The notes under the pieces: generated by a model
Seen by the model: the letters and a program-made list of their open reading frames with translations, nothing else
The model's database searches: none
Told to the model about the DNA's origin: nothing
Made by a program: the position numbers and the translations under genes
In this document: positions 1-64,000 of the stretch, piece after piece
Position numbering within the stretch: the first letter of the stretch is position 1
How the letters are laid out: every line of letters starts with the position of its first letter
Source of the DNA: Rikenellaceae bacterium
Lineage (GTDB): Bacteria; Bacteroidota; Bacteroidia; Bacteroidales; Rikenellaceae
NCBI GenBank assembly: GCA_015059875.1
Contig: SUZQ01000003.1
Span: 1-64,000 of the forward strand
Direction: 5' to 3'
Length of the DNA stretch: 64,000 nt

Positions 1-150
1 ATGGCAAAGAAAGCAGTCGCAACCCTTAGAACAGGTGTAGGTAAGCAGTTTACCAAGTGCATCAAGATGGTTAAGTCGGAGAAGACCGGTGCTTACATTT
101 TCAAAGAGGCAGTTCTTCCAAACGACCAGGTAGCAGAGTTTATGAAATAG
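1..150 (+). CDS. DUF4295-family small basic protein (MAKKAVATLRTGVGKQFTKCIKMVKSEKTGAYIFKEAVLPNDQVAEFMK)
   Basis: Translated directly from position 1; 49 aa, Lys-rich; matches the small DUF4295 proteins usually encoded after rpmB/rpmG in Bacteroidetes. Not in the ORF track because it is short. Confidence 0.75.
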   Translation: MAKKAVATLRTGVGKQFTKCIKMVKSEKTGAYIFKEAVLPNDQVAEFMK

Positions 151-186
151 TAAAACCGCTACAATGTATTCGGAGTCTTCCGAAAT

Positions 187-226
187 ACAAAAGGCTGATC
201 CGTTCTCGGACAGCCTTTTGTGTTTT
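187..226 (+). terminator. Intrinsic terminator
   Basis: acaaaaggctg (187-197) is a perfect inverted repeat of cagccttttgt (211-221), followed by gtttt. Confidence 0.8.
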
Positions 227-281
227 CACAGGAGGGGTGGTGGGGCAAGCGTATGAAAATTAAAAATTTTCCGTTTCCCGT

Positions 282-1151
282 TTAATTTCTGTATTCTTTT
301 GGCGATACGCCCACAACCCTTTTGAAATACTTGCCAAAGACCGATTGCGAAGGGAAATTCATCGCGTCGGCAATCTGCTGTATCGTCATTGTGGTGGATG
401 AAAGCAGAGCCTTACATTCGGTGATAACATACTCCTCGATGCAGAGCATTGCCGAGCGTCCCGACACCTCGCGCACAACCTGTGAAAGATATTTCGGTGT
501 GATGCAAAGTGCTGAAGCATAGAAGGTTAAATCGCGATGTTGCTTGTAGTTTGTACGCAGCAGCTCCAAAAAGTTTGTGTAGAGCTCCTTGCGTCGGTTG
601 CGCCCCGCACCATCCTCGCTTATGCCGTGTTGCTCGTAAGAGTAGCCGTAGAACATTGCCAGCGTGAGGTGCTTCGCCGCCTCTAACTTAAACTCTGTGC
701 GAGGCGAGCGAACAAGATCGGCAAGGAGCGAGTAGTATCGCCCAAAGACATTTCCGCCATTCTCGATATTCATAACCGCCGTGTCGGCAACCTTTGAGTA
801 GAGCGGATGAATATCGCCAATATTGGTAAATAGCGCATTCGAAAAGTCGCGCGACATAGCGATGGTTTTGCAGTCGAAGTCGTGCGAGTGCTCCACTAGT
901 TGCCCTATCTGGTCGTAGAGAATAATGGTCGTTGTCTGCGCTTGCAGCCGATACTCCCTCATATTTACCCTTATTCGCGCACTTCCGCCCAAGCATATCA
1001 GAGCGATTGTCATATCAATCTTGAATGGCTCATACTCGATGGCACTCTCTGCGTCGATATAATCGGCATCGAGCAGAAAAATATCGTTGCCAAGTCGCAT
1101 TTCGGGCGGTGTGAGCGACTCTATTTTACTCCTCCAATTATGATATTTCAT
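282..1151 (-). CDS. AraC-family transcriptional regulator
   Basis: C-terminal double HTH: LTFYASALCITPKYLSQVVREVSGRSAMLCIEEYVI...MTIQQIADAMNFPSQSVFGKYFKRVVGVSPKEYR. Confidence 0.9.
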   Translation of the reverse strand: MKYHNWRSKIESLTPPEMRLGNDIFLLDADYIDAESAIEYEPFKIDMTIALICLGGSARIRVNMREYRLQAQTTTIILYDQIGQLVEHSHDFDCKTIAMSRDFSNALFTNIGDIHPLYSKVADTAVMNIENGGNVFGRYYSLLADLVRSPRTEFKLEAAKHLTLAMFYGYSYEQHGISEDGAGRNRRKELYTNFLELLRTNYKQHRDLTFYASALCITPKYLSQVVREVSGRSAMLCIEEYVITECKALLSSTTMTIQQIADAMNFPSQSVFGKYFKRVVGVSPKEYRN

Positions 1152-1165
1152 TTTCGTAATTTTTA

Positions 1166-1173
1166 CAAATATA
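1166..1173 (-). promoter_or_regulatory. Putative Bacteroidetes -7 box (TATATTTG on minus) for the AraC gene
   Basis: caaatata on plus, 15 bp before the start codon. Confidence 0.4.
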
Positions 1174-1300
1174 CCTAAAATTTGTGATAAACAGTATTGT
1201 TTTTCTCTTTTTTGTGGAGCTTTATACCAAAAATAGGGAGATTGTGGCGAATTGGGAGCGCAGATTGTTACTACCTTTGCACCATAAAATTATTGTTATT

Positions 1301-1504
1301 ATGGCAGAGTATAAATTGAAAAGCGGTAAGATCGAGGAGAAGGTTGTCGGCACTTACAAGAAGATTGAAAATGGAGTAGTTGAGAGCTTTGAAGCTATGT
1401 GCGACGGCGTTGAAGAGGGCTACAAAAATATCGAGAATACAGTAGTTGATAGCTACAAAAAGATTGAGAAAAAGTTTGTGGATACATTCCTCGAAGAGAA
1501 GTAA
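1301..1504 (+). CDS. Small hypothetical protein with internal helical repeats (MAEYKLKSGKIEEKVVGTYKKIENGVVESFEAM...)
   Basis: ATG at 1301 is preceded by a TAnnTTTG box at 1272-1279; repeated (V/Y)xxYKKIExxVVxSF units. Confidence 0.6.
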   Translation: MAEYKLKSGKIEEKVVGTYKKIENGVVESFEAMCDGVEEGYKNIENTVVDSYKKIEKKFVDTFLEEK

Positions 1505-1554
1505 ACGAAAAACTTTGGGCTAATGATTAATAGCCAAATTCTCTCGCCTCTCGT

Positions 1555-2502
1555 CTATTTGAGATAGAGTTCGCCTTGCCAAGCGTTGCGCTCGGTGAGG
1601 CGATTTTCAAGCATATTCCAGAGGGTTTCGTTGCGCACCAACCCCCAATTGCGACCATAATGGTAGCGCGGAGGTGCTTCGCTGGCAAATCGCTCGACCA
1701 CAATATCGGGGCGCAGACGGCGTAAAATCTCTGTAAAAAGATCAAGGTACTCCTCCAATTCCCAAAAGCGAAAATGCTCAGGATGTTCGTCATATTCGCG
1801 CTCCATTGCTGTCCCCTTAAACACCTGCAACTGATGAAATTTTATCGTTGTAAGTGGCAGAGCGTTAATGCGTTCCACCTGCTCCAAAATCATCTCGTCT
1901 GTTTCGCCCGGCAATCCCAAAACAAAGTGTGCGCCAACCGCAATTCCGCGCTCGGCAGTCATCTCTACGGCTCGACGAGCGCACTCGAAATCGTGTCCGC
2001 GATTTATCGCGCGGAGGGTGGTGTCGTAGGTCGATTCGATGCCGTACTCAATCGTTACATAATGCTCCTTCGCCAACTCGGCAAAGAAGTCCAAAATCTC
2101 CTCATTTACACAGTCGGGGCGAGTGCCTACAACTACCCCCACAACCTCAGGGTGCGAGAGTGCTTCGAGATAGCGTTCGCGCAACACTTCGAGTGGTGCG
2201 TATGTGTTTGAAAACGATTGAAAATAAGCAAGATATCGTGATGCGGTGCGATAGCGACGGCGATGAAATTCGATACCCTCTTCAATCTGTTGCGTGATGC
2301 TTTTTGAGGGCTGACAATAGGAGGGAGTGAAGGCCTCGTTGTTGCAAAAAGTGCAACCCCCAAACCCCACTTTTCCGTCGCGATTTGGGCAGGTAAAACC
2401 AGCATTTATCGCCACCTTCTGTACGCGTTCGCCAAAGTGTCGGCGGAAGTATGCTGCGTAGCTGTTATATCGTCTATTATCGCCCCAAGGATACATACTC
2501 AT
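1555..2502 (-). CDS. Radical SAM protein, YhcC/TIGR01212-like
   Basis: NAGFTCPNRDGKVGFGGCTFCNNEAF with CxxxxxxxxxxCxFC cluster motif; GTRPDCVNEEIL. Confidence 0.85.
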   Translation of the reverse strand: MSMYPWGDNRRYNSYAAYFRRHFGERVQKVAINAGFTCPNRDGKVGFGGCTFCNNEAFTPSYCQPSKSITQQIEEGIEFHRRRYRTASRYLAYFQSFSNTYAPLEVLRERYLEALSHPEVVGVVVGTRPDCVNEEILDFFAELAKEHYVTIEYGIESTYDTTLRAINRGHDFECARRAVEMTAERGIAVGAHFVLGLPGETDEMILEQVERINALPLTTIKFHQLQVFKGTAMEREYDEHPEHFRFWELEEYLDLFTEILRRLRPDIVVERFASEAPPRYHYGRNWGLVRNETLWNMLENRLTERNAWQGELYLK

Positions 2503-2576
2503 CTCTTTTACGCTACAAAATTACTCATTTTTGACCATTTTGCCCATAATTTGTAGGAAAATATAGTAATAATTAC

Positions 2577-2584
2577 TATATTTG
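2577..2584 (+). promoter_or_regulatory. Putative -7 box TATATTTG
   Basis: TAnnTTTG upstream of the cdd ORF with TTTG at 2550-2553. Confidence 0.5.
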
Positions 2585-2619
2585 CGGATAGTGAGCGCGT
2601 ATGCGCAAGCATAAAATGA

Positions 2620-3084
2620 ATGACAATTATGGAGAAGAGTTTGGAGTTGAAGTACATCAAGGCGGAGCATATCGAGGATTTGCCCGCTGCGGATCGCGAA
2701 CTTATTGCCGAGGCGCAGAGAGCTACGGAGTTGGCATACGCCAAGTATTCGGGATTTAAGGTTGGAGCTGCGGTGCGTCTGCGTAGTGGCAAGGTGCTGC
2801 ATGCGGCAAACTCCGAGAGTGAGGTGTTCCCTTCGGGTTTGTGTGCCGAGCGTTCGCTGCTCTATTATGTTGAGGCGAACTACGCCGACGATCCTATCGA
2901 GGCGTTGGCTATCGCATCGAACCCTTCGGAGCGTGAGTGCTACCCTTGTGGCGGCTGTCGTCAAGTTATTCTCGATGTGGAGCGCCGACAAGGTACGCCA
3001 ATACGGGTTATTATGAGTGGTAATGGCTCGGCTTCAATTGTCGAAAGCGCAAAATTATTGCTTCCATTTACATTTCAGCTATAA
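2620..3084 (+). CDS. cdd: Cytidine deaminase
   Basis: SGFKVGAAVRL, GLCAERSLLYY, PCGGCRQVI zinc-binding motifs. Confidence 0.9.
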   Translation: MTIMEKSLELKYIKAEHIEDLPAADRELIAEAQRATELAYAKYSGFKVGAAVRLRSGKVLHAANSESEVFPSGLCAERSLLYYVEANYADDPIEALAIASNPSERECYPCGGCRQVILDVERRQGTPIRVIMSGNGSASIVESAKLLLPFTFQL

Positions 3085-3089
3085 TTTTG

Positions 3090-3123
3090 AGTGAGTAGTG
3101 AGTAGAGAGTAGTGAGTAGTTGT
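3090..3123 (+). repeat. Left arm of inverted repeat flanking the S23-like gene
   Basis: agtgagtagtgagtagagagtagtgagtagttgt; complementary to 3511-3544 at 32 of 34 positions. Confidence 0.9.
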
Positions 3124-3145
3124 TTCTAATAAATAGAGAGTAATC

Positions 3146-3499
3146 GTGGGAAATAGTGTCATATTGGACAAGAGTAAGAAGTTTGCGTTGAGGATAGTAA
3201 AACTATATAAATATCTCAATGAGCAAAAACACGAACATGTACTTTCAAAACAACTACTACGCTGCGGAACAAGCATAGGCGCAAATGCGAAGGAGTGTGC
3301 CTTTGCTCAATCGAAAGCGGACTTTACTGCTAAAATATTTATTGCTCAAAAAGAATGTGCTGAAACTGAATATTGGTTAGAACTTTTGTATGAAAGCGAA
3401 TATATAAATAAGATTGAATTTGATAGTATTTACGAAGATTGCCAAGAGTTAATGCGTCTAATTGTTGCATCAACCAAAACTCTGCAAAGCAAACAATAA
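3146..3499 (+). CDS. Four-helix-bundle (S23 / 23S rRNA IVS-type) protein
   Basis: KKFALRIVKLYKYL...LSKQLLRCGTSIGANAKECAFAQSKADFTAKIFIAQKECAETEYWLELL, signature of the S23/IVS four-helix-bundle family; GTG start. Confidence 0.9.
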   Translation: MGNSVILDKSKKFALRIVKLYKYLNEQKHEHVLSKQLLRCGTSIGANAKECAFAQSKADFTAKIFIAQKECAETEYWLELLYESEYINKIEFDSIYEDCQELMRLIVASTKTLQSKQ

Positions 3500-3510
3500 A
3501 AAGGAAAATA

Positions 3511-3544
3511 AAAACTACTCACTACTCTCTACTAACTACTCACT
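3511..3544 (-). repeat. Right arm of inverted repeat flanking the S23-like gene
   Basis: aaaactactcactactctctactaactactcact, reverse complement of 3090-3123 with two mismatches. Confidence 0.9.
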
Positions 3545-3549
3545 GAATA

Positions 3550-4242
3550 ATGTTTAATCCAAACGATATACTTTACGAGGACAACCACTTGCTTGTTGTG
3601 AATAAGCGGGTGGGCGACCTCGTGCAACCAGATAAGACGAGCGATGATGCGCTCGAAAACTATCTCAAAGCCTTCTTGAAGGTGCGCGACCACAAACCGG
3701 GGGATGTTTTTCTCGGTGTGGTGCATCGCATTGACCGCCCTGTGAGTGGTGCAGTGTTGTTTGCCAAGACCTCGAAGGCCCTTGTACGCCTGAACGAGAT
3801 GATTCGCAAGGGCGAAATCCGAAAGCACTATTGGGCGATTGTGGAGGCCCGACCTGCTGCGGAGCAGGGTAGCCTTCGCCACTATATCTTGCGTGATGGC
3901 AAGACCAATCGCTCTCACGCCTACGATAAGCCGCGTGCCGAGGCTAAGGAGGCGCGTCTGAACTACGAGATGATCGGTTGCAGCGACCGCTACACTCTGC
4001 TTGATGTGGAGTTGCTCACTGGTCGTCATCATCAAATTCGTTGCCAATTATCAAAGATGGGTTGCCCGATAAAGGGCGATTTGAAGTATGGTGCGAAACG
4101 CTCAAATCCGAATGGCGGAATCTCGCTCCACTCGCGCTCGTTGGCGTTTATGCACCCCGTGCGCAAGGAGTTGGTGGAGATTGTCGCTCCCGTGCCGCAG
4201 GATGATAACTTGTGGCGATTCTTTGCCGAGAATACCCGATAG
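3550..4242 (+). CDS. RluA-family RNA pseudouridine synthase
   Basis: VVHRIDRPVSGAVLFAKTSKAL (HRxDxxxSG), LLTGRHHQIRCQLSKMGCPIKGDLKYG. Confidence 0.9.
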   Translation: MFNPNDILYEDNHLLVVNKRVGDLVQPDKTSDDALENYLKAFLKVRDHKPGDVFLGVVHRIDRPVSGAVLFAKTSKALVRLNEMIRKGEIRKHYWAIVEARPAAEQGSLRHYILRDGKTNRSHAYDKPRAEAKEARLNYEMIGCSDRYTLLDVELLTGRHHQIRCQLSKMGCPIKGDLKYGAKRSNPNGGISLHSRSLAFMHPVRKELVEIVAPVPQDDNLWRFFAENTR

Positions 4243-4245
4243 CCG

Positions 4246-5064
4246 ATGAAGAGATTTTCGAGAATATTGGTACTGTTGCTTGCGGTTGTGGTGTTGATGC
4301 CGCAATGCGCCTACGGCTGGAATGGAAAGGGCCACGCCGTAATAGGTCATATTGCCGATTGCAACCTCACGCCCAAGGCTCGTAGGATGTGCCAGAAATA
4401 TCTTGGCAGCCCAATCTCGCATAACGCTTCGTGGATGGACAAGGTGCGATATACTGACGCCTACCACCATACTGCACGCTGGCACTCGGTGGGAATTAAG
4501 GATGGAAAGTTTATGCCGTCGGACCTCACAGGCTCGAAGGCTCGCTACGAAACGCCACGACAGGAGGATGACCACGGCGTAGCAAAAGTGCTGCAACTGC
4601 AAAAGCAACTGCGCGACTATCGCAAGTTGAGCGACTCGACTGTGACAGTCGGCTTGAAACTCATTATCCACATGGTTGGCGACTTGCACTGCCCGGGTCA
4701 CACCTTCTTTGCGGATCAGCCACAACAATACCACATAAAAGTTGGCGGAAAGAGGACGCACTACCACTCCAATATGGATCGCTCATTCCATAATTTCAAT
4801 CAGGGTGTCAGCTACGACGAGTTCTACAACGACAAGTGCCGAATGACAAAGTCGGAGATTAAGGCATTGTGCCGAGGCGATATCGCAGCGTGGGTATGGG
4901 GCAACGAAGCGATGTTCCGCGAGTGCTACAAATTGTTACCTCCGGGTGTGGAGTATGATGACCAGCCTGCCGAGACACACCGACGATTGAAAGAGATAAC
5001 AGACCGACTCCATCGTGATGCAGGTTATCGTTTGGCGCATATTATTAACGAAATTTTCAGATAG
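4246..5064 (+). CDS. S1/P1 nuclease family protein, type A (all zinc ligands present)
   Basis: Signal peptide then WNGKGH; NASWMDKVR; TARWHS; IIHMVGDLHCPGH; HSNMD. Confidence 0.88.
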   Translation: MKRFSRILVLLLAVVVLMPQCAYGWNGKGHAVIGHIADCNLTPKARRMCQKYLGSPISHNASWMDKVRYTDAYHHTARWHSVGIKDGKFMPSDLTGSKARYETPRQEDDHGVAKVLQLQKQLRDYRKLSDSTVTVGLKLIIHMVGDLHCPGHTFFADQPQQYHIKVGGKRTHYHSNMDRSFHNFNQGVSYDEFYNDKCRMTKSEIKALCRGDIAAWVWGNEAMFRECYKLLPPGVEYDDQPAETHRRLKEITDRLHRDAGYRLAHIINEIFR

Positions 5065-5082
5065 ATTTAACAAAAAGAGGTT

Positions 5083-5535
5083 ATGCGTGTCGTAATACAG
5101 AAGGTTCAGCGTTGCAGCGTTGAGGTTGAGGGCAATGTGATTGGCAAAATCGGAAATGGTTTGGCTATCCTGCTTGGTGTTGAGGAGGCTGATACGCAGG
5201 AGGATATAGATTGGTTGTGTGGCAAGGTGTCGCGTCTGCGCATCTTCGATGATGAGAACGGAGTGATGAATCGCGATATTAAGCAAGCCGAGGGGCGCGC
5301 GATTGTGATAAGTCAATTTACGCTCTTTGCTTCGACCAAAAAGGGAAATCGTCCTTCGTATATTCGTTCGGCAGGTGAGGCGGTGGCAAGACCGATGTAC
5401 GAGAAGTTCCTCGCAACGCTCTCGGAGCTGCTTGGCGAAGAGGTGGAACACGGAGAGTTTGGAGCAGATATGAAGGTGTCGCTCGTGAATGATGGGCCTG
5501 TGACAATATGCATAGACTCCAAAAATAGAGAGTAA
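5083..5535 (+). CDS. dtd: D-aminoacyl-tRNA deacylase
   Basis: MRVVIQKV, SQFTLFASTKKGNRPSY, FGADMKVSLVNDGPVTI motifs. Confidence 0.95.
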   Translation: MRVVIQKVQRCSVEVEGNVIGKIGNGLAILLGVEEADTQEDIDWLCGKVSRLRIFDDENGVMNRDIKQAEGRAIVISQFTLFASTKKGNRPSYIRSAGEAVARPMYEKFLATLSELLGEEVEHGEFGADMKVSLVNDGPVTICIDSKNRE

Positions 5536-5559
5536 AGAAAGAACTTAAAATATAACAAA

Positions 5560-6375
5560 ATGAGAAACAGAATTAAAACTTTGATTGCGACGCTTGTTGC
5601 TGTGTTAGCAGTGGTGTCGAGTGCTTCGGCTTGGGATCAGTCGGGGCACGGCACAATCGGTCATATTGCTGACCGACACCTCACGCCAAAGGCGAGAAAG
5701 ATGTGTAGTAAGTATCTCGGACACTCGTTGGCTTACTACGCTTCGTGGCTCGATCAGTGGCGTTATTCTGACGAGTATCACCATACGGCTCGTTGGCATG
5801 CTGTAGGTATCAAGGATGGTAAACTTGTGCCAGGACAGATGGCGGGCGATATCTCTGATTTTCTCGCCCCACTTACGATGGACGATCATGGTGTTGCCCG
5901 AATGGAGCAGATGCTGGAGCAGCTGAAGAACTATCGCAATATGACCGATTCTGCTGTTACGGTAAATTTGAAATGTATTATCCACATGGTGGGCGATATG
6001 CACTGCCCAGGACATGTCTTTTATTACGGTTTGAAGCAATTTGAGATGACTGAGGGTGGCGAACCTGCTCGTTTCCACGGATTTATAGACAAGTCGTATG
6101 GTCGATTCAATAAGGGTAAAACCTCTGACCAATTCTACGACAAATATTGCCGTTTGACCAAGGAGGAGATTCAAGAGATACAAAGAGGCACTTTGGCCGA
6201 TTGGGTTATTGAGAATACGCCTCTATTCAAGGAGTGCTACACGCTGCTCTCGCCAACTATCGACTATCTTAACCTCCCCGAGCAGAACAAGTTCCGTTTG
6301 AAGGAGATTACCGATGAGTTGCGTGTTGAGGCGGGCTTCCGTTTGGCGTATGTAATGAATCAAATTTTCAAATAA
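5560..6375 (+). CDS. S1/P1 nuclease family protein, type A
   Basis: WDQSGHGTIGHIADRHLTPKA; YASWLDQWR; TARWHA; IIHMVGDMHCPGH; HGFID. Confidence 0.9.
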   Translation: MRNRIKTLIATLVAVLAVVSSASAWDQSGHGTIGHIADRHLTPKARKMCSKYLGHSLAYYASWLDQWRYSDEYHHTARWHAVGIKDGKLVPGQMAGDISDFLAPLTMDDHGVARMEQMLEQLKNYRNMTDSAVTVNLKCIIHMVGDMHCPGHVFYYGLKQFEMTEGGEPARFHGFIDKSYGRFNKGKTSDQFYDKYCRLTKEEIQEIQRGTLADWVIENTPLFKECYTLLSPTIDYLNLPEQNKFRLKEITDELRVEAGFRLAYVMNQIFK

Positions 6376-6387
6376 TAGCAGAGAGTT

Positions 6388-7152
6388 ATGAAGGGACTAC
6401 GATATATAGTTGCAGTTGTAGCTGCATTGATGGCTGTCGAGGCTTCGGCATGGACTTGCACTCAGAATAGAGCAATCTTGATGCTTGCAGAGGAGAATCT
6501 GTCAGGTCGTGCAAAACGAGAGTTGTCGGAGATTTTAGGCACTCCGCTTTCGGAGGTTAAGTTTGCAAATAAGGGAAAGAGTCAAACTCGCCTGAATGAG
6601 AGTGGTAAGTCGGTAACAACCGATGAAAAAGATGCTGTGGTAAAGTTGGAGAGGGCGATTGCAACTCTTCAGCGCAAGGATGCAACTGCCGAGGAGCGTA
6701 AGGCGGCTCTGCTTACAGCTGTAGAGATGACGGTGGATATTCACTGTCCTGCAAATGTGCTGATTGACAAGCACCTTGAGAGAGATTTTGTATATCAACG
6801 AGATAATGGTCGTCCAAAGCACTCGCGTTGGTTCAAACTCAGTGAGCGCAAGTGGCAGGCTATGTGGCATAACCAATACCATAAGGATCACGGCGCATTC
6901 TCGGCAGAGATGTATCTCTACGATTGGCATATTGCAACCAAAGGTATGGCAAAAGGCTATAAGAGGGAGGCGGTTGCTCCGCGAGTGTGGGCAGAGCGCA
7001 CAGGCGAGAGAGTATTTCTTGCTCTAAAGACCTTCCAGCCAGACGCTGTGATAAATATGCTGGAGATAACCAAACATGAGTATTTGAATGACGAGTCGAT
7101 GTACGATGCGGCATTTCATCTCGCGAACCTTTTGAATAAAACTCTTAAATAA
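6388..7152 (+). CDS. Degenerate S1/P1 nuclease paralog, type B
   Basis: Signal peptide then WTCTQNRAILMLAEENL; TVDIHCPANV (two His ligands lost); C-terminal FHLANLLNKTLK. Confidence 0.75.
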   Translation: MKGLRYIVAVVAALMAVEASAWTCTQNRAILMLAEENLSGRAKRELSEILGTPLSEVKFANKGKSQTRLNESGKSVTTDEKDAVVKLERAIATLQRKDATAEERKAALLTAVEMTVDIHCPANVLIDKHLERDFVYQRDNGRPKHSRWFKLSERKWQAMWHNQYHKDHGAFSAEMYLYDWHIATKGMAKGYKREAVAPRVWAERTGERVFLALKTFQPDAVINMLEITKHEYLNDESMYDAAFHLANLLNKTLK

Positions 7153-7164
7153 ACAACAAAAAAA

Positions 7165-7965
7165 ATGAAGAATCTACGCATTGTTTTACTATTGGTACTT
7201 GCACTATTTGTGGCGCAGAGTGCTATGGCGTGGGCTAACTTTGGGCACGGAGCTATTGCCTATGTAGCAGAACAACACCTTACCCCAAAGGCAAAGGAGA
7301 GTTGTCGTCACTACTTGAAACACACGCTTCCGTGGTACTCTTCGTGGATGGATTTTTGGCGTGCCGTTCCGCCATACGCTCATACGAATATGTGGCATGG
7401 CATAAAGTCGGATGAGAAGGGTAAGTTGCGTTGGGATATCTCAGGCGAGCGCGCTAATGGTCAAGCTATGATTCAGGTTAAGCGCATTGTTGAGGAGATG
7501 CAGAACTACAAGAGTATGCCCGACTCGCTGGTGCGACAGAACCTAATATATCTGATTCATAGCGTGGCAGATATGCACTGCCCTGTGCATATTCAATTCC
7601 CAAAGACTGCCTATCCGCACTATCGCTTCGACCTGAAGAATAGGGGTAAGAAGCATAGTTTTCATGGTTTTTGGGATGCTGCACCCGGATTTAAGCGCAA
7701 GGGCTGGAGCTTTGCCAAGTATGCCGAGGAGGTGGATAAGATGTCGCCAAAGCAGATAAAGAGAATCCAAAAAGGTTCGTATGATGCATGGGGACGCGAT
7801 ATTTTGAAGCAGGCTCACCGCGCATTTCAGATTACGCCTGCGGGTAAAGATATAGCGCACCTTACGGCAGAGGAGCAGAGAGCCGTGCTGGCGTTGGCAG
7901 ATGAGATGTCGATGAAGGCGGCATATCGCTTGGCGTATCTCCTCAACTCAATTTTTGACGAGTAA
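7165..7965 (+). CDS. S1/P1 nuclease family protein, type A (subfamily A1)
   Basis: WANFGHGAIAYVAEQHLTPKAK; SSWMDFWR; MWHGI; LIHSVADMHCPVH; HGFWD; AYRLAYLLNSIF. Confidence 0.92.
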   Translation: MKNLRIVLLLVLALFVAQSAMAWANFGHGAIAYVAEQHLTPKAKESCRHYLKHTLPWYSSWMDFWRAVPPYAHTNMWHGIKSDEKGKLRWDISGERANGQAMIQVKRIVEEMQNYKSMPDSLVRQNLIYLIHSVADMHCPVHIQFPKTAYPHYRFDLKNRGKKHSFHGFWDAAPGFKRKGWSFAKYAEEVDKMSPKQIKRIQKGSYDAWGRDILKQAHRAFQITPAGKDIAHLTAEEQRAVLALADEMSMKAAYRLAYLLNSIFDE

Positions 7966-7994
7966 AAATATAAACTAAATAAAAAATACCCACT

Positions 7995-8795
7995 ATGAAA
8001 AACCGATTTTTGATTGTCGTTCTCTCGCTCGTATCGATATTGAGCGTGCAGAATGCAAAGGCGTGGGGTGGCTGGGGACACCATATATCCACCTTTATCG
8101 CCGAAAAACACCTGACACCTGAGGCAAATGAGAAGTGCCAGCACTATCTCAAACATAGCTTGCCACACTACTCGTCGTGGCAGGACTATTGGCGTCACAG
8201 TGATCCGTTCAAGGAGATATCCTATTGGCACTCAAGCTACATCAACAAGAAGAAAAAGGTTACGGGCCACAAGAATATCATCACTCGTGATGCAGTGACT
8301 CAAATTGAGCGCATCGTGAAGGAGATGGAGAAGGGCAAGTACCACAACCTCTCCGATTCGATGGTGACTGTAAACTTGAAACTCCTTATCCATATGGTAC
8401 CCGACATGCACTGTCCAAGCCATATTGTTCACTCGAAGGATTATGGTCTTAAGAGCAAATCGTTGCTCGTTAAGGGCAAGAAGTTTGGCCGTCATAAGGT
8501 TTGGGACTCTGCGCCGATGTTGTTACATCCGAAGTGGAAGGCAGATCGCTTTGCTAAGGCATACGACACCTACTCTCCAAAGCAGATTAAGAAGATTTGC
8601 AAGGGAACACCTTCGAAATGGACGGTGCAGAATGGAAAGAAGATGATAAAGACCTACTACTTCTGGGAGAGGGGTGAAGAGTTCCGCAACTTTACACCTG
8701 AGCAGCGCAAGAATTTCGAGGATATTACGCACGAGCAGCTCGCCTATGGAGGTTATCGCTTGGCGGCAATCCTGAATGAGATATTCAAATATTAA
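7995..8795 (+). CDS. S1/P1 nuclease family protein, type A
   Basis: WGGWGHHISTFIAEKHLTPEA; SSWQDYWR; YWHSS; LIHMVPDMHCPSH; HKVWD. Confidence 0.92.
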   Translation: MKNRFLIVVLSLVSILSVQNAKAWGGWGHHISTFIAEKHLTPEANEKCQHYLKHSLPHYSSWQDYWRHSDPFKEISYWHSSYINKKKKVTGHKNIITRDAVTQIERIVKEMEKGKYHNLSDSMVTVNLKLLIHMVPDMHCPSHIVHSKDYGLKSKSLLVKGKKFGRHKVWDSAPMLLHPKWKADRFAKAYDTYSPKQIKKICKGTPSKWTVQNGKKMIKTYYFWERGEEFRNFTPEQRKNFEDITHEQLAYGGYRLAAILNEIFKY

Positions 8796-8814
8796 CCAAT
8801 ATAATTAATCTATC

Positions 8815-9615
8815 ATGAAGAATAAATTTATCGCTATCGTTCTCTCGCTCGCAGCATTGCTGGGCGTACAGAGAGCAAATGCGTGGGCGTTGTGGGGACA
8901 CCACCTCATCGCCTATGTGGCAGAGCAACACCTCACTCCCGAGGCAAAGGCTAATTGCGAACATTACCTCAAACACAAGGTTACTCACTACTCGTTGTGG
9001 CAGGACTATTGGCGCAATAGCGATCCGTTCAAGGAGATTACCCATTGGCACATGAACTATATCGACAAGGATTTCAATACTGTGGGTAAGAAGGGTAACA
9101 TCACTCGTGATGCCGTAACTCAGATTGAGCGCATCGTGAAGGAGATGGAGAAGGGCAAGTACAAGCAGATGTCCGACTCGATGGTTATGGTAAACCTGAA
9201 ACTCCTTATCCACATGGTTGGCGATATGCATACCCCTTGCCATGTGGGCTATGCAAAGGAGAGTGGCTATAAGATTTCGTCGCTTATCGTCAATGGCAAG
9301 AAGTACAATCATCACAAGTTCTGGGATGCGGCACCGCAGGTTATGCATCCGAAGTGGAATGCCGACAAGTACTTGAAGGCGTGCGATACCTACTCGCCAA
9401 AGCAGATTAAGAAGATTGTGAAAGGTAACCCTACAAAGTGGGGCAAGCAGAATGCCTACAAGATGGTTAAAACCTTCTACTTCTGGGAAAAGGGTACCGA
9501 GTTGAAGAATCTGACCGAGGAGCAGCGCAAGCAGATTGACGATGTGATGTTCGAGCAGATTGCTTATGCGGGCTATCGCTTGGCGAATATCCTTAATAAA
9601 ATTATGTCTAAATAA
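8815..9615 (+). CDS. S1/P1 nuclease family protein, type A
   Basis: WALWGHHLIAYVAEQHLTPEA; SLWQDYWR; HWHMN; LIHMVGDMHTPCH; HKFWD. Confidence 0.92.
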   Translation: MKNKFIAIVLSLAALLGVQRANAWALWGHHLIAYVAEQHLTPEAKANCEHYLKHKVTHYSLWQDYWRNSDPFKEITHWHMNYIDKDFNTVGKKGNITRDAVTQIERIVKEMEKGKYKQMSDSMVMVNLKLLIHMVGDMHTPCHVGYAKESGYKISSLIVNGKKYNHHKFWDAAPQVMHPKWNADKYLKACDTYSPKQIKKIVKGNPTKWGKQNAYKMVKTFYFWEKGTELKNLTEEQRKQIDDVMFEQIAYAGYRLANILNKIMSK

Positions 9616-9639
9616 TAAACCTATAACGAATTTACCACT

Positions 9640-10431
9640 ATGAAAAAGATAGTATTTTTGATGTTTGCCCTTGCAATGGTTGCAAACGAGGCGCTTGCTT
9701 TTAATACATTTGCCCACCAGACAATCTCGAAGTTGACCGAGATGAACCTCAACGAAAAGACTAAGCAGGAGGTTAAGGCGATTCTTAAAACCAGCATCAC
9801 AAAGGAGTGTGTATGGCTTAACACCTTGCGCAAGAATCCTGAAATGGCTCACACAAAGTCGTGGCACTTCTTCCAGCTCGATGCTAACGGCAAATCGACC
9901 ACAATGGACGAGAACGACGGTATCGTACAGCTCGAGAAGGCTATTGCCGTACTTCGCAATCGCAAGAATCATAGCGAGGCGGAGCAGCTTACAGCGTTGC
10001 GCACGGTGATTCACCTTGTGCAGGATATGCACTGCCTTTCGCACATCCGCATCGAGGGTATCGAGGCTACAAAGGGCTTCACTTTCCGTATTTGGAACGA
10101 GCTCGACGGCAAGGGCCGCAAGGAGTGGAATCAGAAGTGGTATACCTTGTGGGAGTCGACTTTCTCCAATCGCTACACCATCTTCACTCCGCAGTACTAT
10201 GCCGAGGATATCGACATCTACGCACGCGACAAGAAGGCGGAATACTCGAAGGGCGAGCCTCGTTTCTGGGTTGAGAATGGCGGCGAGGATGTCGTTCGCG
10301 CTCTCAAGCAGCTCAACACGGGTGCGGTTGTGCCTACACAGGTGGTACTGACTCACGAGTTCAACCATACCAAGTGTATGGCGAAGGCTGCATATCGCTT
10401 GGCAGCTCTCTTGAACGATATTTTCAAATAA
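9640..10431 (+). CDS. S1/P1 nuclease paralog, type B with intermediate metal site
   Basis: FNTFAHQTISKLTEMNL (Trp1 to Phe, His6 kept); SWHFFQLD; VIHLVQDMHCLSH; then B-type IRIEGIEATKGFTF and YAEDIDIY. Confidence 0.8.
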   Translation: MKKIVFLMFALAMVANEALAFNTFAHQTISKLTEMNLNEKTKQEVKAILKTSITKECVWLNTLRKNPEMAHTKSWHFFQLDANGKSTTMDENDGIVQLEKAIAVLRNRKNHSEAEQLTALRTVIHLVQDMHCLSHIRIEGIEATKGFTFRIWNELDGKGRKEWNQKWYTLWESTFSNRYTIFTPQYYAEDIDIYARDKKAEYSKGEPRFWVENGGEDVVRALKQLNTGAVVPTQVVLTHEFNHTKCMAKAAYRLAALLNDIFK

Positions 10432-10452
10432 GATACCTAAATACAACTAACT

Positions 10453-11250
10453 ATGAAGCGTAAAATTTCAATTTTAGTTCTTGCACTTGTGGCTTTAATG
10501 GGCGTGCAGAGTGCAAAGGCTTGGGGCGGTTACGGTCATGGAGCAATCGCCTATGTAGCCGAGCAACACCTCACGCCAAAGGCAAAGGCGGAGTGTCGTC
10601 GCTATTTGAAGCACACTCTCCCATGGTATGCGTCGTGGATGGATCATTGGCGTGCAGTACCTCCATTCCACCCAACAAATGCTTGGCATGGTTTCTCGGC
10701 TACAGCCGACGGTCAAGTCAATTGGGATAAGGGCGACGGTAAGGCTATGGGACAGATTATAAAGATTGTGGAGAGTATGGGTAATGGCAAGTACAAGAAT
10801 CTTCCCGATTCGCTCGTGCGTCACAACCTCTTGATTTTGGTTCATGCGTTGCCTGATATGCACTGTCCTGTGCATGTAGGCTTCTCAAGGAGCGATTTTC
10901 CGCAGTACAAATACTCGCTCCGTCGCAATGGAAAGCCGTATAAGATGCACGGTTTCTGGGACGGCTCGCCTGGCTTCCAGCGCAAGAATTGGACATTCGA
11001 GAGGTATGCTAAGACTGTTGATAATATTACACCAAAGCAGGAGAAGAAGATCGTCAAGAAGGGCAACTTCGACTATTGGGGACGCGATATTATCAAGCAG
11101 GCACATCGTGCTTACGCAATCACTCCCGAGGATAAGGATATAGCGAAGCTCACAGCCGATGAGAAGGCGGATGTTTTGGCATTGGCAGATGAGATGTCGA
11201 TGAAGGCGGCTTATCGCTTGGCGTATGTATTGAACACTATTTTCAAATAA
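10453..11250 (+). CDS. S1/P1 nuclease family protein, type A (subfamily A1)
   Basis: WGGYGHGAIAYVAEQHLTPKAK; ASWMDHWR; AWHGF; LVHALPDMHCPVH; HGFWDGSPGF. Confidence 0.92.
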   Translation: MKRKISILVLALVALMGVQSAKAWGGYGHGAIAYVAEQHLTPKAKAECRRYLKHTLPWYASWMDHWRAVPPFHPTNAWHGFSATADGQVNWDKGDGKAMGQIIKIVESMGNGKYKNLPDSLVRHNLLILVHALPDMHCPVHVGFSRSDFPQYKYSLRRNGKPYKMHGFWDGSPGFQRKNWTFERYAKTVDNITPKQEKKIVKKGNFDYWGRDIIKQAHRAYAITPEDKDIAKLTADEKADVLALADEMSMKAAYRLAYVLNTIFK

Positions 11251-11266
11251 AAAACGAGTTGAAACG

Positions 11267-12055
11267 ATGAAAAAGATAATTTTGGTATTGGCACTCGCGC
11301 TGACAGTTTCGGTTGCGAATGCTTGGAATAAACCAGCCGATGAGGGTGTTGTGATTTTGGCAAATAAACATCTCTCTGCTGAAGCAAAGAGTTTGCTTAA
11401 TGAGTATTTGGGCGAGAGCTATGCTGACGATGTGCAGTATCTCTACACTCTTGAGCGTAAGAAGATTGCAAAGCATTCAAAGGAGATTCACTATCTTCAC
11501 CTCGATAGCAATTTGAAGCCTACAAAGGTGGCAGGTGCTGATGCGTTGGCTGGTATCGAGAGCGCATTGGAAGTTGTTCGTGGTCGCAACTCGCACTCAA
11601 AGGGCGAGGTTGTAGAGGCTTTGCGTACCATTATTACCCTTATCTGCGATATGCACAACTTCTCGTATGTCCGTATCGAGGGCATTGCAAACTCGCAGCA
11701 GGACTTTAAGTTCAAGTGCTATGGTGGTGATGTCGGTAAGCGTAAGGTCGCTAATCCAATTAGCTGGGGACGATTCTGGAATTACTACGCAGGATGGCAC
11801 ACCGGTTTTTCGGGCGATTTGTGGGCTGAGGATATCGAGTTGTGCCTTGGCGCGCGTCGTGCGGAGCTTGCTGCTGGCGGCTTGAACGATTGGGCTACTC
11901 AAATTGGCGAGAAGGCTGCTTGGTTATACAGCTATATCAACCCTGAGTATTCGATGACTCGTCGCGAGCGCAACGAACTTGAGGAGTTGAACTACGAGAT
12001 GATGGCTCGTGCAGGTTATCGTTTGGCGGTACTTTTGAATGAGGTTGCTAAATAG
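11267..12055 (+). CDS. Degenerate S1/P1 nuclease paralog, type B (subfamily B1)
   Basis: WNKPADEGVVILANKHL; YADDVQYLYTLE; EIHYLHLD; TLICDMHNFSYVRIEGI; LWAEDI; AGYRLAVLLNEVAK. Confidence 0.8.
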   Translation: MKKIILVLALALTVSVANAWNKPADEGVVILANKHLSAEAKSLLNEYLGESYADDVQYLYTLERKKIAKHSKEIHYLHLDSNLKPTKVAGADALAGIESALEVVRGRNSHSKGEVVEALRTIITLICDMHNFSYVRIEGIANSQQDFKFKCYGGDVGKRKVANPISWGRFWNYYAGWHTGFSGDLWAEDIELCLGARRAELAAGGLNDWATQIGEKAAWLYSYINPEYSMTRRERNELEELNYEMMARAGYRLAVLLNEVAK

Positions 12056-12066
12056 TAAAGCCATTT

Positions 12067-12861
12067 ATGAAAGTTCGTGCATTAATCGCTTTATGCCTCG
12101 CCTTCGTAGCAACGGAGGCGATGGCATGGAGCGCTCATACCCACATCACCATAGGTCATATTGCCGAACAACATCTTTCGACTGAGGCGAAGGCAAAGAC
12201 TCATCACTATTTGCGCCATACGCTTGCCTATTATGCAGTTTGGCAGGATGATGTAGCATTCAGCAAAGAGTATGCCGAAACTCGCTATTGGCACGGAGTG
12301 CGCTACGATGCAAAGAATCGCTATCAGTACCGTGAGGGTAGAAATGCTATCACCCATATTATCCGCATTTGGGATGAGATGAAGGATGGTGGGTACAAGA
12401 AGTTGACCGACTCGGCTATCGTTGTAAATCTAAAACTCCTCATCCACATGGTCGGCGATATGCACTGTCCGTCACACAACTATTATGATGACGATCCGAA
12501 TCCGAGGTATAAGCGATACTCCATTCTTGTCAATGGCAAGAAGGTGCATTGGCACAAGTTCTGGGATCGTTCGGCAGTGCAATTTTTCCATAAGGGTTGG
12601 AGCAGTCAGGATTATGTGAAGAATATCGACAATCTCACCGAGAAGCAGATTGCCAAGATTGTGAAGGGAACGCCTGAGCAGTGGGCAAAGCAGAATGGCA
12701 GGGATATGCGCGAGCCATACCGAACGCTGCTTATTCCTCATGTCGAGTTCAGTGATATGCCCGAAGAGAACAAACAGCGAATGTGCGAGATTGTAGATTT
12801 GCAGATTCTGCGCGGAGGATACCGCTTGGCACATATCATTAACGATATATTCAAGTATTAG
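12067..12861 (+). CDS. S1/P1 nuclease family protein, type A
   Basis: WSAHTHITIGHIAEQHL; AVWQDDVAF; YWHGV; LIHMVGDMHCPSH; HKFWD. Confidence 0.92.
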   Translation: MKVRALIALCLAFVATEAMAWSAHTHITIGHIAEQHLSTEAKAKTHHYLRHTLAYYAVWQDDVAFSKEYAETRYWHGVRYDAKNRYQYREGRNAITHIIRIWDEMKDGGYKKLTDSAIVVNLKLLIHMVGDMHCPSHNYYDDDPNPRYKRYSILVNGKKVHWHKFWDRSAVQFFHKGWSSQDYVKNIDNLTEKQIAKIVKGTPEQWAKQNGRDMREPYRTLLIPHVEFSDMPEENKQRMCEIVDLQILRGGYRLAHIINDIFKY

Positions 12862-12875
12862 AGGAGGGTTGCGAT

Positions 12876-13646
12876 ATGAAGAAGATATTTATGATTGTGG
12901 CCCTTGTGGCAATAGTATTTTCGGCACAGGCGTGGACTCGCGAGGCGGATCATGGAACAAGAGTCTTTGCAAGAGAGCATCTCGACGCTTCGGTAGTGAA
13001 GGAGTATACTCGCATTTTGCGTCTGGGCAAGAAGTATCCTCGCGAGAAAGTTGCTACACCGCAGGATGAGCGTTGGGGACGAGTATCTCTCGGAACGGAT
13101 TTGCGCTCGACAACAACCTACGAGGGCGATGTTGTCGTACAGATAGAGCGTGCGGCCGATGTGTTGCGCAACCGTGCAGACCATAGCGAGAAGGAGCAAA
13201 TCGAGGCTCTGCGTTCCATTTTCTCCAATATGATTTTGTTGCACAACATCTCGTGTGTGTCGATTGAGGGTGTAGTGAAGTCCAAGGGATTCAAAGTATA
13301 TACCCATTGGGGCGAGTCGGAGCCTAAGTTCGATAAAAGGAGTATTAGGTCGTGGGCGCAGATTTGGGGGCGTAATGCCACATTAGGCTTTTATGGTTTT
13401 ACTCCCGAAATGTTTGCCGAGGAGTTGCGAATCAGCCACGGAACGGATAAAGAGTCGTTCTCGGCAGGTACAATTCGTGATTGGGCGGCCGATATGGGCA
13501 AGGAGGCTGCGGCTCAATTGGAGTGGGCTGAACCCGATATGAAGCTCTATAAAATGAAGCTTATCGATATCGAACCCGTACACAATCGCCTCATGGCGAA
13601 GGCAGGCTTCCGCTTGGCGGCTCTGCTTAATGAGGTGCTTAAGTAG
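12876..13646 (+). CDS. Degenerate S1/P1 nuclease paralog, type B
   Basis: WTREADHGTRVFAREHL; SNMILLHNISCVSIEGV; FAEELRI; AGFRLAALLNEVLK. Confidence 0.78.
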   Translation: MKKIFMIVALVAIVFSAQAWTREADHGTRVFAREHLDASVVKEYTRILRLGKKYPREKVATPQDERWGRVSLGTDLRSTTTYEGDVVVQIERAADVLRNRADHSEKEQIEALRSIFSNMILLHNISCVSIEGVVKSKGFKVYTHWGESEPKFDKRSIRSWAQIWGRNATLGFYGFTPEMFAEELRISHGTDKESFSAGTIRDWAADMGKEAAAQLEWAEPDMKLYKMKLIDIEPVHNRLMAKAGFRLAALLNEVLK

Positions 13647-13687
13647 TCATTTTTTTTGATATTTTTAATTAATAAAGTAAAGAGATT

Positions 13688-14485
13688 ATGAATAGAAGAT
13701 TATTATTGTTGGCTTTGGCGACACTCTTTGTTGCCAATAGCGCAATGGCTTGGGGAGGCTTCGGCCACGGAGCAATTGCATATGTTGCAGAGCAGCATCT
13801 TACCCCTGAGGCAAAGGAGAAGTGTCGCTACTATCTAAAGCACACTCTTCCATACTATGCTTCGTGGATGGATCATTGGCGTGGTATTGCTAAGTATAAG
13901 AGTGTGAATAACCCACACTCGTTCAAGGTCATGCCAGATGGATATAATATTGATTGGGGAGGTACTCCTGAGGGCCGCGTATTGGGACACTATGTAAATG
14001 CAATGAAGGAGCTCGGCAATGGCAATTACAAGAATCTTCCCGATTCGGTTGTGCGTCAGCGACTTATCAATATGGTGCACTACCTTCCTGATTTACACTG
14101 TCCTGTACATGTAGGCTTCCCGAAGAAAGAGTTTGCGCACTATCGTTACAATATCTACAGAAAGGGTAAGAAGATTAAGTATCACGGATTTTGGGATGGC
14201 TCTCCTGGATTTACTCGTAAGAATTGGACATTTGAGCGTTATGCTGCCGAGGTTGATAAGGTAACTCCAAAGCAAGCAAAGAGATGGGTAAAGGGAGATA
14301 TCGATGTTTGGGGACGCGATATTATCAAGCAGGCGCATCGTTGCTATCAGATTACTCCAGCCGAGACCGATGTTGCAAATCTTACAGAAGAGCAAAAGGC
14401 GGAGGTGTTGAGGCTTGCTGACGAGCAGGCACTGAAGGCTGCTTATCGCTTGGCTCACACATTGAATAAAATTTTTGCGGAGTAA
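13688..14485 (+). CDS. S1/P1 nuclease family protein, type A (subfamily A1)
   Basis: WGGFGHGAIAYVAEQHLTPEAK; ASWMDHWR; NPHSF; MVHYLPDLHCPVH; HGFWDGSPGF. Confidence 0.92.
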   Translation: MNRRLLLLALATLFVANSAMAWGGFGHGAIAYVAEQHLTPEAKEKCRYYLKHTLPYYASWMDHWRGIAKYKSVNNPHSFKVMPDGYNIDWGGTPEGRVLGHYVNAMKELGNGNYKNLPDSVVRQRLINMVHYLPDLHCPVHVGFPKKEFAHYRYNIYRKGKKIKYHGFWDGSPGFTRKNWTFERYAAEVDKVTPKQAKRWVKGDIDVWGRDIIKQAHRCYQITPAETDVANLTEEQKAEVLRLADEQALKAAYRLAHTLNKIFAE

Positions 14486-14513
14486 TTTACTTTTTGAGAA
14501 AGGAGATTCTATT

Positions 14514-15305
14514 ATGAAGAAGATATTTTTATTGTTAGCTTTTGCCCTCACGGCATCTGTGGCAAATGCTTGGATTAGAGTTTGTGATGAGGGTGTTGCT
14601 ATTTTGGCATTGAAGCACCTTACACCAGCAGCAAAGAGTGTTGTAGAGCAGCATTTGGGTACATCCGTAAAGGATGATGTGCACTATCTCTATGTGCTTG
14701 AGTCGAAGAAGAAGTCGCCATACTCAAAGGAGGTGCATTTCGTTCATCTTGATGCTAATCTTAATCCACATGCAGCTGACGAGAACGACGCTTTGGTAGT
14801 GTTAGAGCGTTGCGTAGATGTTGTTAAGACACGCGACAACCACTCGGCAGCTGAGGTTAAGGCGGCATTGCGTACCATTATTAATCTAATGTGCGATGTT
14901 CACAACTTCTCGTACTATCGTATCGAGGGCGTGGCTCATTCGCAGCAGCCGTTCAAGTTCAAGCGTACTGTTTACGAGTATGGTAAGACCAAGGATGATA
15001 TCGCCAATGTTAAGTGGATGACATTGTGGAGTAGCTACGGCAATCGTCATCGTGGTTTTTCGGGCGATTTGTGGGCTGAGGATATGGCTTTGTGCCTCGG
15101 TCACAAGAAGGCTGAGTATTCGCAAGGTTCACTTTGCGATTGGGTAAAGGAGACGGGTACAAAGTCGGCTGCTTTCCTTGAGTTTATCAATCCTTCGTAT
15201 GTAATGCCTGTATTGATGTTCAATGAGTTGGAGGATACCAACTACGAGCAGATGGTGCGTGCGAGCTTCCGCTTGGCTGCACTTCTGAATAGTACTATTC
15301 AATAG
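14514..15305 (+). CDS. Degenerate S1/P1 nuclease paralog, type B (subfamily B1)
   Basis: Likely start MKKIFLLLAF at 14514; WIRVCDEGVAILALKHL; EVHFVHLD; NLMCDVHNFSYYRIEGV; LWAEDM. Confidence 0.8.
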   Translation: MKKIFLLLAFALTASVANAWIRVCDEGVAILALKHLTPAAKSVVEQHLGTSVKDDVHYLYVLESKKKSPYSKEVHFVHLDANLNPHAADENDALVVLERCVDVVKTRDNHSAAEVKAALRTIINLMCDVHNFSYYRIEGVAHSQQPFKFKRTVYEYGKTKDDIANVKWMTLWSSYGNRHRGFSGDLWAEDMALCLGHKKAEYSQGSLCDWVKETGTKSAAFLEFINPSYVMPVLMFNELEDTNYEQMVRASFRLAALLNSTIQ

Positions 15306-15312
15306 TGAAAAT

Positions 15313-16149
15313 ATGAAAAAAACATCAATTATAACCATAATATTAGTGTTGTTCGTGACCACCCGCGCTATGGCGTGGGGTGGTCCTGGACACTCGATTA
15401 TTGGTTATATCGCAGAGAACCACTTAACGCCGGCGGCAAAGGAGAAGTGCCACCACTATATCCGCCACACACTCGCTTATGAGGCTTCGTGGATGGATCA
15501 TTGGCGTTATTGCAAGGGCTTTAATGGTACGGCACATTGGCATATCGGCTACGCCTACCCAGAGCGTCAGTATACGGGCGATTTTCGCGATCAGTTTCTC
15601 AAGCAGGAGTCGGTGCGCAAGAGTGCCGCATATCGTATCAACGAGTTCCACAACGAGCTGCGCGGCTCCTACAAGGAGATGCCCGACTCGATAGTGGCGA
15701 ATAAGATTCGTTTCTTGATACATATGTTGGGTGATATGCACTGCCCAGCCCATGTGGCAATCCCTGTTGAAGATAAACCGACTTACGACGAAACAACGGT
15801 CTATAACCGTTATCGCCTCTATCGCAACGGCAAGAAGAGTTCGTATCATAATATGTGGGACACCGTTACCTCGTTGCTCTTTCCGAAGAGGATGATTCCG
15901 GAGTGGATTGAGGAGGTTGATACCTACAACGATAAGCAGCGCGAGAAGATATGTCAAGGCGATGCAAACGATTGGCTCGCTGCGACTACAAAGGATGTTT
16001 TTCGCTCCTACAAGCAGATTCCGCGCGATACTGACATCGCAAAGTTGAGCGACAAGCAGCGTGAGCAACTCACAAACCTCACATATAAGCAGATGGCTTA
16101 TGCAGGGTATCGTTTGGCGTATATTCTAAATGATATTTTTAAGGAGTAG
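15313..16149 (+). CDS. S1/P1 nuclease family protein, type A
   Basis: WGGPGHSIIGYIAENHLTPAAK; ASWMDHWR; HWHIG; LIHMLGDMHCPAH; HNMWD. Confidence 0.92.
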   Translation: MKKTSIITIILVLFVTTRAMAWGGPGHSIIGYIAENHLTPAAKEKCHHYIRHTLAYEASWMDHWRYCKGFNGTAHWHIGYAYPERQYTGDFRDQFLKQESVRKSAAYRINEFHNELRGSYKEMPDSIVANKIRFLIHMLGDMHCPAHVAIPVEDKPTYDETTVYNRYRLYRNGKKSSYHNMWDTVTSLLFPKRMIPEWIEEVDTYNDKQREKICQGDANDWLAATTKDVFRSYKQIPRDTDIAKLSDKQREQLTNLTYKQMAYAGYRLAYILNDIFKE

Positions 16150-16154
16150 TGGCT

Positions 16155-16898
16155 ATGAAACGAATAATATTTACACTTTTGTTGCTCGTGTCGGTGTGTT
16201 CGGCTGGAGCTTGGAATAAGAGTTCGTACGCTACAATTATGGTACTCGCCTCGCAGCAACTCTCACCCGAAGCCAAGGGTGTAGTCAATAAGGCTGTTGG
16301 AAGCGACTTTGCCACGATAGTTATCGCGGATAAGGCTCTGAATACCTTCTCGGTAGATGAGAACTACGCTCCACTTCGCAATGGAGATAATGATGCGTTA
16401 GTTGTAGCCGAGCAGTGCGTGGAGCGTCTGCGCAAAAATAAGGCAGATGGCGAGGCTATCGTTCTACTCGCGAAGGCTATTGCCGATTTGCACTCGGTGC
16501 CAAATTTCCGTATCAAGGATCACGACTTCTCGAACAATAACTATACGGTGCGCCGTTGGAATAATCGTGCGGGCAAGTTGGCTCGTTACAGAAATGTCAA
16601 GTGGCGTTCGCTGTGGAATACAGTATATCCTGGGCGTCACTACCTCTTTACTCCAGAGTTGTATGCCTACGATATTGACCTCTACCATTCACGATATCGC
16701 ACCGCGTTCATCGAGGGCGGAATCTCGGAGTGGGCTGCGGATGTAGCAAAGGAGTGTCGTGCGGTCTATGCAGAGGAGATGGGCGATATGTACATCCTGA
16801 CACAGGAGCGTGAGAATGAATACGAGTTTATTCATGATCGCCTAATGGCAAAGGCGGGCTATCGCTTGGGTACTTTGTTGAATGAAATTTTAAGATAA
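16155..16898 (+). CDS. Degenerate S1/P1 nuclease paralog, type B
   Basis: MKRIIFTLLLL signal; WNKSSYATIMVLASQQLSPEAK; KAIADLHSVPNFRIKD; YAYDIDLY; AGYRLGTLLNEIL. Confidence 0.75.
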   Translation: MKRIIFTLLLLVSVCSAGAWNKSSYATIMVLASQQLSPEAKGVVNKAVGSDFATIVIADKALNTFSVDENYAPLRNGDNDALVVAEQCVERLRKNKADGEAIVLLAKAIADLHSVPNFRIKDHDFSNNNYTVRRWNNRAGKLARYRNVKWRSLWNTVYPGRHYLFTPELYAYDIDLYHSRYRTAFIEGGISEWAADVAKECRAVYAEEMGDMYILTQERENEYEFIHDRLMAKAGYRLGTLLNEILR

Positions 16899-16910
16899 TA
16901 AATAGTTGTA

Positions 16911-17702
16911 ATGAAAAAGATTTTTATTGCGATTTTAGCGGTAGTAGCACTCTGCTCGTCGCATAGAGCAATGGCGTGGGGCGGTTTTGCACACTCCGCT
17001 ATCACCGAGATTGCCGAGCGTAATCTAACTCCGCAGGCGCGCGAGAAGATTCATCACTATCTGAATCACTCGTTGCCATTCTACGCAATTTGGATGGATC
17101 AGTATCGTTACACCGATCCTTATCGCCCATCGGGCAAGTGGCATAGCAACTGGATGGACGAGAGTGGTGCGGTGGATATGACAAACGAGTATTGTGCGGC
17201 TTATCAGACTACCCGCATCTGGAAGGAGATGAAAAATTACAAAAAGATGCCCGATTCGGTGGTGCGTCTGAATTTGTTGTATCTTATTCATCTTGTGGCT
17301 GATATGCACTGCCCTTGCCACAATGTATGGCCCAAGAAGTCTCATCCGCAATATCGCTATCACTTGACCAATAACAAGGGACAAAAGCAGTCGTTCCATA
17401 GCTATTGGGACAATACAGCGATTACCTATGGTCGTAAAAAGTGGACAGCAAGCTACTACGCTGATAAGATGGCAACCCTCTCGGAGAAGGAGATAAAGAA
17501 GATTTGCAAGGGTACACCTTACAAGTGGGCGGTGACGAGTCTGCCAAATGCCGAGCGTACATTTGAACTCACGCCAAAAGGCTCGAATGTACAGAAGTAC
17601 TCGAAGAAATCGCGTCAGGAGATGCGTCGCATTGTCGATGAGGAGGCTGTAAAGGCGGGTTATCGCTTGGCGTATGTTATGAATCAGATTTTCAAGAAGT
17701 AG
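16911..17702 (+). CDS. S1/P1 nuclease family protein, type A (subfamily A4)
   Basis: WGGFAHSAITEIAERNLTPQA; AIWMDQYR; KWHSN; LIHLVADMHCPCH; HSYWD. Confidence 0.92.
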   Translation: MKKIFIAILAVVALCSSHRAMAWGGFAHSAITEIAERNLTPQAREKIHHYLNHSLPFYAIWMDQYRYTDPYRPSGKWHSNWMDESGAVDMTNEYCAAYQTTRIWKEMKNYKKMPDSVVRLNLLYLIHLVADMHCPCHNVWPKKSHPQYRYHLTNNKGQKQSFHSYWDNTAITYGRKKWTASYYADKMATLSEKEIKKICKGTPYKWAVTSLPNAERTFELTPKGSNVQKYSKKSRQEMRRIVDEEAVKAGYRLAYVMNQIFKK

Positions 17703-17715
17703 AGGAGGATAGAGT

Positions 17716-18507
17716 ATGAAGAAGATATTTTTGGCTATCGCCCTCGTTATGGGCGTATATTCGGCTCAGGCTTGGAATTGGGTTTATGATCAGGCGACTC
17801 TCTTGTGGGCATTTGAGAATCTTACACCTCAGGCACAAGCGGAGTTCAAACGCTATCTCGGAGAGGATGTGCATCGCCAGATTCAAACTTTCGAGGCAGC
17901 ACGCAAGAAGGGACAACTGCGCGAAACCGCCGATTGGCGAACCATCTCGCTCGATATGGATTTGAAGCCCGTAATTACGGATGATAAAAATGCTATCGTG
18001 CAGATTGAGAAGGCTATGGAGGTTGTGAAAAATCGTGCAACGAAGAGCAACGAAGAGGTAGCTTTTGCGCTGCATACCATCATTGAACTCACCATCGAGA
18101 TGCACAATGTTGGCAATGTCCACCTCGAAGAGTTCCCTTTCTCGAAGGATGATTTCGAGTTCAGACAATCAATGGGTGGCTACGGCAAGAAGGAGAAGTT
18201 CCGTAATCGCAAGTGGAAACACTTCTGGTCTTACGGCTTCTCAATCTTCCATTCGGCGTGGTCGTCGGGTATGCACATTCGCGACTTGAAGGTGTGTCAA
18301 GGTCGCTACAAGGAGCAGTATCAAGCTGGCTCTCTGCGCGATTGGGCCACCGATATGGGCAAGTTGGTAAAGCCACTCTACGAGTGGGCAGAGCCAGGAT
18401 GTTACCTTTCGCGTCAGGCGCATGCCGAGCATGAGGAGTTGTTCCTCGCGGGCGTGGCGAGAGCTTCGTTCCGTATGGCAGTGTTGCTGAACGAGGCACT
18501 TAAGTAG
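17716..18507 (+). CDS. Degenerate S1/P1 nuclease paralog, type B (subfamily B2)
   Basis: WNWVYDQATLLWAFENLTPQA; DWRTISLD; ELTIEMHNVGNVHLEE; SFRMAVLLNEALK. Confidence 0.78.
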   Translation: MKKIFLAIALVMGVYSAQAWNWVYDQATLLWAFENLTPQAQAEFKRYLGEDVHRQIQTFEAARKKGQLRETADWRTISLDMDLKPVITDDKNAIVQIEKAMEVVKNRATKSNEEVAFALHTIIELTIEMHNVGNVHLEEFPFSKDDFEFRQSMGGYGKKEKFRNRKWKHFWSYGFSIFHSAWSSGMHIRDLKVCQGRYKEQYQAGSLRDWATDMGKLVKPLYEWAEPGCYLSRQAHAEHEELFLAGVARASFRMAVLLNEALK

Positions 18508-18537
18508 AAAACCAATAAACTAACCAAAAATAGAGTT

Positions 18538-19332
18538 ATGAGAAAAAATATTCTTAAAATTACCCTCGCCGTGGTGGCATTGTTCGCTACCGAGAGGGTG
18601 ATGGCGTGGGGTGGCTTTGGTCACACTGTGGCTTGCTACGCTGCGGAGCAGTTTCTCACTCCTGAGGCGAAGCAGAAGTGTCGCCACTATCTACGCTCCA
18701 CACTCGCTTATCAGGCATCGTGGATGGATCAGTATCGCTCGATTGAGGGCTATACCGATTGCGATAAGTGGCACAGTACAAACATCGATGCAAAGTATAA
18801 GGTAAAGGTCGGTCTGCCTACAACGGGTGCTTATCATATTGAGCGCATCCGAAAGGAGATGATGAATGGAGGCTACAAGAGTATGCCCGATTCGTTGGTT
18901 AAAATCAATCTTCAGTACCTTGTTCACATGATTCCCGACCACCATTGTCCTGTGCATGTGCGTTGGGACAAGTCGGAGCATCCTGAGTTCCACTACAGCC
19001 TCAAAAACAAGGGTAAGAAGCTGAGCTATCACGGTTTTTGGGATGGCTCAGTAGCGCGTTGGCGCAAGGGCTGGAATGCCGAGAAGTATTTTGAGAAGAT
19101 GGAGAAGTTGTCGAAGTCGCAGATTAAGAAGGTGCAGAAGGGCGATGGATATAAGTGGACACAGCAGACCGCTGATGTATCGCGCTACTGCTTCAAATTG
19201 ACACCTGAGGGTACCGATATATCAAAGTTGTCGAAGGAGGATAGAGCCGAGATTCATCGAGTTGTCGATCTTCAGATTCAGCGTGCAGCTTACCGCTTGG
19301 CAGGAGTGTTGAACGAAATTTTCAAGGAGTAA
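18538..19332 (+). CDS. S1/P1 nuclease family protein, type A (subfamily A4)
   Basis: WGGFGHTVACYAAEQFLTPEAK; ASWMDQYR; KWHST; LVHMIPDHHCPVH; HGFWD. Confidence 0.92.
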   Translation: MRKNILKITLAVVALFATERVMAWGGFGHTVACYAAEQFLTPEAKQKCRHYLRSTLAYQASWMDQYRSIEGYTDCDKWHSTNIDAKYKVKVGLPTTGAYHIERIRKEMMNGGYKSMPDSLVKINLQYLVHMIPDHHCPVHVRWDKSEHPEFHYSLKNKGKKLSYHGFWDGSVARWRKGWNAEKYFEKMEKLSKSQIKKVQKGDGYKWTQQTADVSRYCFKLTPEGTDISKLSKEDRAEIHRVVDLQIQRAAYRLAGVLNEIFKE

Positions 19333-19338
19333 ATGGGT

Positions 19339-20139
19339 ATGAAAAAGATAGTATTATTGTGTGCAGCACTTCTGGTTGGAACTCTCTCGGCAGGAGCGTG
19401 GACGCGAGTAGTCGATAAGGCGGTTTTGGTTGTTGCCTACAAGAATCTCAACCCACAGACTCAGCGCATATTGAAGAGCTATATCGGTGAGGATATTACC
19501 AAACCGGCAGGACATTTGGCTTGGCATCGCAAGAATGGCCGTATGCTCGAAAGCGAGGGTTGGCATCGTCTTCATCTCGATAGCAAATTGCAGCCCGCAG
19601 CGAAGGACGAAAACGACGCTTTTGTACAGATAGAGAAGGCGTTGGAGATTGTTCGCAATAGCAAACAATACAAGCGCGAAGAGGTGGCGTTGGCTATTCA
19701 GATTGTGATGAATCTCGTTACCGATATGCATAATATCGCCAATGTAACTCTCGAAAGTTATCCGATGTCGGCAGCTGATTTTCAGTTCTATACATCGAAA
19801 GGTACAGCGGGTGGCCGCAAGGCAAAGACTATTCAATATTCGTGGCGTAACCAGTGGACTTTTCGCTATGGTGGTTTCCATTCAGGCTATACCCACGATA
19901 TGTATGCCGAAGATATCGATTTGATGTTCGGCGACAAGAAGGCAGAGTTCTCGAAGGGCTCGTTGCGCGATTGGGCGCACGATATCGGCACCTACACCAC
20001 TGCGGTTTACGAGTTGTTGCAGAAGAATGATAACCACTTCCTCCATGCAACAGTGCAAGCCCACGAGCCGTTACATATGAGCTGCGTGGCCCGTGCGGCG
20101 TATCGCTTGGCGGTGCTGCTGAATGAGAATTTGAAATAA
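19339..20139 (+). CDS. Degenerate S1/P1 nuclease paralog, type B (subfamily B2)
   Basis: WTRVVDKAVLVVAYKNLNPQT; GWHRLHLD; NLVTDMHNIANVTLES; YAEDIDL; AYRLAVLLNENLK. Confidence 0.78.
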   Translation: MKKIVLLCAALLVGTLSAGAWTRVVDKAVLVVAYKNLNPQTQRILKSYIGEDITKPAGHLAWHRKNGRMLESEGWHRLHLDSKLQPAAKDENDAFVQIEKALEIVRNSKQYKREEVALAIQIVMNLVTDMHNIANVTLESYPMSAADFQFYTSKGTAGGRKAKTIQYSWRNQWTFRYGGFHSGYTHDMYAEDIDLMFGDKKAEFSKGSLRDWAHDIGTYTTAVYELLQKNDNHFLHATVQAHEPLHMSCVARAAYRLAVLLNENLK

Positions 20140-20184
20140 GGTGGCGGCAAGTAAGGGCGAGTAAGGGATCCAAATCAACAAAGA

Positions 20185-20233
20185 CCCCAGAATCCCCATA
20201 GTCCCCAGAAACCCTAGCACCCCTATAACCCCC
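20185..20233 (-). other. Potential G-quadruplex, six G-runs on the minus strand
   Basis: Plus strand ccccagaatccccatagtccccagaaaccctagcacccctataaccccc: C-runs at 20185, 20194, 20203, 20212, 20220, 20229 with 5-nt spacers. Confidence 0.65.
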
Positions 20234-20259
20234 AAATAATTCTAAAAAAAAACAGGAAA

Positions 20260-21075
20260 ATGAAAACAAAATTTTTAGCATTTATTGCAGTACTTGTTGC
20301 TCTGTGCAGTGTGCAGGGCGCAAAGGCGTGGAGTGGCTTCGGACACGGCTGTATAGCCTATGTTGCGGAGCAGCATCTTACGCCTGAAGCGAAGGAGAAG
20401 TGTCGCTACTATCTCCGTCATACACTCCCATACTACGCCTCGTGGATGGATTATTGGCGTGGCTCGCAGCATTTCAAAAAGGTGAATAGCGGACACACTG
20501 TTTCCGTTTTGTCGAGTGGAGATGGCTTGAATATGAAATATGGAGCCATGAAACACCTTGTAAACGCCATGAATGAGTTGGGCGATGGCAAGTACAAGAA
20601 TTTGCCCGACTCGGTTGTTCGTCAGCGACTTATCAATATGATTCACTATGTGGGCGATATGCACTGCCCATGCCATTCGAAGTTCTCGAAGAAATATTTT
20701 CCGCAATATAAAGGTAAGAAAACTGCCTATCGTGGTAAGAAGGAGGTTGCATACCATGGTTTTTGGGATGGCTCTCCTGGTCGGTGGCGAAAAGGTTGGG
20801 AGATAGAGGATTACGCCAAGAATGTAGACAAGGTATCGAAGAAGCAGGCGACAGCTTGGCAGAGTGGCACTTTTACCGATTGGGGGCGTGATATTGCAAA
20901 GGGCGGACACCGAGGTTTTGCCCTCTATCCCGAAGGAAAAGATATCGATAACCTCTCGTCGAAGGAGCGCAAGGCAATACTGGCATTGGCAGACGAGATG
21001 GCTATGCAGGGAGCATACCGTTTGGCGCATGTGCTTAATACGATTTTTGCAGATAAGAGTATCGAAACCCGTTAA
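20260..21075 (+). CDS. S1/P1 nuclease family protein, type A (subfamily A1)
   Basis: WSGFGHGCIAYVAEQHLTPEAK; ASWMDYWR; SGHTV; MIHYVGDMHCPCH; HGFWDGSPG. Confidence 0.92.
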   Translation: MKTKFLAFIAVLVALCSVQGAKAWSGFGHGCIAYVAEQHLTPEAKEKCRYYLRHTLPYYASWMDYWRGSQHFKKVNSGHTVSVLSSGDGLNMKYGAMKHLVNAMNELGDGKYKNLPDSVVRQRLINMIHYVGDMHCPCHSKFSKKYFPQYKGKKTAYRGKKEVAYHGFWDGSPGRWRKGWEIEDYAKNVDKVSKKQATAWQSGTFTDWGRDIAKGGHRGFALYPEGKDIDNLSSKERKAILALADEMAMQGAYRLAHVLNTIFADKSIETR

Positions 21076-21087
21076 TGAAAAGTGACT

Positions 21088-21900
21088 ATGAAAAGAGTAT
21101 CTATATTATTGGTGTTTGTTCTCTCCGTTTTTGTTGCAAATGCGTGGTCGCGCAAATGCGATGAGGCGGCAGTAATGGTGGCGAAAGAGCATCTTACGCC
21201 AGAGGCAAAGAAGTTGGTTAATAAGTACTTGGGAAAGAGCTATGCGGACGATGTAAAGTATCTCTACGATCTGGAAAAGGAGCAAGCTCCACAACTGAGC
21301 AAGAAGGCTCGCCGAGCAGCTGCGGAGGTGCATTATCTTCATCTCGACGGCAACTTCCAGCCAAAGAAGGTAAAGGGCAAGGATGCTTTGAAGAGTTTGG
21401 AGGCGGCATTGAAGGTAGTTAGCAACCGCAAATCGCACTCGAAGAGAGAGGTTGCAGTGGCTCTGCGCACGGTGATAAACCTTGTGTTCGATATGCACGA
21501 TTTGTCGAAAATTCGTATCGATGGCATTAAGCACTCGATGCGTGACTTCAGGTACAGTGTCCCTATGGCAGAGTTCGGAGCGAAGAAGGATCAGTTTAGC
21601 AAGGTTAAATGGTCGAAATCGTGGAGCTATTTCGATGGCGGTTACAACTTCTTCTCAGCGAACTATTGGGCCGAAGATTTGCGAATCTATATCGGTGATA
21701 AGTATGCCGACTACGCCAAAGGTTCACTCCGTGAGTGGGTATCCGAAAATGGTGCTTTGGCGGCACACTACCTCGAATTGTGCAAGCCTAATCAAGTCGT
21801 AGGCTATGTCGATCGCCGATTGATGAGCCCCGTAAATTACGAGATGTATGTCAAGGCGACCTGTCGCTTGGCAGCACTCTTGAACGAGAATCTCAAGTAG
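21088..21900 (+). CDS. Degenerate S1/P1 nuclease paralog, type B (subfamily B1)
   Basis: WSRKCDEAAVMVAKEHLTPEAK; YADDVKYLYDLE; EVHYLHLD; NLVFDMHDLSKIRIDGI; YWAEDL; CRLAALLNENLK. Confidence 0.8.
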   Translation: MKRVSILLVFVLSVFVANAWSRKCDEAAVMVAKEHLTPEAKKLVNKYLGKSYADDVKYLYDLEKEQAPQLSKKARRAAAEVHYLHLDGNFQPKKVKGKDALKSLEAALKVVSNRKSHSKREVAVALRTVINLVFDMHDLSKIRIDGIKHSMRDFRYSVPMAEFGAKKDQFSKVKWSKSWSYFDGGYNFFSANYWAEDLRIYIGDKYADYAKGSLREWVSENGALAAHYLELCKPNQVVGYVDRRLMSPVNYEMYVKATCRLAALLNENLK

Positions 21901-21919
21901 GCAAAAGTGGTCGAAACGC

Positions 21920-21963
21920 AAAAGGCGCGGTGAAATTGAAAATTTCACTGCGCTTTTCTTTTG
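21920..21963 (+). terminator. Intrinsic terminator at the end of the S1/P1 array
   Basis: aaaaggcgcggtgaaatt-gaa-aatttcactgcgcttttctttt, near-perfect stem followed by a T tract. Confidence 0.85.
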
Positions 21964-21982
21964 AACTTAGCAGAATAATCCA

Positions 21983-21990
21983 TACTTTTG
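21983..21990 (+). promoter_or_regulatory. Putative -7 box TACTTTTG for the mur/fts cluster
   Basis: TAnnTTTG with TTTG at 21960-21963, 19-bp spacer. Confidence 0.55.
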
Positions 21991-22027
21991 TAGTTAATTA
22001 GGGACTATGTCCAAAAACCGCTAAAAA

Positions 22028-23131
22028 ATGAAGAGAATTATCCTCTCCGGTGGTGGTACCGGAGGTCACATTTACCCTGCAGTTTCGGTTGCTGAGGCTC
22101 TGAAAAAGAGCCTTGGCGATGATGTTGAGATTCTGTTTGTGGGTGCAGAGGGGAAGATGGAGATGACGCTCATCCCAAACCTCGGCTACAATATTAAGGG
22201 ATTGACAATTGTTGGATTGCAACGCCGCTTCACTTGGAAGAATTTTGCGTTGCCGTACTACTTGTTGCGCAGTCTTAATCAGGCTCGTTCTATTATCAAG
22301 GAGTTCAAGCCCGATGTAGTGGCAGGCTTTGGCGGTTATGCCAGCGCGCCAATTGTCTTTGCAGCGCAGCTGATGGGCATTCCTACCATTATTCAGGAGC
22401 AAAACTCATACGCAGGTCTTGTGAATAAGATTGTCGGCGGACACGCAAAGAGGGTATGCGTGGCTTATGAGGGAATGGATAGATTCTTCGACAAAGAGAA
22501 GATTGTAATGACAGGAAATCCTCTGCGCAGTGCCTTCGGCAAGGGCGATATTGACCGCGAGGCAGCATTTGCGCACTACGGCATGCAGGAGGGGTTGCCA
22601 ACAATCTTGATTGTGGGAGGCTCGCTCGGAACGCGCACCCTCAACAATATGATGAAGTCGTGGATTGTTACACTTGGCGGGGAGGCTCCCGTTCAGGTTA
22701 TCTGGCAGACGGGCCGCTTCTACGAGAAGGAGATGCGCGAGTTCTTTGCAAACTACCCAACCAAGAACATCTCCCTTGTACCATTTATTGACCGTATGGA
22801 TTACGCCTACGAGATTGCGGATGTGGTCGTATCGCGTAGTGGTGCTTGTACCGTGTCGGAGTTGTGCTTAGCGGCCAAACCAACACTCTTTGTTCCGTCG
22901 CCGAATGTTGCCGAGGATCATCAGACGAAGAATGCTCGTGCATTGGTGGACAAGGGCGCAGCGATGATGGTGAGCGATGCTGAGGCGGCAGATTGCGGTA
23001 TTGCTACAGCGTTGAAGATGGTGGCGGATGAGGAGTTGCTGAGGAGTCTATCGGAGAATATTGCAAAACTTGCAACTCCCGATGCTGCGGAGCGTGTGGC
23101 AGCGGAGATTCTAAAACAGATTAAGGATTAA
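22028..23131 (+). CDS. murG: UDP-N-acetylglucosamine transferase MurG
   Basis: ILSGGGTGGHIYPAVSVAEAL; TGNPLR; GGSLGTRTLN; SRSGACTVSEL. Confidence 0.95.
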   Translation: MKRIILSGGGTGGHIYPAVSVAEALKKSLGDDVEILFVGAEGKMEMTLIPNLGYNIKGLTIVGLQRRFTWKNFALPYYLLRSLNQARSIIKEFKPDVVAGFGGYASAPIVFAAQLMGIPTIIQEQNSYAGLVNKIVGGHAKRVCVAYEGMDRFFDKEKIVMTGNPLRSAFGKGDIDREAAFAHYGMQEGLPTILIVGGSLGTRTLNNMMKSWIVTLGGEAPVQVIWQTGRFYEKEMREFFANYPTKNISLVPFIDRMDYAYEIADVVVSRSGACTVSELCLAAKPTLFVPSPNVAEDHQTKNARALVDKGAAMMVSDAEAADCGIATALKMVADEELLRSLSENIAKLATPDAAERVAAEILKQIKD

Positions 23132-23136
23132 CGAAG

Positions 23137-24510
23137 ATGAAAGATAGAGTCTACTTTCTCGGTATTGGAGGTATCGGAATGAGTGCGTTGGCGCGCTACT
23201 TTCTCCACGAAGGGTGGCAGGTAGCGGGCTATGACCGTACAGCGACAGAACTTACTCGTCGTTTGGAAGCGGAGGGTGCAGCGATACACTACGAAGATGA
23301 TATAACGCTTATCCCAGAGCCTTTTCTCGATGCGGAGCGCACGGTGGTAATCTATACACCAGCGATTCCTGCCGACCACTCGGAGCAGGCGATGTTCCGC
23401 GAGCGAGGCTTCGAGATTAAGAAGCGTTCGCAGGTGCTTGGTTTGCTCTCGCAAGGGAAGTATGTGCAGGCGGTGTCGGGAACTCATGGAAAGACCTCAA
23501 CCTCGACCTTAACGGCGTGGCTGAACTACGCTGTATCGGGCGAGGGATCTGCTTTCTTGGGCGGTATATCCAAGAATTTCGGCTCGAACTTGGTGTTAGG
23601 CGCGGGGGAGAGATTTGTTGTTGAGGCGGATGAGTTTGATCGCTCGTTCTTGCAACTCTATCCCGATGCTGCGGTAGTGACCTCTGCGGATGCTGACCAC
23701 CTCGACATCTACGGCACACACGAGAAGGTTAAGGAGGCGTTCTCGCAGTTCGTTTCGCAGATTAAGGCAGGTGGTACGCTGATTATCAAAAAGGGTGTGG
23801 ATATCGCTATACCGAATGATAGAATTGCGGTATACCGCTACTCCTATAATGAGGAGTGCGATTTCTATGCACGCAATATAGAGCTTTTAGAGGGTGGCTA
23901 CTATCGCTACGATATTGTCACTCCGACAGGCGTTATCGAGGGGTGTGTACTCGGCATTCCGGGATGGGTTAATATCGAAAACTCGGTGGCTGCGGTGGCT
24001 CTGCTTTGGGCGGTTGAGCGCAATATTGCGGATGCAGAGTCGCTGCGTAGGGCGTTGCGAGAGTTTTCGGGCGTGAAGCGTCGTTTCGAGTTCTATGTGA
24101 ATACTCCGCAAGCGGTATATATGGATGACTATGCGCACCATCCACGCGAGTTGTCGGCAACAATCACTTCGGTAAAGCAGATGTTTCCGTCGCGTAGGGT
24201 TACAGCGATATTTCAACCGCACCTCTACACTCGCACGCGCGATCTCTACGAGGAGTTTGCCGAGGCTCTAAACGAGGCAGATGAGGTTGTTCTATTGCCG
24301 ATATATCCTGCACGAGAGTTGCCGATTGAGGGTATCACTACCGAGATTATTGCAAATCTCGTTACTAAGCCTTGCCGAATTGTTGAGCGAGAGGAGTTGG
24401 CGCAGACGATTGGAGAGATGGATACCGATGTAGTTGTGTCGTTCGGGGCAGGAAATATAGACGCTTGTTGCAATGAAATTGCAAATGTAGTTGCACAAAA
24501 ATCGTTCTGA
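23137..24510 (+). CDS. murC: UDP-N-acetylmuramate-L-alanine ligase
   Basis: YFLGIGGIGMSALARYF; SGTHGKTSTSTLTAWLN; DDYAHHPRE; IFQPHLYTRT. Confidence 0.95.
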   Translation: MKDRVYFLGIGGIGMSALARYFLHEGWQVAGYDRTATELTRRLEAEGAAIHYEDDITLIPEPFLDAERTVVIYTPAIPADHSEQAMFRERGFEIKKRSQVLGLLSQGKYVQAVSGTHGKTSTSTLTAWLNYAVSGEGSAFLGGISKNFGSNLVLGAGERFVVEADEFDRSFLQLYPDAAVVTSADADHLDIYGTHEKVKEAFSQFVSQIKAGGTLIIKKGVDIAIPNDRIAVYRYSYNEECDFYARNIELLEGGYYRYDIVTPTGVIEGCVLGIPGWVNIENSVAAVALLWAVERNIADAESLRRALREFSGVKRRFEFYVNTPQAVYMDDYAHHPRELSATITSVKQMFPSRRVTAIFQPHLYTRTRDLYEEFAEALNEADEVVLLPIYPARELPIEGITTEIIANLVTKPCRIVEREELAQTIGEMDTDVVVSFGAGNIDACCNEIANVVAQKSF

Positions 24511-24620
24511 TGAGTTCTTTTTGTACGAGAACTTCGGATGTCAAAATGCTCACATAGGTTTACTATGCTGCGCTTTTGCCACCTTGTTTCGCACAAAAAT
24601 AATCTCATCATTGACGATTT
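24508..24620. repeat. Long-hairpin intergenic element, copy 1
   Basis: TGATGAGTTCTTTTTGT...ACAAAAATAATCTCATCA bounding arms; apical CATAGGTTTACTATG. Confidence 0.75.
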
Positions 24621-24637
24621 TTAAGAGTGGAAAGTTC

Positions 24638-24750
24638 TGATGAGCTCTTTTTGTACGAGTGCGTCAGTCGCCAAATTCCTCACATAGGCTTACTATGCTG
24701 CGGATTTGTCGCTTAGCATTGCATAAAAATAATCTCATCATTGACGATTT
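24638..24750. repeat. Long-hairpin intergenic element, copy 2
   Basis: Same ends and apical CATAGGCTTACTATG as copy 1; internal stem sequence differs but remains complementary. Confidence 0.75.
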
Positions 24751-24773
24751 TGAATAAATGGAAAATATAGGAA

Positions 24774-24809
24774 AAGCTAATGGCTAATGGCCAATAGCTA
24801 ATAGCTTAA
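24774..24809. repeat. Dispersed short repeat aagctaatggctaatggccaatagctaatagc
   Basis: Identical ~32-nt string recurs at 47056-47087; related repeat in reverse orientation at 62566-62608. Confidence 0.8.
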
Positions 24810-24813
24810 GACC

Positions 24814-25896
24814 ATGTGGCGTAAGATTCTTAGAGTTATAGGAGCGTTGATAGGGTGGGGAGTAGTCTTCGCCTACATCTTCTATGCTTCGAATCTTGCG
24901 ATGGAGCATCGTAGTCAGCAAAAGGTCTCCGAAGTTGTGATAGTGATGTCGGATAGCACCGAAACCGAGCAGTTTGCCTCGTCGGGGCAAATTTATAGGC
25001 AGTTGAAGAGTGCAGGTCTGAAGATGGAGGGTGAGATGGTCGATAGCGTGGATGTTACGACAATAGTGGATCGCATTCTCCGCAATGGTTTTGTGCGCGA
25101 TGTTGATGCTTATGTCACCTATTCGGGCGAGATGCACATAGATGTTAAGCAGCATCAACCCGTAGTTCGTCTGCTTTGCGGTGGTGTAGATTCATATATT
25201 ACGGAGGAGGGCGAGATATTTCGTTCGCCGCGTGGTAGCGCATACTACATCTCGATTGTCACTGGTGGATACCGACCAATGTTCTCCTCGACCTACGAGG
25301 GTACTATTGCATCGCACTACCTCTCGGCTATTGCAAAGGAGGATGAGCAACTCACGGCTTTGGGCGAGGAGTTTTCGGCGTTGAAAAGGGAACGCGCTAA
25401 GTGTCGTGAAGATTTGTCAGGCTTGAAAAAGAGTGAGAGGAGGAGATTCTTAGAGAGCAAAGAGTCGCACGAACAGCGTCTTGTTGGGGTAAAGCAACAG
25501 CAACAGGAGTGCAGACAAAAACTTGCGAAAATAGACTCTCGTCGAGAGGCCCTGAATAGGAGCAAGGAGAGAGTTGAGGTGCGTAAAAAAAAGTTGCAAA
25601 AAAAGTATGACGATTTTGCGAATCTCATTAACTTTGTAACCAAAGTTGGAGAGGAGTCATTCTGGAGTTCTGAGGTGGTGCAGTTTGTAGCTGATACAAT
25701 CTCGAATGGCGAAATAACACTGCGTCTTGTACCTCGTAGTGGTAACTTTATTATTGAGTTTGGAACGCTTGAGGAGGCTCAAGCGAAGCTGGACAAGTTG
25801 GAAGAGTTCTACGATAATGGACTCTCGCATTTGGGTTGGGATAGGTACAAAACTATTGATGTGAGATATAAAAAACAAGTGATATGCACGGAGTAG
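24814..25896 (+). CDS. ftsQ: FtsQ-like cell division protein with internal coiled-coil insertion
   Basis: Position between murC and ftsA; single N-terminal TM; POTRA-like start; C-terminal EESFWSSEVVQFVAD...GNFIIEFGTLEEAQAKLDKLEEFYDNGL; charged coiled-coil between. Confidence 0.75.
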   Translation: MWRKILRVIGALIGWGVVFAYIFYASNLAMEHRSQQKVSEVVIVMSDSTETEQFASSGQIYRQLKSAGLKMEGEMVDSVDVTTIVDRILRNGFVRDVDAYVTYSGEMHIDVKQHQPVVRLLCGGVDSYITEEGEIFRSPRGSAYYISIVTGGYRPMFSSTYEGTIASHYLSAIAKEDEQLTALGEEFSALKRERAKCREDLSGLKKSERRRFLESKESHEQRLVGVKQQQQECRQKLAKIDSRREALNRSKERVEVRKKKLQKKYDDFANLINFVTKVGEESFWSSEVVQFVADTISNGEITLRLVPRSGNFIIEFGTLEEAQAKLDKLEEFYDNGLSHLGWDRYKTIDVRYKKQVICTE

Positions 25897-27473
25897 ATAG
25901 TGAGAATAGAGATTATATCATCGGAATTGATATAGGCTCATCGAATGTCGTTATGTCGTTTGGCGTACGCAATGATGAGGGCGTTGTATCAGTTCTTGGT
26001 GTTGAGGTTCAATCGATTGAGGATTGTGTCAAGGATGGCGATATAACCAATTATGTCGGTCTTGGCAATGCTATAGCCAAAGCTAAAGCTGCATTGGAGG
26101 CGGAGGTAAATCGCAAGATTAACTCGGCGTATGTCGGAGTATCGGGCCGATCTGTCTACTGTGTGCGTTACGAGGACTATGTAACCATCAGTGATAGGGT
26201 AGGATATGTGACTGAAAATGAACTCCGAGAGTTGAATGCTCGCATCGAGATGGTTGTTCCTGGGGGTGGCGACGAGATTGTTGAGCGCATTCCGTTGCGA
26301 TATATTATTGATGACCGTCAGGAGGTAAAGAATCCTATAGGCGCATTCGGAAGTAAGTTGTCGGCAACATATCTCTTTGTCATGGTTGGAAAGCATCAGA
26401 TCGACCGTGTGAATCGAGCCATGCATCGCGCCGAGATTGCGGTATCGGGTTTGTGCGTGAATCCTACGATATTGCCGCAAGCAATACTCCGTGAGGATGA
26501 GAGCGAAGAGGGTGTTGTGGTAGTTGATATCGGAGGCGATTTGACAGATATCTCGATTGTCAAGGAGGGAAAGTTGTGGTACTTCTCCTCATTGCCAATT
26601 GGAGCTTCGGCAATTACGAACGATCTCTACGACTTCCTGAGAATACCGAAGCGAGATATTGAGACCGTAAAGCGAAAGTATGGCTCTGCGATTGCTGACG
26701 GAATTGAGGCAGATGCTACGGTATCGGTAAAGACTCCAACTAAGGCTAATAAGCAGATTTTGCAACGAAACATTGCAGAGATTGCCGAGGAGCGATTGAA
26801 AGATATCGCCCGTTTTGTTGCGCGCGAGTTGAGGGCAGCCAAGTATTCGACAAAGCTACCATGTGGCGTTGTATTGACGGGAGGCTCGGCTTACTTGTCG
26901 AATATAGACAAGTTGTTTGCGCGCGAGTTGAATATGGAGGTGAGATTTGCAACGCTCTTCAATGGAATTGATGAAGAGTCGCAGTCGAAGGTGTTGGTAA
27001 ATGCTCATTCGGTAGCTATGGGCTTGTTGGTCTATGGAGCTAAGCACAATGCTTGCAGTACCACCATACCACTGACACTGCCTACCCCACCAACACAGCC
27101 AACACAGCCAACACAGCCAACGCAACCAACGCCGCCTGCGGAGGGTGTAAAGAGCGAGGAGACTATTGGCTTGGGCGAGAAGGATTCAAAGGAGAAGGAT
27201 TCAAAGGAGAAGGATTCAAAGGAGAAAGATACTCCAACACCACCTATTCACGAGCCAGAGAACACCAAACCTACAAATCCAGAGAAGCTTAACCCTAATA
27301 ATGAGGCGAAGCCTAAGGAGGAGACTACGAATGGGGGAAATGGAACCACACCAACTGGAAAAGGTGGAAACGAACAGGGCGAAAATGGTGGCAGAGGCAA
27401 CAAGAAACCTGGTTTTTTTGCTCGTGTGCGTAACTGGGTAGAGGAGAATGTATTCAACGATGATTACATTTAG
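25884..27473 (+). CDS. ftsA: Cell division protein FtsA with repeat-rich C-terminal linker
   Basis: IIGIDIGSSNVVMSFG; VVVDIGGDLTDISIV; VVLTGGSAYL; C-terminal GFFARVRNWVEENVF amphipathic helix. Confidence 0.93.
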   Translation: MHGVDSENRDYIIGIDIGSSNVVMSFGVRNDEGVVSVLGVEVQSIEDCVKDGDITNYVGLGNAIAKAKAALEAEVNRKINSAYVGVSGRSVYCVRYEDYVTISDRVGYVTENELRELNARIEMVVPGGGDEIVERIPLRYIIDDRQEVKNPIGAFGSKLSATYLFVMVGKHQIDRVNRAMHRAEIAVSGLCVNPTILPQAILREDESEEGVVVVDIGGDLTDISIVKEGKLWYFSSLPIGASAITNDLYDFLRIPKRDIETVKRKYGSAIADGIEADATVSVKTPTKANKQILQRNIAEIAEERLKDIARFVARELRAAKYSTKLPCGVVLTGGSAYLSNIDKLFARELNMEVRFATLFNGIDEESQSKVLVNAHSVAMGLLVYGAKHNACSTTIPLTLPTPPTQPTQPTQPTQPTPPAEGVKSEETIGLGEKDSKEKDSKEKDSKEKDTPTPPIHEPENTKPTNPEKLNPNNEAKPKEETTNGGNGTTPTGKGGNEQGENGGRGNKKPGFFARVRNWVEENVFNDDYI

Positions 27474-27499
27474 TCGTTAATGATGAAAAGTAGAAGAAG

Positions 27500-28822
27500 A
27501 TGGAAGAACACAGCATATTGAACGATCTTGTGACGATGAAGAGTCAGCCGTCGCGTATTATGGCGATGGGTGTAGGTGGTGCTGGAGGCAACGCCATTGA
27601 ACACATGTGGCAGATGCAGATTGAGGGGGTTAATCTCGCTGCATGCAACACCGATAAAGATGATTTGGATAAACTGCATATTGCACCCGAGAATCGCATC
27701 CTTATGGGCAATGGTCTTGGAGCTGGAAACGATGCAGAAGTGGGAGCTGAGTGTGCAATAAAATCGATCGATAAAGTGCGCGATTTGTTGCGTGCGCGAG
27801 GTACTGAGATGCTCTTCTTGACCGCAGGAATGGGTGCAGGAACGGGTACAGGTGCGACACCCGTAATTGCTGAATTGGCACATGAGATGGGAATACTTAC
27901 TGTGGCGATTGTAACAACACCGCCAACTATTGATGGCCCACGCCGTATCTCGCAGGCTGCTGCAGGTATCGAAAAGTTGCGTAAGTATGTCGATGCGATA
28001 ATTATATTGAGTAACGATGCCATAAATCAGCTCTATGGCGATTTGCCGCTGGATAAATCATTCGATAGAGCAAACGATGTTTCGGCATTTGCGGCAAAGG
28101 GTATTGCGGAGATTATTACTCACAAGTCGAATTTGGTGAATGTCGATTTTGCCGATGTTTGCACCGTTATGCGCGGTAGTGGTAGTGCTGTAATGGGTGT
28201 GGCCTCCGAGACGGGTGAAGATCGTGCAGAGAAGGTTGTTGATAAGGTGCTGATATCCCCTCTATTTGGAGATATCTCGATTAGTGGTTCTCGAAATGTG
28301 TTGATAAATATCTCGGTGTCGCGTTCCGATGGTCTGTCGTTGAATGAAGCGCACCGTGTGCGTGATCGTGTGCAGCATTATGCCAAGTCGGAGGATGAGA
28401 ACGGAAAGGAGCACCTTACAAATATCATCTGGGGAATGAGCATCAAACCTAATCTCAATGAGGATGAGATGGAGGTTGTGATTGTGGCGACTGGATTCAA
28501 TAATGAGGGGCCTGATATAAAGAATCCCGACGATGGTAAAGAGGGTATAGAGGAGAAGAGTGTTCCAGAGGCTGAAGCTGGTACAAAAACAGAAGAGGGG
28601 GCAGAGACGCCGAAGATAGATACCCCTTCAGTGCCTAAGTTCCGTCCTGCTCCAGTACCGATTACACGACCTCCTCGTAACTTTGCGGAGATCGAGGAGT
28701 GCAAGCGCACCCCTGCCTACATCACCAATGGTATAACGCTTACTACCGCCACCAAGACGCATCAAGTTGGTAGCGTCGAGAGTGAGCAGTCAAATGAGCC
28801 TTCGATGCCAGCACTCTTCTAA
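27500..28822 (+). CDS. ftsZ: Cell division protein FtsZ
   Basis: MGVGGAGGNAIEHM; TAGMGAGTGTGATPVIAELA; tubulin signature. Confidence 0.97.
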   Translation: MEEHSILNDLVTMKSQPSRIMAMGVGGAGGNAIEHMWQMQIEGVNLAACNTDKDDLDKLHIAPENRILMGNGLGAGNDAEVGAECAIKSIDKVRDLLRARGTEMLFLTAGMGAGTGTGATPVIAELAHEMGILTVAIVTTPPTIDGPRRISQAAAGIEKLRKYVDAIIILSNDAINQLYGDLPLDKSFDRANDVSAFAAKGIAEIITHKSNLVNVDFADVCTVMRGSGSAVMGVASETGEDRAEKVVDKVLISPLFGDISISGSRNVLINISVSRSDGLSLNEAHRVRDRVQHYAKSEDENGKEHLTNIIWGMSIKPNLNEDEMEVVIVATGFNNEGPDIKNPDDGKEGIEEKSVPEAEAGTKTEEGAETPKIDTPSVPKFRPAPVPITRPPRNFAEIEECKRTPAYITNGITLTTATKTHQVGSVESEQSNEPSMPALF

Positions 28823-28853
28823 TCGATAACGAACACAGAAAAGGTAAAAGAGA

Positions 28854-30143
28854 ATGAATATTATAGAGTTTGTAAGTTGCCCGTTGGATACGGTTGTGCT
28901 GATGGTTATCACGCTACTGTTGCTGCTGATGTCGGGTATGATGTCGGCATCGGAGGTGGCATTCTTCTCACTTTCGCCCGCCGATATACGCTCCATTAAG
29001 CAGCGAGGTACGATGGCATCGGAGAGTGCATTGAAACTGCTAAAGAGTAGTGATTCGTTGCTCGCTACGATACTTGTGGTAAATAATCTCGTGAATATTG
29101 CCATCGTAATCTGCTCGTCGAAGATTGTGGATACGATGTTTCGATTTGGCAATGCAACAGTAGAATTTCTATTTACTGGCGTATTGGTAACTTTTCTGTT
29201 GTTGCTCTTTGGTGAGATTTTGCCAAAGATTGTTGCGCAGACAGCAAATACAAAGATTGCGCTCCTCTTTGCGCAGCCGCTTGTGGTTTTGCGTTGGCTC
29301 TTCTATCCATTCTCCTATATCCTTATCAATACGAGTGGACGAGTTGGCAAGATTGCGCCACTCAACAGTGATAATATCTCAATCGAGGAGCTGGCGGATG
29401 CCGTAGATATGACCACCGAGCCAGAGAGTGAGGAGCAGAAGATTCTGTCGGGAATCGTGGGCATCGCTTCGCGTGAGGTGGAGGATATTATGCGTCCGCG
29501 TATCGACATTAAGGCTGTCGAGCAGACGATGACATTCACGGAGGTGAAGGAGGTTATTATCGAAACAGGACACTCGCGTCTGCCCGTCTACGATGAGGAT
29601 TTAGATCATATTAAGGGAATTATCTTTGTAAAGGATCTGCTTGAACACATCTCGAAGGGGGATGAGTTCGGATGGCAAAGACTTATACGCGAGCCATATT
29701 TTGTGCCGATGCATAAGAAGGTGAATGCTGTGCTTGAGGATTTTCAACGACAGAAGTTCCATATGGCAATTGTTGTGGATGAGTATGGAGCTACGCAGGG
29801 ACTTATCTCGTTGGAGGATATCTTGGAGGAGGTTGTAGGTGAGATTTCGGACGAGAGCGATGTTGATGAGTCGTTCTATCGCCGACTGAACGAGAATACC
29901 TACCTCTTCGAGGGTAAGACGCACATTGTCGATGTGTTGCGTGTTCTCGACCTCGACGACGATCTCTTTGAAGATGTGCAGGGACGCGCCGAAACGGTAG
30001 CGGGCTTGATGCTTGAGATAAAGCGCAACTTCCTCAAAAAGGGCGATGAGGTATCGGCTCACGGCGTTCGTTTTATAGTGGATACTATAGAGGGGCATCG
30101 CATCGATAAGATCAAGATTATCATAAACAACAGTAATGAGTAG
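28854..30143 (+). CDS. gldE: GldE/CorC-like hemolysin-family protein (DUF21 plus CBS domains)
   Basis: N-terminal DUF21-type TM region, paired CBS (IMRPRIDIKAVE; HMAIVVDEYGATQGLISLEDILEEVVGEI), C-terminal transporter-associated domain; followed by a PPTase as common in Bacteroidetes. Confidence 0.8.
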   Translation: MNIIEFVSCPLDTVVLMVITLLLLLMSGMMSASEVAFFSLSPADIRSIKQRGTMASESALKLLKSSDSLLATILVVNNLVNIAIVICSSKIVDTMFRFGNATVEFLFTGVLVTFLLLLFGEILPKIVAQTANTKIALLFAQPLVVLRWLFYPFSYILINTSGRVGKIAPLNSDNISIEELADAVDMTTEPESEEQKILSGIVGIASREVEDIMRPRIDIKAVEQTMTFTEVKEVIIETGHSRLPVYDEDLDHIKGIIFVKDLLEHISKGDEFGWQRLIREPYFVPMHKKVNAVLEDFQRQKFHMAIVVDEYGATQGLISLEDILEEVVGEISDESDVDESFYRRLNENTYLFEGKTHIVDVLRVLDLDDDLFEDVQGRAETVAGLMLEIKRNFLKKGDEVSAHGVRFIVDTIEGHRIDKIKIIINNSNE

Positions 30144-30705
30144 TCGCGTTGTTGTAGAGCGAATCGCTACGGAGGAGTCCTTGATGCAGGCTGCTGCGTC
30201 CGAGGATTGTACCTTTGTTGCGCAGTTCGGCTCTGCGACGCGTCGTTGCGAGGCGTTGGCGTGGCGAGCGATAGTTCGTCGCGAACTTGGCGTGGAGACC
30301 AGAATATTCTACGACGATTATGGAGCTCCGAGAGTTGATACCCCCAATACATATATAGGCGTATCCCACAGCCGCGAGTTTGTGGCGGTTGCATTCTCCG
30401 ATAAGCCTTGTGCCGTAGATATTGAGGACGCAAGCCGCGACTTCCGAAAGGTTGCGAGTCGCTATCTTTCGGAACAGGAGATGAGCCTTGCAGAAGAGGG
30501 CGACCTCTATGCCGAGATGTGGTGCGCGAAGGAGGCTCTATACAAATATTATCGAAAGGGAAGACTCGATTTCATAAAGCATATCTCCATTGTGAGTCAT
30601 AACTCGGAAGAGAGCCATTTTACCGCCACCATACTCGATAGTGCGCCAATCGTTGTGCGCATAAAAAGAGAGGACAACCTTGTCGTTGCCCTCATATCTG
30701 AATAG
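30136..30705 (+). CDS. 4-phosphopantetheinyl transferase superfamily protein
   Basis: YIGVSHSREFVAVAFSDKPCAVDIE; MWCAKEALYKY (WxxKEA). Confidence 0.88.
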   Translation: MSSRVVVERIATEESLMQAAASEDCTFVAQFGSATRRCEALAWRAIVRRELGVETRIFYDDYGAPRVDTPNTYIGVSHSREFVAVAFSDKPCAVDIEDASRDFRKVASRYLSEQEMSLAEEGDLYAEMWCAKEALYKYYRKGRLDFIKHISIVSHNSEESHFTATILDSAPIVVRIKREDNLVVALISE

Positions 30706-30728
30706 CTCTTGGAGTCGCTCCCTTGACT

Positions 30729-32159
30729 CTATTTTACCAATGATTTGTCCATCGCCTTTATCTTGCGCATTTGCCATATAAAGAGTGTGAATGCGAGGAT
30801 GATAGAGGCTGTATCTGCTATTGGCATCGAAACCCATACGCCGAAAGCTCCGAGGTGACGAGGCAGAATCCACAAGAGTGGAATCAGGAATAGCAGCTGT
30901 CGTGTCAGCGACACGAAGATTGCCAATGGAGCCTTACCTATATATTGGAAGAAACCACCCACAACAATCTGGAAGCCGACCAGTGGGAACATTGTCAAGA
31001 TTATGCGCATGCCTTGTGCTGCAGCTTTTACCATAAGTTGCTCGTTGCCTCCCTTCGATGAATCAACAAAGGCGCGAGCTATAACATCTGGAATTATCTC
31101 GCCAAGAGCGAAACCGAGAGTTGCAATAGTTACACCGCAACCGATAGTCATAAACACCGCCTTGCGGACACGAGCGAAGTTCTTTGCTCCGTAGTTGTAG
31201 CCGACAATAGGCTGCATACCCTGATTGAGTCCCTGAATAACCATCACAAAGAGCAATGCAACACGATTGACAATGCCGTAAGCTCCGACATACAAATCGG
31301 CTGCACCTTGTTCGCGTGTTACGATATCGTGGATGCCCGAGCCTCCATAGCGCAACATTGCCGTATTTACGAATGCGGCAACCGTTGAGGCGCAGATATT
31401 CATCAAAAATGGTGCAAGTCCAATAGAGAGGATATTGCCGACAATCTTCCAATCGAAGTGGAATGCCTCGCGCCTGAATCGCAGGAACGACTTCTTGGAA
31501 CAGAAGTGTGACAAAGCGATTAGAAAGGCGATAAATTGCGAGATAACCGTTGCGGCAGCCGAGCCTTTAATTCCCCAACCAAACTTGAAGATAAATAGCG
31601 GATTCAGCACGAGATTCACCGCTACGGAGGTTAGCATTATCGCCATCGATTTGCGCGGATTGCCCGATGCACGAATCATATCGTTCATACCGAGGTAGAG
31701 GTGCTGCGTGACATTTCCGAGCAGAATAATCTGCATAAACTGTCGGGCATACTCCAATGTTTCTGCCGAGGCGCGACCTCCGCTAAAGAGCATTAAAATC
31801 TCATCCAAGAAGGTGAGCATCAATGCCATAATGGTAAAACCGATTATGATATTGAGAATTACGGCATTGCAGAGTGTCTTTTCAGCAGCAAACTTATTGC
31901 CTTCGCCTAATCGTAACGATATTCGCGCACCTGCACCGATTCCCACCATCGCTCCGAAAGCCGAGCCTATGTTCATTATGGGCATCGTGATAGCCATACC
32001 CGCAATGGCAGCTCCTCCGACACCGTGTCCCACGAAGGCACTATCAATAAGATGGTACAACGACGACGATGCCATTGCAATAATCGCTGGCGTAGCGTAA
32101 TTGAATAGCAACTTGCCGATGTTGTCGGTACCGAGTGAGAGTGTAGAAGATCTACTCAT
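30729..32159 (-). CDS. MATE-family efflux transporter
   Basis: Twelve-TM-like hydrophobic profile; GAMVGIGAGARISLRLGEGN; GLNQGMQPIVGYNYGAKN. Confidence 0.92.
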   Translation of the reverse strand: MSRSSTLSLGTDNIGKLLFNYATPAIIAMASSSLYHLIDSAFVGHGVGGAAIAGMAITMPIMNIGSAFGAMVGIGAGARISLRLGEGNKFAAEKTLCNAVILNIIIGFTIMALMLTFLDEILMLFSGGRASAETLEYARQFMQIILLGNVTQHLYLGMNDMIRASGNPRKSMAIMLTSVAVNLVLNPLFIFKFGWGIKGSAAATVISQFIAFLIALSHFCSKKSFLRFRREAFHFDWKIVGNILSIGLAPFLMNICASTVAAFVNTAMLRYGGSGIHDIVTREQGAADLYVGAYGIVNRVALLFVMVIQGLNQGMQPIVGYNYGAKNFARVRKAVFMTIGCGVTIATLGFALGEIIPDVIARAFVDSSKGGNEQLMVKAAAQGMRIILTMFPLVGFQIVVGGFFQYIGKAPLAIFVSLTRQLLFLIPLLWILPRHLGAFGVWVSMPIADTASIILAFTLFIWQMRKIKAMDKSLVK

Positions 32160-32167
32160 AGCGACTG

Positions 32168-32175
32168 CAAAGATA
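32168..32175 (-). promoter_or_regulatory. Putative -7 box TATCTTTG for the MATE gene
   Basis: caaagata on plus just upstream of the MATE start. Confidence 0.45.
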
Positions 32176-32218
32176 TAAAATCTATCTCTATCTTGAATTT
32201 ATATATCGTAAATTTAAT

Positions 32219-32226
32219 TAAATTTG
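32219..32226 (+). promoter_or_regulatory. Putative -7 box TAAATTTG for glycerate kinase
   Basis: TAnnTTTG 25 bp upstream of ATG 32251. Confidence 0.5.
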
Positions 32227-32250
32227 CATGGAAAAACCGAAATTTTCGAT

Positions 32251-33378
32251 ATGAAAAAGGTCGTTATTGCTGTCGATTCATTCAAAGGTTCACTCTCCTC
32301 GCGCGAGGTGGCAGATGCCTTTGAGGTTGGATTTCGCTCTATCCACTCCGATTGCGAGATAGTCAAGGTAGGCATTGCCGATGGTGGTGAAGGTACAGTC
32401 GAGGCTTTGGTTGTGGCTCTGAATGGCGAGTATGTCGAGGTGGAGGTTTGTGATCCGTTGCATCGTCCGATTACTGCCCGCTACGGAGTTGTTGATGGTG
32501 GGCGAACTGCCGTTATCGAGATGGCAAAGGCGAGTGGTCTGCCACTGCTCACTGCGGAGGAGCGCAACCCACTGCTCACCTCCACATTCGGTACGGGCGA
32601 GATGGTTGCAGATGCTCTGCATCGTGGTTGTCGCCGCTTTCTGATGGGGATTGGCGGAAGTGCAACAAACGACGCAGGAACGGGAATGTTGCGTGCTTTG
32701 GGCTTTCGTTTTCTTGATAGCAAGGGCGCAGAGTTGATTGGTGGTGGCGAGATTCTTGGCGATATCGCCTCTGTAGATGATAGTGCGGTGTGTGCAGAGT
32801 TGCGCGAGTGCGAATTTATTGTGGCGTGTGATGTTACAAACCCTCTATTCGGTAGGCGTGGAGCTGCCTATGTCTTTGCTCCACAAAAGGGTGCAGACGA
32901 GATTATGGTCGAGCAGCTGGATCGCGGATTGCAAAATTTTGCGCGTGTGGTTGCAGCATATAACGGCTCCAACATAGCAAATATGGAGGGCGCAGGTGCT
33001 GCGGGAGGTCTTGGAGGTGGCGCAGTGGCTCTGCTCGGTGCGCGATTGGAGCGCGGTGTGGAGATGGTACTCGATGCGATGCATTTCGATAGTATGCTCG
33101 CAGGAGCTGACCTTGTTGTCACTGGCGAGGGGCGTTTAGATCGCCAAACTGTGATGGGTAAAGCTCCGAGTGGAGTTTTGGCGGCAGCTGCGAAACGAGG
33201 AGTGCCGACTATTGCAATAGGAGGAGGCCTGGAGTGGTGCGATGAGTTGCGCAGTAGCGGATTTCGTTCGATACACATAGTCACTCCCGAAGGTATGCCT
33301 CTCGACGAGGCGATGCTCCCCGAAGTTGCCCGCGAGAATATTCGCCGTGTGGCGATGCAAATCGCTGAAGATATATAG
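32251..33378 (+). CDS. Glycerate kinase
   Basis: VVIAVDSFKGSLSSREVADAF; IGGSATNDAGTGMLRALG; VVTGEGRLDRQTVMGKAPSGV; ATG AAA AAG at 32251 preferred over the upstream TTG. Confidence 0.93.
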   Translation: MKKVVIAVDSFKGSLSSREVADAFEVGFRSIHSDCEIVKVGIADGGEGTVEALVVALNGEYVEVEVCDPLHRPITARYGVVDGGRTAVIEMAKASGLPLLTAEERNPLLTSTFGTGEMVADALHRGCRRFLMGIGGSATNDAGTGMLRALGFRFLDSKGAELIGGGEILGDIASVDDSAVCAELRECEFIVACDVTNPLFGRRGAAYVFAPQKGADEIMVEQLDRGLQNFARVVAAYNGSNIANMEGAGAAGGLGGGAVALLGARLERGVEMVLDAMHFDSMLAGADLVVTGEGRLDRQTVMGKAPSGVLAAAAKRGVPTIAIGGGLEWCDELRSSGFRSIHIVTPEGMPLDEAMLPEVARENIRRVAMQIAEDI

Positions 33379-33379
33379 T

Positions 33380-33416
33380 AAAGAGGGCGTGTCTATCAAA
33401 CAGATACGCCCTCTTT
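33380..33416. terminator. Bidirectional intrinsic terminator between convergent genes
   Basis: aaagagggcgtgtct (33380-33394) pairs with agatacgccctcttt (33402-33416), one G-U. Confidence 0.8.
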
Positions 33417-33432
33417 CAACCTTTATCGTAGA

Positions 33433-34836
33433 CTATTTCTCAGCCTTGCGGTTACGCTTCTTATTGCGCTTGAAGATTGGATTCTTCTCGGTCTCAGGCT
33501 CAATGCTTGTATCGACACCGCCACCCAATGCGCGGTAGAGGTTTATAACTCCCTGAATACCCTCAAAGCGATCCGAAACCTGCAACAGACGAGCCGAAAG
33601 CAGTGACTGCTGTGCAGTCAAAACCTCCAAGTAGGTTGCCTCCGAATGGCTCATCAGCTGGCGAGTGCTATATACTGCATTCTCCAGATTCTCAATCTGG
33701 CGGATACGCAAGTCGGTCTTGCTACGAGCCGAACGGCACTGAGCTAATGCGGTATTAACCTCGCTACCAGCCTCCAATAGTGTGTGTTCGAAGTTTATCA
33801 CCGCCTCGCGCTGTTGCGATTGCGCTATCTTGTAGTTAGCACGGTTTCTACCTGCGTTGAAAATTGGCTGTACCAATTTTGCTAAGAACGAAAACGCCCA
33901 AGCAGCAGGAGAACCTTTGAATGCTGCGTCGCCAGAGATTGTGAGCGATGGATAGAGAGCCGCATGTGCGATATTGGTGTTGTAGAACGCCATCTTCAAG
34001 TTGTACTCTGCCTGCTGAACATCAGGGCGACGAGAGAGCAACTGAGCAGGAACTCCTATAAACAGCTCTCCCTTATAGTCTACGCCATTCAACTCGCCAC
34101 GAGGGAACTCCTGTGGAGTGACTCCGAGTAGAAGCGCAAAGGCGTTCTGTGCCTGCACCAACTTGTACTCCAAATCGTGAAGCGATGCATCAATTGAGCA
34201 GCTGTTTGCTTCGGTCTGCGAAATGGATGCGGCATTGGTCATACCAGCCTCCTTCATCGCCTTCATTGTGCGAACATTCTCCTTCCACGAAGCTGAAGTC
34301 GAACGCGATATGCGAAGTTGTGCGTCGAGCATCAACAGCGTGTAGTAGTTGTTTGCAATAGCGGCAATGAGTGCAGTTTGTACGCTTCGGCGATAGAGTT
34401 TGTTGTACTCCAAGCTCGCCTCAGCGCGGCGTTTAGCGTTGATATTTCGCGCCATAATGTCAATCTCCCAGCTCGCCTTTATAGGCAAGGTGTAGGCGAA
34501 TGACGAATGTGTACCTGCGCCAATCTGTGGCTCAAAACCAAACGAAGGGATAAATGCCAACCTCGCAGTTTGCAACGCCAACTCTGCCTGCGATACTCTC
34601 TCGGCAGCGAGGCGCATATCAATATTGTCCTTCAATCCCTGCTCGATGTAGTCGCGCAAGTGCTTGTCGACAAAGAAGTCGCGCCACGAAATATCGGCCA
34701 TAGTAGTCGTATCCTGCTTCTCGATATTACCGTACAACTTGTCGGTCGAAATCTCCTCTGGGCGAGAGTATTTTTTGTAGATGGAGCAGCTTGTGAACAG
34801 CGTCGCAATGCTCAATATCAAAAGAATCTTTTTCAT
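33433..34836 (-). CDS. Outer-membrane efflux protein (NodT/TolC-like)
   Basis: Lipobox-like SIATLFTSCSIYKKY; RRPDVQQAEYNLKMAFYNTNIAHAALYPSLTISGDA. Confidence 0.9.
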   Translation of the reverse strand: MKKILLILSIATLFTSCSIYKKYSRPEEISTDKLYGNIEKQDTTTMADISWRDFFVDKHLRDYIEQGLKDNIDMRLAAERVSQAELALQTARLAFIPSFGFEPQIGAGTHSSFAYTLPIKASWEIDIMARNINAKRRAEASLEYNKLYRRSVQTALIAAIANNYYTLLMLDAQLRISRSTSASWKENVRTMKAMKEAGMTNAASISQTEANSCSIDASLHDLEYKLVQAQNAFALLLGVTPQEFPRGELNGVDYKGELFIGVPAQLLSRRPDVQQAEYNLKMAFYNTNIAHAALYPSLTISGDAAFKGSPAAWAFSFLAKLVQPIFNAGRNRANYKIAQSQQREAVINFEHTLLEAGSEVNTALAQCRSARSKTDLRIRQIENLENAVYSTRQLMSHSEATYLEVLTAQQSLLSARLLQVSDRFEGIQGVINLYRALGGGVDTSIEPETEKNPIFKRNKKRNRKAEK

Positions 34837-37800
34837 TACTCTTTCTCCTCGATTTGTTTTTCAGATTCAACAACCTTAATTGGCTTAACCTTCTCCTGCA
34901 ACCACTGGAAGATGGTAAACAGAACAGGCAATACGAACAAGAGAGCCAATGTTCCGACAACCATACCTCCAACAACGCCAGTACCGATAGTGGTGTTTCC
35001 GTTAGCACCTACACCCGTCGAGAACATCAACGGAATCATACCGATAACCATTGTCAATACGGTCATCAAGATAGGGCGGAAACGCTCGCGTGTTGCGACA
35101 TAGGTTGCGCGAGCAATGCTCATACCCTTCGCGCGGTTCTCGCCTGCAAACTCGGTAATCAGGATGGCTGTCTTGGACAACAATCCGATGAGCATAATAA
35201 GACCTGTCTGCAAGTAGATATTGTTCTCTACGCCCATCATCTTTGCAAAGAGGAACGAGCCCATCAATCCGAACGGAACGGAGAGGATTACCGCCAATGG
35301 CACAAGGAAGCTCTCGTAAAGTCCAGACAGAATGAGATAGATAAGCACAATACAAATCACAAAGATAATTACTGTGTTACTTGTACTCTCTGCCTCCTCA
35401 CGAGCGATACCAGAGAAGTCGTAGCCGTAACCTACAGGCAGATACTCTTTTGCAACCTCCTGCACCGCCTTGATAGCATCTCCCGACGAATAGCCCTCCT
35501 CCGAGCGACCATTTACGCTGATGGCAGGGAACATATTGAAGCGTGAGAGGTTCTCTGGCGCGTAAATCTTCTCAAGCGTTACGAATTGGCTGATTGGAGC
35601 CATCTCGTCGCCAATGCGGATGAAGATGTTGTTCATGGTCTGCTTATCGACACGATATTTAGGATGGGCCTGAATACGCACCTGATACAACTTTGTGAAT
35701 CGGTTGAATCGGGTAGACATCGTACCTCCATAGTAACCGTTCAATACGCTCAACACCTCTTTAGTCGATGTTCCGGCACGCTTACACTTAACGGCATCAA
35801 CATCAATTTGATACTGAGGGAAACTTGGGTTGAATGAGGTGTAGGCTGCGCTAATCTCAGGACGCTCCTTGAGTGCTTCGATGAACTTGAAGGTTACATC
35901 TGCCAACTCCTCAATATTACCACCCTTCCTATCCTGCACATAGAGGTTGAATCCTCCCGCAGCACCAAAGCCCGGAATCATTGCAGGGGTTGTTGTAAAG
36001 ATTTTTGCATCGTTGAACTCTTCGGCATACTCCTTTACGCGCTGCTGTACAGCTGATACGCTATGCTCCTTGCCAGGACGCTCGTCCCAGTGCTTAAGAC
36101 GGAGCAAGAAGCTACCCTGCGACGAGCCTGTACCTCCTGCTTGCGAGAAACCAGCCATCTTACTTACGGCGTGAGTTTCGTCGATATACTGAATCATATC
36201 GGTGTAGAAGCGATCAACTACGCGCTTAGTCTGCGAAAGTGATGTTCCCGGAGGACACGATACATCGACACGCAATGTTCCGAGATCCTCACGAGGTACA
36301 AGACCTGTCTTTGTAGTCTTCATAAAGAATACCAACAAACCGCAAGCCGCAATGAGCAGAATAATACTCAACCAACGATGACGAAGGAAGAAGGTTACAC
36401 CGCGAAGATATTTCCTTGTTACGGTAGAGAATGCGCTATCGAGTGCGATACCCATTCTTCTGCCAAATGACATCTTTACTGGTTTTCCGTGTATATCCTT
36501 CGGTTTGAGCAACATTGCACACAACGCAGGCGAGAGTGTCAAGGCATTTACTGCCGAGATACCCACCGCTACCGCCATTGTAAGACCGAACTGTGTGTAG
36601 AAGATTCCCGAAGTGCCGCCCATGAATGACACTGGAATAAACACCGCCATAAACACGAGTGTACACGAGATAATAGCCACGGAGATACCATCCATTGCAT
36701 CCACTGTCGCCTTGTATACCGACTTGTATCCCAAATCGAGTTTTGAGTGAACAGCCTCCACTACGATAATTGCATCATCCACCACAACACCAATCGAAAG
36801 CACCAATGCAAAGAGGGTGAGGAGGTTGATACTAAAGTCAAAGAGGAAGAGGAACAAGAATGTTCCGATAATCGACACGATGGTACCGATAAGCGGAATC
36901 ATTGTTGAACGGAAATCGCGCAAGAAGAGGAACACCACAAGCGTTACCAAGACGATAGCCTCCAACAGCGTACGAATTACATTGTAGATAGATGCAAAGA
37001 GGAAGTCGTTGGTACTCTCCAGCGTTACCATATCCAAATCGACAGGGAAATCCTCGCGAGCCGCCTCAAGGAATGCATCAATCTTCTTGATTACCTCGGT
37101 AGCGTTTGAATCAGGTGTCTGGTAGATTACGAACTCTGTTCCTGGTGCGCCATCAATCTCACACATATATTGGTAGGATTGTGTTCCCAACTCAATCTCG
37201 GCAACATCTTTCAATCGCAACACCTCGCCATTTGGCAACGCGCGGACTACGATATTCTCAAACTGTTCGGTCTTTTCCAAGCGACCTTTGTAGCGCATTG
37301 CATACTGGAAAGTCTGATCGGAGTTCTCTCCGAACGAACCCGTTGCAGCCTCAATATTCTGCTCACCGAGTACCGCAGAGATGTCGGATGGCACCAACTT
37401 GTACTGCGCCATCACATCGGGCTTGAGCCAGATACGCATCGAGTAGTCGGAACCACGCACCTCGATATCACCCACACCTGGAATACGCGAGATTGCAGGC
37501 ACGAGGTTAATCTTGATGTAGTTCACAATGAAGGTACGGTTGTATGAGCCATTCGGGCTATATAGTGCCACTCGCTCCAAGACACTCGTCTGACGCTTCT
37601 TTACAGTAATACCCGCCTCGACAACCTCCGAAGGGAGCTGTCGTGTTGCGCGTGATACACAGTTCTGCACATTCACCGCAGCCATGTCGGGATTGATGCC
37701 CTGCTTGAAGTATATGGTAATGGAGCCACTACCGTTGTTTGTTGCAGAGGATGACATATAGGTCATATTCTCCACTCCATTGATAGCCTCCTCAAGAGGT

Positions 37801-37991
37801 ACGAGCGCACTCTTCTGCACAGTCTCGGCACTCGCTCCTGGGTATGACACCGACACGAAGATGGTCGGAGGGGCAATACTTGGATATCGCTCAATCGGAA
37901 GTACCGCCAAACCGATAAGTCCGCCGATTATGATAACAATCGAGATTACGGACGAAAGTATCGGACGATCAATAAATGTTTTAATATTCAT
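34836..37991 (-). CDS. RND efflux pump inner-membrane subunit (AcrB/MexB-like)
   Basis: IDRPILSSVISIVIIIGGLIGLAVLPIERYPSIAPPTI; VVDDAIIVVEAVH; MFSTGVGANGNTTIGTGVVGGM. Confidence 0.96.
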   Translation of the reverse strand: MNIKTFIDRPILSSVISIVIIIGGLIGLAVLPIERYPSIAPPTIFVSVSYPGASAETVQKSALVPLEEAINGVENMTYMSSSATNNGSGSITIYFKQGINPDMAAVNVQNCVSRATRQLPSEVVEAGITVKKRQTSVLERVALYSPNGSYNRTFIVNYIKINLVPAISRIPGVGDIEVRGSDYSMRIWLKPDVMAQYKLVPSDISAVLGEQNIEAATGSFGENSDQTFQYAMRYKGRLEKTEQFENIVVRALPNGEVLRLKDVAEIELGTQSYQYMCEIDGAPGTEFVIYQTPDSNATEVIKKIDAFLEAAREDFPVDLDMVTLESTNDFLFASIYNVIRTLLEAIVLVTLVVFLFLRDFRSTMIPLIGTIVSIIGTFLFLFLFDFSINLLTLFALVLSIGVVVDDAIIVVEAVHSKLDLGYKSVYKATVDAMDGISVAIISCTLVFMAVFIPVSFMGGTSGIFYTQFGLTMAVAVGISAVNALTLSPALCAMLLKPKDIHGKPVKMSFGRRMGIALDSAFSTVTRKYLRGVTFFLRHRWLSIILLIAACGLLVFFMKTTKTGLVPREDLGTLRVDVSCPPGTSLSQTKRVVDRFYTDMIQYIDETHAVSKMAGFSQAGGTGSSQGSFLLRLKHWDERPGKEHSVSAVQQRVKEYAEEFNDAKIFTTTPAMIPGFGAAGGFNLYVQDRKGGNIEELADVTFKFIEALKERPEISAAYTSFNPSFPQYQIDVDAVKCKRAGTSTKEVLSVLNGYYGGTMSTRFNRFTKLYQVRIQAHPKYRVDKQTMNNIFIRIGDEMAPISQFVTLEKIYAPENLSRFNMFPAISVNGRSEEGYSSGDAIKAVQEVAKEYLPVGYGYDFSGIAREEAESTSNTVIIFVICIVLIYLILSGLYESFLVPLAVILSVPFGLMGSFLFAKMMGVENNIYLQTGLIMLIGLLSKTAILITEFAGENRAKGMSIARATYVATRERFRPILMTVLTMVIGMIPLMFSTGVGANGNTTIGTGVVGGMVVGTLALLFVLPVLFTIFQWLQEKVKPIKVVESEKQIEEKE

Positions 37992-38019
37992 TGCAAGTCT
38001 CTTCTATTGGGTGAAACTC

Positions 38020-39159
38020 CTACTTTTTCTTCTTCTTACTGCCGGAAATAATCTCCTTGATCTTGATAGGAGTGTCGTCACGCAACAGACCGATACCCTC
38101 AACTACGATTGTATCGCCCTCGATCAAACCCGACTCAACGATATACTCCTTACCATTGCTGATCTCGAATACGCCGATAATCTTCGCCTTTGCTACACCA
38201 TTCTCGATTTTGTAGGCGTAAACCTTATCCTGCACCTCGAATGTTGCGTGTTGCGGAATGACTACGCAACCCTCCTGACGGTGAGGAAGGATGACTGTAC
38301 CCGAACCTCCTGAGAGCAACAGACGCTTTCTGTTAGGGAATTTCGCACGCAAAGTAACCGAACCAGTTGTAGGGTCGATAATACCCGAAATCGCCTCAAT
38401 GCGTCCCTTCTCCGAGTAGATTGTGCCATCGCTGAGTTGCAACTCAACAGGTGGCAACTCCTGCAATGCGTTTTCAAGAGCTCCGTGCTGACGCTTGAGT
38501 GACAGCACCTGACTCTCACTCATCGAGAAGTATACATACATCTCCGAGTTATCCGAAACGGATGTCATTGGAGTTGCGTCCGACGGGCTGACGAGTGTAC
38601 CAACACGGAATGGAAGTGTTCCAACAACGCCATCCACTGGACTCTTCACAAGTGTGTACGAAAGGTTGTTGCTTGCGGTAAGCTCGTTTGCGCGAGCCTG
38701 TGCCAACTGAGCCTTTGCACTTGCCAAAGTTGTGCGAGCCATACGGAGGTCGAAGTCCGAGATGATATTCTGCTCGAACAACTTCTCCTTACTTGTAGCC
38801 GACAATTCAGCCGCATCAACTTGCGCCTTTGCTACATCAACATTTGCCTCAGCGGTTGCAAGAGCAGCCTGGTAAGGCACTTGGTCAATGATGAAGAGTG
38901 TCTGTCCCTGACGAACAATCGAACCCTCCTTTACCTTGATGTCGGTGATGTAGCCCTGAACTTTCGGGCGGATGTCGACATCCTGCTTACCTCGGATTGT
39001 TGCCGAGTAGGTTGAACTGAGCTTTCGCGTTGCGGTGTGAAGAATCATCGCATTGTACTCGCGAGTGTGCTTTGTGCGGGTGGTTTTCTCCTGACAGCCC
39101 GTAAAGAGGCTTGTCGCAATGAAGCACGCCATCAAACCGAATAGTAGTTTTTTTGTCAT
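38020..39159 (-). CDS. RND efflux periplasmic adaptor subunit, lipoprotein
   Basis: MTKKLLFGLMACFIATSLFTGCQEK lipobox; RPKVQGYITDIKVKEGSIVRQGQTLFIID; membrane fusion protein family. Confidence 0.92.
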   Translation of the reverse strand: MTKKLLFGLMACFIATSLFTGCQEKTTRTKHTREYNAMILHTATRKLSSTYSATIRGKQDVDIRPKVQGYITDIKVKEGSIVRQGQTLFIIDQVPYQAALATAEANVDVAKAQVDAAELSATSKEKLFEQNIISDFDLRMARTTLASAKAQLAQARANELTASNNLSYTLVKSPVDGVVGTLPFRVGTLVSPSDATPMTSVSDNSEMYVYFSMSESQVLSLKRQHGALENALQELPPVELQLSDGTIYSEKGRIEAISGIIDPTTGSVTLRAKFPNRKRLLLSGGSGTVILPHRQEGCVVIPQHATFEVQDKVYAYKIENGVAKAKIIGVFEISNGKEYIVESGLIEGDTIVVEGIGLLRDDTPIKIKEIISGSKKKKK

Positions 39160-39294
39160 ACTTGATATGTTTTTGAGTTTTTTTTGTGACAACTTGGTAA
39201 AAAGCCACGCAAAGTTACAAAAAATGGGGCATAAAACAAATAGGGACAATATAATTGCCCCTATAATTGCCTTTTCCAGAGTAGAACTTTCTTG

Positions 39295-40530
39295 CTACTT
39301 CAATTCGTCGTAAAGTAGGGCGATGGCGTATGCAGTAGCTCGCGAAATTATCTGCGAACGGTCTGTCCCACAATTCTTTAGTACGGCATAACACTTGTCG
39401 GGCGTTGCAACACCAATCCACACTGTACCTACGGGCTTTTCGGCAGAGCCTCCAGTTGGCCCAGCTATTCCAGTGGTTGAAATGGCAAAATTTGCCCCTG
39501 AAATGACTTTTGCCCCCTGAGCCATGGCTTTTGCAACCTGCTCTGACACTGCGCCGAATTGCGTGATATCAGACATTTTTACCCCCAAAACATTACTTTT
39601 GGATTCGTTGCTATACGATACTACTCCGCAGAGGAAATATGTCGATGCTCCCGCTTGCGCTGTAAACTTCGAGGCTATAGCGCCTCCCGTGCAACTCTCT
39701 GCTACGGCAAGAGTCTCGCCACGCTCGATGAGAATATTATGCACCAACTCCTCGACTGAAGCCCCCTCGAAACCTGCTATGTTATCGGGGATAATCGAGC
39801 GCAACTGCTCGAATTTTTCGTCAATCTCTCTGCGTACCTCCTTGCCCTCAACTTCGTATGCCGAAAGACGCAATCGAACGACATTCGGAGCTGGAAGATA
39901 GGCGAGGTGAATATAGTCGGGCAGAGCATCCTCCCACGCGGCAATTCGCTCTGCTAAAATAGACTCGGCTATGCCGAATGTAATCATTGTGCGATGTACG
40001 ATTTCGCGCAAGTCGAAACGCTTTTTCAGTCGAGGTATAACCTCCTCGTCTATAAGGTGTTGCATCTCGAATGGTACTCCTGGCAGAGATACAACTACGC
40101 GCCCCTCACGCTCAAACCACATACCCGGAGCCGTGCCGTGTGCATTGTGTAGTACGGTGCAACATTCAGGCACCATCGCTTGCCCTCGGTTGAGGTCGTT
40201 GAAGGCGATATTGCGTGCTGCGAGTAGCGAACGAATATGCTCTGCCTCGCGTTCGTCGAAACGGAGTGTAGAGCCGAAATATTCACACAAGGTGTGCTTC
40301 GTTATATCATCTTTTGTAGGGCCAAGACCTCCCGTGATTATCACCACATCGCTCTCGGCAAGTGCGCGGTCAAGGGTATCTACTATCTGCGAGCGATTGT
40401 CGCCTATCGAGGTGCGTTCGCCAACCACTATGCCGTGACTATTTAGCGCGCGGGAGATGTAGCGCGAGTTGGTGTCGAGAATCTGACCTATCAGTATCTC
40501 GTCACCTATGGTTATGATTGTTGCTCTCAT
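39295..40530 (-). CDS. cinA: CinA family nicotinamide-nucleotide amidase / competence-damage-inducible protein
   Basis: IITIGDEILIGQILDTNSRYISRALN; ITGGLGPTKDDITK; AVAESCTGGAIASKFT; GIAGPTGGSAEKPVGTVWIG. Confidence 0.94.
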   Translation of the reverse strand: MRATIITIGDEILIGQILDTNSRYISRALNSHGIVVGERTSIGDNRSQIVDTLDRALAESDVVIITGGLGPTKDDITKHTLCEYFGSTLRFDEREAEHIRSLLAARNIAFNDLNRGQAMVPECCTVLHNAHGTAPGMWFEREGRVVVSLPGVPFEMQHLIDEEVIPRLKKRFDLREIVHRTMITFGIAESILAERIAAWEDALPDYIHLAYLPAPNVVRLRLSAYEVEGKEVRREIDEKFEQLRSIIPDNIAGFEGASVEELVHNILIERGETLAVAESCTGGAIASKFTAQAGASTYFLCGVVSYSNESKSNVLGVKMSDITQFGAVSEQVAKAMAQGAKVISGANFAISTTGIAGPTGGSAEKPVGTVWIGVATPDKCYAVLKNCGTDRSQIISRATAYAIALLYDELK

Positions 40531-40533
40531 TTT

Positions 40534-41643
40534 TTATTGATTGTCGGTGTTGTTCTCCGTCGCGGATGTTGCAGATTCGTCGGTTGTTGTACTCTCGTCG
40601 GTCGCAGCACTCTCTTCGGGTGTAATCAGTGACTTGCAAAGGTTACCAGCAAAGCCTAATCCGTTGTATACAAAGCCTGTATATACCTGTACTAATGTAG
40701 CCCCTGCATCCATCATTCGCTTGACATCCTCGCCCGTCATCAAGCCTCCTACACCAATAATAGGGTAGGTTCCGTGGCATCGCTCGTGGACACGGCGCAC
40801 AACCTCTATCGAACGCTCTGTCAAAGGTGTACCACTAACTGCCCCGATACCGTTACGACGCAACTCCTCCTGTGGCGTTTGCAAGTCGTGAGGTTTGGTG
40901 GTTGCGTTGGTGGCGATAATACCATCAAGAGGTGTATCCACCATGATATCGGTCATCAAGTCAATCTCCTCGTTGGTCAAGTCGGGCGAAATTTTCAACA
41001 ATATCGGGCGATACTGATTCTGTCCGCGACGGAAGTCGAAGAGTGGCTCCAAAATATTCATTATACTCTCGCGAGTGCGAGGGACATACTGTTTGTGCGT
41101 GGTGTTGTAGCTTACATTTACCGTAAAGTAGTCAATGTATTGGTAGAGGTTGCGGAAAACTCGCAAGTAGTCCATCGGAGCCTCTTCTGGCGGAGTTACC
41201 GTGTTTTTTCCGATGTTACAGCCCAGAACAATGCCTTGATGCTCCTTACGAACACTCTCCAAGACGGCCTCCAAACCCTTTGAAGCAAGACCAATGCGGT
41301 TCAAAATTGCGGTATCTTCGGGGAGAGCAAAGACGCGAGGTTTAGGGTTGCCTTGTTGAGGTCGTGGAGTTACCGTTCCAATCTCTATAAATCCAAATCC
41401 GAGCGCAGAGAGTGGGCGGTATATCTCGCCATTGCGGTCAAAGCCTGCCGCCATACCTATCGGATTGCGGAAGTGTATGCCAAAGACCTCTCGCTCCAAT
41501 GCTGTATTCTCGGTAGCGTAAATCTTATTCAAAAACCACTTTGCAGTGGGAATCTTATCGACTATTTGGAGCATAATAACGGCAAGCGAGTGCGCTCGCT
41601 CGGCTCCAAAAAGATGAGATATGAGATGTAGAATTTTACGCAT
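40534..41643 (-). CDS. pyrD: Dihydroorotate dehydrogenase (quinone-type) with Ser/Thr/Asp-rich C-terminal tail
   Basis: NPIGMAAGFDRNGEIYRPLSALGFGFIEIGTVTPRPQQGNPKPRVFAL; IGVGGLMTGEDVKRMMDAGATLVQVYTGFVYNG; tail DESTTTDESATSATENNTDNQ. Confidence 0.94.
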   Translation of the reverse strand: MRKILHLISHLFGAERAHSLAVIMLQIVDKIPTAKWFLNKIYATENTALEREVFGIHFRNPIGMAAGFDRNGEIYRPLSALGFGFIEIGTVTPRPQQGNPKPRVFALPEDTAILNRIGLASKGLEAVLESVRKEHQGIVLGCNIGKNTVTPPEEAPMDYLRVFRNLYQYIDYFTVNVSYNTTHKQYVPRTRESIMNILEPLFDFRRGQNQYRPILLKISPDLTNEEIDLMTDIMVDTPLDGIIATNATTKPHDLQTPQEELRRNGIGAVSGTPLTERSIEVVRRVHERCHGTYPIIGVGGLMTGEDVKRMMDAGATLVQVYTGFVYNGLGFAGNLCKSLITPEESAATDESTTTDESATSATENNTDNQ

Positions 41644-41725
41644 AGCGGTGCAAAGGTAGTAAAAAATTGAGAATTGAGAATTAAAAATTGAGAATTAAGG
41701 ATATAGGTCGATGATTTTAGCTCTC

Positions 41726-42721
41726 TTAAAAGTACTCCTCACGGAGTTGATAATTGTTGCGAAGCGACTCGAATAGCGCAGGTTCGCGGCGAAGTCTATT
41801 GCTCTCGGTGGTGAGATTGCAATAATCTCCGATTGTGGCGCACATCTCCTCCCACGAAATTACTTTTGGAGCTATTGTCGCCACCTCCGATGGTCGCCAA
41901 TCGGTAAGAGGGAGATTGAAGTGTCGCGCTAACGCTTGCACCGCCAATGCTGTGGCATTCGCCTTGCCTTGTGCCGAGTAGCCGGCGATATGGGGCGTTG
42001 CAACAAGCGATTTTGCGAGGTGCGCAGAGCTTATATTTGGCTCGTTCTCCCACACATCTGTCAGCAGCGTTAGGTCGCTACTTATCGCAGACTGTGTATC
42101 GACACACTCCCCGCGTGAGGCGTTTATAAGAGCTGCGCCCGAACGCATCAGGGCGATATTTTGCTCGTTTATAAGGTGTCGAGTTGATGGGTTGAGTGGT
42201 GTGTGCAGAGTCACAATATCTGCCTTTTGCAACACCTCCTCAAGCGATACGAAGCCGAGGTGTTCGTGCTCCTCCCGAGGAGGATCGCAGCAGATTACAC
42301 GAAATCCCCAATGCTCGGCATACTCCTTGACAACTTTTCCTACATTTCCCACGCCAACAACTCCGAGTGTGCGCTCATTCGGGCTAAAACCTTCGCTCTT
42401 GGCGAGTAGTGCCAACGCTGCCGATACCCATTGTAGTACGGCTCTTGCGTTGCAGCCAGCCGAGGTTGCAACTCTGATATTATGGCTCTCACAGTACTCT
42501 GTGTCGATGTGGTCGAATCCGATAGTGGCGGTGGCGATAAACTGCACTCGAGAGCCGTCTAAAAGGGCTGCGTTGCATTTGGTGCGGGTACGAATAATGA
42601 GTGCGTCGGCATCCCTTACAATATCTCTTGTAAAGTCGTTGCCATCAATATATTCCACCTCGGCAAATGGCTCTAAAATGCCCTGCAAGAAAGGAATTGC
42701 TCTGTCCGCCAAAATTTTCAT
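41726..42721 (-). CDS. pdxB: 4-phosphoerythronate dehydrogenase
   Basis: ADALIIRTRTKCNAALLDGSRVQFIATATIGFDHIDTEYC; LGVVGVGNVGKVV; HTPLNPSTRHLI. Confidence 0.9.
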   Translation of the reverse strand: MKILADRAIPFLQGILEPFAEVEYIDGNDFTRDIVRDADALIIRTRTKCNAALLDGSRVQFIATATIGFDHIDTEYCESHNIRVATSAGCNARAVLQWVSAALALLAKSEGFSPNERTLGVVGVGNVGKVVKEYAEHWGFRVICCDPPREEHEHLGFVSLEEVLQKADIVTLHTPLNPSTRHLINEQNIALMRSGAALINASRGECVDTQSAISSDLTLLTDVWENEPNISSAHLAKSLVATPHIAGYSAQGKANATALAVQALARHFNLPLTDWRPSEVATIAPKVISWEEMCATIGDYCNLTTESNRLRREPALFESLRNNYQLREEYF

Positions 42722-42812
42722 ATTAACCCATCCTATAATTAAATTCTTACAAATTTAGCACAAATATAGCAGGTTTAATGCTCGGTTGTTCGATTTTTTG
42801 CAATAAATTTTA

Positions 42813-42820
42813 TAAATTTG
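42813..42820 (+). promoter_or_regulatory. Putative -7 box TAAATTTG
   Basis: TAnnTTTG upstream of the ureohydrolase ORF. Confidence 0.45.
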
Positions 42821-42860
42821 CACCTTACAATATATATGTAACGGCAAAAATCCGAAGGCA

Positions 42861-43913
42861 ATGAAGAATAACTTTCTGAAAAATATCCTCGGTGGAGAGG
42901 TGGTAGGCGATGGCGGTTACTACTTTGGCGATAAAACTTCGCCGAAGGATGCAGATGTGGTTATAGTGTCGGCTCCTTGGAGCGTAACCTCAGATTTTGG
43001 TCGTGGTGCGACCTATACCCCCGATGCCGTGATAGATGCTTCGGCAGAGAGTGGACTCTACGATGCCAATTCGGGAATCTCGGCAGAGGGGCGTGTTGCA
43101 ACTGTAGAGATAGATTACAATATTCAGGAGAGTTCCGAACATCTCGGACGCGAGGCGGAGAGAATTGCCCATCACGCAGTTGGCACTATTGGTGCGGTTG
43201 GCGAGTACGCAGCGCGCAAGATTGCTCATATAAATGAGGGCTTTGCCGATATGCATACCAACATTTACAAGCAGGTGAAATATTGGGCAGAGCAGGGCAA
43301 GAAGGTTGCCATTATGGGTGGCGACCACTCGGTTACATTTGGAGCAGTGAAGGCTTTGGCAGAGTCTCATCAGGGGGTGGGACTACTATTCATAGATGCT
43401 CACGCCGATTTTTCGTGCGAGGACGAGGTGTGCAACTATTCGCATCGCTCGATAGCCCGAAATATTGTAGAGGAGATTCCAACAGTGGAGCGACTCGTGG
43501 AGGTCGGAGTACGCGATATAAGCAGAGCAGAGTCGGAGGAGCTGAGCGCGAACGACAGAGTTGAATTGTTCCTTGCCGAAAGGTTGGCTGCAAAGAGATT
43601 TGAGGGCAAGAGTTGGGGCGATTTGTGCAGAGAGATAGTGTCGAAACTCCCTCAGAAGGTCTATATCTCGTTGGATATTGATGCGCTCAAGATTGAGTTT
43701 TGCAACAACACGAATGCGCCCGTTCCAGGCGGTATGACCTTCGATGAGGTTACATATTTGATAAATAGTGTTGTTGAGTCGGGACGCGAGATAGTAGGAT
43801 TCGATATTGTGGAGGTTGTCTCTAAAATAGATGATAAGATGGATGCAATTGTAGCGGCACGATTGCTCGCCAAGATGTGTGTGGCATCAATTCGCGGCTG
43901 CAATGAAAAGTAG
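42861..43913 (+). CDS. Ureohydrolase (arginase/agmatinase/formimidoylglutamase family)
   Basis: IMGGDHSVTFGAVKAL; LLFIDAHADF; YISLDIDAL metal-ligand motifs. Confidence 0.88.
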   Translation: MKNNFLKNILGGEVVGDGGYYFGDKTSPKDADVVIVSAPWSVTSDFGRGATYTPDAVIDASAESGLYDANSGISAEGRVATVEIDYNIQESSEHLGREAERIAHHAVGTIGAVGEYAARKIAHINEGFADMHTNIYKQVKYWAEQGKKVAIMGGDHSVTFGAVKALAESHQGVGLLFIDAHADFSCEDEVCNYSHRSIARNIVEEIPTVERLVEVGVRDISRAESEELSANDRVELFLAERLAAKRFEGKSWGDLCREIVSKLPQKVYISLDIDALKIEFCNNTNAPVPGGMTFDEVTYLINSVVESGREIVGFDIVEVVSKIDDKMDAIVAARLLAKMCVASIRGCNEK

Positions 43914-43935
43914 TAGAAAGAGTAAGGGAATAGGA

Positions 43936-44616
43936 ATGAAAACAAGGAGAGTTATATCAACGGTTATAGTAGTGTTGCTTTTTGGCGCGATGTTCGTGTC
44001 GTGCAAAAAAGGAAAGAACAGCTTGGCAACCACTGCCGATACATTGTCGTATATTATTGGTCTGAATGTGGGAGAGTCGCTTATGGAGATGGATTCGACG
44101 CTCAATGTCAATGCTGTGTGCGAGGCTATTCGCGATGTCTATAACGGCAAGCAGAGGATGACAATGGAGGAGGCTCGCAACTACTACCTTGCTGAAAAGA
44201 CCTACTTTGTACACGAAAAGGCCAAAGCGCATCAGGAGCGTTACCTCACCGATTTGAGTAAGCGAGATCGTAAGTATGTTCGCACTCGCAGCGGTGTGAC
44301 ATATAAGATTCTGCGACTTGGCGATCAGAGTCATGTCGGATCAATGTCATCACGCGATACGGTAAAGATCGTCTACACGCTTACAGACGAGGAGGGTAGA
44401 GTGATTGTCGAGGCGGATACACTGCGCGACTCCTATCGTAATTTGTTGAAGGGGTTGCAGGAGGTTGTGAAGATGGCGGGCGAAGGAGCGCATTTCAATG
44501 CGTGGTTGCCATCAAAGACTGCATACGATGTAGAGGGAAATAAGGAGTTGGGAATTGGTGCAAATGTGCTGCTCAACTACGATGTTGAGATACTCGACAT
44601 AAAATATAATCGATAG
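43936..44616 (+). CDS. FKBP-type peptidyl-prolyl isomerase-like lipoprotein (divergent)
   Basis: MKTRRVISTVIVVLLFGAMFVSCKKG lipobox; FKBP N-terminal dimerisation-like and divergent FKBP domain. Confidence 0.7.
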   Translation: MKTRRVISTVIVVLLFGAMFVSCKKGKNSLATTADTLSYIIGLNVGESLMEMDSTLNVNAVCEAIRDVYNGKQRMTMEEARNYYLAEKTYFVHEKAKAHQERYLTDLSKRDRKYVRTRSGVTYKILRLGDQSHVGSMSSRDTVKIVYTLTDEEGRVIVEADTLRDSYRNLLKGLQEVVKMAGEGAHFNAWLPSKTAYDVEGNKELGIGANVLLNYDVEILDIKYNR

Positions 44617-44644
44617 TATTGTACTATAAATCATAAATTTTCGT

Positions 44645-44652
44645 TATCTTTG
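44645..44652 (+). promoter_or_regulatory. Putative -7 box TATCTTTG
   Basis: TAnnTTTG 45 bp upstream of the FKBP ORF. Confidence 0.55.
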
Positions 44653-44696
44653 CACGATTTTGCAAACAAAACACTAAAAAATATTAATACAAAGTT

Positions 44697-45803
44697 ATGA
44701 AAAAGACATTTTTGGCAATCGTAGCACTCGCTTGTGCTGCATTGGTATGCTCTTGCGGTGACGCTAAGGGCGTGAAGGCTGTAAAGGGTGATACAGCTAA
44801 GTTGGATTCGTTGTCTTACTGCCTTGGTGCAAACATCGGTGGTGGTATCAAGCAGCAGCTTGGTGATATCCCATTCAACATTGAGGTTGTAAAGGAGGGT
44901 ATGCAGGCAGGTCTTACTGGCAAGTCGAAGCAGAAGCACGATGAGTCGATTGACCTTCTTCGTAAGTTCTTCTCGCAGACACTTGGCGAGCGTCGTGCTG
45001 CTCACCAGCAGGCTATTCAGGCAGATTCGACCGCTGTATTCAATGTATTCGAGACTGCTGAGGAGTGCGATGAGTTGTCGTATGCGTTCGGTAACGACAT
45101 CGGTAACAATGTTCTCAAGAGCAACATCGCTGTACAGTACTACTGGATGCTCAAGGGTTTCCAGGATGCGTATGAGGAGAGCACCGAGATTTCGCAGGAT
45201 AACATCATGAGCTTCTTGCAGCACTACTTTATGGTAACTCGACCAGCAGAGGCAGCAGAGCGTTCTGCAAAGTGGTTGGAGAAGAAGGAGAAGGGTTTCG
45301 GCGTGAAGAAGACCGAGAGTGGCTTGCTCTACAAGGTCGTTAAGGCTGGCGATATGGAGAAGGCAGCAAAGAGCGACGAGGATGTAGTAAAGGTTCACTA
45401 TGTTGGTAAGTTGCAGGATGGTACCGTATTCGATGCTTCGCGTTTCGAGGATCGTTCGAAGGAGCAGCAGGAGATGATGCGTTTGCAGCAGCCAAGTCTC
45501 TTCGACGAGAAGGGTAACCTCCTTGAGGATGACGAGCCAATTGAGTTCCCACTCAACCGCGTTATCAAGGGTTGGACTGAGGGTATGAAGCTTGTTGGCC
45601 CTGGTGGCAAGATTAAGTTGTATATCCCTGCTGATATGGCTTATGGTCGTCGTGGTGCAGGTCAGTTGATTGGCCCTAACGAGGCTTTGGAGTTCGAGGT
45701 TGAGTTGATCGAGGTTACTCCAGCAGCTGTTGAGGAGCCTGCACAGGCTGAGGCTCCAGCAGAGGAGGCAGCTCCAGCAGCAGAGGCAGCACCTGCAAAA
45801 TAG
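44697..45803 (+). CDS. FKBP-type peptidyl-prolyl cis-trans isomerase, lipoprotein
   Basis: ALACAALVCSCGDAKG lipobox; VKVHYVGKLQDGTVFDAS; VIKGWTEGMKLVGPGGKIKLYIPADMAYG; Ala/Glu/Pro-rich tail. Confidence 0.93.
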   Translation: MKKTFLAIVALACAALVCSCGDAKGVKAVKGDTAKLDSLSYCLGANIGGGIKQQLGDIPFNIEVVKEGMQAGLTGKSKQKHDESIDLLRKFFSQTLGERRAAHQQAIQADSTAVFNVFETAEECDELSYAFGNDIGNNVLKSNIAVQYYWMLKGFQDAYEESTEISQDNIMSFLQHYFMVTRPAEAAERSAKWLEKKEKGFGVKKTESGLLYKVVKAGDMEKAAKSDEDVVKVHYVGKLQDGTVFDASRFEDRSKEQQEMMRLQQPSLFDEKGNLLEDDEPIEFPLNRVIKGWTEGMKLVGPGGKIKLYIPADMAYGRRGAGQLIGPNEALEFEVELIEVTPAAVEEPAQAEAPAEEAAPAAEAAPAK

Positions 45804-45914
45804 TTGATTGACAATTGAAGTATGGGGTGAAGAGTGAAAACTTTTCACCCTTTTTATTTGGTTGCACTGCCACAATTTATCGCACTTGAATTGCTGATTT
45901 TCAATTTTGATTGT

Positions 45915-45922
45915 TATCTTTG
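45915..45922 (+). promoter_or_regulatory. Putative -7 box TATCTTTG directly abutting the murB start
   Basis: ttgttatctttgcactATG; ATTG at 45890-45893 as possible -33. Confidence 0.5.
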
Positions 45923-45926
45923 CACT

Positions 45927-46937
45927 ATGATACGCTACTACGAAAATATTGATATCTCGGAGCGTAATTCGTTCCATGTGCGACAAGTGGCAAAACGACT
46001 TGTCGAGTTTGACCGTGCCGAGGAGTTGCCAGAGTTGTTCGAGCGATATGGCTCGGAGAGTTGGTATGTGTTGAGTGGAGGAAATAATATCCTCTTTACG
46101 AAGGATGTTGAGCAGCTGCTTATTACCCCTTGCGACGATCGCATAGAGGTTATCTCGGAGAGTGAAACCGCAGTCCGAGTGAAGGTGGGTGCGGGAGTCG
46201 AGTGGGATGACCTTGTGGCGTGGAGCGTGGAGCGCGAACTATGGGGTATCGAGAATCTCTCGCTTATTCCGGGTAAGGCTGGAGCTGCTCCCGTGCAGAA
46301 TATTGGTGCGTATGGCGTCGAGGCAAAAGATACCATCCGTGCGGTGGAGATGTATTTTGTCGAGGGTGGAAACTTTGTGACGCTTGCCGCCGAGCATTGT
46401 GGCTTTGGCTATCGTGAGAGTGTGTTCAAACACTCGTTGAAGGGGCGTGTGATTATTACAGCTATCGAAATAGAGCTTTCTAAGACTCCGAATCCGCGAC
46501 TTGGCTACGGCGATGTTGTGCGCGAGGTCGAGGCGCGCGGAGGGGCTACGCTTGCGAATATCCGCGATGCAATATGCTCGATTCGTCGCTCGAAGTTGCC
46601 TGATACGGCGGTGTTGGGTAATGCGGGTAGCTTCTTCAAAAACCCCGTTGTGGAGAGTGAGGTGGCAGAGAGATTGCTTGCGAAGTATCCCGATATGCCT
46701 CACTACCCAGCACAGGAGGAGGGCAAGGTAAAACTCGCTGCTGGCTGGCTTATAGATAAGGCTGGTATGAAGGGGGCGAAAAAGGGCAATGTTGCCGTTC
46801 ACGAGCGTCAGGCGTTGGTTTTGGTAAATCTTGGCGGAGCTACGGGAAGTGAGGTTATAGAGTTCGCTTACGAGGTGGTGGCGACCGTCAAAGAGAGGTT
46901 CGCAATAGAGATTTCACCTGAGGTAAATATTCTTTAG
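45927..46937 (+). CDS. murB: UDP-N-acetylmuramate dehydrogenase
   Basis: YENIDISERNSFHV; VLSGGNNILF; SLIPGKAGAAPVQNIGAYGVE; YRESVFK; GNAGSFFKNPVV. Start at 45927 preferred over 45834. Confidence 0.93.
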   Translation: MIRYYENIDISERNSFHVRQVAKRLVEFDRAEELPELFERYGSESWYVLSGGNNILFTKDVEQLLITPCDDRIEVISESETAVRVKVGAGVEWDDLVAWSVERELWGIENLSLIPGKAGAAPVQNIGAYGVEAKDTIRAVEMYFVEGGNFVTLAAEHCGFGYRESVFKHSLKGRVIITAIEIELSKTPNPRLGYGDVVREVEARGGATLANIRDAICSIRRSKLPDTAVLGNAGSFFKNPVVESEVAERLLAKYPDMPHYPAQEEGKVKLAAGWLIDKAGMKGAKKGNVAVHERQALVLVNLGGATGSEVIEFAYEVVATVKERFAIEISPEVNIL

Positions 46938-47055
46938 ACGAGAGACGAACTGACGCACGAAGCTAAAGGAGAGGCTACTTGCAGACTATCCCTTGCAAGA
47001 AGGAGGAAAAGCCCACGAAGTGGGATTAAAGAGGAGAGCAAATTATAAACTAAAA

Positions 47056-47090
47056 AAGCTAATGGCTAATGGCCAATAGCTAATAGCCAA
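47056..47090. repeat. Dispersed short repeat (same as 24774-24809)
   Basis: aagctaatggctaatggccaatagctaatagcc. Confidence 0.8.
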
Positions 47091-47097
47091 AAAAGTT

Positions 47098-48450
47098 ATG
47101 CAGACTGAAGCACTATTAAAGGCATTTGAGAGATATGTTGAGCGACATGAGCTCTTCTCGCACGAGGATAAGATTCTTCTTACCGTGTCGGGAGGAGTCG
47201 ATTCGATGGTTATGCTCTCCATATTTGTCCGTTTAGGCTATAATGTGGGGGTTGCCCACTGCAACTTTGGTTTGCGCGGAGAGGAGAGCGATGGCGACAC
47301 CGAAATGGTGTTGCAGGAGTGTGAAAAGCTCGGCATCGTGTGTCATAGCAAGCGTTTCGATACTGAGGCGGAGATGGCTCGCACGGGCGATTCGATGGAG
47401 ATGGCGGCGCGTCGTCTGCGATACGGGTGGTTTAACGAGTTGTGCCACACAGAGGGTTATGCCGTAATCGCTGTTGCGCACCACGCAAACGACTCGATTG
47501 AAACATTCTTCATAAATCTGTTGCGTGGTACGGGCTTGCGCGGTCTTACGGGTATCAATCGCCAATATGGTCGTGTTGTGCGACCTCTTCTCTATGCGAC
47601 TCGAAAGGATATCTTGGAGTACGCCGTGCAGAATAAGATTCCGTATCGCGAGGACTCCTCTAACCGTTCGACAAAGTACCTGCGCAATAAGATTCGTTTA
47701 GGATTGTTGCCGTTGTTACGCGAGATAAACCCTAAATTCACGCCTTTGATGCGAGGAAATCTCTACCGCTTGAACAATGCACAGCTCTTTATCGATGCCG
47801 CGATAGACCGAATACGACAAGAGGCGGTGCGAAGTGAGAATGGTATTGACACTATCGAGGTTGCTGCAATCGACAAGATATATCCGTTGGAGTTCGTCAT
47901 CTATGAGATTCTCAACTCGACATACGGCTTCAAGGGCGATGTTGTCGAGGAGCTATGTGGAGCTTTGAAACGCGGAGTTACAGATCGTCGATTCTACTCG
48001 CGCGACTATGTTGCGTACCTCGACAGAGGCGATATTATGGTCGCCCGCATTGAGGAGGAGGACGACTGCGAGGTGGTCGTTGAGATGGATGATATGCGTA
48101 GTTACTGCGGTAACTCGGTACTATACTATGAGCATACCGATATTGACAATGTGAACGAATACCAACTGCCGAACGATGTGGCGTTGATTGATGAGTCGAA
48201 GTTGCAATATCCACTTCGTCTGCGTCGTTGGCGCGAAGGAGATTCGTTTATACCTTTCGGTATGGCAGGGCGAAAGAAGGTCGGAGACTACCTTACCGAC
48301 TGCAAAGTCCCTATCGTGGAGCGTAAACGACAGTTCGTGTTGGTTTCGGGCGAGGATATTGTCTGGATTGTAGGTCGCCGCACCGATGATCGTTTCCGCG
48401 TAGGTGCTAATACCGAAAATGTCTTGAGAATCACTAAATACACCATATAA
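47098..48450 (+). CDS. tilS: tRNA(Ile)-lysidine synthetase
   Basis: ILLTVSGGVDSMVML (PP-loop SGGxDS); VAHCNFGLRGEESDGD; VAHHANDSIETFFINLLRGTGLRGL. Confidence 0.95.
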   Translation: MQTEALLKAFERYVERHELFSHEDKILLTVSGGVDSMVMLSIFVRLGYNVGVAHCNFGLRGEESDGDTEMVLQECEKLGIVCHSKRFDTEAEMARTGDSMEMAARRLRYGWFNELCHTEGYAVIAVAHHANDSIETFFINLLRGTGLRGLTGINRQYGRVVRPLLYATRKDILEYAVQNKIPYREDSSNRSTKYLRNKIRLGLLPLLREINPKFTPLMRGNLYRLNNAQLFIDAAIDRIRQEAVRSENGIDTIEVAAIDKIYPLEFVIYEILNSTYGFKGDVVEELCGALKRGVTDRRFYSRDYVAYLDRGDIMVARIEEEDDCEVVVEMDDMRSYCGNSVLYYEHTDIDNVNEYQLPNDVALIDESKLQYPLRLRRWREGDSFIPFGMAGRKKVGDYLTDCKVPIVERKRQFVLVSGEDIVWIVGRRTDDRFRVGANTENVLRITKYTI

Positions 48451-48456
48451 CACAAT

Positions 48457-49524
48457 ATGGCAGAGAAGGTTACATTTGCATCGTGTGATGCTGAGTTTCG
48501 TCGTCTAATGGGCGATATTAAGGCGCGAAAGTTTGCTCCGATATACCTATTGCAGGGAGAGGAGTTGTACTTTATTGATGCGTTGTGCGACGCTTTGACC
48601 GAGGGCATTATGGATGAGGCGATGCGAGCCTTCAACCAGATTGTAATATATGGCAACGATAGCGATGGTGGCACGGTGGCAAGCTATTGCCGTCAGTTGC
48701 CAATGATGGGCGAGTATGAGGCGATTATCGTGAGAGAGGCGCAACTGCTCGATAAAATGGAGTTGCTGAATGGTTATGCCGCTTCGCCACAAGCCTCGAC
48801 TATTTTGGTGTTGTGCCATAAGGGAAAGGCGATGGATCGTCGCACTCCGCTCTACAAAAGTATTAAGGCGAAGGGGGTGGTGTTCGACTCGGTATCACCG
48901 CGAGACTACGAGGCGGAGAAGTGGTTAGCTGGTTTTGCCGCGACAAAGGGGTTGAAACTCGATTCGGCAAGTAGCAGAATATTGGTTGCACATCTCGGTG
49001 TTGATATCTCGAAAATCAGTAACGAGCTTGAGAAGATGATTGTCTCGTTACCGAAGGAGCGCACGACAATAACCCCCGAAGATATAGAGAATCATATTGG
49101 CATCTCGCGACAGTTCAATAACTTCGAGTTGAGTAATGCTGTTCTTGACCGCCAAATGGAGAAGGCTCTGCGCATCGCGCAATATATGGGGGAGAATCCT
49201 AAGGCGTATCCGCTATTGTTGAGTGTTAAGGTGCTGTATGACTCATTCCGACAACTATTCATCTATAATTACATAAGTTGGGATTCGCGCCGCCGAGGTG
49301 TTGCGATGCCCGATCAGGGAGAGTTGTGCCGTGCTATGCGACTCAATAACCCATTCTTCTTGAGAGATATTGTGCGTCGCGCCCCGATGTGGCAAAATAG
49401 CAAGGTTTTTAAGATTATAGGCTTGTGTGCCGAGTACGACGCTAAGAGCAAGGGTATCGACGATGGTGGAGCCTCAAACGGCGAGCTGTTGCGTGAGTTT
49501 ATCCTAAAAATAATGATGTTGTAG
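48457..49524 (+). CDS. holA: DNA polymerase III subunit delta
   Basis: FAPIYLLQGEELYFIDALCDAL; DISKISNELEKMIV; NNFELSNAVLDRQMEKALRIAQYM. Confidence 0.87.
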   Translation: MAEKVTFASCDAEFRRLMGDIKARKFAPIYLLQGEELYFIDALCDALTEGIMDEAMRAFNQIVIYGNDSDGGTVASYCRQLPMMGEYEAIIVREAQLLDKMELLNGYAASPQASTILVLCHKGKAMDRRTPLYKSIKAKGVVFDSVSPRDYEAEKWLAGFAATKGLKLDSASSRILVAHLGVDISKISNELEKMIVSLPKERTTITPEDIENHIGISRQFNNFELSNAVLDRQMEKALRIAQYMGENPKAYPLLLSVKVLYDSFRQLFIYNYISWDSRRRGVAMPDQGELCRAMRLNNPFFLRDIVRRAPMWQNSKVFKIIGLCAEYDAKSKGIDDGGASNGELLREFILKIMML

Positions 49525-49536
49525 AGGGGGGGGGAG

Positions 49537-50271
49537 ATGTCATATATCTACGAAGCGATACGCACGCGAGGTTTTGAGCCTCGAGACCTCGAGAAGTACT
49601 ATCAGCGACTTGAGGCTTTGGCGCATCGTGTAGTTGCCTCTCCGTTGAAATTTAGCCGCGAAGAGTTGCGAATGGAGATTGCAGAGTGCCTGCGTCGCAG
49701 TGGCTTTTCGCCTACGCGAAATCACGCTGTGATAGTTCGTTGTCACTACTATGGCGACAAAGATGTGGAACTCTTGCCCGTAGAGATGTTGTATGATGAC
49801 TTTTCAGTCAGGGCAATTCGTCCTCGCATCGGCAGTATGGAGCGCGTAACAAAAGAGTCGATATTGCTTGAAAATTGTTCTGTAAAGGATGAGTTGTTAG
49901 AGATTCATCGAATTAAGAATCTCCACCTCAATGGCGACAACTCCGTAACGATGTGGGTAACGGAGGATGATGAGATTGTTGCGATTGATGGTGCGCCTGT
50001 AGTTTGCGTTTTTGAGAATGAGATACGATTCTCGGAGAGTATCAGCGGAGTGGAGTTTCAGCTCGCCTATAATGTCGTCGCAGAGAGCCACCGTAGAGTT
50101 GCAAAAGGGGCAATTAGGTTGTCGGATTTAAGCCAGGCGAAAGAGTTGCTGATAGTAGATTATCGCGGCATTACCGCCATTGCAGGTTGGAATGACCATA
50201 ACTATATGAATATCACCGCAGAGTGGTTGGCATCGCGCATCGGCGATGTCGAGAAAAATCAGAATTTCTAA
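49537..50271 (+). CDS. Class IV aminotransferase-like protein (active site appears divergent)
   Basis: YEAIRTRGFEPRDLEKYYQRLEAL resembles the class IV N-terminus; expected catalytic Lys context not obvious. Confidence 0.5.
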   Translation: MSYIYEAIRTRGFEPRDLEKYYQRLEALAHRVVASPLKFSREELRMEIAECLRRSGFSPTRNHAVIVRCHYYGDKDVELLPVEMLYDDFSVRAIRPRIGSMERVTKESILLENCSVKDELLEIHRIKNLHLNGDNSVTMWVTEDDEIVAIDGAPVVCVFENEIRFSESISGVEFQLAYNVVAESHRRVAKGAIRLSDLSQAKELLIVDYRGITAIAGWNDHNYMNITAEWLASRIGDVEKNQNF

Positions 50272-50331
50272 AAAGTTTGTATTGACAAAGGCGTTTTGAG
50301 ATATTATATTTGTCCCAAAATCCTGTTATCA

Positions 50332-50955
50332 ATGAGAAAAATTCTTCTTTACTACTCGGCAGTAGTAACGCTGCTGCTTGTGATTTGTGGTGCGATTTTG
50401 CGCCATACGACGGGCGAGATAACTCGCCTCAGCAACAATAACGAGGCTCTGTCCTCCGAAGTGAAACTCTACAAAACTCGTCACCGCAACTCTGCGGCAT
50501 CGGTCGTGGCTCTACAACTTGAATTGGAGGAGTATCGCGAAAAGCATTCGCGCGATGTGAAGCGTATTCGTGAGTTGGGCGTGCGACTGCGGCGCGTAGA
50601 GAGTGCGGCAAAGATGGCGACCGAGAGCCGTGTTGAGGCTTCTGCACCTCTGCGAGATACCGTTTTTGTGGATAGATTGCTGCCCGATATATTACCACCC
50701 GATACCGCCTCGATATTCAGATGGAGCGATAGCTGGGTGCGTATCGAAGGGGTAATACGCAATGGTAGGGCAGTGTGTTGTGTTGAGAGTGTAGATACTC
50801 TGCACCAGATTGTCCACCGCGTACCGCGACGCTTTCTCTTCTTTCGCTATGGTACCAAAGCGATTCGCCAAGAGATAACCTCCTCGAATCCGCATACAAG
50901 GGTGGTCTACACGGAGTATATCGAACTACCTAAAAGAGTTCGTGCGAGATGGTGA
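50332..50955 (+). CDS. Single-TM coiled-coil hypothetical protein (DUF6549-like)
   Basis: ATG at 50332 after a TATATTTG box at 50305-50312; MRKILLYYSAVVTLLLVICGAILRHT then coiled-coil. Confidence 0.55.
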   Translation: MRKILLYYSAVVTLLLVICGAILRHTTGEITRLSNNNEALSSEVKLYKTRHRNSAASVVALQLELEEYREKHSRDVKRIRELGVRLRRVESAAKMATESRVEASAPLRDTVFVDRLLPDILPPDTASIFRWSDSWVRIEGVIRNGRAVCCVESVDTLHQIVHRVPRRFLFFRYGTKAIRQEITSSNPHTRVVYTEYIELPKRVRARW

Positions 50956-50971
50956 TATTGAGGCGTTAAAA

Positions 50972-51004
50972 AAGGCGTGTTCCAAGAGAGATTGAACACG
51001 CCTT
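50972..51004. terminator. Bidirectional intrinsic terminator
   Basis: aaggcgtgttc (50972-50982) perfect inverted repeat with gaacacgcctt (50994-51004) between convergent genes. Confidence 0.8.
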
Positions 51005-51025
51005 GATTGGTTTTATAAGATAAAA

Positions 51026-52084
51026 CTACTCCTCGCCCTCGTTCATAACTCGATTCTGGCGATTGATACTCTCGACATGTACAGCATCGAGCATCGTGTG
51101 CAGAAACTCCTCGCTCAAATCGAGATTGTGGCTCTGCGCCAATACATGCTCCACAATATCCTCCCATCTTGAGGCTTGCAAGATTCGCACATCGTTTTCA
51201 CGCTTGATGCGACCTATCTGCTCCGCCACATTCATACGCTCGGAGAGGAGTTGCAGAATCTCGCGGTCGAGGCTGTCAATCTGCTCACGAAGTCCAAGAA
51301 GGGCGGTCTTGTAGCTCTCTGACGAGGACTCTCCCGCACGCCACTTTATGCCATCGAGAAGCGTATCGAGTGCCGCAGGGGTAAGCTGCTGCTTGGCATC
51401 GCTCCACGCCTTATCGGGATTGATATGGCTCTCAATCATCAGACCGTAGTAGTTCAAATCGGCAGCTTGTTGCGATACCTCGGCGATATATTGACGGCAT
51501 CCGCAGATGTGCGAAGGGTCGCAAAGCATCGGCAAATCTGGCATACGGCGACGCATCTCAAGCGCAAGGTGCCACATTGGGGCGTTGCGCAATTCGCCTG
51601 CACCATAGCCCGAAAAACCTCGGTGGATAAGTCCGATATTCTTCACTCCGCAGGCTGCAAGTCGCTCCACTGCACCGCACCACAAATCGACATCCCCATT
51701 TACGGGATTCTTCACGAAGACCATCTTCTCTGTATCGCGTATCGCCTCGGCAACCTCCTGCATCGAGAATGGATTTGCCGCGGTGCGCGCACCAATCCAT
51801 AGTACATCAATATCGTACTCCAGCGCGCTCTCTGCGTGTCTTGAGTTGGCAATTTCGGTTGCAACGGGCAAACCTGTCATCTCTTTCGCCTTAACGAGCC
51901 ACGGCAGGGCGGTTGCTCCTACACCCTCGAAATTTCCAGGCTTCGTGCGTGGCTTCCACACTCCTGCACGCATAATGTCTACCTTCCCGGTTGCGGCAAG
52001 GGCTTGCGCTGTGGCAAGAATCTGCTCCTCGCTCTCAGCACTGCAAGGGCCTGCAATAACTAAAGGTCTCTTAAACTCCATAAT
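51026..52084 (-). CDS. Bifunctional 3-deoxy-7-phosphoheptulonate synthase / chorismate mutase
   Basis: MEFKRPLVIAGPCSAESEEQILATAQAL; KNPVNGDVDLWCGAVERLAACG; C-terminal LREQIDSLDREILQLLSERMNVAEQIGRIKREN chorismate mutase. Confidence 0.95.
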   Translation of the reverse strand: MMEFKRPLVIAGPCSAESEEQILATAQALAATGKVDIMRAGVWKPRTKPGNFEGVGATALPWLVKAKEMTGLPVATEIANSRHAESALEYDIDVLWIGARTAANPFSMQEVAEAIRDTEKMVFVKNPVNGDVDLWCGAVERLAACGVKNIGLIHRGFSGYGAGELRNAPMWHLALEMRRRMPDLPMLCDPSHICGCRQYIAEVSQQAADLNYYGLMIESHINPDKAWSDAKQQLTPAALDTLLDGIKWRAGESSSESYKTALLGLREQIDSLDREILQLLSERMNVAEQIGRIKRENDVRILQASRWEDIVEHVLAQSHNLDLSEEFLHTMLDAVHVESINRQNRVMNEGEE

Positions 52085-52100
52085 CTTCATATTCTATCGT

Positions 52101-53255
52101 TTAACTCTTTATTCTCTCTAAAACTCTCTCCAACATCTCCTCCGATGCACAGAGGCTGAGGCGCACATACTGCTCTCCTTCGCTGCCAAATATTCCACCT
52201 GGAGTGAGGAATATATGCTTCTCGTAGAGCAATCTATCGCAGAAGTCGTAGCAATTATCTCCTTCTGGAACTCTGCCCCAAAGGAACAACCCTGCCTGAT
52301 TTGGGCGACACTCTACTCCGAGAGCCTCCAAAATCTCTAACCCTTTTGCCTCGCGGCGACGGTAAATCTCATTCTGCGAAGCGTACCACTCGTCGCCCAA
52401 ACCGAGCGCAGTAGCCGCTGCTAACTGCAAAGGTAAGAACATTCCTGAATCCATATTACTTTTGAAGCGTAAAATTTCATCAATTCTCTCTTTTGCACCT
52501 CCAATCATACCAATTCGCCAGCCAGCCATATTGTGACTCTTGCTTAGCGAATTCAATTCTATTGCCACTTCGCGCGCTCCATCCATCGCAAGAATCGACA
52601 GCGGATTGTCGTTGCGAATAAAGCAATATGGGTTATCATTTACGAGCAAGATATGGTGTTTGCGACACCAATCGACAATCTGCTGTAAATCCCCTCTCGA
52701 TGCAACTGCCCCCGTAGGCATATGGGGATAGTTTACAATCATCATCTTCACCCCCTTGGTTGGGAGTGTATCGAGTTCGGGCATATAGCCATTCTCCTCC
52801 TTCAACAAGTAGTTCACCACCTCGCCCTCGGCAAGCCGTACAGCCGAAGAGTAGGTTGGGTAGCCCGTATTTGGAACTAAGACCTTATCGCCCTTCGAGA
52901 TATAGGTCATAACGGTGTGCATAATGCCCTCTTTCGAGCCTATGAGTGGCAGAATCTCACTCTCAGGATTCAACTCTACGCCAAAACGAGTGCTATACCA
53001 CATTGCGAGTGCGTTGCGCAGTTCAACCGCACCGCGATAAGATTGGTAGCCGTGTGTAGATATCTTTGCAGACTCCAAGGCGAGTCGCTCCACTACAGAT
53101 GGGTGCGGAGGTAGGTCGGGTGAGCCAATGCCGAGCGAGAGGATGTCTGCCCCTGCGCGACGCATCTCCTCTATCTCGCGTAGCTTGCGCGAGAAGTAGT
53201 ACTCTTCGACCGAGCCTAATCGAGCCGCTATTTCAAAATCGTATGGCGTCATCAT
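52101..53255 (-). CDS. PLP-dependent aminotransferase class I/II
   Basis: ADILSLGIGSPDLPPHPSVVERL; NSLSKSHNMAGWRIGMIGG. Confidence 0.93.
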   Translation of the reverse strand: MMTPYDFEIAARLGSVEEYYFSRKLREIEEMRRAGADILSLGIGSPDLPPHPSVVERLALESAKISTHGYQSYRGAVELRNALAMWYSTRFGVELNPESEILPLIGSKEGIMHTVMTYISKGDKVLVPNTGYPTYSSAVRLAEGEVVNYLLKEENGYMPELDTLPTKGVKMMIVNYPHMPTGAVASRGDLQQIVDWCRKHHILLVNDNPYCFIRNDNPLSILAMDGAREVAIELNSLSKSHNMAGWRIGMIGGAKERIDEILRFKSNMDSGMFLPLQLAAATALGLGDEWYASQNEIYRRREAKGLEILEALGVECRPNQAGLFLWGRVPEGDNCYDFCDRLLYEKHIFLTPGGIFGSEGEQYVRLSLCASEEMLERVLERIKS

Positions 53256-54088
53256 AGATCTTTTCCTTTCTGGTAGATACCATATATATGAACCTCTACA
53301 CCGCGCTCACGCAGTCGCTCAATTGCCTTCGCAAAGTTTTCGCCCGACGAAAACTCCATATCGGTGTGGAACATATAGTGCCAAGGCTCGGTAGGAATAG
53401 GGTAGGACTGCAACTTTGTCATATTGAGGTCGAGCCCCTCAAAACAGCCCAGTGTGTCGTACAATGAGCCTGAAGTGTTGCTTATCTTGAAGTATAGCGA
53501 AGCCTTGCCCCCTTCGTTGCACGGTATTGGTTCCGTGAGCGAACGGTCTGAGTACTCAAGTCGCAAGAATCGCGTGTAGTTGTCACTGATGGTGTGGATG
53601 TCGGGTGCGACGATATCGAGGTTAAAGAGTTGAGCCGCCAACGAACTCGCAATCACCGCCTTTGTGCGCGAGCCACTCGCTTGGAGTTGCGCAGCACTCA
53701 ATGCCGTATCGGCACTCTCAATAAGTTGCCAGCGGTGCTTGTCGAGGTAGTCGGTACACTGCAAAAGAGCCATGTGGTGCGACTCCACCTCGCAGATATC
53801 GTCCAACGCTACACCGCGATTGACCATCAAATTCTGTCGGATGCGCAGATAAGCCTCGCCTGTAATGTGGACATTGCAGTTCTGCAAGAGATTGTAGTTG
53901 GGGAGAATCGAGCCAGCAATCGAGTTCTCAATCGCCATTATGCCGTAATCTACGCGGCGTTGCTCGACAGCATGGGCAACCTCACGGAAGGTGTCACATG
54001 CGAGAATTTCGACCTCGCTACCCTCGATGCCCTCCGCCACAATGTGGTGAAAACTGCCTCGATATCCTTGTATTGCAACTTTTTTCAT
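53252..54088 (-). CDS. pheA: Prephenate dehydratase
   Basis: VAIQGYRGSFHHIVAEG; GIMAIENSIAGSILPNYNLL; NYTRFLRLEY; ACT-like NTSGSLYDTLGCFEGLDLNMTKLQSYPI. Confidence 0.95.
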   Translation of the reverse strand: MKKVAIQGYRGSFHHIVAEGIEGSEVEILACDTFREVAHAVEQRRVDYGIMAIENSIAGSILPNYNLLQNCNVHITGEAYLRIRQNLMVNRGVALDDICEVESHHMALLQCTDYLDKHRWQLIESADTALSAAQLQASGSRTKAVIASSLAAQLFNLDIVAPDIHTISDNYTRFLRLEYSDRSLTEPIPCNEGGKASLYFKISNTSGSLYDTLGCFEGLDLNMTKLQSYPIPTEPWHYMFHTDMEFSSGENFAKAIERLRERGVEVHIYGIYQKGKDL

Positions 54089-54156
54089 AGTTTTCAGCCG
54101 CTATCTATTACTATAGATAGCAAATTGTTCAAAAGGTTAATTTTGTGTTATTAATT

Positions 54157-54187
54157 AAAAAAGACCGTTCTTTTTGAGGAACGGTCT
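54157..54187 (-). terminator. Attenuator terminator hairpin in the pheA leader
   Basis: Plus-strand agaccgttc (54162-54170) and gaacggtct (54179-54187); A tract 54157-54161 is a U tract on the minus transcript. Confidence 0.85.
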
Positions 54188-54230
54188 AAATCATTATGTC
54201 TTACATACATACATCGACTACCGCCCCTCT

Positions 54231-54284
54231 TCAGCACGAAAAGAAGTAAAAGTAAAAAAAGTAGTTCGACGAGTGGTTAAACAT
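54231..54284 (-). CDS. pheA leader peptide MFNHSSNYFFYFYFFSC
   Basis: 17 codons, 9 of them Phe or Tyr, YFFYFYFF block, stop one nt before the antiterminator arm; ggag 7 nt upstream. Confidence 0.8.
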   Translation of the reverse strand: MFNHSSNYFFYFYFFSC

Positions 54285-54307
54285 ATTCTCCGTTTGTTTT
54301 CTTATTG

Positions 54308-54315
54308 CAAATATA
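54308..54315 (-). promoter_or_regulatory. Putative -7 box TATATTTG for the pheA operon
   Basis: caaatata on plus, ~24 bp upstream of the leader-peptide ATG; -33 box not clear. Confidence 0.5.
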
Positions 54316-54374
54316 GAAAAAAATTGATAAAAAATCGCATATCCGTAATAAAATCGGTCTATCTATACAATTAA

Positions 54375-56963
54375 TTATTTACCGACATTGTGCATACCTC
54401 TGATGCTGAGTGCTTTGCTGAAATCTTCGAGTGAGAGTTTTGTTTCGACACTCACCGTGCGACTCTCGCCGGCCGCCAAGTCGAACCAATTATCCGAGAA
54501 GTGCAACAAATCGCCATTGTCGGTGGCGTGCAACTCCAAAGCACGGACAAAAAAGTCGGTCGAAACGGTTATCTCGTATCTGTTCTCGCCCACCGCCTTG
54601 ATCGTGTGGCGGATATTGGCTTGTGGCAATTGCAGATGCTTGTTAAAAGCGAAGAATGTGTTGTTCTCGCACACCTTGCCGCTCTTGTTCTCGAAGCGTG
54701 TGTGCAGATAACAACGCACCGTATCGGCAGGGTTACGGAGCAGTTCGGTAACCGCTGCATCGAAGATAGCCGTAGCAGCGTTTGCCTTGGCGGATGTAGT
54801 GAACGACTTGCTATATAGACGGTTGCCCTCAAAGTCTATAACTTCGATTGTAGCGCGTCCGTCCGAGCGCGTCATTTCGTCTGAAACGAGCGATACGCCA
54901 ACCTTGCCATCCAGCACATACGGCGAGATGATAAGATTCTCGAAAGCACGGCGTGTCGCATAGTGCATAGGCTTCCAATTTCCGTAGTAGTCGATAGCAG
55001 TTGAAGAGGTTACAGGCCAGCAGTCGTTCAACTTCCAAAGCAGCGAACCCCAGCAGTAACCCTTGTCGCGACGATGTGCTTCGATAGCCATCTTGAAGGC
55101 ATCACTCTGCAAAATGCGCGATACATAGAGCGTATCTTTAAGCGTCTTGGCCGCAGGGTAATATTGTGCGTTATATCGTTTGAGTCGGCTATCGGCAACC
55201 AACGGCTTTGCTGCCTTCTGATGCCAGAGCATTGCATCGTGCATTGTGTGGCGATCCTCCTCACGAGGGATAAACTTGGCAATGGTCTCGTAGAATGGAT
55301 AACTCTGATAACCATACTCGCTGAAAAAGCGGGCACGCTTGCGTATAAATCCGTCGAGTCCAACTCTTCCTGCCCATACAGTCCAATAGTGGAAATCACC
55401 CTTTGTACCGTTTGGCTTTACGAAATACTCGCCCGAGAATGGCGAACTTACACGGTAAGGAAGATCGGGCGAGAGTTTGGCACACACCTCGCCAATAGTG
55501 TTGTACTGCGCACGGAATTGCTTGGCTGCATACTCAATCTGCTCGGCGGTATGCAACTTCTTCTTATTCTTGCGCATATTGTAGTAGTTATCCTCACACT
55601 CGTTGTTACCGCACCATATTACCACCGATGGATGCTGGCGCAGACGGCGTACCTGGTATTCGGCTTCGTGCTTGATATTCTCCAACAGCGCACCCTCGGC
55701 AGGATATAGCGAACAAGAGAACATAAAGTCCTGCCATACAAGCAGACCGAGTTTGTCGCATATCTCATAGAAACACTCACGCTCATATATACCTCCTCCC
55801 CATACGCGGATGGTGTTCATATTTGCCTCGACAGCTGCGGTGAGCAACTTTTCATATCGTGCGTCGGAAACTCGATTAGTAAAGAGGTCCTGAGGAATAT
55901 AGTTTGTACCTTTCGAGAAGATAGGCTTGCCGTTGAGTACAAAACGGAATGATGCGCCCTGCTCATCGGGCTGCTCCTCTATGGCAAAGGTGCGTACTCC
56001 GACAAGAGAGTTATCGGATGCAAGTGTGCGGTTGTCGCAGATAATCTCTGCCTGCCACTTGTAGAGGTGTGGCTCGCCTACCCCATTGCACCACCACAAT
56101 TTTGGATTCTTCAACATCCACTCTGTCGAAACGCTGTTTGCGCCACGCTTCAACGCAACCTCCTTCGAGGTAAGAATCTTTGCTCCATCCTTAATTACAA
56201 GGCGACAGTTTATATCGCGCTCGGCTGTGATGTCGGCCTCGTAGCGCATCTTTGCACGCCCCTTTTCGATGGCAAGGGTGCGGTAGTGAGGATTCTCCAT
56301 CTTCACATTGCTCCATCCCGAAAGCACCACATCTCCATGGATACCCGAAGTTACAAGACGAGGGCCCCAATCCCATCCGAAGTGGTAAGCGGCCTTGCGA
56401 ACAAATACGCTCACACGCTTGTTGCCGATACCTCCCGTTTTGGATTGGTCGTTCTGGCAGGGGTAGTAAATACCCGTTGCCGCCATCGACTTATCCCACA
56501 ACTCTATACCGCGAGCGATGGGCGAGTGAAAACAAATTTCGAGAAGATTATCTTTTGCTTTGAGCAACTTCTTCACATCGGCAGACCACAGACGGAACAT
56601 ATTGTCGGTTGAGAGTATCTGTGTGCCGTTGAGCGTTACGGTAGCGAAGGTATCGAGTCCGTAAAAGAACAATTCGATATTACTCTCCGCCATTAGTGCA
56701 CCATCCACATCAAAGCGCATGCGGTAGTGCCAATTCTCCTTATCCACCCACTGGGCAGCCTTCTCGTTCATCATCACAAACGGATCTTCGAGCTGTCCGA
56801 TGGCCATAAGGTCGGTATGTACACACCCCGGAACAGTCGCAGGGTGCCAATTAAAGTATCTCTCTCCTTTGAACTCCCAGCCACAATTTAGATTCTGTCG
56901 CGATGCCGCAGAGAGTGAAATTGTAGCAGAAATTAGAATAAGAAAAGTTAGAAATTTCTTCAT
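54375..56963 (-). CDS. Beta-mannosidase (GH2-like)
   Basis: LNCGWEFKGERYFNWHPATVPGCVHTDLM; NTIRVWGGGIYERECFYEICDKLGLLVWQDFMF; VIWCGNNECEDNYY. Confidence 0.93.
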   Translation of the reverse strand: MKKFLTFLILISATISLSAASRQNLNCGWEFKGERYFNWHPATVPGCVHTDLMAIGQLEDPFVMMNEKAAQWVDKENWHYRMRFDVDGALMAESNIELFFYGLDTFATVTLNGTQILSTDNMFRLWSADVKKLLKAKDNLLEICFHSPIARGIELWDKSMAATGIYYPCQNDQSKTGGIGNKRVSVFVRKAAYHFGWDWGPRLVTSGIHGDVVLSGWSNVKMENPHYRTLAIEKGRAKMRYEADITAERDINCRLVIKDGAKILTSKEVALKRGANSVSTEWMLKNPKLWWCNGVGEPHLYKWQAEIICDNRTLASDNSLVGVRTFAIEEQPDEQGASFRFVLNGKPIFSKGTNYIPQDLFTNRVSDARYEKLLTAAVEANMNTIRVWGGGIYERECFYEICDKLGLLVWQDFMFSCSLYPAEGALLENIKHEAEYQVRRLRQHPSVVIWCGNNECEDNYYNMRKNKKKLHTAEQIEYAAKQFRAQYNTIGEVCAKLSPDLPYRVSSPFSGEYFVKPNGTKGDFHYWTVWAGRVGLDGFIRKRARFFSEYGYQSYPFYETIAKFIPREEDRHTMHDAMLWHQKAAKPLVADSRLKRYNAQYYPAAKTLKDTLYVSRILQSDAFKMAIEAHRRDKGYCWGSLLWKLNDCWPVTSSTAIDYYGNWKPMHYATRRAFENLIISPYVLDGKVGVSLVSDEMTRSDGRATIEVIDFEGNRLYSKSFTTSAKANAATAIFDAAVTELLRNPADTVRCYLHTRFENKSGKVCENNTFFAFNKHLQLPQANIRHTIKAVGENRYEITVSTDFFVRALELHATDNGDLLHFSDNWFDLAAGESRTVSVETKLSLEDFSKALSIRGMHNVGK

Positions 56964-56992
56964 AAAAGTATTGAGTTTTAGGTTATTGCAAG

Positions 56993-57706
56993 TTATCCGA
57001 TAATAAAAATCGTAGGTCGCTTATTGATTTCAGGCAAGCCCATTTTGCGCCACTCGGCAATGGTGGCGGTGCGGATATACTCGCTTTGGGAGGTTATATC
57101 GCAAGCGATACAGAGGCGAGTCTGCGCTCCACACGAGGCGAGAATCTGCTCTGCCAACTTTATATTGCGGTAGGGGGCTTCGATAAAGAGTTGCGACTGA
57201 TGTTCGCCCGAAGCTCTGCTCTCCAATCGCTTAATTGCGCGTGTACGCTCTGGCTCTTTAACGGGGAGATAGCCATTGAAGGCAAAGGATTGACCACTCA
57301 ATCCCGACGCCATAACAGCCATAATAATAGATGAAGGCCCAACTAACGGCACAATGCGAATACCAGCACGATGACACGCCTCAACAACAAGTTGTCCAGG
57401 GTCTGCCACCGCTGGAACTCCCGCCTCCGAAATTACACCTGCCGAGCGACCTGCCTTAATCTTTGCGACCATTCGCTCCACATCGCGTGGCGAGGTGGTG
57501 TGTTCGCTCAGCTCGTCAAACTCCAACTCGTCAATCTTGCCCGACAAGCCCGCTTTCGACAAAAAACGACGCGCCGAACGGATATTTTCCACTATAAAAT
57601 AGTCGAGCGAGGTTATTATATTACGATTGCCCTCTGGTGTTACATCATAGGGCAAAGTCTCCTCTGAAATGGGACAAGGGATAAGGTATAGAACGCCTTT
57701 ATTCAT
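56993..57706 (-). CDS. RsmI-like SAM-dependent methyltransferase (tetrapyrrole methylase fold)
   Basis: VLYLIPCPISEETLP; GVISEAGVPAVADPGQLVVEACHRAGIRIVPLVGPSSIIMAVMASGL. Confidence 0.88.
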   Translation of the reverse strand: MNKGVLYLIPCPISEETLPYDVTPEGNRNIITSLDYFIVENIRSARRFLSKAGLSGKIDELEFDELSEHTTSPRDVERMVAKIKAGRSAGVISEAGVPAVADPGQLVVEACHRAGIRIVPLVGPSSIIMAVMASGLSGQSFAFNGYLPVKEPERTRAIKRLESRASGEHQSQLFIEAPYRNIKLAEQILASCGAQTRLCIACDITSQSEYIRTATIAEWRKMGLPEINKRPTIFIIG

Positions 57707-60053
57707 TTATGTAGATTCGTTTTACTCGTTTTGCCACCGAGGTAAGCACCTCATAAGGGATTGTTCCGAGTACGGCTGCCATATCGGCTGCGGTGTTGCC
57801 GCGCTCTGCCGAGAAGATAGTGACCTCGTCGCCCTCCTCGATGCCCTCAATTCCCGTGATATCAATCATGCAGCTATCCATACAGATATTGCCAATGGTC
57901 TTGGCGCGCTTACCCGCAACAATCATCTCCCACGCTCCATTTCCGAGGTGGCGATTCAAGCCGTCGGCATAACCTACGGGTATAGTGGCAATACGGCTCT
58001 CCTTTTCGATTTTGCCGTTGCGACCATAACCCACGGTATCACCCTCGTGAAGAGTGCGAATCTGCACTATGCGTGTGCGGAGTGTCGATACAGGCTCCAA
58101 CGCCTCGCCCTCTGTAGAGGAGAAGCCGTACAAGCCGATGCCTAAACGACACATATCGAATCGCGCCTCCTCGAATCGCAGCATCGCCTCCGAAGCGGCT
58201 GCGTGGCGCAATGGGCGATATGGTAATGACTCCATAATTGCGGAACTGATAGCATCGTAAGTGGCAATCTGCTGACGCGAGAAATCATCTTGCGCTCTAT
58301 CGTCTGCAACGCAGAGATGGGTGAAGATAGACGCCACGCGCACACTCTGGGCTGTGCGAGCAAGCACCTCATTTAACTCCGAAATATCCTCTTTTACAAA
58401 GCCGAGGCGGTGCATTCCGCTATCAATTTTCAGATGTATAGGGTAGTTGCGCTCGCCAGCGCGCTCCACAGCCTGCACAAACGATGCGAGTGAACGGAAC
58501 GAGTATATCTCTGGCTCAAGCGAGTGGTTAATCATCGTGTCGAAGCTTGCATCGTCGGCATTCAGTACCACGATAGGCATCGTGATACCCCCTTCACGCA
58601 GAGCAACACCCTCGTCGGCAAATGCCACTGCGAGATATGAGATACCCTGCTTCTGCAACATCTTGGCAATCTCCGTGTCGCCAGCTCCGTAGCTCGACGC
58701 CTTAACCATAGCCACAAGGCGCGTTGCCGAGCCTATCTTTGTGCGGAAATGGTTTATGTTGCGAGCCATAGCCTGCAAATTAACCTCCAATACGGTGGTG
58801 TGACTATGCTGCTCCAAGCGGTGAGAGAGTCGCTCTAATCGGCTGGCGCGATTTCCCTTTATCAATACAGCGCAATCAGCGATATCCAATTTGCCAACAT
58901 TCGCCATAGCCTCTTCCGTAGAGGCGAAGAATAGAGAGTTGGCGGAAAACTCTCCGCGAGCTAACGACAAGCCCTCGCCAATACCTACGAAGCGGTCAAT
59001 CTTCGCTTCGCGCGTCATCCGCGCAACCTCTTTGTATATATTTTCGTTGCCACTCTGCAAGATGTCGGAGAGGATAAGCACAGTTTTGCGACTACCTGCC
59101 ACCGAGCGCAGATTATCCAGCGCAATCGAGAGCGAGTGCAAATCGGCACTATACGAATCGTCTATAATAATTGAGTTCTCAACCCCCTGCTTAACCTCCA
59201 AGCGCATCGCTACGGGTTGTAGTTGCGATAGGTCGGGCGTTTCGTAATCCATAACGCTAAAAAACGCTGCTACGAGTTCGGCATTGTGTTGTGTGGCGCA
59301 ATCAACCATCTGCGGAACGGCTGCTACGGTAGCCGCATCTACAAGGTTACGATTGTCAAATCGCTTCTCGATAACCTCCGCCAACGCAGGGTATGCCGAG
59401 TGGTAGATTATATCCGCTGCGGTCTGCGCAAGTAGAATCTTCTCGTCAATCTTCTCCTCCAACGAGGCGAAACCCTGCTGGTGTGCATCGCCAATCGAGG
59501 TAAAGATTACCACATCGGGAGTAATCATCTTGTAGAGTCGCTCCATCTCGCCCTTCTGCGAAATGCCCGCTTCGATAACTGCAACATCGTAGGTGTTGTC
59601 CAACATTAAAAGCGACAACGCCACACCCAACTGCGAATTGTAACTGCGTGGCGAACGGAAAAGTTTTGCATCACTCGGGGCGCACTGTGCAATCCACTCC
59701 TTAACAGTAGTCTTGCCGTTTGAGCCAGTGATACCGACTACCGTACCTCGGAAGTTGTCGCGGTGGTGGGTTGCCAAACTCTGCAAAGCCGAGAGCGAAT
59801 TTTCGACTACTACAGCTCCACAGCCATCCACCATCTCCACCTCGCGCTCTACCATAAAGGCCTTTACGCCACGCTCCATAACCTCTGCGATGTGGTCGTG
59901 AGCATCGTGATTTACACCACGCATAGCAACAAAGAGAGTGTCGTGCGCCACGGCATACGAACGACTATCGGTGGCAACCAATACCACCTCCAAATCGCAT
60001 CCCGTAAGGCGACCTCCCACTATACGCGCTATGTCTGACAATAGATATTTCAT
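57699..60053 (-). CDS. Bifunctional MurF / alanine racemase
   Basis: VVGITGSNGKTTVKEWIAQ plus IIDDSYSADLHSLSIALDNL (MurF); C-terminal VNLQAMARNINHFRTKIGSATRLVAMVKASSYGAG and VPVGYADGLNRHLGN-type racemase motifs. Confidence 0.95.
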   Translation of the reverse strand: MKYLLSDIARIVGGRLTGCDLEVVLVATDSRSYAVAHDTLFVAMRGVNHDAHDHIAEVMERGVKAFMVEREVEMVDGCGAVVVENSLSALQSLATHHRDNFRGTVVGITGSNGKTTVKEWIAQCAPSDAKLFRSPRSYNSQLGVALSLLMLDNTYDVAVIEAGISQKGEMERLYKMITPDVVIFTSIGDAHQQGFASLEEKIDEKILLAQTAADIIYHSAYPALAEVIEKRFDNRNLVDAATVAAVPQMVDCATQHNAELVAAFFSVMDYETPDLSQLQPVAMRLEVKQGVENSIIIDDSYSADLHSLSIALDNLRSVAGSRKTVLILSDILQSGNENIYKEVARMTREAKIDRFVGIGEGLSLARGEFSANSLFFASTEEAMANVGKLDIADCAVLIKGNRASRLERLSHRLEQHSHTTVLEVNLQAMARNINHFRTKIGSATRLVAMVKASSYGAGDTEIAKMLQKQGISYLAVAFADEGVALREGGITMPIVVLNADDASFDTMINHSLEPEIYSFRSLASFVQAVERAGERNYPIHLKIDSGMHRLGFVKEDISELNEVLARTAQSVRVASIFTHLCVADDRAQDDFSRQQIATYDAISSAIMESLPYRPLRHAAASEAMLRFEEARFDMCRLGIGLYGFSSTEGEALEPVSTLRTRIVQIRTLHEGDTVGYGRNGKIEKESRIATIPVGYADGLNRHLGNGAWEMIVAGKRAKTIGNICMDSCMIDITGIEGIEEGDEVTIFSAERGNTAADMAAVLGTIPYEVLTSVAKRVKRIYINE

Positions 60054-60064
60054 AAAACTATGCG

Positions 60065-62560
60065 CTAATCCTTGAATGTAACTATCGTTATGCCTGAGCC
60101 TCCTCTGTCGGGATGGTCATCCACAGCACTTGCCACCTGCGGCAACGAGCGAAGATAACGACGCACCTCCTCTTTCAACGCTCCCGTACCCTTTCCGTGT
60201 AGAATTGTAACACTGCTAACGCCAACCATCAGTGCGTCATCAACCAGACTCTGCACCCTCTCTATCGCCTCCATTACGCGCTCACCGCGAATATCTATCG
60301 AGGAGGTGAAGTTCAATCGGCGTTGCGATATATCTGCCGAAATAACGGTACGAGGTGTTTCAGGGCGTGTTGCACGCTTAAACTCTGCCGACGATATAAC
60401 CTCCAAACGAGCCGCCTCGACAGTTGTCAAGATTGCACCAAAGGCCACCTGAGCCCTCTTTCCGCGCACCTCTTTGACTACGCCTACGCCATTCTGTCCC
60501 ATTAATCGTACCTTTGCACCCACCTCCAAAGGCAACGCCTTTTTAGTCGGTTGCACAACCTCCTGCTTCGACTCGGCAGGGTTATTTTTGCGCTCCTCGC
60601 GTCGCTGCTGACGACGACGAAGTCGCTCCATTTCGCGCTCTATGCGCTCGTTGTCCTCAGAGTTGTCCGCCTCAATCTCCTCACGGAACTCCTCAAACTC
60701 GCGTCGCAACCACTTTGTCTGCTCCTTCTCGGCCTGCGCCTCGCGGATACCCTTAATCGTGTTCTCAATTTGGCGATTAGCTTCGGCAACCAACTCTTTG
60801 GCTTGCGCCTTCGCCTCGTGAAGAATGCGGTTGCGCTCCTCGCGGATGCCCGAAAGTTTCTCGCTCAACGCCTGCTCCATCTCCTCGACCTTGCGGTCGG
60901 TCTGACGAATGCGCTCACGCTTCTGCGCCCAATAGTGCTTGTCGCGTGCCACTTCGCGCAGCTGCTTTTCGAGGTCTATATGCTCCGAGCCAGCCTTCTC
61001 TTTTGCCGAGGCGATAATATCCTCCGAAAGACCAATCTTTCGTGCAATCTCTATTGCAAACGAACTTCCTGGCTTGCCGCACTCCAAGCGGAAGAGAGGG
61101 CGGATGTTCTGCACATCGAACATCATCGCTCCATTTGTTACGCCTTCGTGATTCGAAGCGTAATATTTAATATTCGAGTAGTGGGTAGTGATAACACCAT
61201 AGCAGCCACTCGCCACCAACTTTTCGAGTATCGCTTCGGCAATGGCCGCACCTATCACAGGCTCCGTTCCCGAACCGAACTCGTCAATCAAAACCATCGT
61301 CTTTGCATCTGCTCCCGCCACCATCGCCTTCATATTGATAAGGTGCGATGAGTAGGTCGAGAGGTCGTTGTCGATGGATTGTTCGTCGCCGATATTTATA
61401 TAAATCTTGTTGAATACGGGAAGTTCGCTCATCTCCGATGCGGTGATAGGGTAGCCGCATTGGAACATATACTGCAACAGACCAACGGTCTTTAAGCAGA
61501 CCGATTTTCCTCCCGCATTTGGTCCCGAAATCACGAGTATGCGCTTCGCGTTATCCAACTCTGCATCGAGTGGTACGATGACGCGCTTTTGGCGTTTGAG
61601 CGACTGCGATAGCAGCGGATGTTTTGCTGTATGGAGTACCAAGCGATCATCCTCCGAAATAATTGGTCGCCCAGCCCCATTTTCGATTGCCCAACGAGCC
61701 TTTGCGCGTACCATATCGACCACCGCCATAAACTCCTCGGTGCGCTCAACATCGGCTATATCGAGGCGTACGGTCTCGGTGAAGGCTGTAAGGATGCGGA
61801 CAATCTCTCTGCGCTCCTCATACTCCAACTCGCGCAGCATATTGTTCAACTCAACGACCTCGGCTGGCTCGACATAGAAGGTCTTACCCGTTGCCGACTC
61901 GTCGTGAATAAAGCCGTTGAGTTTGCGTTTGTTCGACGCCGAAACGGGAATTACGGCGCGCCCCTCACGAATCGAAATCGAAGCGTCGCTCTCGACTATT
62001 CCGCTTGACTTTGCCGCCTGCAAAATAGCTTGTAGCCGTTTCGAGACCTGACCTTCGTGACGACGAATCTGCTGACGAATTTCGCGCAACTCTGGGGATG
62101 CTCCATCGCGAACTGTGTTGTTATCGTCGATAATGCGACGAATATCTGCAACAATATGCCACAGAGCCTTCACGGGCTTTGCGAGGGCGGTGAGTGATGG
62201 GTATCGTGTCGCGTCGCTCTTGTGGAGGAACTGCACAAAATCTCCTGCCGAAATGAGCGCTCTACCCAGCTGAATAACCTCCTGCACCTCCAAGAAAGTG
62301 CCTTCGACCTTTGCCTTTTCGACAATGTCGGCAATATCGTAGAACTCCTCGGTTGGAGCTTCGCGCTCGGAGAGCAACACCTGTCGCATCTCCTCGGCAA
62401 GCGAGTGGCGGCGTTCTATCTCCCTTCGCACAGCAGTAAAGCCCTCGTTAGCAAGCAAATCGCGAGCGTGTTGCATCGTACACAATGCAACACACTGTTC
62501 GCGAATAGTGCTAAAACCTATCTTCGCCTCGAAATTCGATGGGTAGATTACCGTTTTCAT
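60065..62560 (-). CDS. mutS2: Endonuclease MutS2
   Basis: LVISGPNAGGKSVCLKTVGLLQ; STYSSHLINMKAMVAGADAKTMVLIDEFGSGTEP; C-terminal Smr domain IDIRGERVMEAIERVQSLVDDALMVG..TILHGKGTGALKEEVRRYL. Confidence 0.95.
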   Translation of the reverse strand: MKTVIYPSNFEAKIGFSTIREQCVALCTMQHARDLLANEGFTAVRREIERRHSLAEEMRQVLLSEREAPTEEFYDIADIVEKAKVEGTFLEVQEVIQLGRALISAGDFVQFLHKSDATRYPSLTALAKPVKALWHIVADIRRIIDDNNTVRDGASPELREIRQQIRRHEGQVSKRLQAILQAAKSSGIVESDASISIREGRAVIPVSASNKRKLNGFIHDESATGKTFYVEPAEVVELNNMLRELEYEERREIVRILTAFTETVRLDIADVERTEEFMAVVDMVRAKARWAIENGAGRPIISEDDRLVLHTAKHPLLSQSLKRQKRVIVPLDAELDNAKRILVISGPNAGGKSVCLKTVGLLQYMFQCGYPITASEMSELPVFNKIYINIGDEQSIDNDLSTYSSHLINMKAMVAGADAKTMVLIDEFGSGTEPVIGAAIAEAILEKLVASGCYGVITTHYSNIKYYASNHEGVTNGAMMFDVQNIRPLFRLECGKPGSSFAIEIARKIGLSEDIIASAKEKAGSEHIDLEKQLREVARDKHYWAQKRERIRQTDRKVEEMEQALSEKLSGIREERNRILHEAKAQAKELVAEANRQIENTIKGIREAQAEKEQTKWLRREFEEFREEIEADNSEDNERIEREMERLRRRQQRREERKNNPAESKQEVVQPTKKALPLEVGAKVRLMGQNGVGVVKEVRGKRAQVAFGAILTTVEAARLEVISSAEFKRATRPETPRTVISADISQRRLNFTSSIDIRGERVMEAIERVQSLVDDALMVGVSSVTILHGKGTGALKEEVRRYLRSLPQVASAVDDHPDRGGSGITIVTFKD

Positions 62561-62565
62561 TTTGT

Positions 62566-62608
62566 GGCTGTTAGCCATTAGCCATTAGCCATTAGCCATT
62601 GGCTTTGT
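62566..62608. repeat. Dispersed ttagcca heptamer repeat, reverse orientation of the 24774/47056 repeats
   Basis: ggctgttagccattagccattagccattagccattggctttgtta. Confidence 0.8.
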
Positions 62609-62676
62609 TAGTTAAAAGTTAAAAACGATTTATCGTTTTGCCTTTAATTATCAATTGTCAATTCGTCAATTGTCAA

Positions 62677-63639
62677 TTATTTATTTGCCTTCTTCTTTGC
62701 TTTGTCGGCAGCCTTTGCAGCCTTGTCTGCCTGCTTCTCCTCGTAGCTCTTCTTGCCGAATACGGTTACATTGATGTAACGCTTAGGATTCTCCTTCAAG
62801 TCTGCTAACAGGAACGACAAGTTCTGCGATGCTTGAGCCAACTCCTTGTACAACTTCTCGTCCGATACGAGGTTGCCAATCGAGCCGCTTCCGCTATTAA
62901 TCTTCGCCAAGAGGGTATTAACCTCTGCGATTGCCTGCGCCAACTTCGCGCCACTCTGCTGCTCATTCAGAGCGTGAGTAACCGAGTTTATGTCGGAAAT
63001 AATGCTATCCAACTTCTCTCCGTTTTGGTTGAGCGTTGCGCAGAAACCGTCAATATTGCCAATAATGTTCGACTTTTTCAAGTCAGCCATCACTGCGTTG
63101 AGGTTTGCCACTGTCTTGGTTAAATTCTTCGAGTTGTCGTCAATCAACGAGTCTACTCCCGAAATGGTCTGGTTAAGGTTGTCGAGCAGAGTTGCTACGC
63201 GACTCTTGATATCGCCAAGTTCGTTTGCCAAAGTGTCGAACATATCGAGCGTTACACCCGTTTGAATTGTATCGCCACTCTTCAAATATTCGGTTGCCTC
63301 GCCAAGCTTAATCTCGATAGACTTTCCGCCCATCAGACCTGCGCTGAACATCATTGCTTTCGAGTCGGTAGGAATGTCGTAACTCTTGCTTACCGAGAGG
63401 TTTACATCCACACCTCCCTGCTCAAGGTTCAACTTTACGCCCGTTACCTGACCAACCTTCACTCCGTTGATAACTATGGCTGCAGCATCCTGCAAACCAT
63501 TTACCTGCTCGTAGTGTGCAGTATAGTTGCGACTGCGACCAAGCACATCAAGTCCACTCAAAAAACGGATACCTGCCCATGCGCAAAGCAGTATCACTAC
63601 TGCATAGATACCAATCTTTACCTCTTTTCTCATCTTCAT
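62677..63639 (-). CDS. MlaD/MCE-family substrate-binding protein
   Basis: VKIGIYAVVILLCAWAGIRFLSGLDVLGRSRNYTAHYEQVNGLQDAAAIVINGVKVGQVTGVKL. Confidence 0.9.
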   Translation of the reverse strand: MKMRKEVKIGIYAVVILLCAWAGIRFLSGLDVLGRSRNYTAHYEQVNGLQDAAAIVINGVKVGQVTGVKLNLEQGGVDVNLSVSKSYDIPTDSKAMMFSAGLMGGKSIEIKLGEATEYLKSGDTIQTGVTLDMFDTLANELGDIKSRVATLLDNLNQTISGVDSLIDDNSKNLTKTVANLNAVMADLKKSNIIGNIDGFCATLNQNGEKLDSIISDINSVTHALNEQQSGAKLAQAIAEVNTLLAKINSGSGSIGNLVSDEKLYKELAQASQNLSFLLADLKENPKRYINVTVFGKKSYEEKQADKAAKAADKAKKKANK

Positions 63640-63644
63640 AATGA

Positions 63645-64000
63645 TTAATGTTTTCTATATTTTTCTGTTCTCCAATCCTTGATAACGCCACTCCAATTCA
63701 GACCGAATGCAAAGTCGTAAACATTGCCGTCTGCATCCTTGTAGCATTTGAGGTCGAACGGAACATCCTCCTTGTTCTCCTCTACGGTACGCATATCCTT
63801 CGGCATCTGCATAGGGAGTAATCCCGAAGGCTCAACACTACCCTTGATAATATCGACATATGCTTGGTCCTTGATGCCGAATCCTATCAAAATAGCATCA
63901 GCATAAGGCTCTACCTCCGAGAATACCATAGATCGCTCACCACGAACAACAAGAATTACAGGTCGCTTACCCATTAACTTCTTTGCACGAATTACGGCTT
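63645..64000 (-). CDS. C-terminal part of a glycoside hydrolase family 3 protein (N-terminus beyond window)
   Basis: KRPVILVVRGERSMVFSEVEPYADAILIGFGIKDQAYVDIIKGSVEPSGLLPMQMP; DFAFGLNWSGV. Confidence 0.82.
   Translation of the reverse strand, partial: AVIRAKKLMGKRPVILVVRGERSMVFSEVEPYADAILIGFGIKDQAYVDIIKGSVEPSGLLPMQMPKDMRTVEENKEDVPFDLKCYKDADGNVYDFAFGLNWSGVIKDWRTEKYRKH

Follow-up and report, generated by a model that had tools for sequence, protein, structure and literature searches.

S1/P1 nucleases are textbook enzymes that have been studied as single proteins, and the idea of an active nuclease joined to an inactive paralog of the same fold is familiar from XPF–ERCC1. Here we describe a chromosomal array in which genes for putative intact S1/P1 nucleases (A) alternate with genes for degenerate paralogs of them (B). 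The closest described relatives of A are members of the S1/P1 family (PF02265), including Aspergillus S1 and P1, plant BFN2/TBN1 and Stenotrophomonas SmNuc1, with which A appears to share the fold and secretion in a form that begins with Trp; each of the nine zinc ligands given for SmNuc1 is also present in A (PMC11705217). The ligand-free SmNuc1 crystal has one molecule per asymmetric unit, and the word "dimer" is not used in that paper (PMC11705217). None of the S1/P1 family entries we found is described in complex with a dead paralog, whereas here the genes occur as doublets and in arrays of up to 13 pairs, and a literature search for S1/P1 pseudoenzymes or S1/P1 arrays found none.

Among other nucleases, CPSF73–CPSF100 and INTS11–INTS9 resemble XPF–ERCC1: in each, an active enzyme is partnered by an inactive paralog that shares its fold, and CPSF100 and INTS9 have been termed pseudonucleases (PMC7980224). 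B likewise is a paralog without the catalytic residues, by its ligand table and its place in the tree, and the A-B heterodimer is a predicted one. These three systems differ from A-B in having unrelated folds, in being intracellular, and in being single dedicated pairs and not tandem diversified sets. In TbAdoMetDC–prozyme, the enzyme depends for its activity on heterodimerisation with a catalytically dead paralog (PMC6221367), but this is another enzyme class and activation is just one option for A-B. Polymorphic toxin/immunity arrays offer a further likeness, in that they too are built of cognate tandem two-gene units in an effector-like order, but B is a paralog of A, delivery domains are absent, dN/dS is low, and lone A genes exist.

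Organization of the array

The window is a 64,000-nucleotide stretch of a Rikenellaceae genome (contig SUZQ01000003.1), and the features of the array and its flanks are given in Table 1. The eight consecutive A-B pairs of the preliminary description were all recovered (16/16 genes, on one strand, full length and free of internal stops). That description had overlooked a further pair (5560/6388), three lone A genes (4246, 7165 and 7995), the dtd gene within the block, and murG adjoining downstream. The B starts at 14514, 16155, 19339 and 21088 are ATG codons within slightly longer open reading frames (beginning at 14475 with TTG, 16149 with GTG, 19333, and 21082 with GTG). A scan of the block for promoters and terminators found sites no more numerous than in shuffled sequence.

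Table 1. Genes of the A-B array and its flanks, in window coordinates.
Feature	Coordinates	Strand	Evidence
Cytidine deaminase; left flank, fixed site	2620..3084	+	NCBIfam cytidine deaminase; syntenic among relatives
RluA-type pseudouridine synthase; left flank	3550..4242	+	NCBIfam RluA subfamily profile, under its cut-off; syntenic
Lone A, putative secreted S1/P1 nuclease	4246..5064	+	PF02265, 87 bits; 9/9 ligands
dtd, D-aminoacyl-tRNA deacylase, within block	5083..5535	+	TIGR00256
Pair 0 A	5560..6375	+	PF02265; 9/9 ligands
Pair 0 B, putative pseudonuclease	6388..7152	+	B profile, 286 bits; orthologous B of L038 likewise 3' of its A
Lone A	7165..7965	+	PF02265; 9/9 ligands
Lone A	7995..8795	+	PF02265; 9/9 ligands
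Pair 1 A	8815..9615	+	PF02265, E 2.6e-31; 9/9 ligands
Pair 1 B, least degenerate window B	9640..10431	+	PF02265, 53.6 bits; ligands F H N H H D H Y E
Pair 2 A	10453..11250	+	PF02265; 9/9 ligands
Pair 2 B	11267..12055	+	A-gene profile; ligand table
Pair 3 A	12067..12861	+	PF02265; 9/9 ligands
Pair 3 B	12876..13646	+	A-gene profile; ligand table
Pair 4 A	13688..14485	+	PF02265; 9/9 ligands
Pair 4 B	14514..15305	+	A-gene profile; ligand table
Pair 5 A	15313..16149	+	PF02265; 9/9 ligands
Pair 5 B	16155..16898	+	A-gene profile; ligand table
Pair 6 A; pair has orthologues in several other genomes	16911..17702	+	
Pair 6 B	17716..18507	+	Orthologous pair in several other genomes
Pair 7 A; A half of modelled fusion	18538..19332	+	
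Pair 7 B; B half of modelled fusion	19339..20139	+	
Pair 8 A	20260..21075	+	PF02265; 9/9 ligands
Pair 8 B	21088..21900	+	A-gene profile; ligand table
murG; right flank, fixed site	22028..23131	+	TIGR01133; murG-murC right of array among relatives
murC, next after murG	23137..24510		

Intact and degenerate paralogs

All 12 window A genes match PF02265 at 69–110 bits (cut-off 29.5 bits). We scored the zinc site at the positions of SmNuc1 Trp27, His32, Asp71, His88, His141, Asp145, His151, His175 and Asp179 (list from PMC11705217). Each is kept in 119–120 of 120 A genes, the exceptions being one Asp→Glu and one alignment gap, and all nine are present in 12/12 window A genes. The A N termini are signal-like and end in A-x-A|W, as judged by eye. 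By the PF02265 match and these residues, A is an S1/P1 nuclease with a predicted complete zinc site. Many further S1/P1 paralogs in these genomes are intact and have no B.

The B genes form one clade of paralogs in the tree. Only the window B gene at 9640 lies above the PF02265 cut-off (53.6 bits), the others scoring 14–24 bits or giving no match, but homology is clear with a profile built from the A genes (E 1e-9 to 2e-35). None of the 118 B genes keeps all nine zinc ligands; the maximum is 7 and the mode 3. B ranges from near-intact (7/9) to fully altered (1/9), and Asp45 is kept in just 2/118. With nine of nine ligands in every window A gene and one to five left in the window B genes, the initial characterization of an intact nuclease followed by a degenerate partner holds at the level of residues, by which B is predicted to be a pseudonuclease that has the same fold as A and has lost the zinc site. 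B has invariants of its own (the His of D-x-H in 118/118, a Phe in 97%, two Trp in 97–99% and an Asp in 91%), most of them at positions that are variable in A. Stop codons are absent from the B reading frames among strong matches, and median dN/dS is 0.095 for A and 0.114 for B, values that are rough because dS is near saturation. B is under purifying selection.

Pairing and co-inheritance across Alistipes

Of 180 genomes searched across the genus Alistipes, 33 contain B, and 108 of 118 B genes lie directly 3' of an A on the same strand, separated from it by -50 to 31 nt, so the doublets that the preliminary description proposed to seek in related genomes do occur there. Gaps within A-B are shorter than those from B to the next A (median 9 vs 21, p=4e-10). 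The fixed site reads cdd-rluA-dtd-[A-B]n-murG-murC with n of about 2 to 13, and some other genomes have a single pair after dtd. Lone A-B pairs also occur at roughly ten unrelated chromosomal sites, where the A-then-B order is kept; the genes flanking these dispersed pairs are unrelated housekeeping, glycosidase and peptidase genes, from which no functional link emerges. The pair is not strictly obligate for each gene, because a neighbouring B is missing for three of the A genes in the window and for some few among the relatives, and in four cases a B comes after another B. In other Alistipes, a second clade of pseudonucleases (C) stands behind an intact copy.

The alternation had been considered too strict for simple random duplication, and shuffling bears this out: letter shuffles of the window array gave as many A-B adjacencies at p = 0.0009, and 18 arrays contain 81 A-B adjacencies, where shuffles averaged 44 and never exceeded 57.

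A and B of a doublet are co-inherited. The mirror-tree correlation of A and B by cognate pair is r=0.81, a value reached by 0/2000 within-genome shuffles (mean 0.10, maximum 0.24), and within the window's own genome alone it is r=0.83, matched by 0/20000. Each B tracks its own A (r=0.83) and not the next A (0.38), and partner concordance is 80/82, or 64/71 by window pair type. Tight linkage alone could produce matching trees. These correlations, together with doublets that have moved whole to unrelated sites, agree with the earlier proposal that the doublet is the unit of duplication.

Predicted A-B complex

One pair was modelled with AlphaFold2, as a read-through fusion of mature A18538 and B19339 with an alignment of 55 cognate fusions. 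In the model, which scores pLDDT 92.7 and pTM 0.90, the linker is disordered. A control fusion, of two intact S1/P1 nucleases in tandem, reached pLDDT 84.1 and pTM 0.52, although alignment depth may explain part of this gap in pTM because the control had 14 rows vs 55 and a lower pLDDT. At the level of prediction, this is the A-B interaction that had been anticipated. Among the functions listed in the preliminary description, the heterodimer is favoured because of the adjacency, the matched trees, the moved doublets and the difference in predicted pTM, while inhibitor, chaperone and substrate-delivery roles within such a heterodimer are indistinguishable on this evidence.

Interpretation of the doublets

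We propose, with a probability of roughly two in three, that each doublet encodes one two-subunit secreted nuclease, in which B is a non-catalytic cognate partner, and that the repertoire has diversified by doublet duplication. A would be the catalytic subunit, with a Sec signal, a mature N-terminal Trp and a complete trinuclear zinc site, and B a partner of the same fold whose zinc site has been lost. Both would be exported to one compartment, probably the periplasm or the outside, and would assemble there as a cognate heterodimer. B most likely affects how A binds its substrate, how stable it is or how active, much as ERCC1 does for XPF, CPSF100/INTS9 for CPSF73/INTS11, and prozyme for AdoMetDC. 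Duplication of doublets at a single chromosomal site, with partners seldom or never exchanged, would then give a repertoire of divergent nuclease heterodimers, which probably serves to degrade diverse RNA/ssDNA or nucleotides in the hindgut of herbivores.

The A-then-B order, the cognate co-inheritance and the predicted complex would fit equally well if B were a cognate inhibitor, resembling an immunity protein, that would block the cognate A by binding to it in the periplasm until release, the arrays then being of effector-immunity type. With a mean charge of +8, mature A is basic, and mature B is nearly neutral (+1.8); the A-B charge correlation is weakly negative (r=-0.23). The few runs of B after B could represent orphan immunity genes, and Het-C, of a related hydrolase fold, is found in polymorphic toxins (PMC3482391). 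We nevertheless consider an inhibitor unlikely: lone A genes exist, some of them adjoining the array, the same genomes commonly hold intact S1/P1 paralogs without any B, and dN/dS is low, with signs of an arms race absent. Delivery, repeat and pre-toxin domains are also absent from the A protein scanned (8815; 266 aa, a single S1/P1 domain plus one sub-threshold DUF6794 match); the remaining A proteins are of the same length and have no extension, which sets them apart from polymorphic toxins. PADLOC matched none of three A and three B proteins to known defence proteins, and an assignment to anti-phage defence was set aside.

B might instead have acquired an activity of its own, such as another metal site or the binding of a ligand or glycan, and be merely co-transcribed with A, as its private set of invariant residues would allow; this would leave unexplained both the confident placement of A against B in the model and the tracking by B of its own A, and appears improbable. 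Still less credible is the absence of any physical partnership, with doublets amplified by unequal crossing-over and B a tolerated decayed copy. Multi-gene amplification units are usual in tandem arrays and linkage may by itself yield matched trees, but purifying selection on B, reading frames without stop codons, the retention of both genes in dispersed doublets and the predicted complex (pTM 0.90 vs 0.52) all speak against this reading.

Beyond the two-subunit nuclease favoured here, a more ambitious version can be offered only tentatively, with the odds against it: the doublets may be extracellular, combinatorially diversified obligate heterodimers in which B sets the substrate or sequence preference of each A, with up to 13 pairs beside the cell-wall cluster and the intact-plus-dead arrangement having evolved at least twice in the genus.

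Paired duplication, joint inheritance and predicted binding together point to a previously undescribed two-part secreted S1/P1 nuclease family in some gut Alistipes. A clade whose expansions nearly all retain a dead sister beside the live enzyme is a natural experiment: its cognate pairs, over 100 in number and matched in phylogeny, would allow tests of how a pseudoenzyme becomes a partner, and the tandem pairs would allow tests of partner retention versus exchange.

Organization and genomic setting of the A-B array

Each of the eight consecutive pairs of an intact S1/P1-type nuclease gene (A) and a degenerate partner gene (B) lies where the preliminary description had placed it, on the + strand throughout and free of internal stops. 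The block is nevertheless bigger than was described, and also includes a ninth pair, lone A genes and dtd. The A and B genes follow each other as AABAAABABABABABABABAB, and random orders reach this number of A-B adjacencies at p = 0.0009, in agreement with the claim of non-random alternation. A lone A between the rluA-type gene and dtd, outside the main array, occurs both in the window and in the stretch L110 of a relative (4392-5207).

Features around and within the array in the window (A-B pair given as two gene starts)
Feature	Start	End	Position
cdd	2620		
rluA-type gene	3550		
Lone A	4246	5064	
dtd	5083		
Additional A-B pair	5560/6388		
Lone A	7165		
Lone A	7995		
murG	22028		after the eight pairs
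murC	23137		after murG

Searches for B covered 150 genomes family-wide and 180 genus-wide. Strong matches were found in 33 of the 180 genomes of the window's genus, and the family-wide search returned no strong match outside that genus. Carriers in the named collection go by Alistipes sp. or Rikenellaceae bacterium, and most of their assemblies come from the hindgut of ruminants (sheep, goat, yak, buffalo, deer and cattle). The predicted adjacency in related genomes was recovered, A lying directly upstream of B in 108/118 cases; of the other ten B genes, four have neither an A nor a B gene ahead of them in the fetched stretch, another four come directly after a B, and the last two are separated from A by a gap of ~2.5 kb (L040, 9121-10917; L134, between 7464 and 9976). 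A lipoprotein-like gene lies within the L040 gap.

The arrays occupy a fixed site, cdd-rluA-dtd-[A-B]n-murG-murC, with n from ~2 to 13, the latter in the genome of L110/L111. Some other genomes have one A-B pair immediately after dtd, with murG absent from the fetched stretch. Lone doublets occur at ~10 further sites with unrelated neighbours, in the order A then B every time. One extra pair in the window's own genome (L004, 3501/4458, within the region 3501-6671) has a transporter gene on one side and, on the other, a gene for a secreted endonuclease/exonuclease/phosphatase-like protein, named by eye from sequence; a nitroreductase-like gene comes next.

An intact nuclease and its degenerate homolog

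Judged by sequence, A is a secreted S1/P1 nuclease. The A genes match PF02265 at 69-110 bits, and their closest solved relatives are SmNuc1, P1, S1 and plant nucleases; the genome (assembly 2.07 Mb, 85% complete) has 26 PF02265 matches. Across the window and its relatives, 120 A genes have the complete set of nine zinc ligands, as defined from SmNuc1 (PMC11705217), the only exceptions being a single Asp-to-Glu replacement and a single gap in the alignment.

B forms a clade homologous to A: only one of nine window B genes passes the Pfam cut-off, and a profile of A recovers all nine. None of 118 B genes has all nine ligands, compared with the near-complete set in A, which upholds the intact/degenerate distinction; at most seven are kept, most commonly three. 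In the D-x-H motif, the second His, which is not a ligand, is invariant in B (118/118), and near-invariant Phe, Trp and Asp positions are particular to B. B is not decaying, since its reading frames are open and its median dN/dS (0.114) is near that of A for the same orthologous pairs (0.095), values to be read with caution because dS is near saturation.

A second degenerate clade, C, occurs directly downstream of an intact copy in intact-C-intact-intact clusters in ~12 other Alistipes genomes (stretches L155-L158, L161, L162, L166, L168-L177). It holds 11 of 12 rows examined (support 100), with ligand residues such as WHYRTDHTE, and in L158 a similar multi-gene unit is present twice in tandem. 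C falls outside the B clade, so that at least two origins of the intact-plus-dead arrangement seem likely; the intact copy that partners C is placed near A, although weakly supported (88). A further copy, flanked by two intact ones (L183, 2419-3255), differs solely in its last Asp, changed to Glu, and groups apart from both B and C. We found no description of S1/P1 pseudoenzymes or of such arrays in the literature searched, most subscription journals being outside its reach.

Doublets as the main unit of duplication

Path distances in a tree of 107 A proteins match those in a separate tree of their cognate B proteins (r = 0.81); when partners were shuffled within genomes, 2000 trials averaged 0.10 and reached at most 0.24. 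The ten pairs of the window's genome alone give r = 0.83, matched by 0/20000 shuffles. For B genes with a following A (n = 57), the correlation is 0.83 to their own A and 0.38 to the next. Where an A has a close nearest A in another array genome, the B beside that A is the nearest B in 80/82 cases, and the order of pair types is roughly kept in several species. Together these patterns identify the doublet, rather than the single gene, as the main unit of duplication, as was originally proposed. Matched trees alone do not prove contact between A and B, because linkage can hold them matched. Cognate A and B share a reading frame in 56/108 pairs, against 36 expected (one third), a raw count that ignores kinship among pairs.

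Predicted complex and possible function

In many pairs B lies in the reading frame of A, so A-B fusions could be obtained letter for letter from the DNA by reading the A stop as Gln. With the window pair 18538/19339 as query and an alignment of 55 cognate fusions, AlphaFold2 returned a mean pLDDT of 92.7, falling below 50 only in the linker, which is mostly the B signal peptide. A pTM near 0.5 would be expected for two domains of 240 residues each whose positions relative to one another are undefined. The predicted A-B interaction is supported by a large difference in pTM, 0.90 for the cognate fusion and 0.52 (pLDDT 84.1) for a control in which two intact S1/P1 nucleases of a relative stand in tandem, as modelled for one pair of each kind and with a shallower control alignment (14 in-frame fusions versus 55). 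Foldseek matched the fusion model to S1, P1, SmNuc1 and plant nucleases.

The strongest rival reading is that B is an inhibitor or immunity protein, a role that the same predicted complex would serve equally; lone A genes and the numerous intact paralogs without a partner argue against it, though not decisively, as do low dN/dS values and the lack of delivery domains. We favour A-B as a secreted two-subunit nuclease, for which XPF-ERCC1 is among the nearest working analogies. CPSF73-CPSF100 and INTS11-INTS9 (PMC7980224) and the AdoMetDC-prozyme pair (PMC6221367) are also among these. In such a nuclease, A would be the catalytic subunit and B its pseudoenzyme partner.
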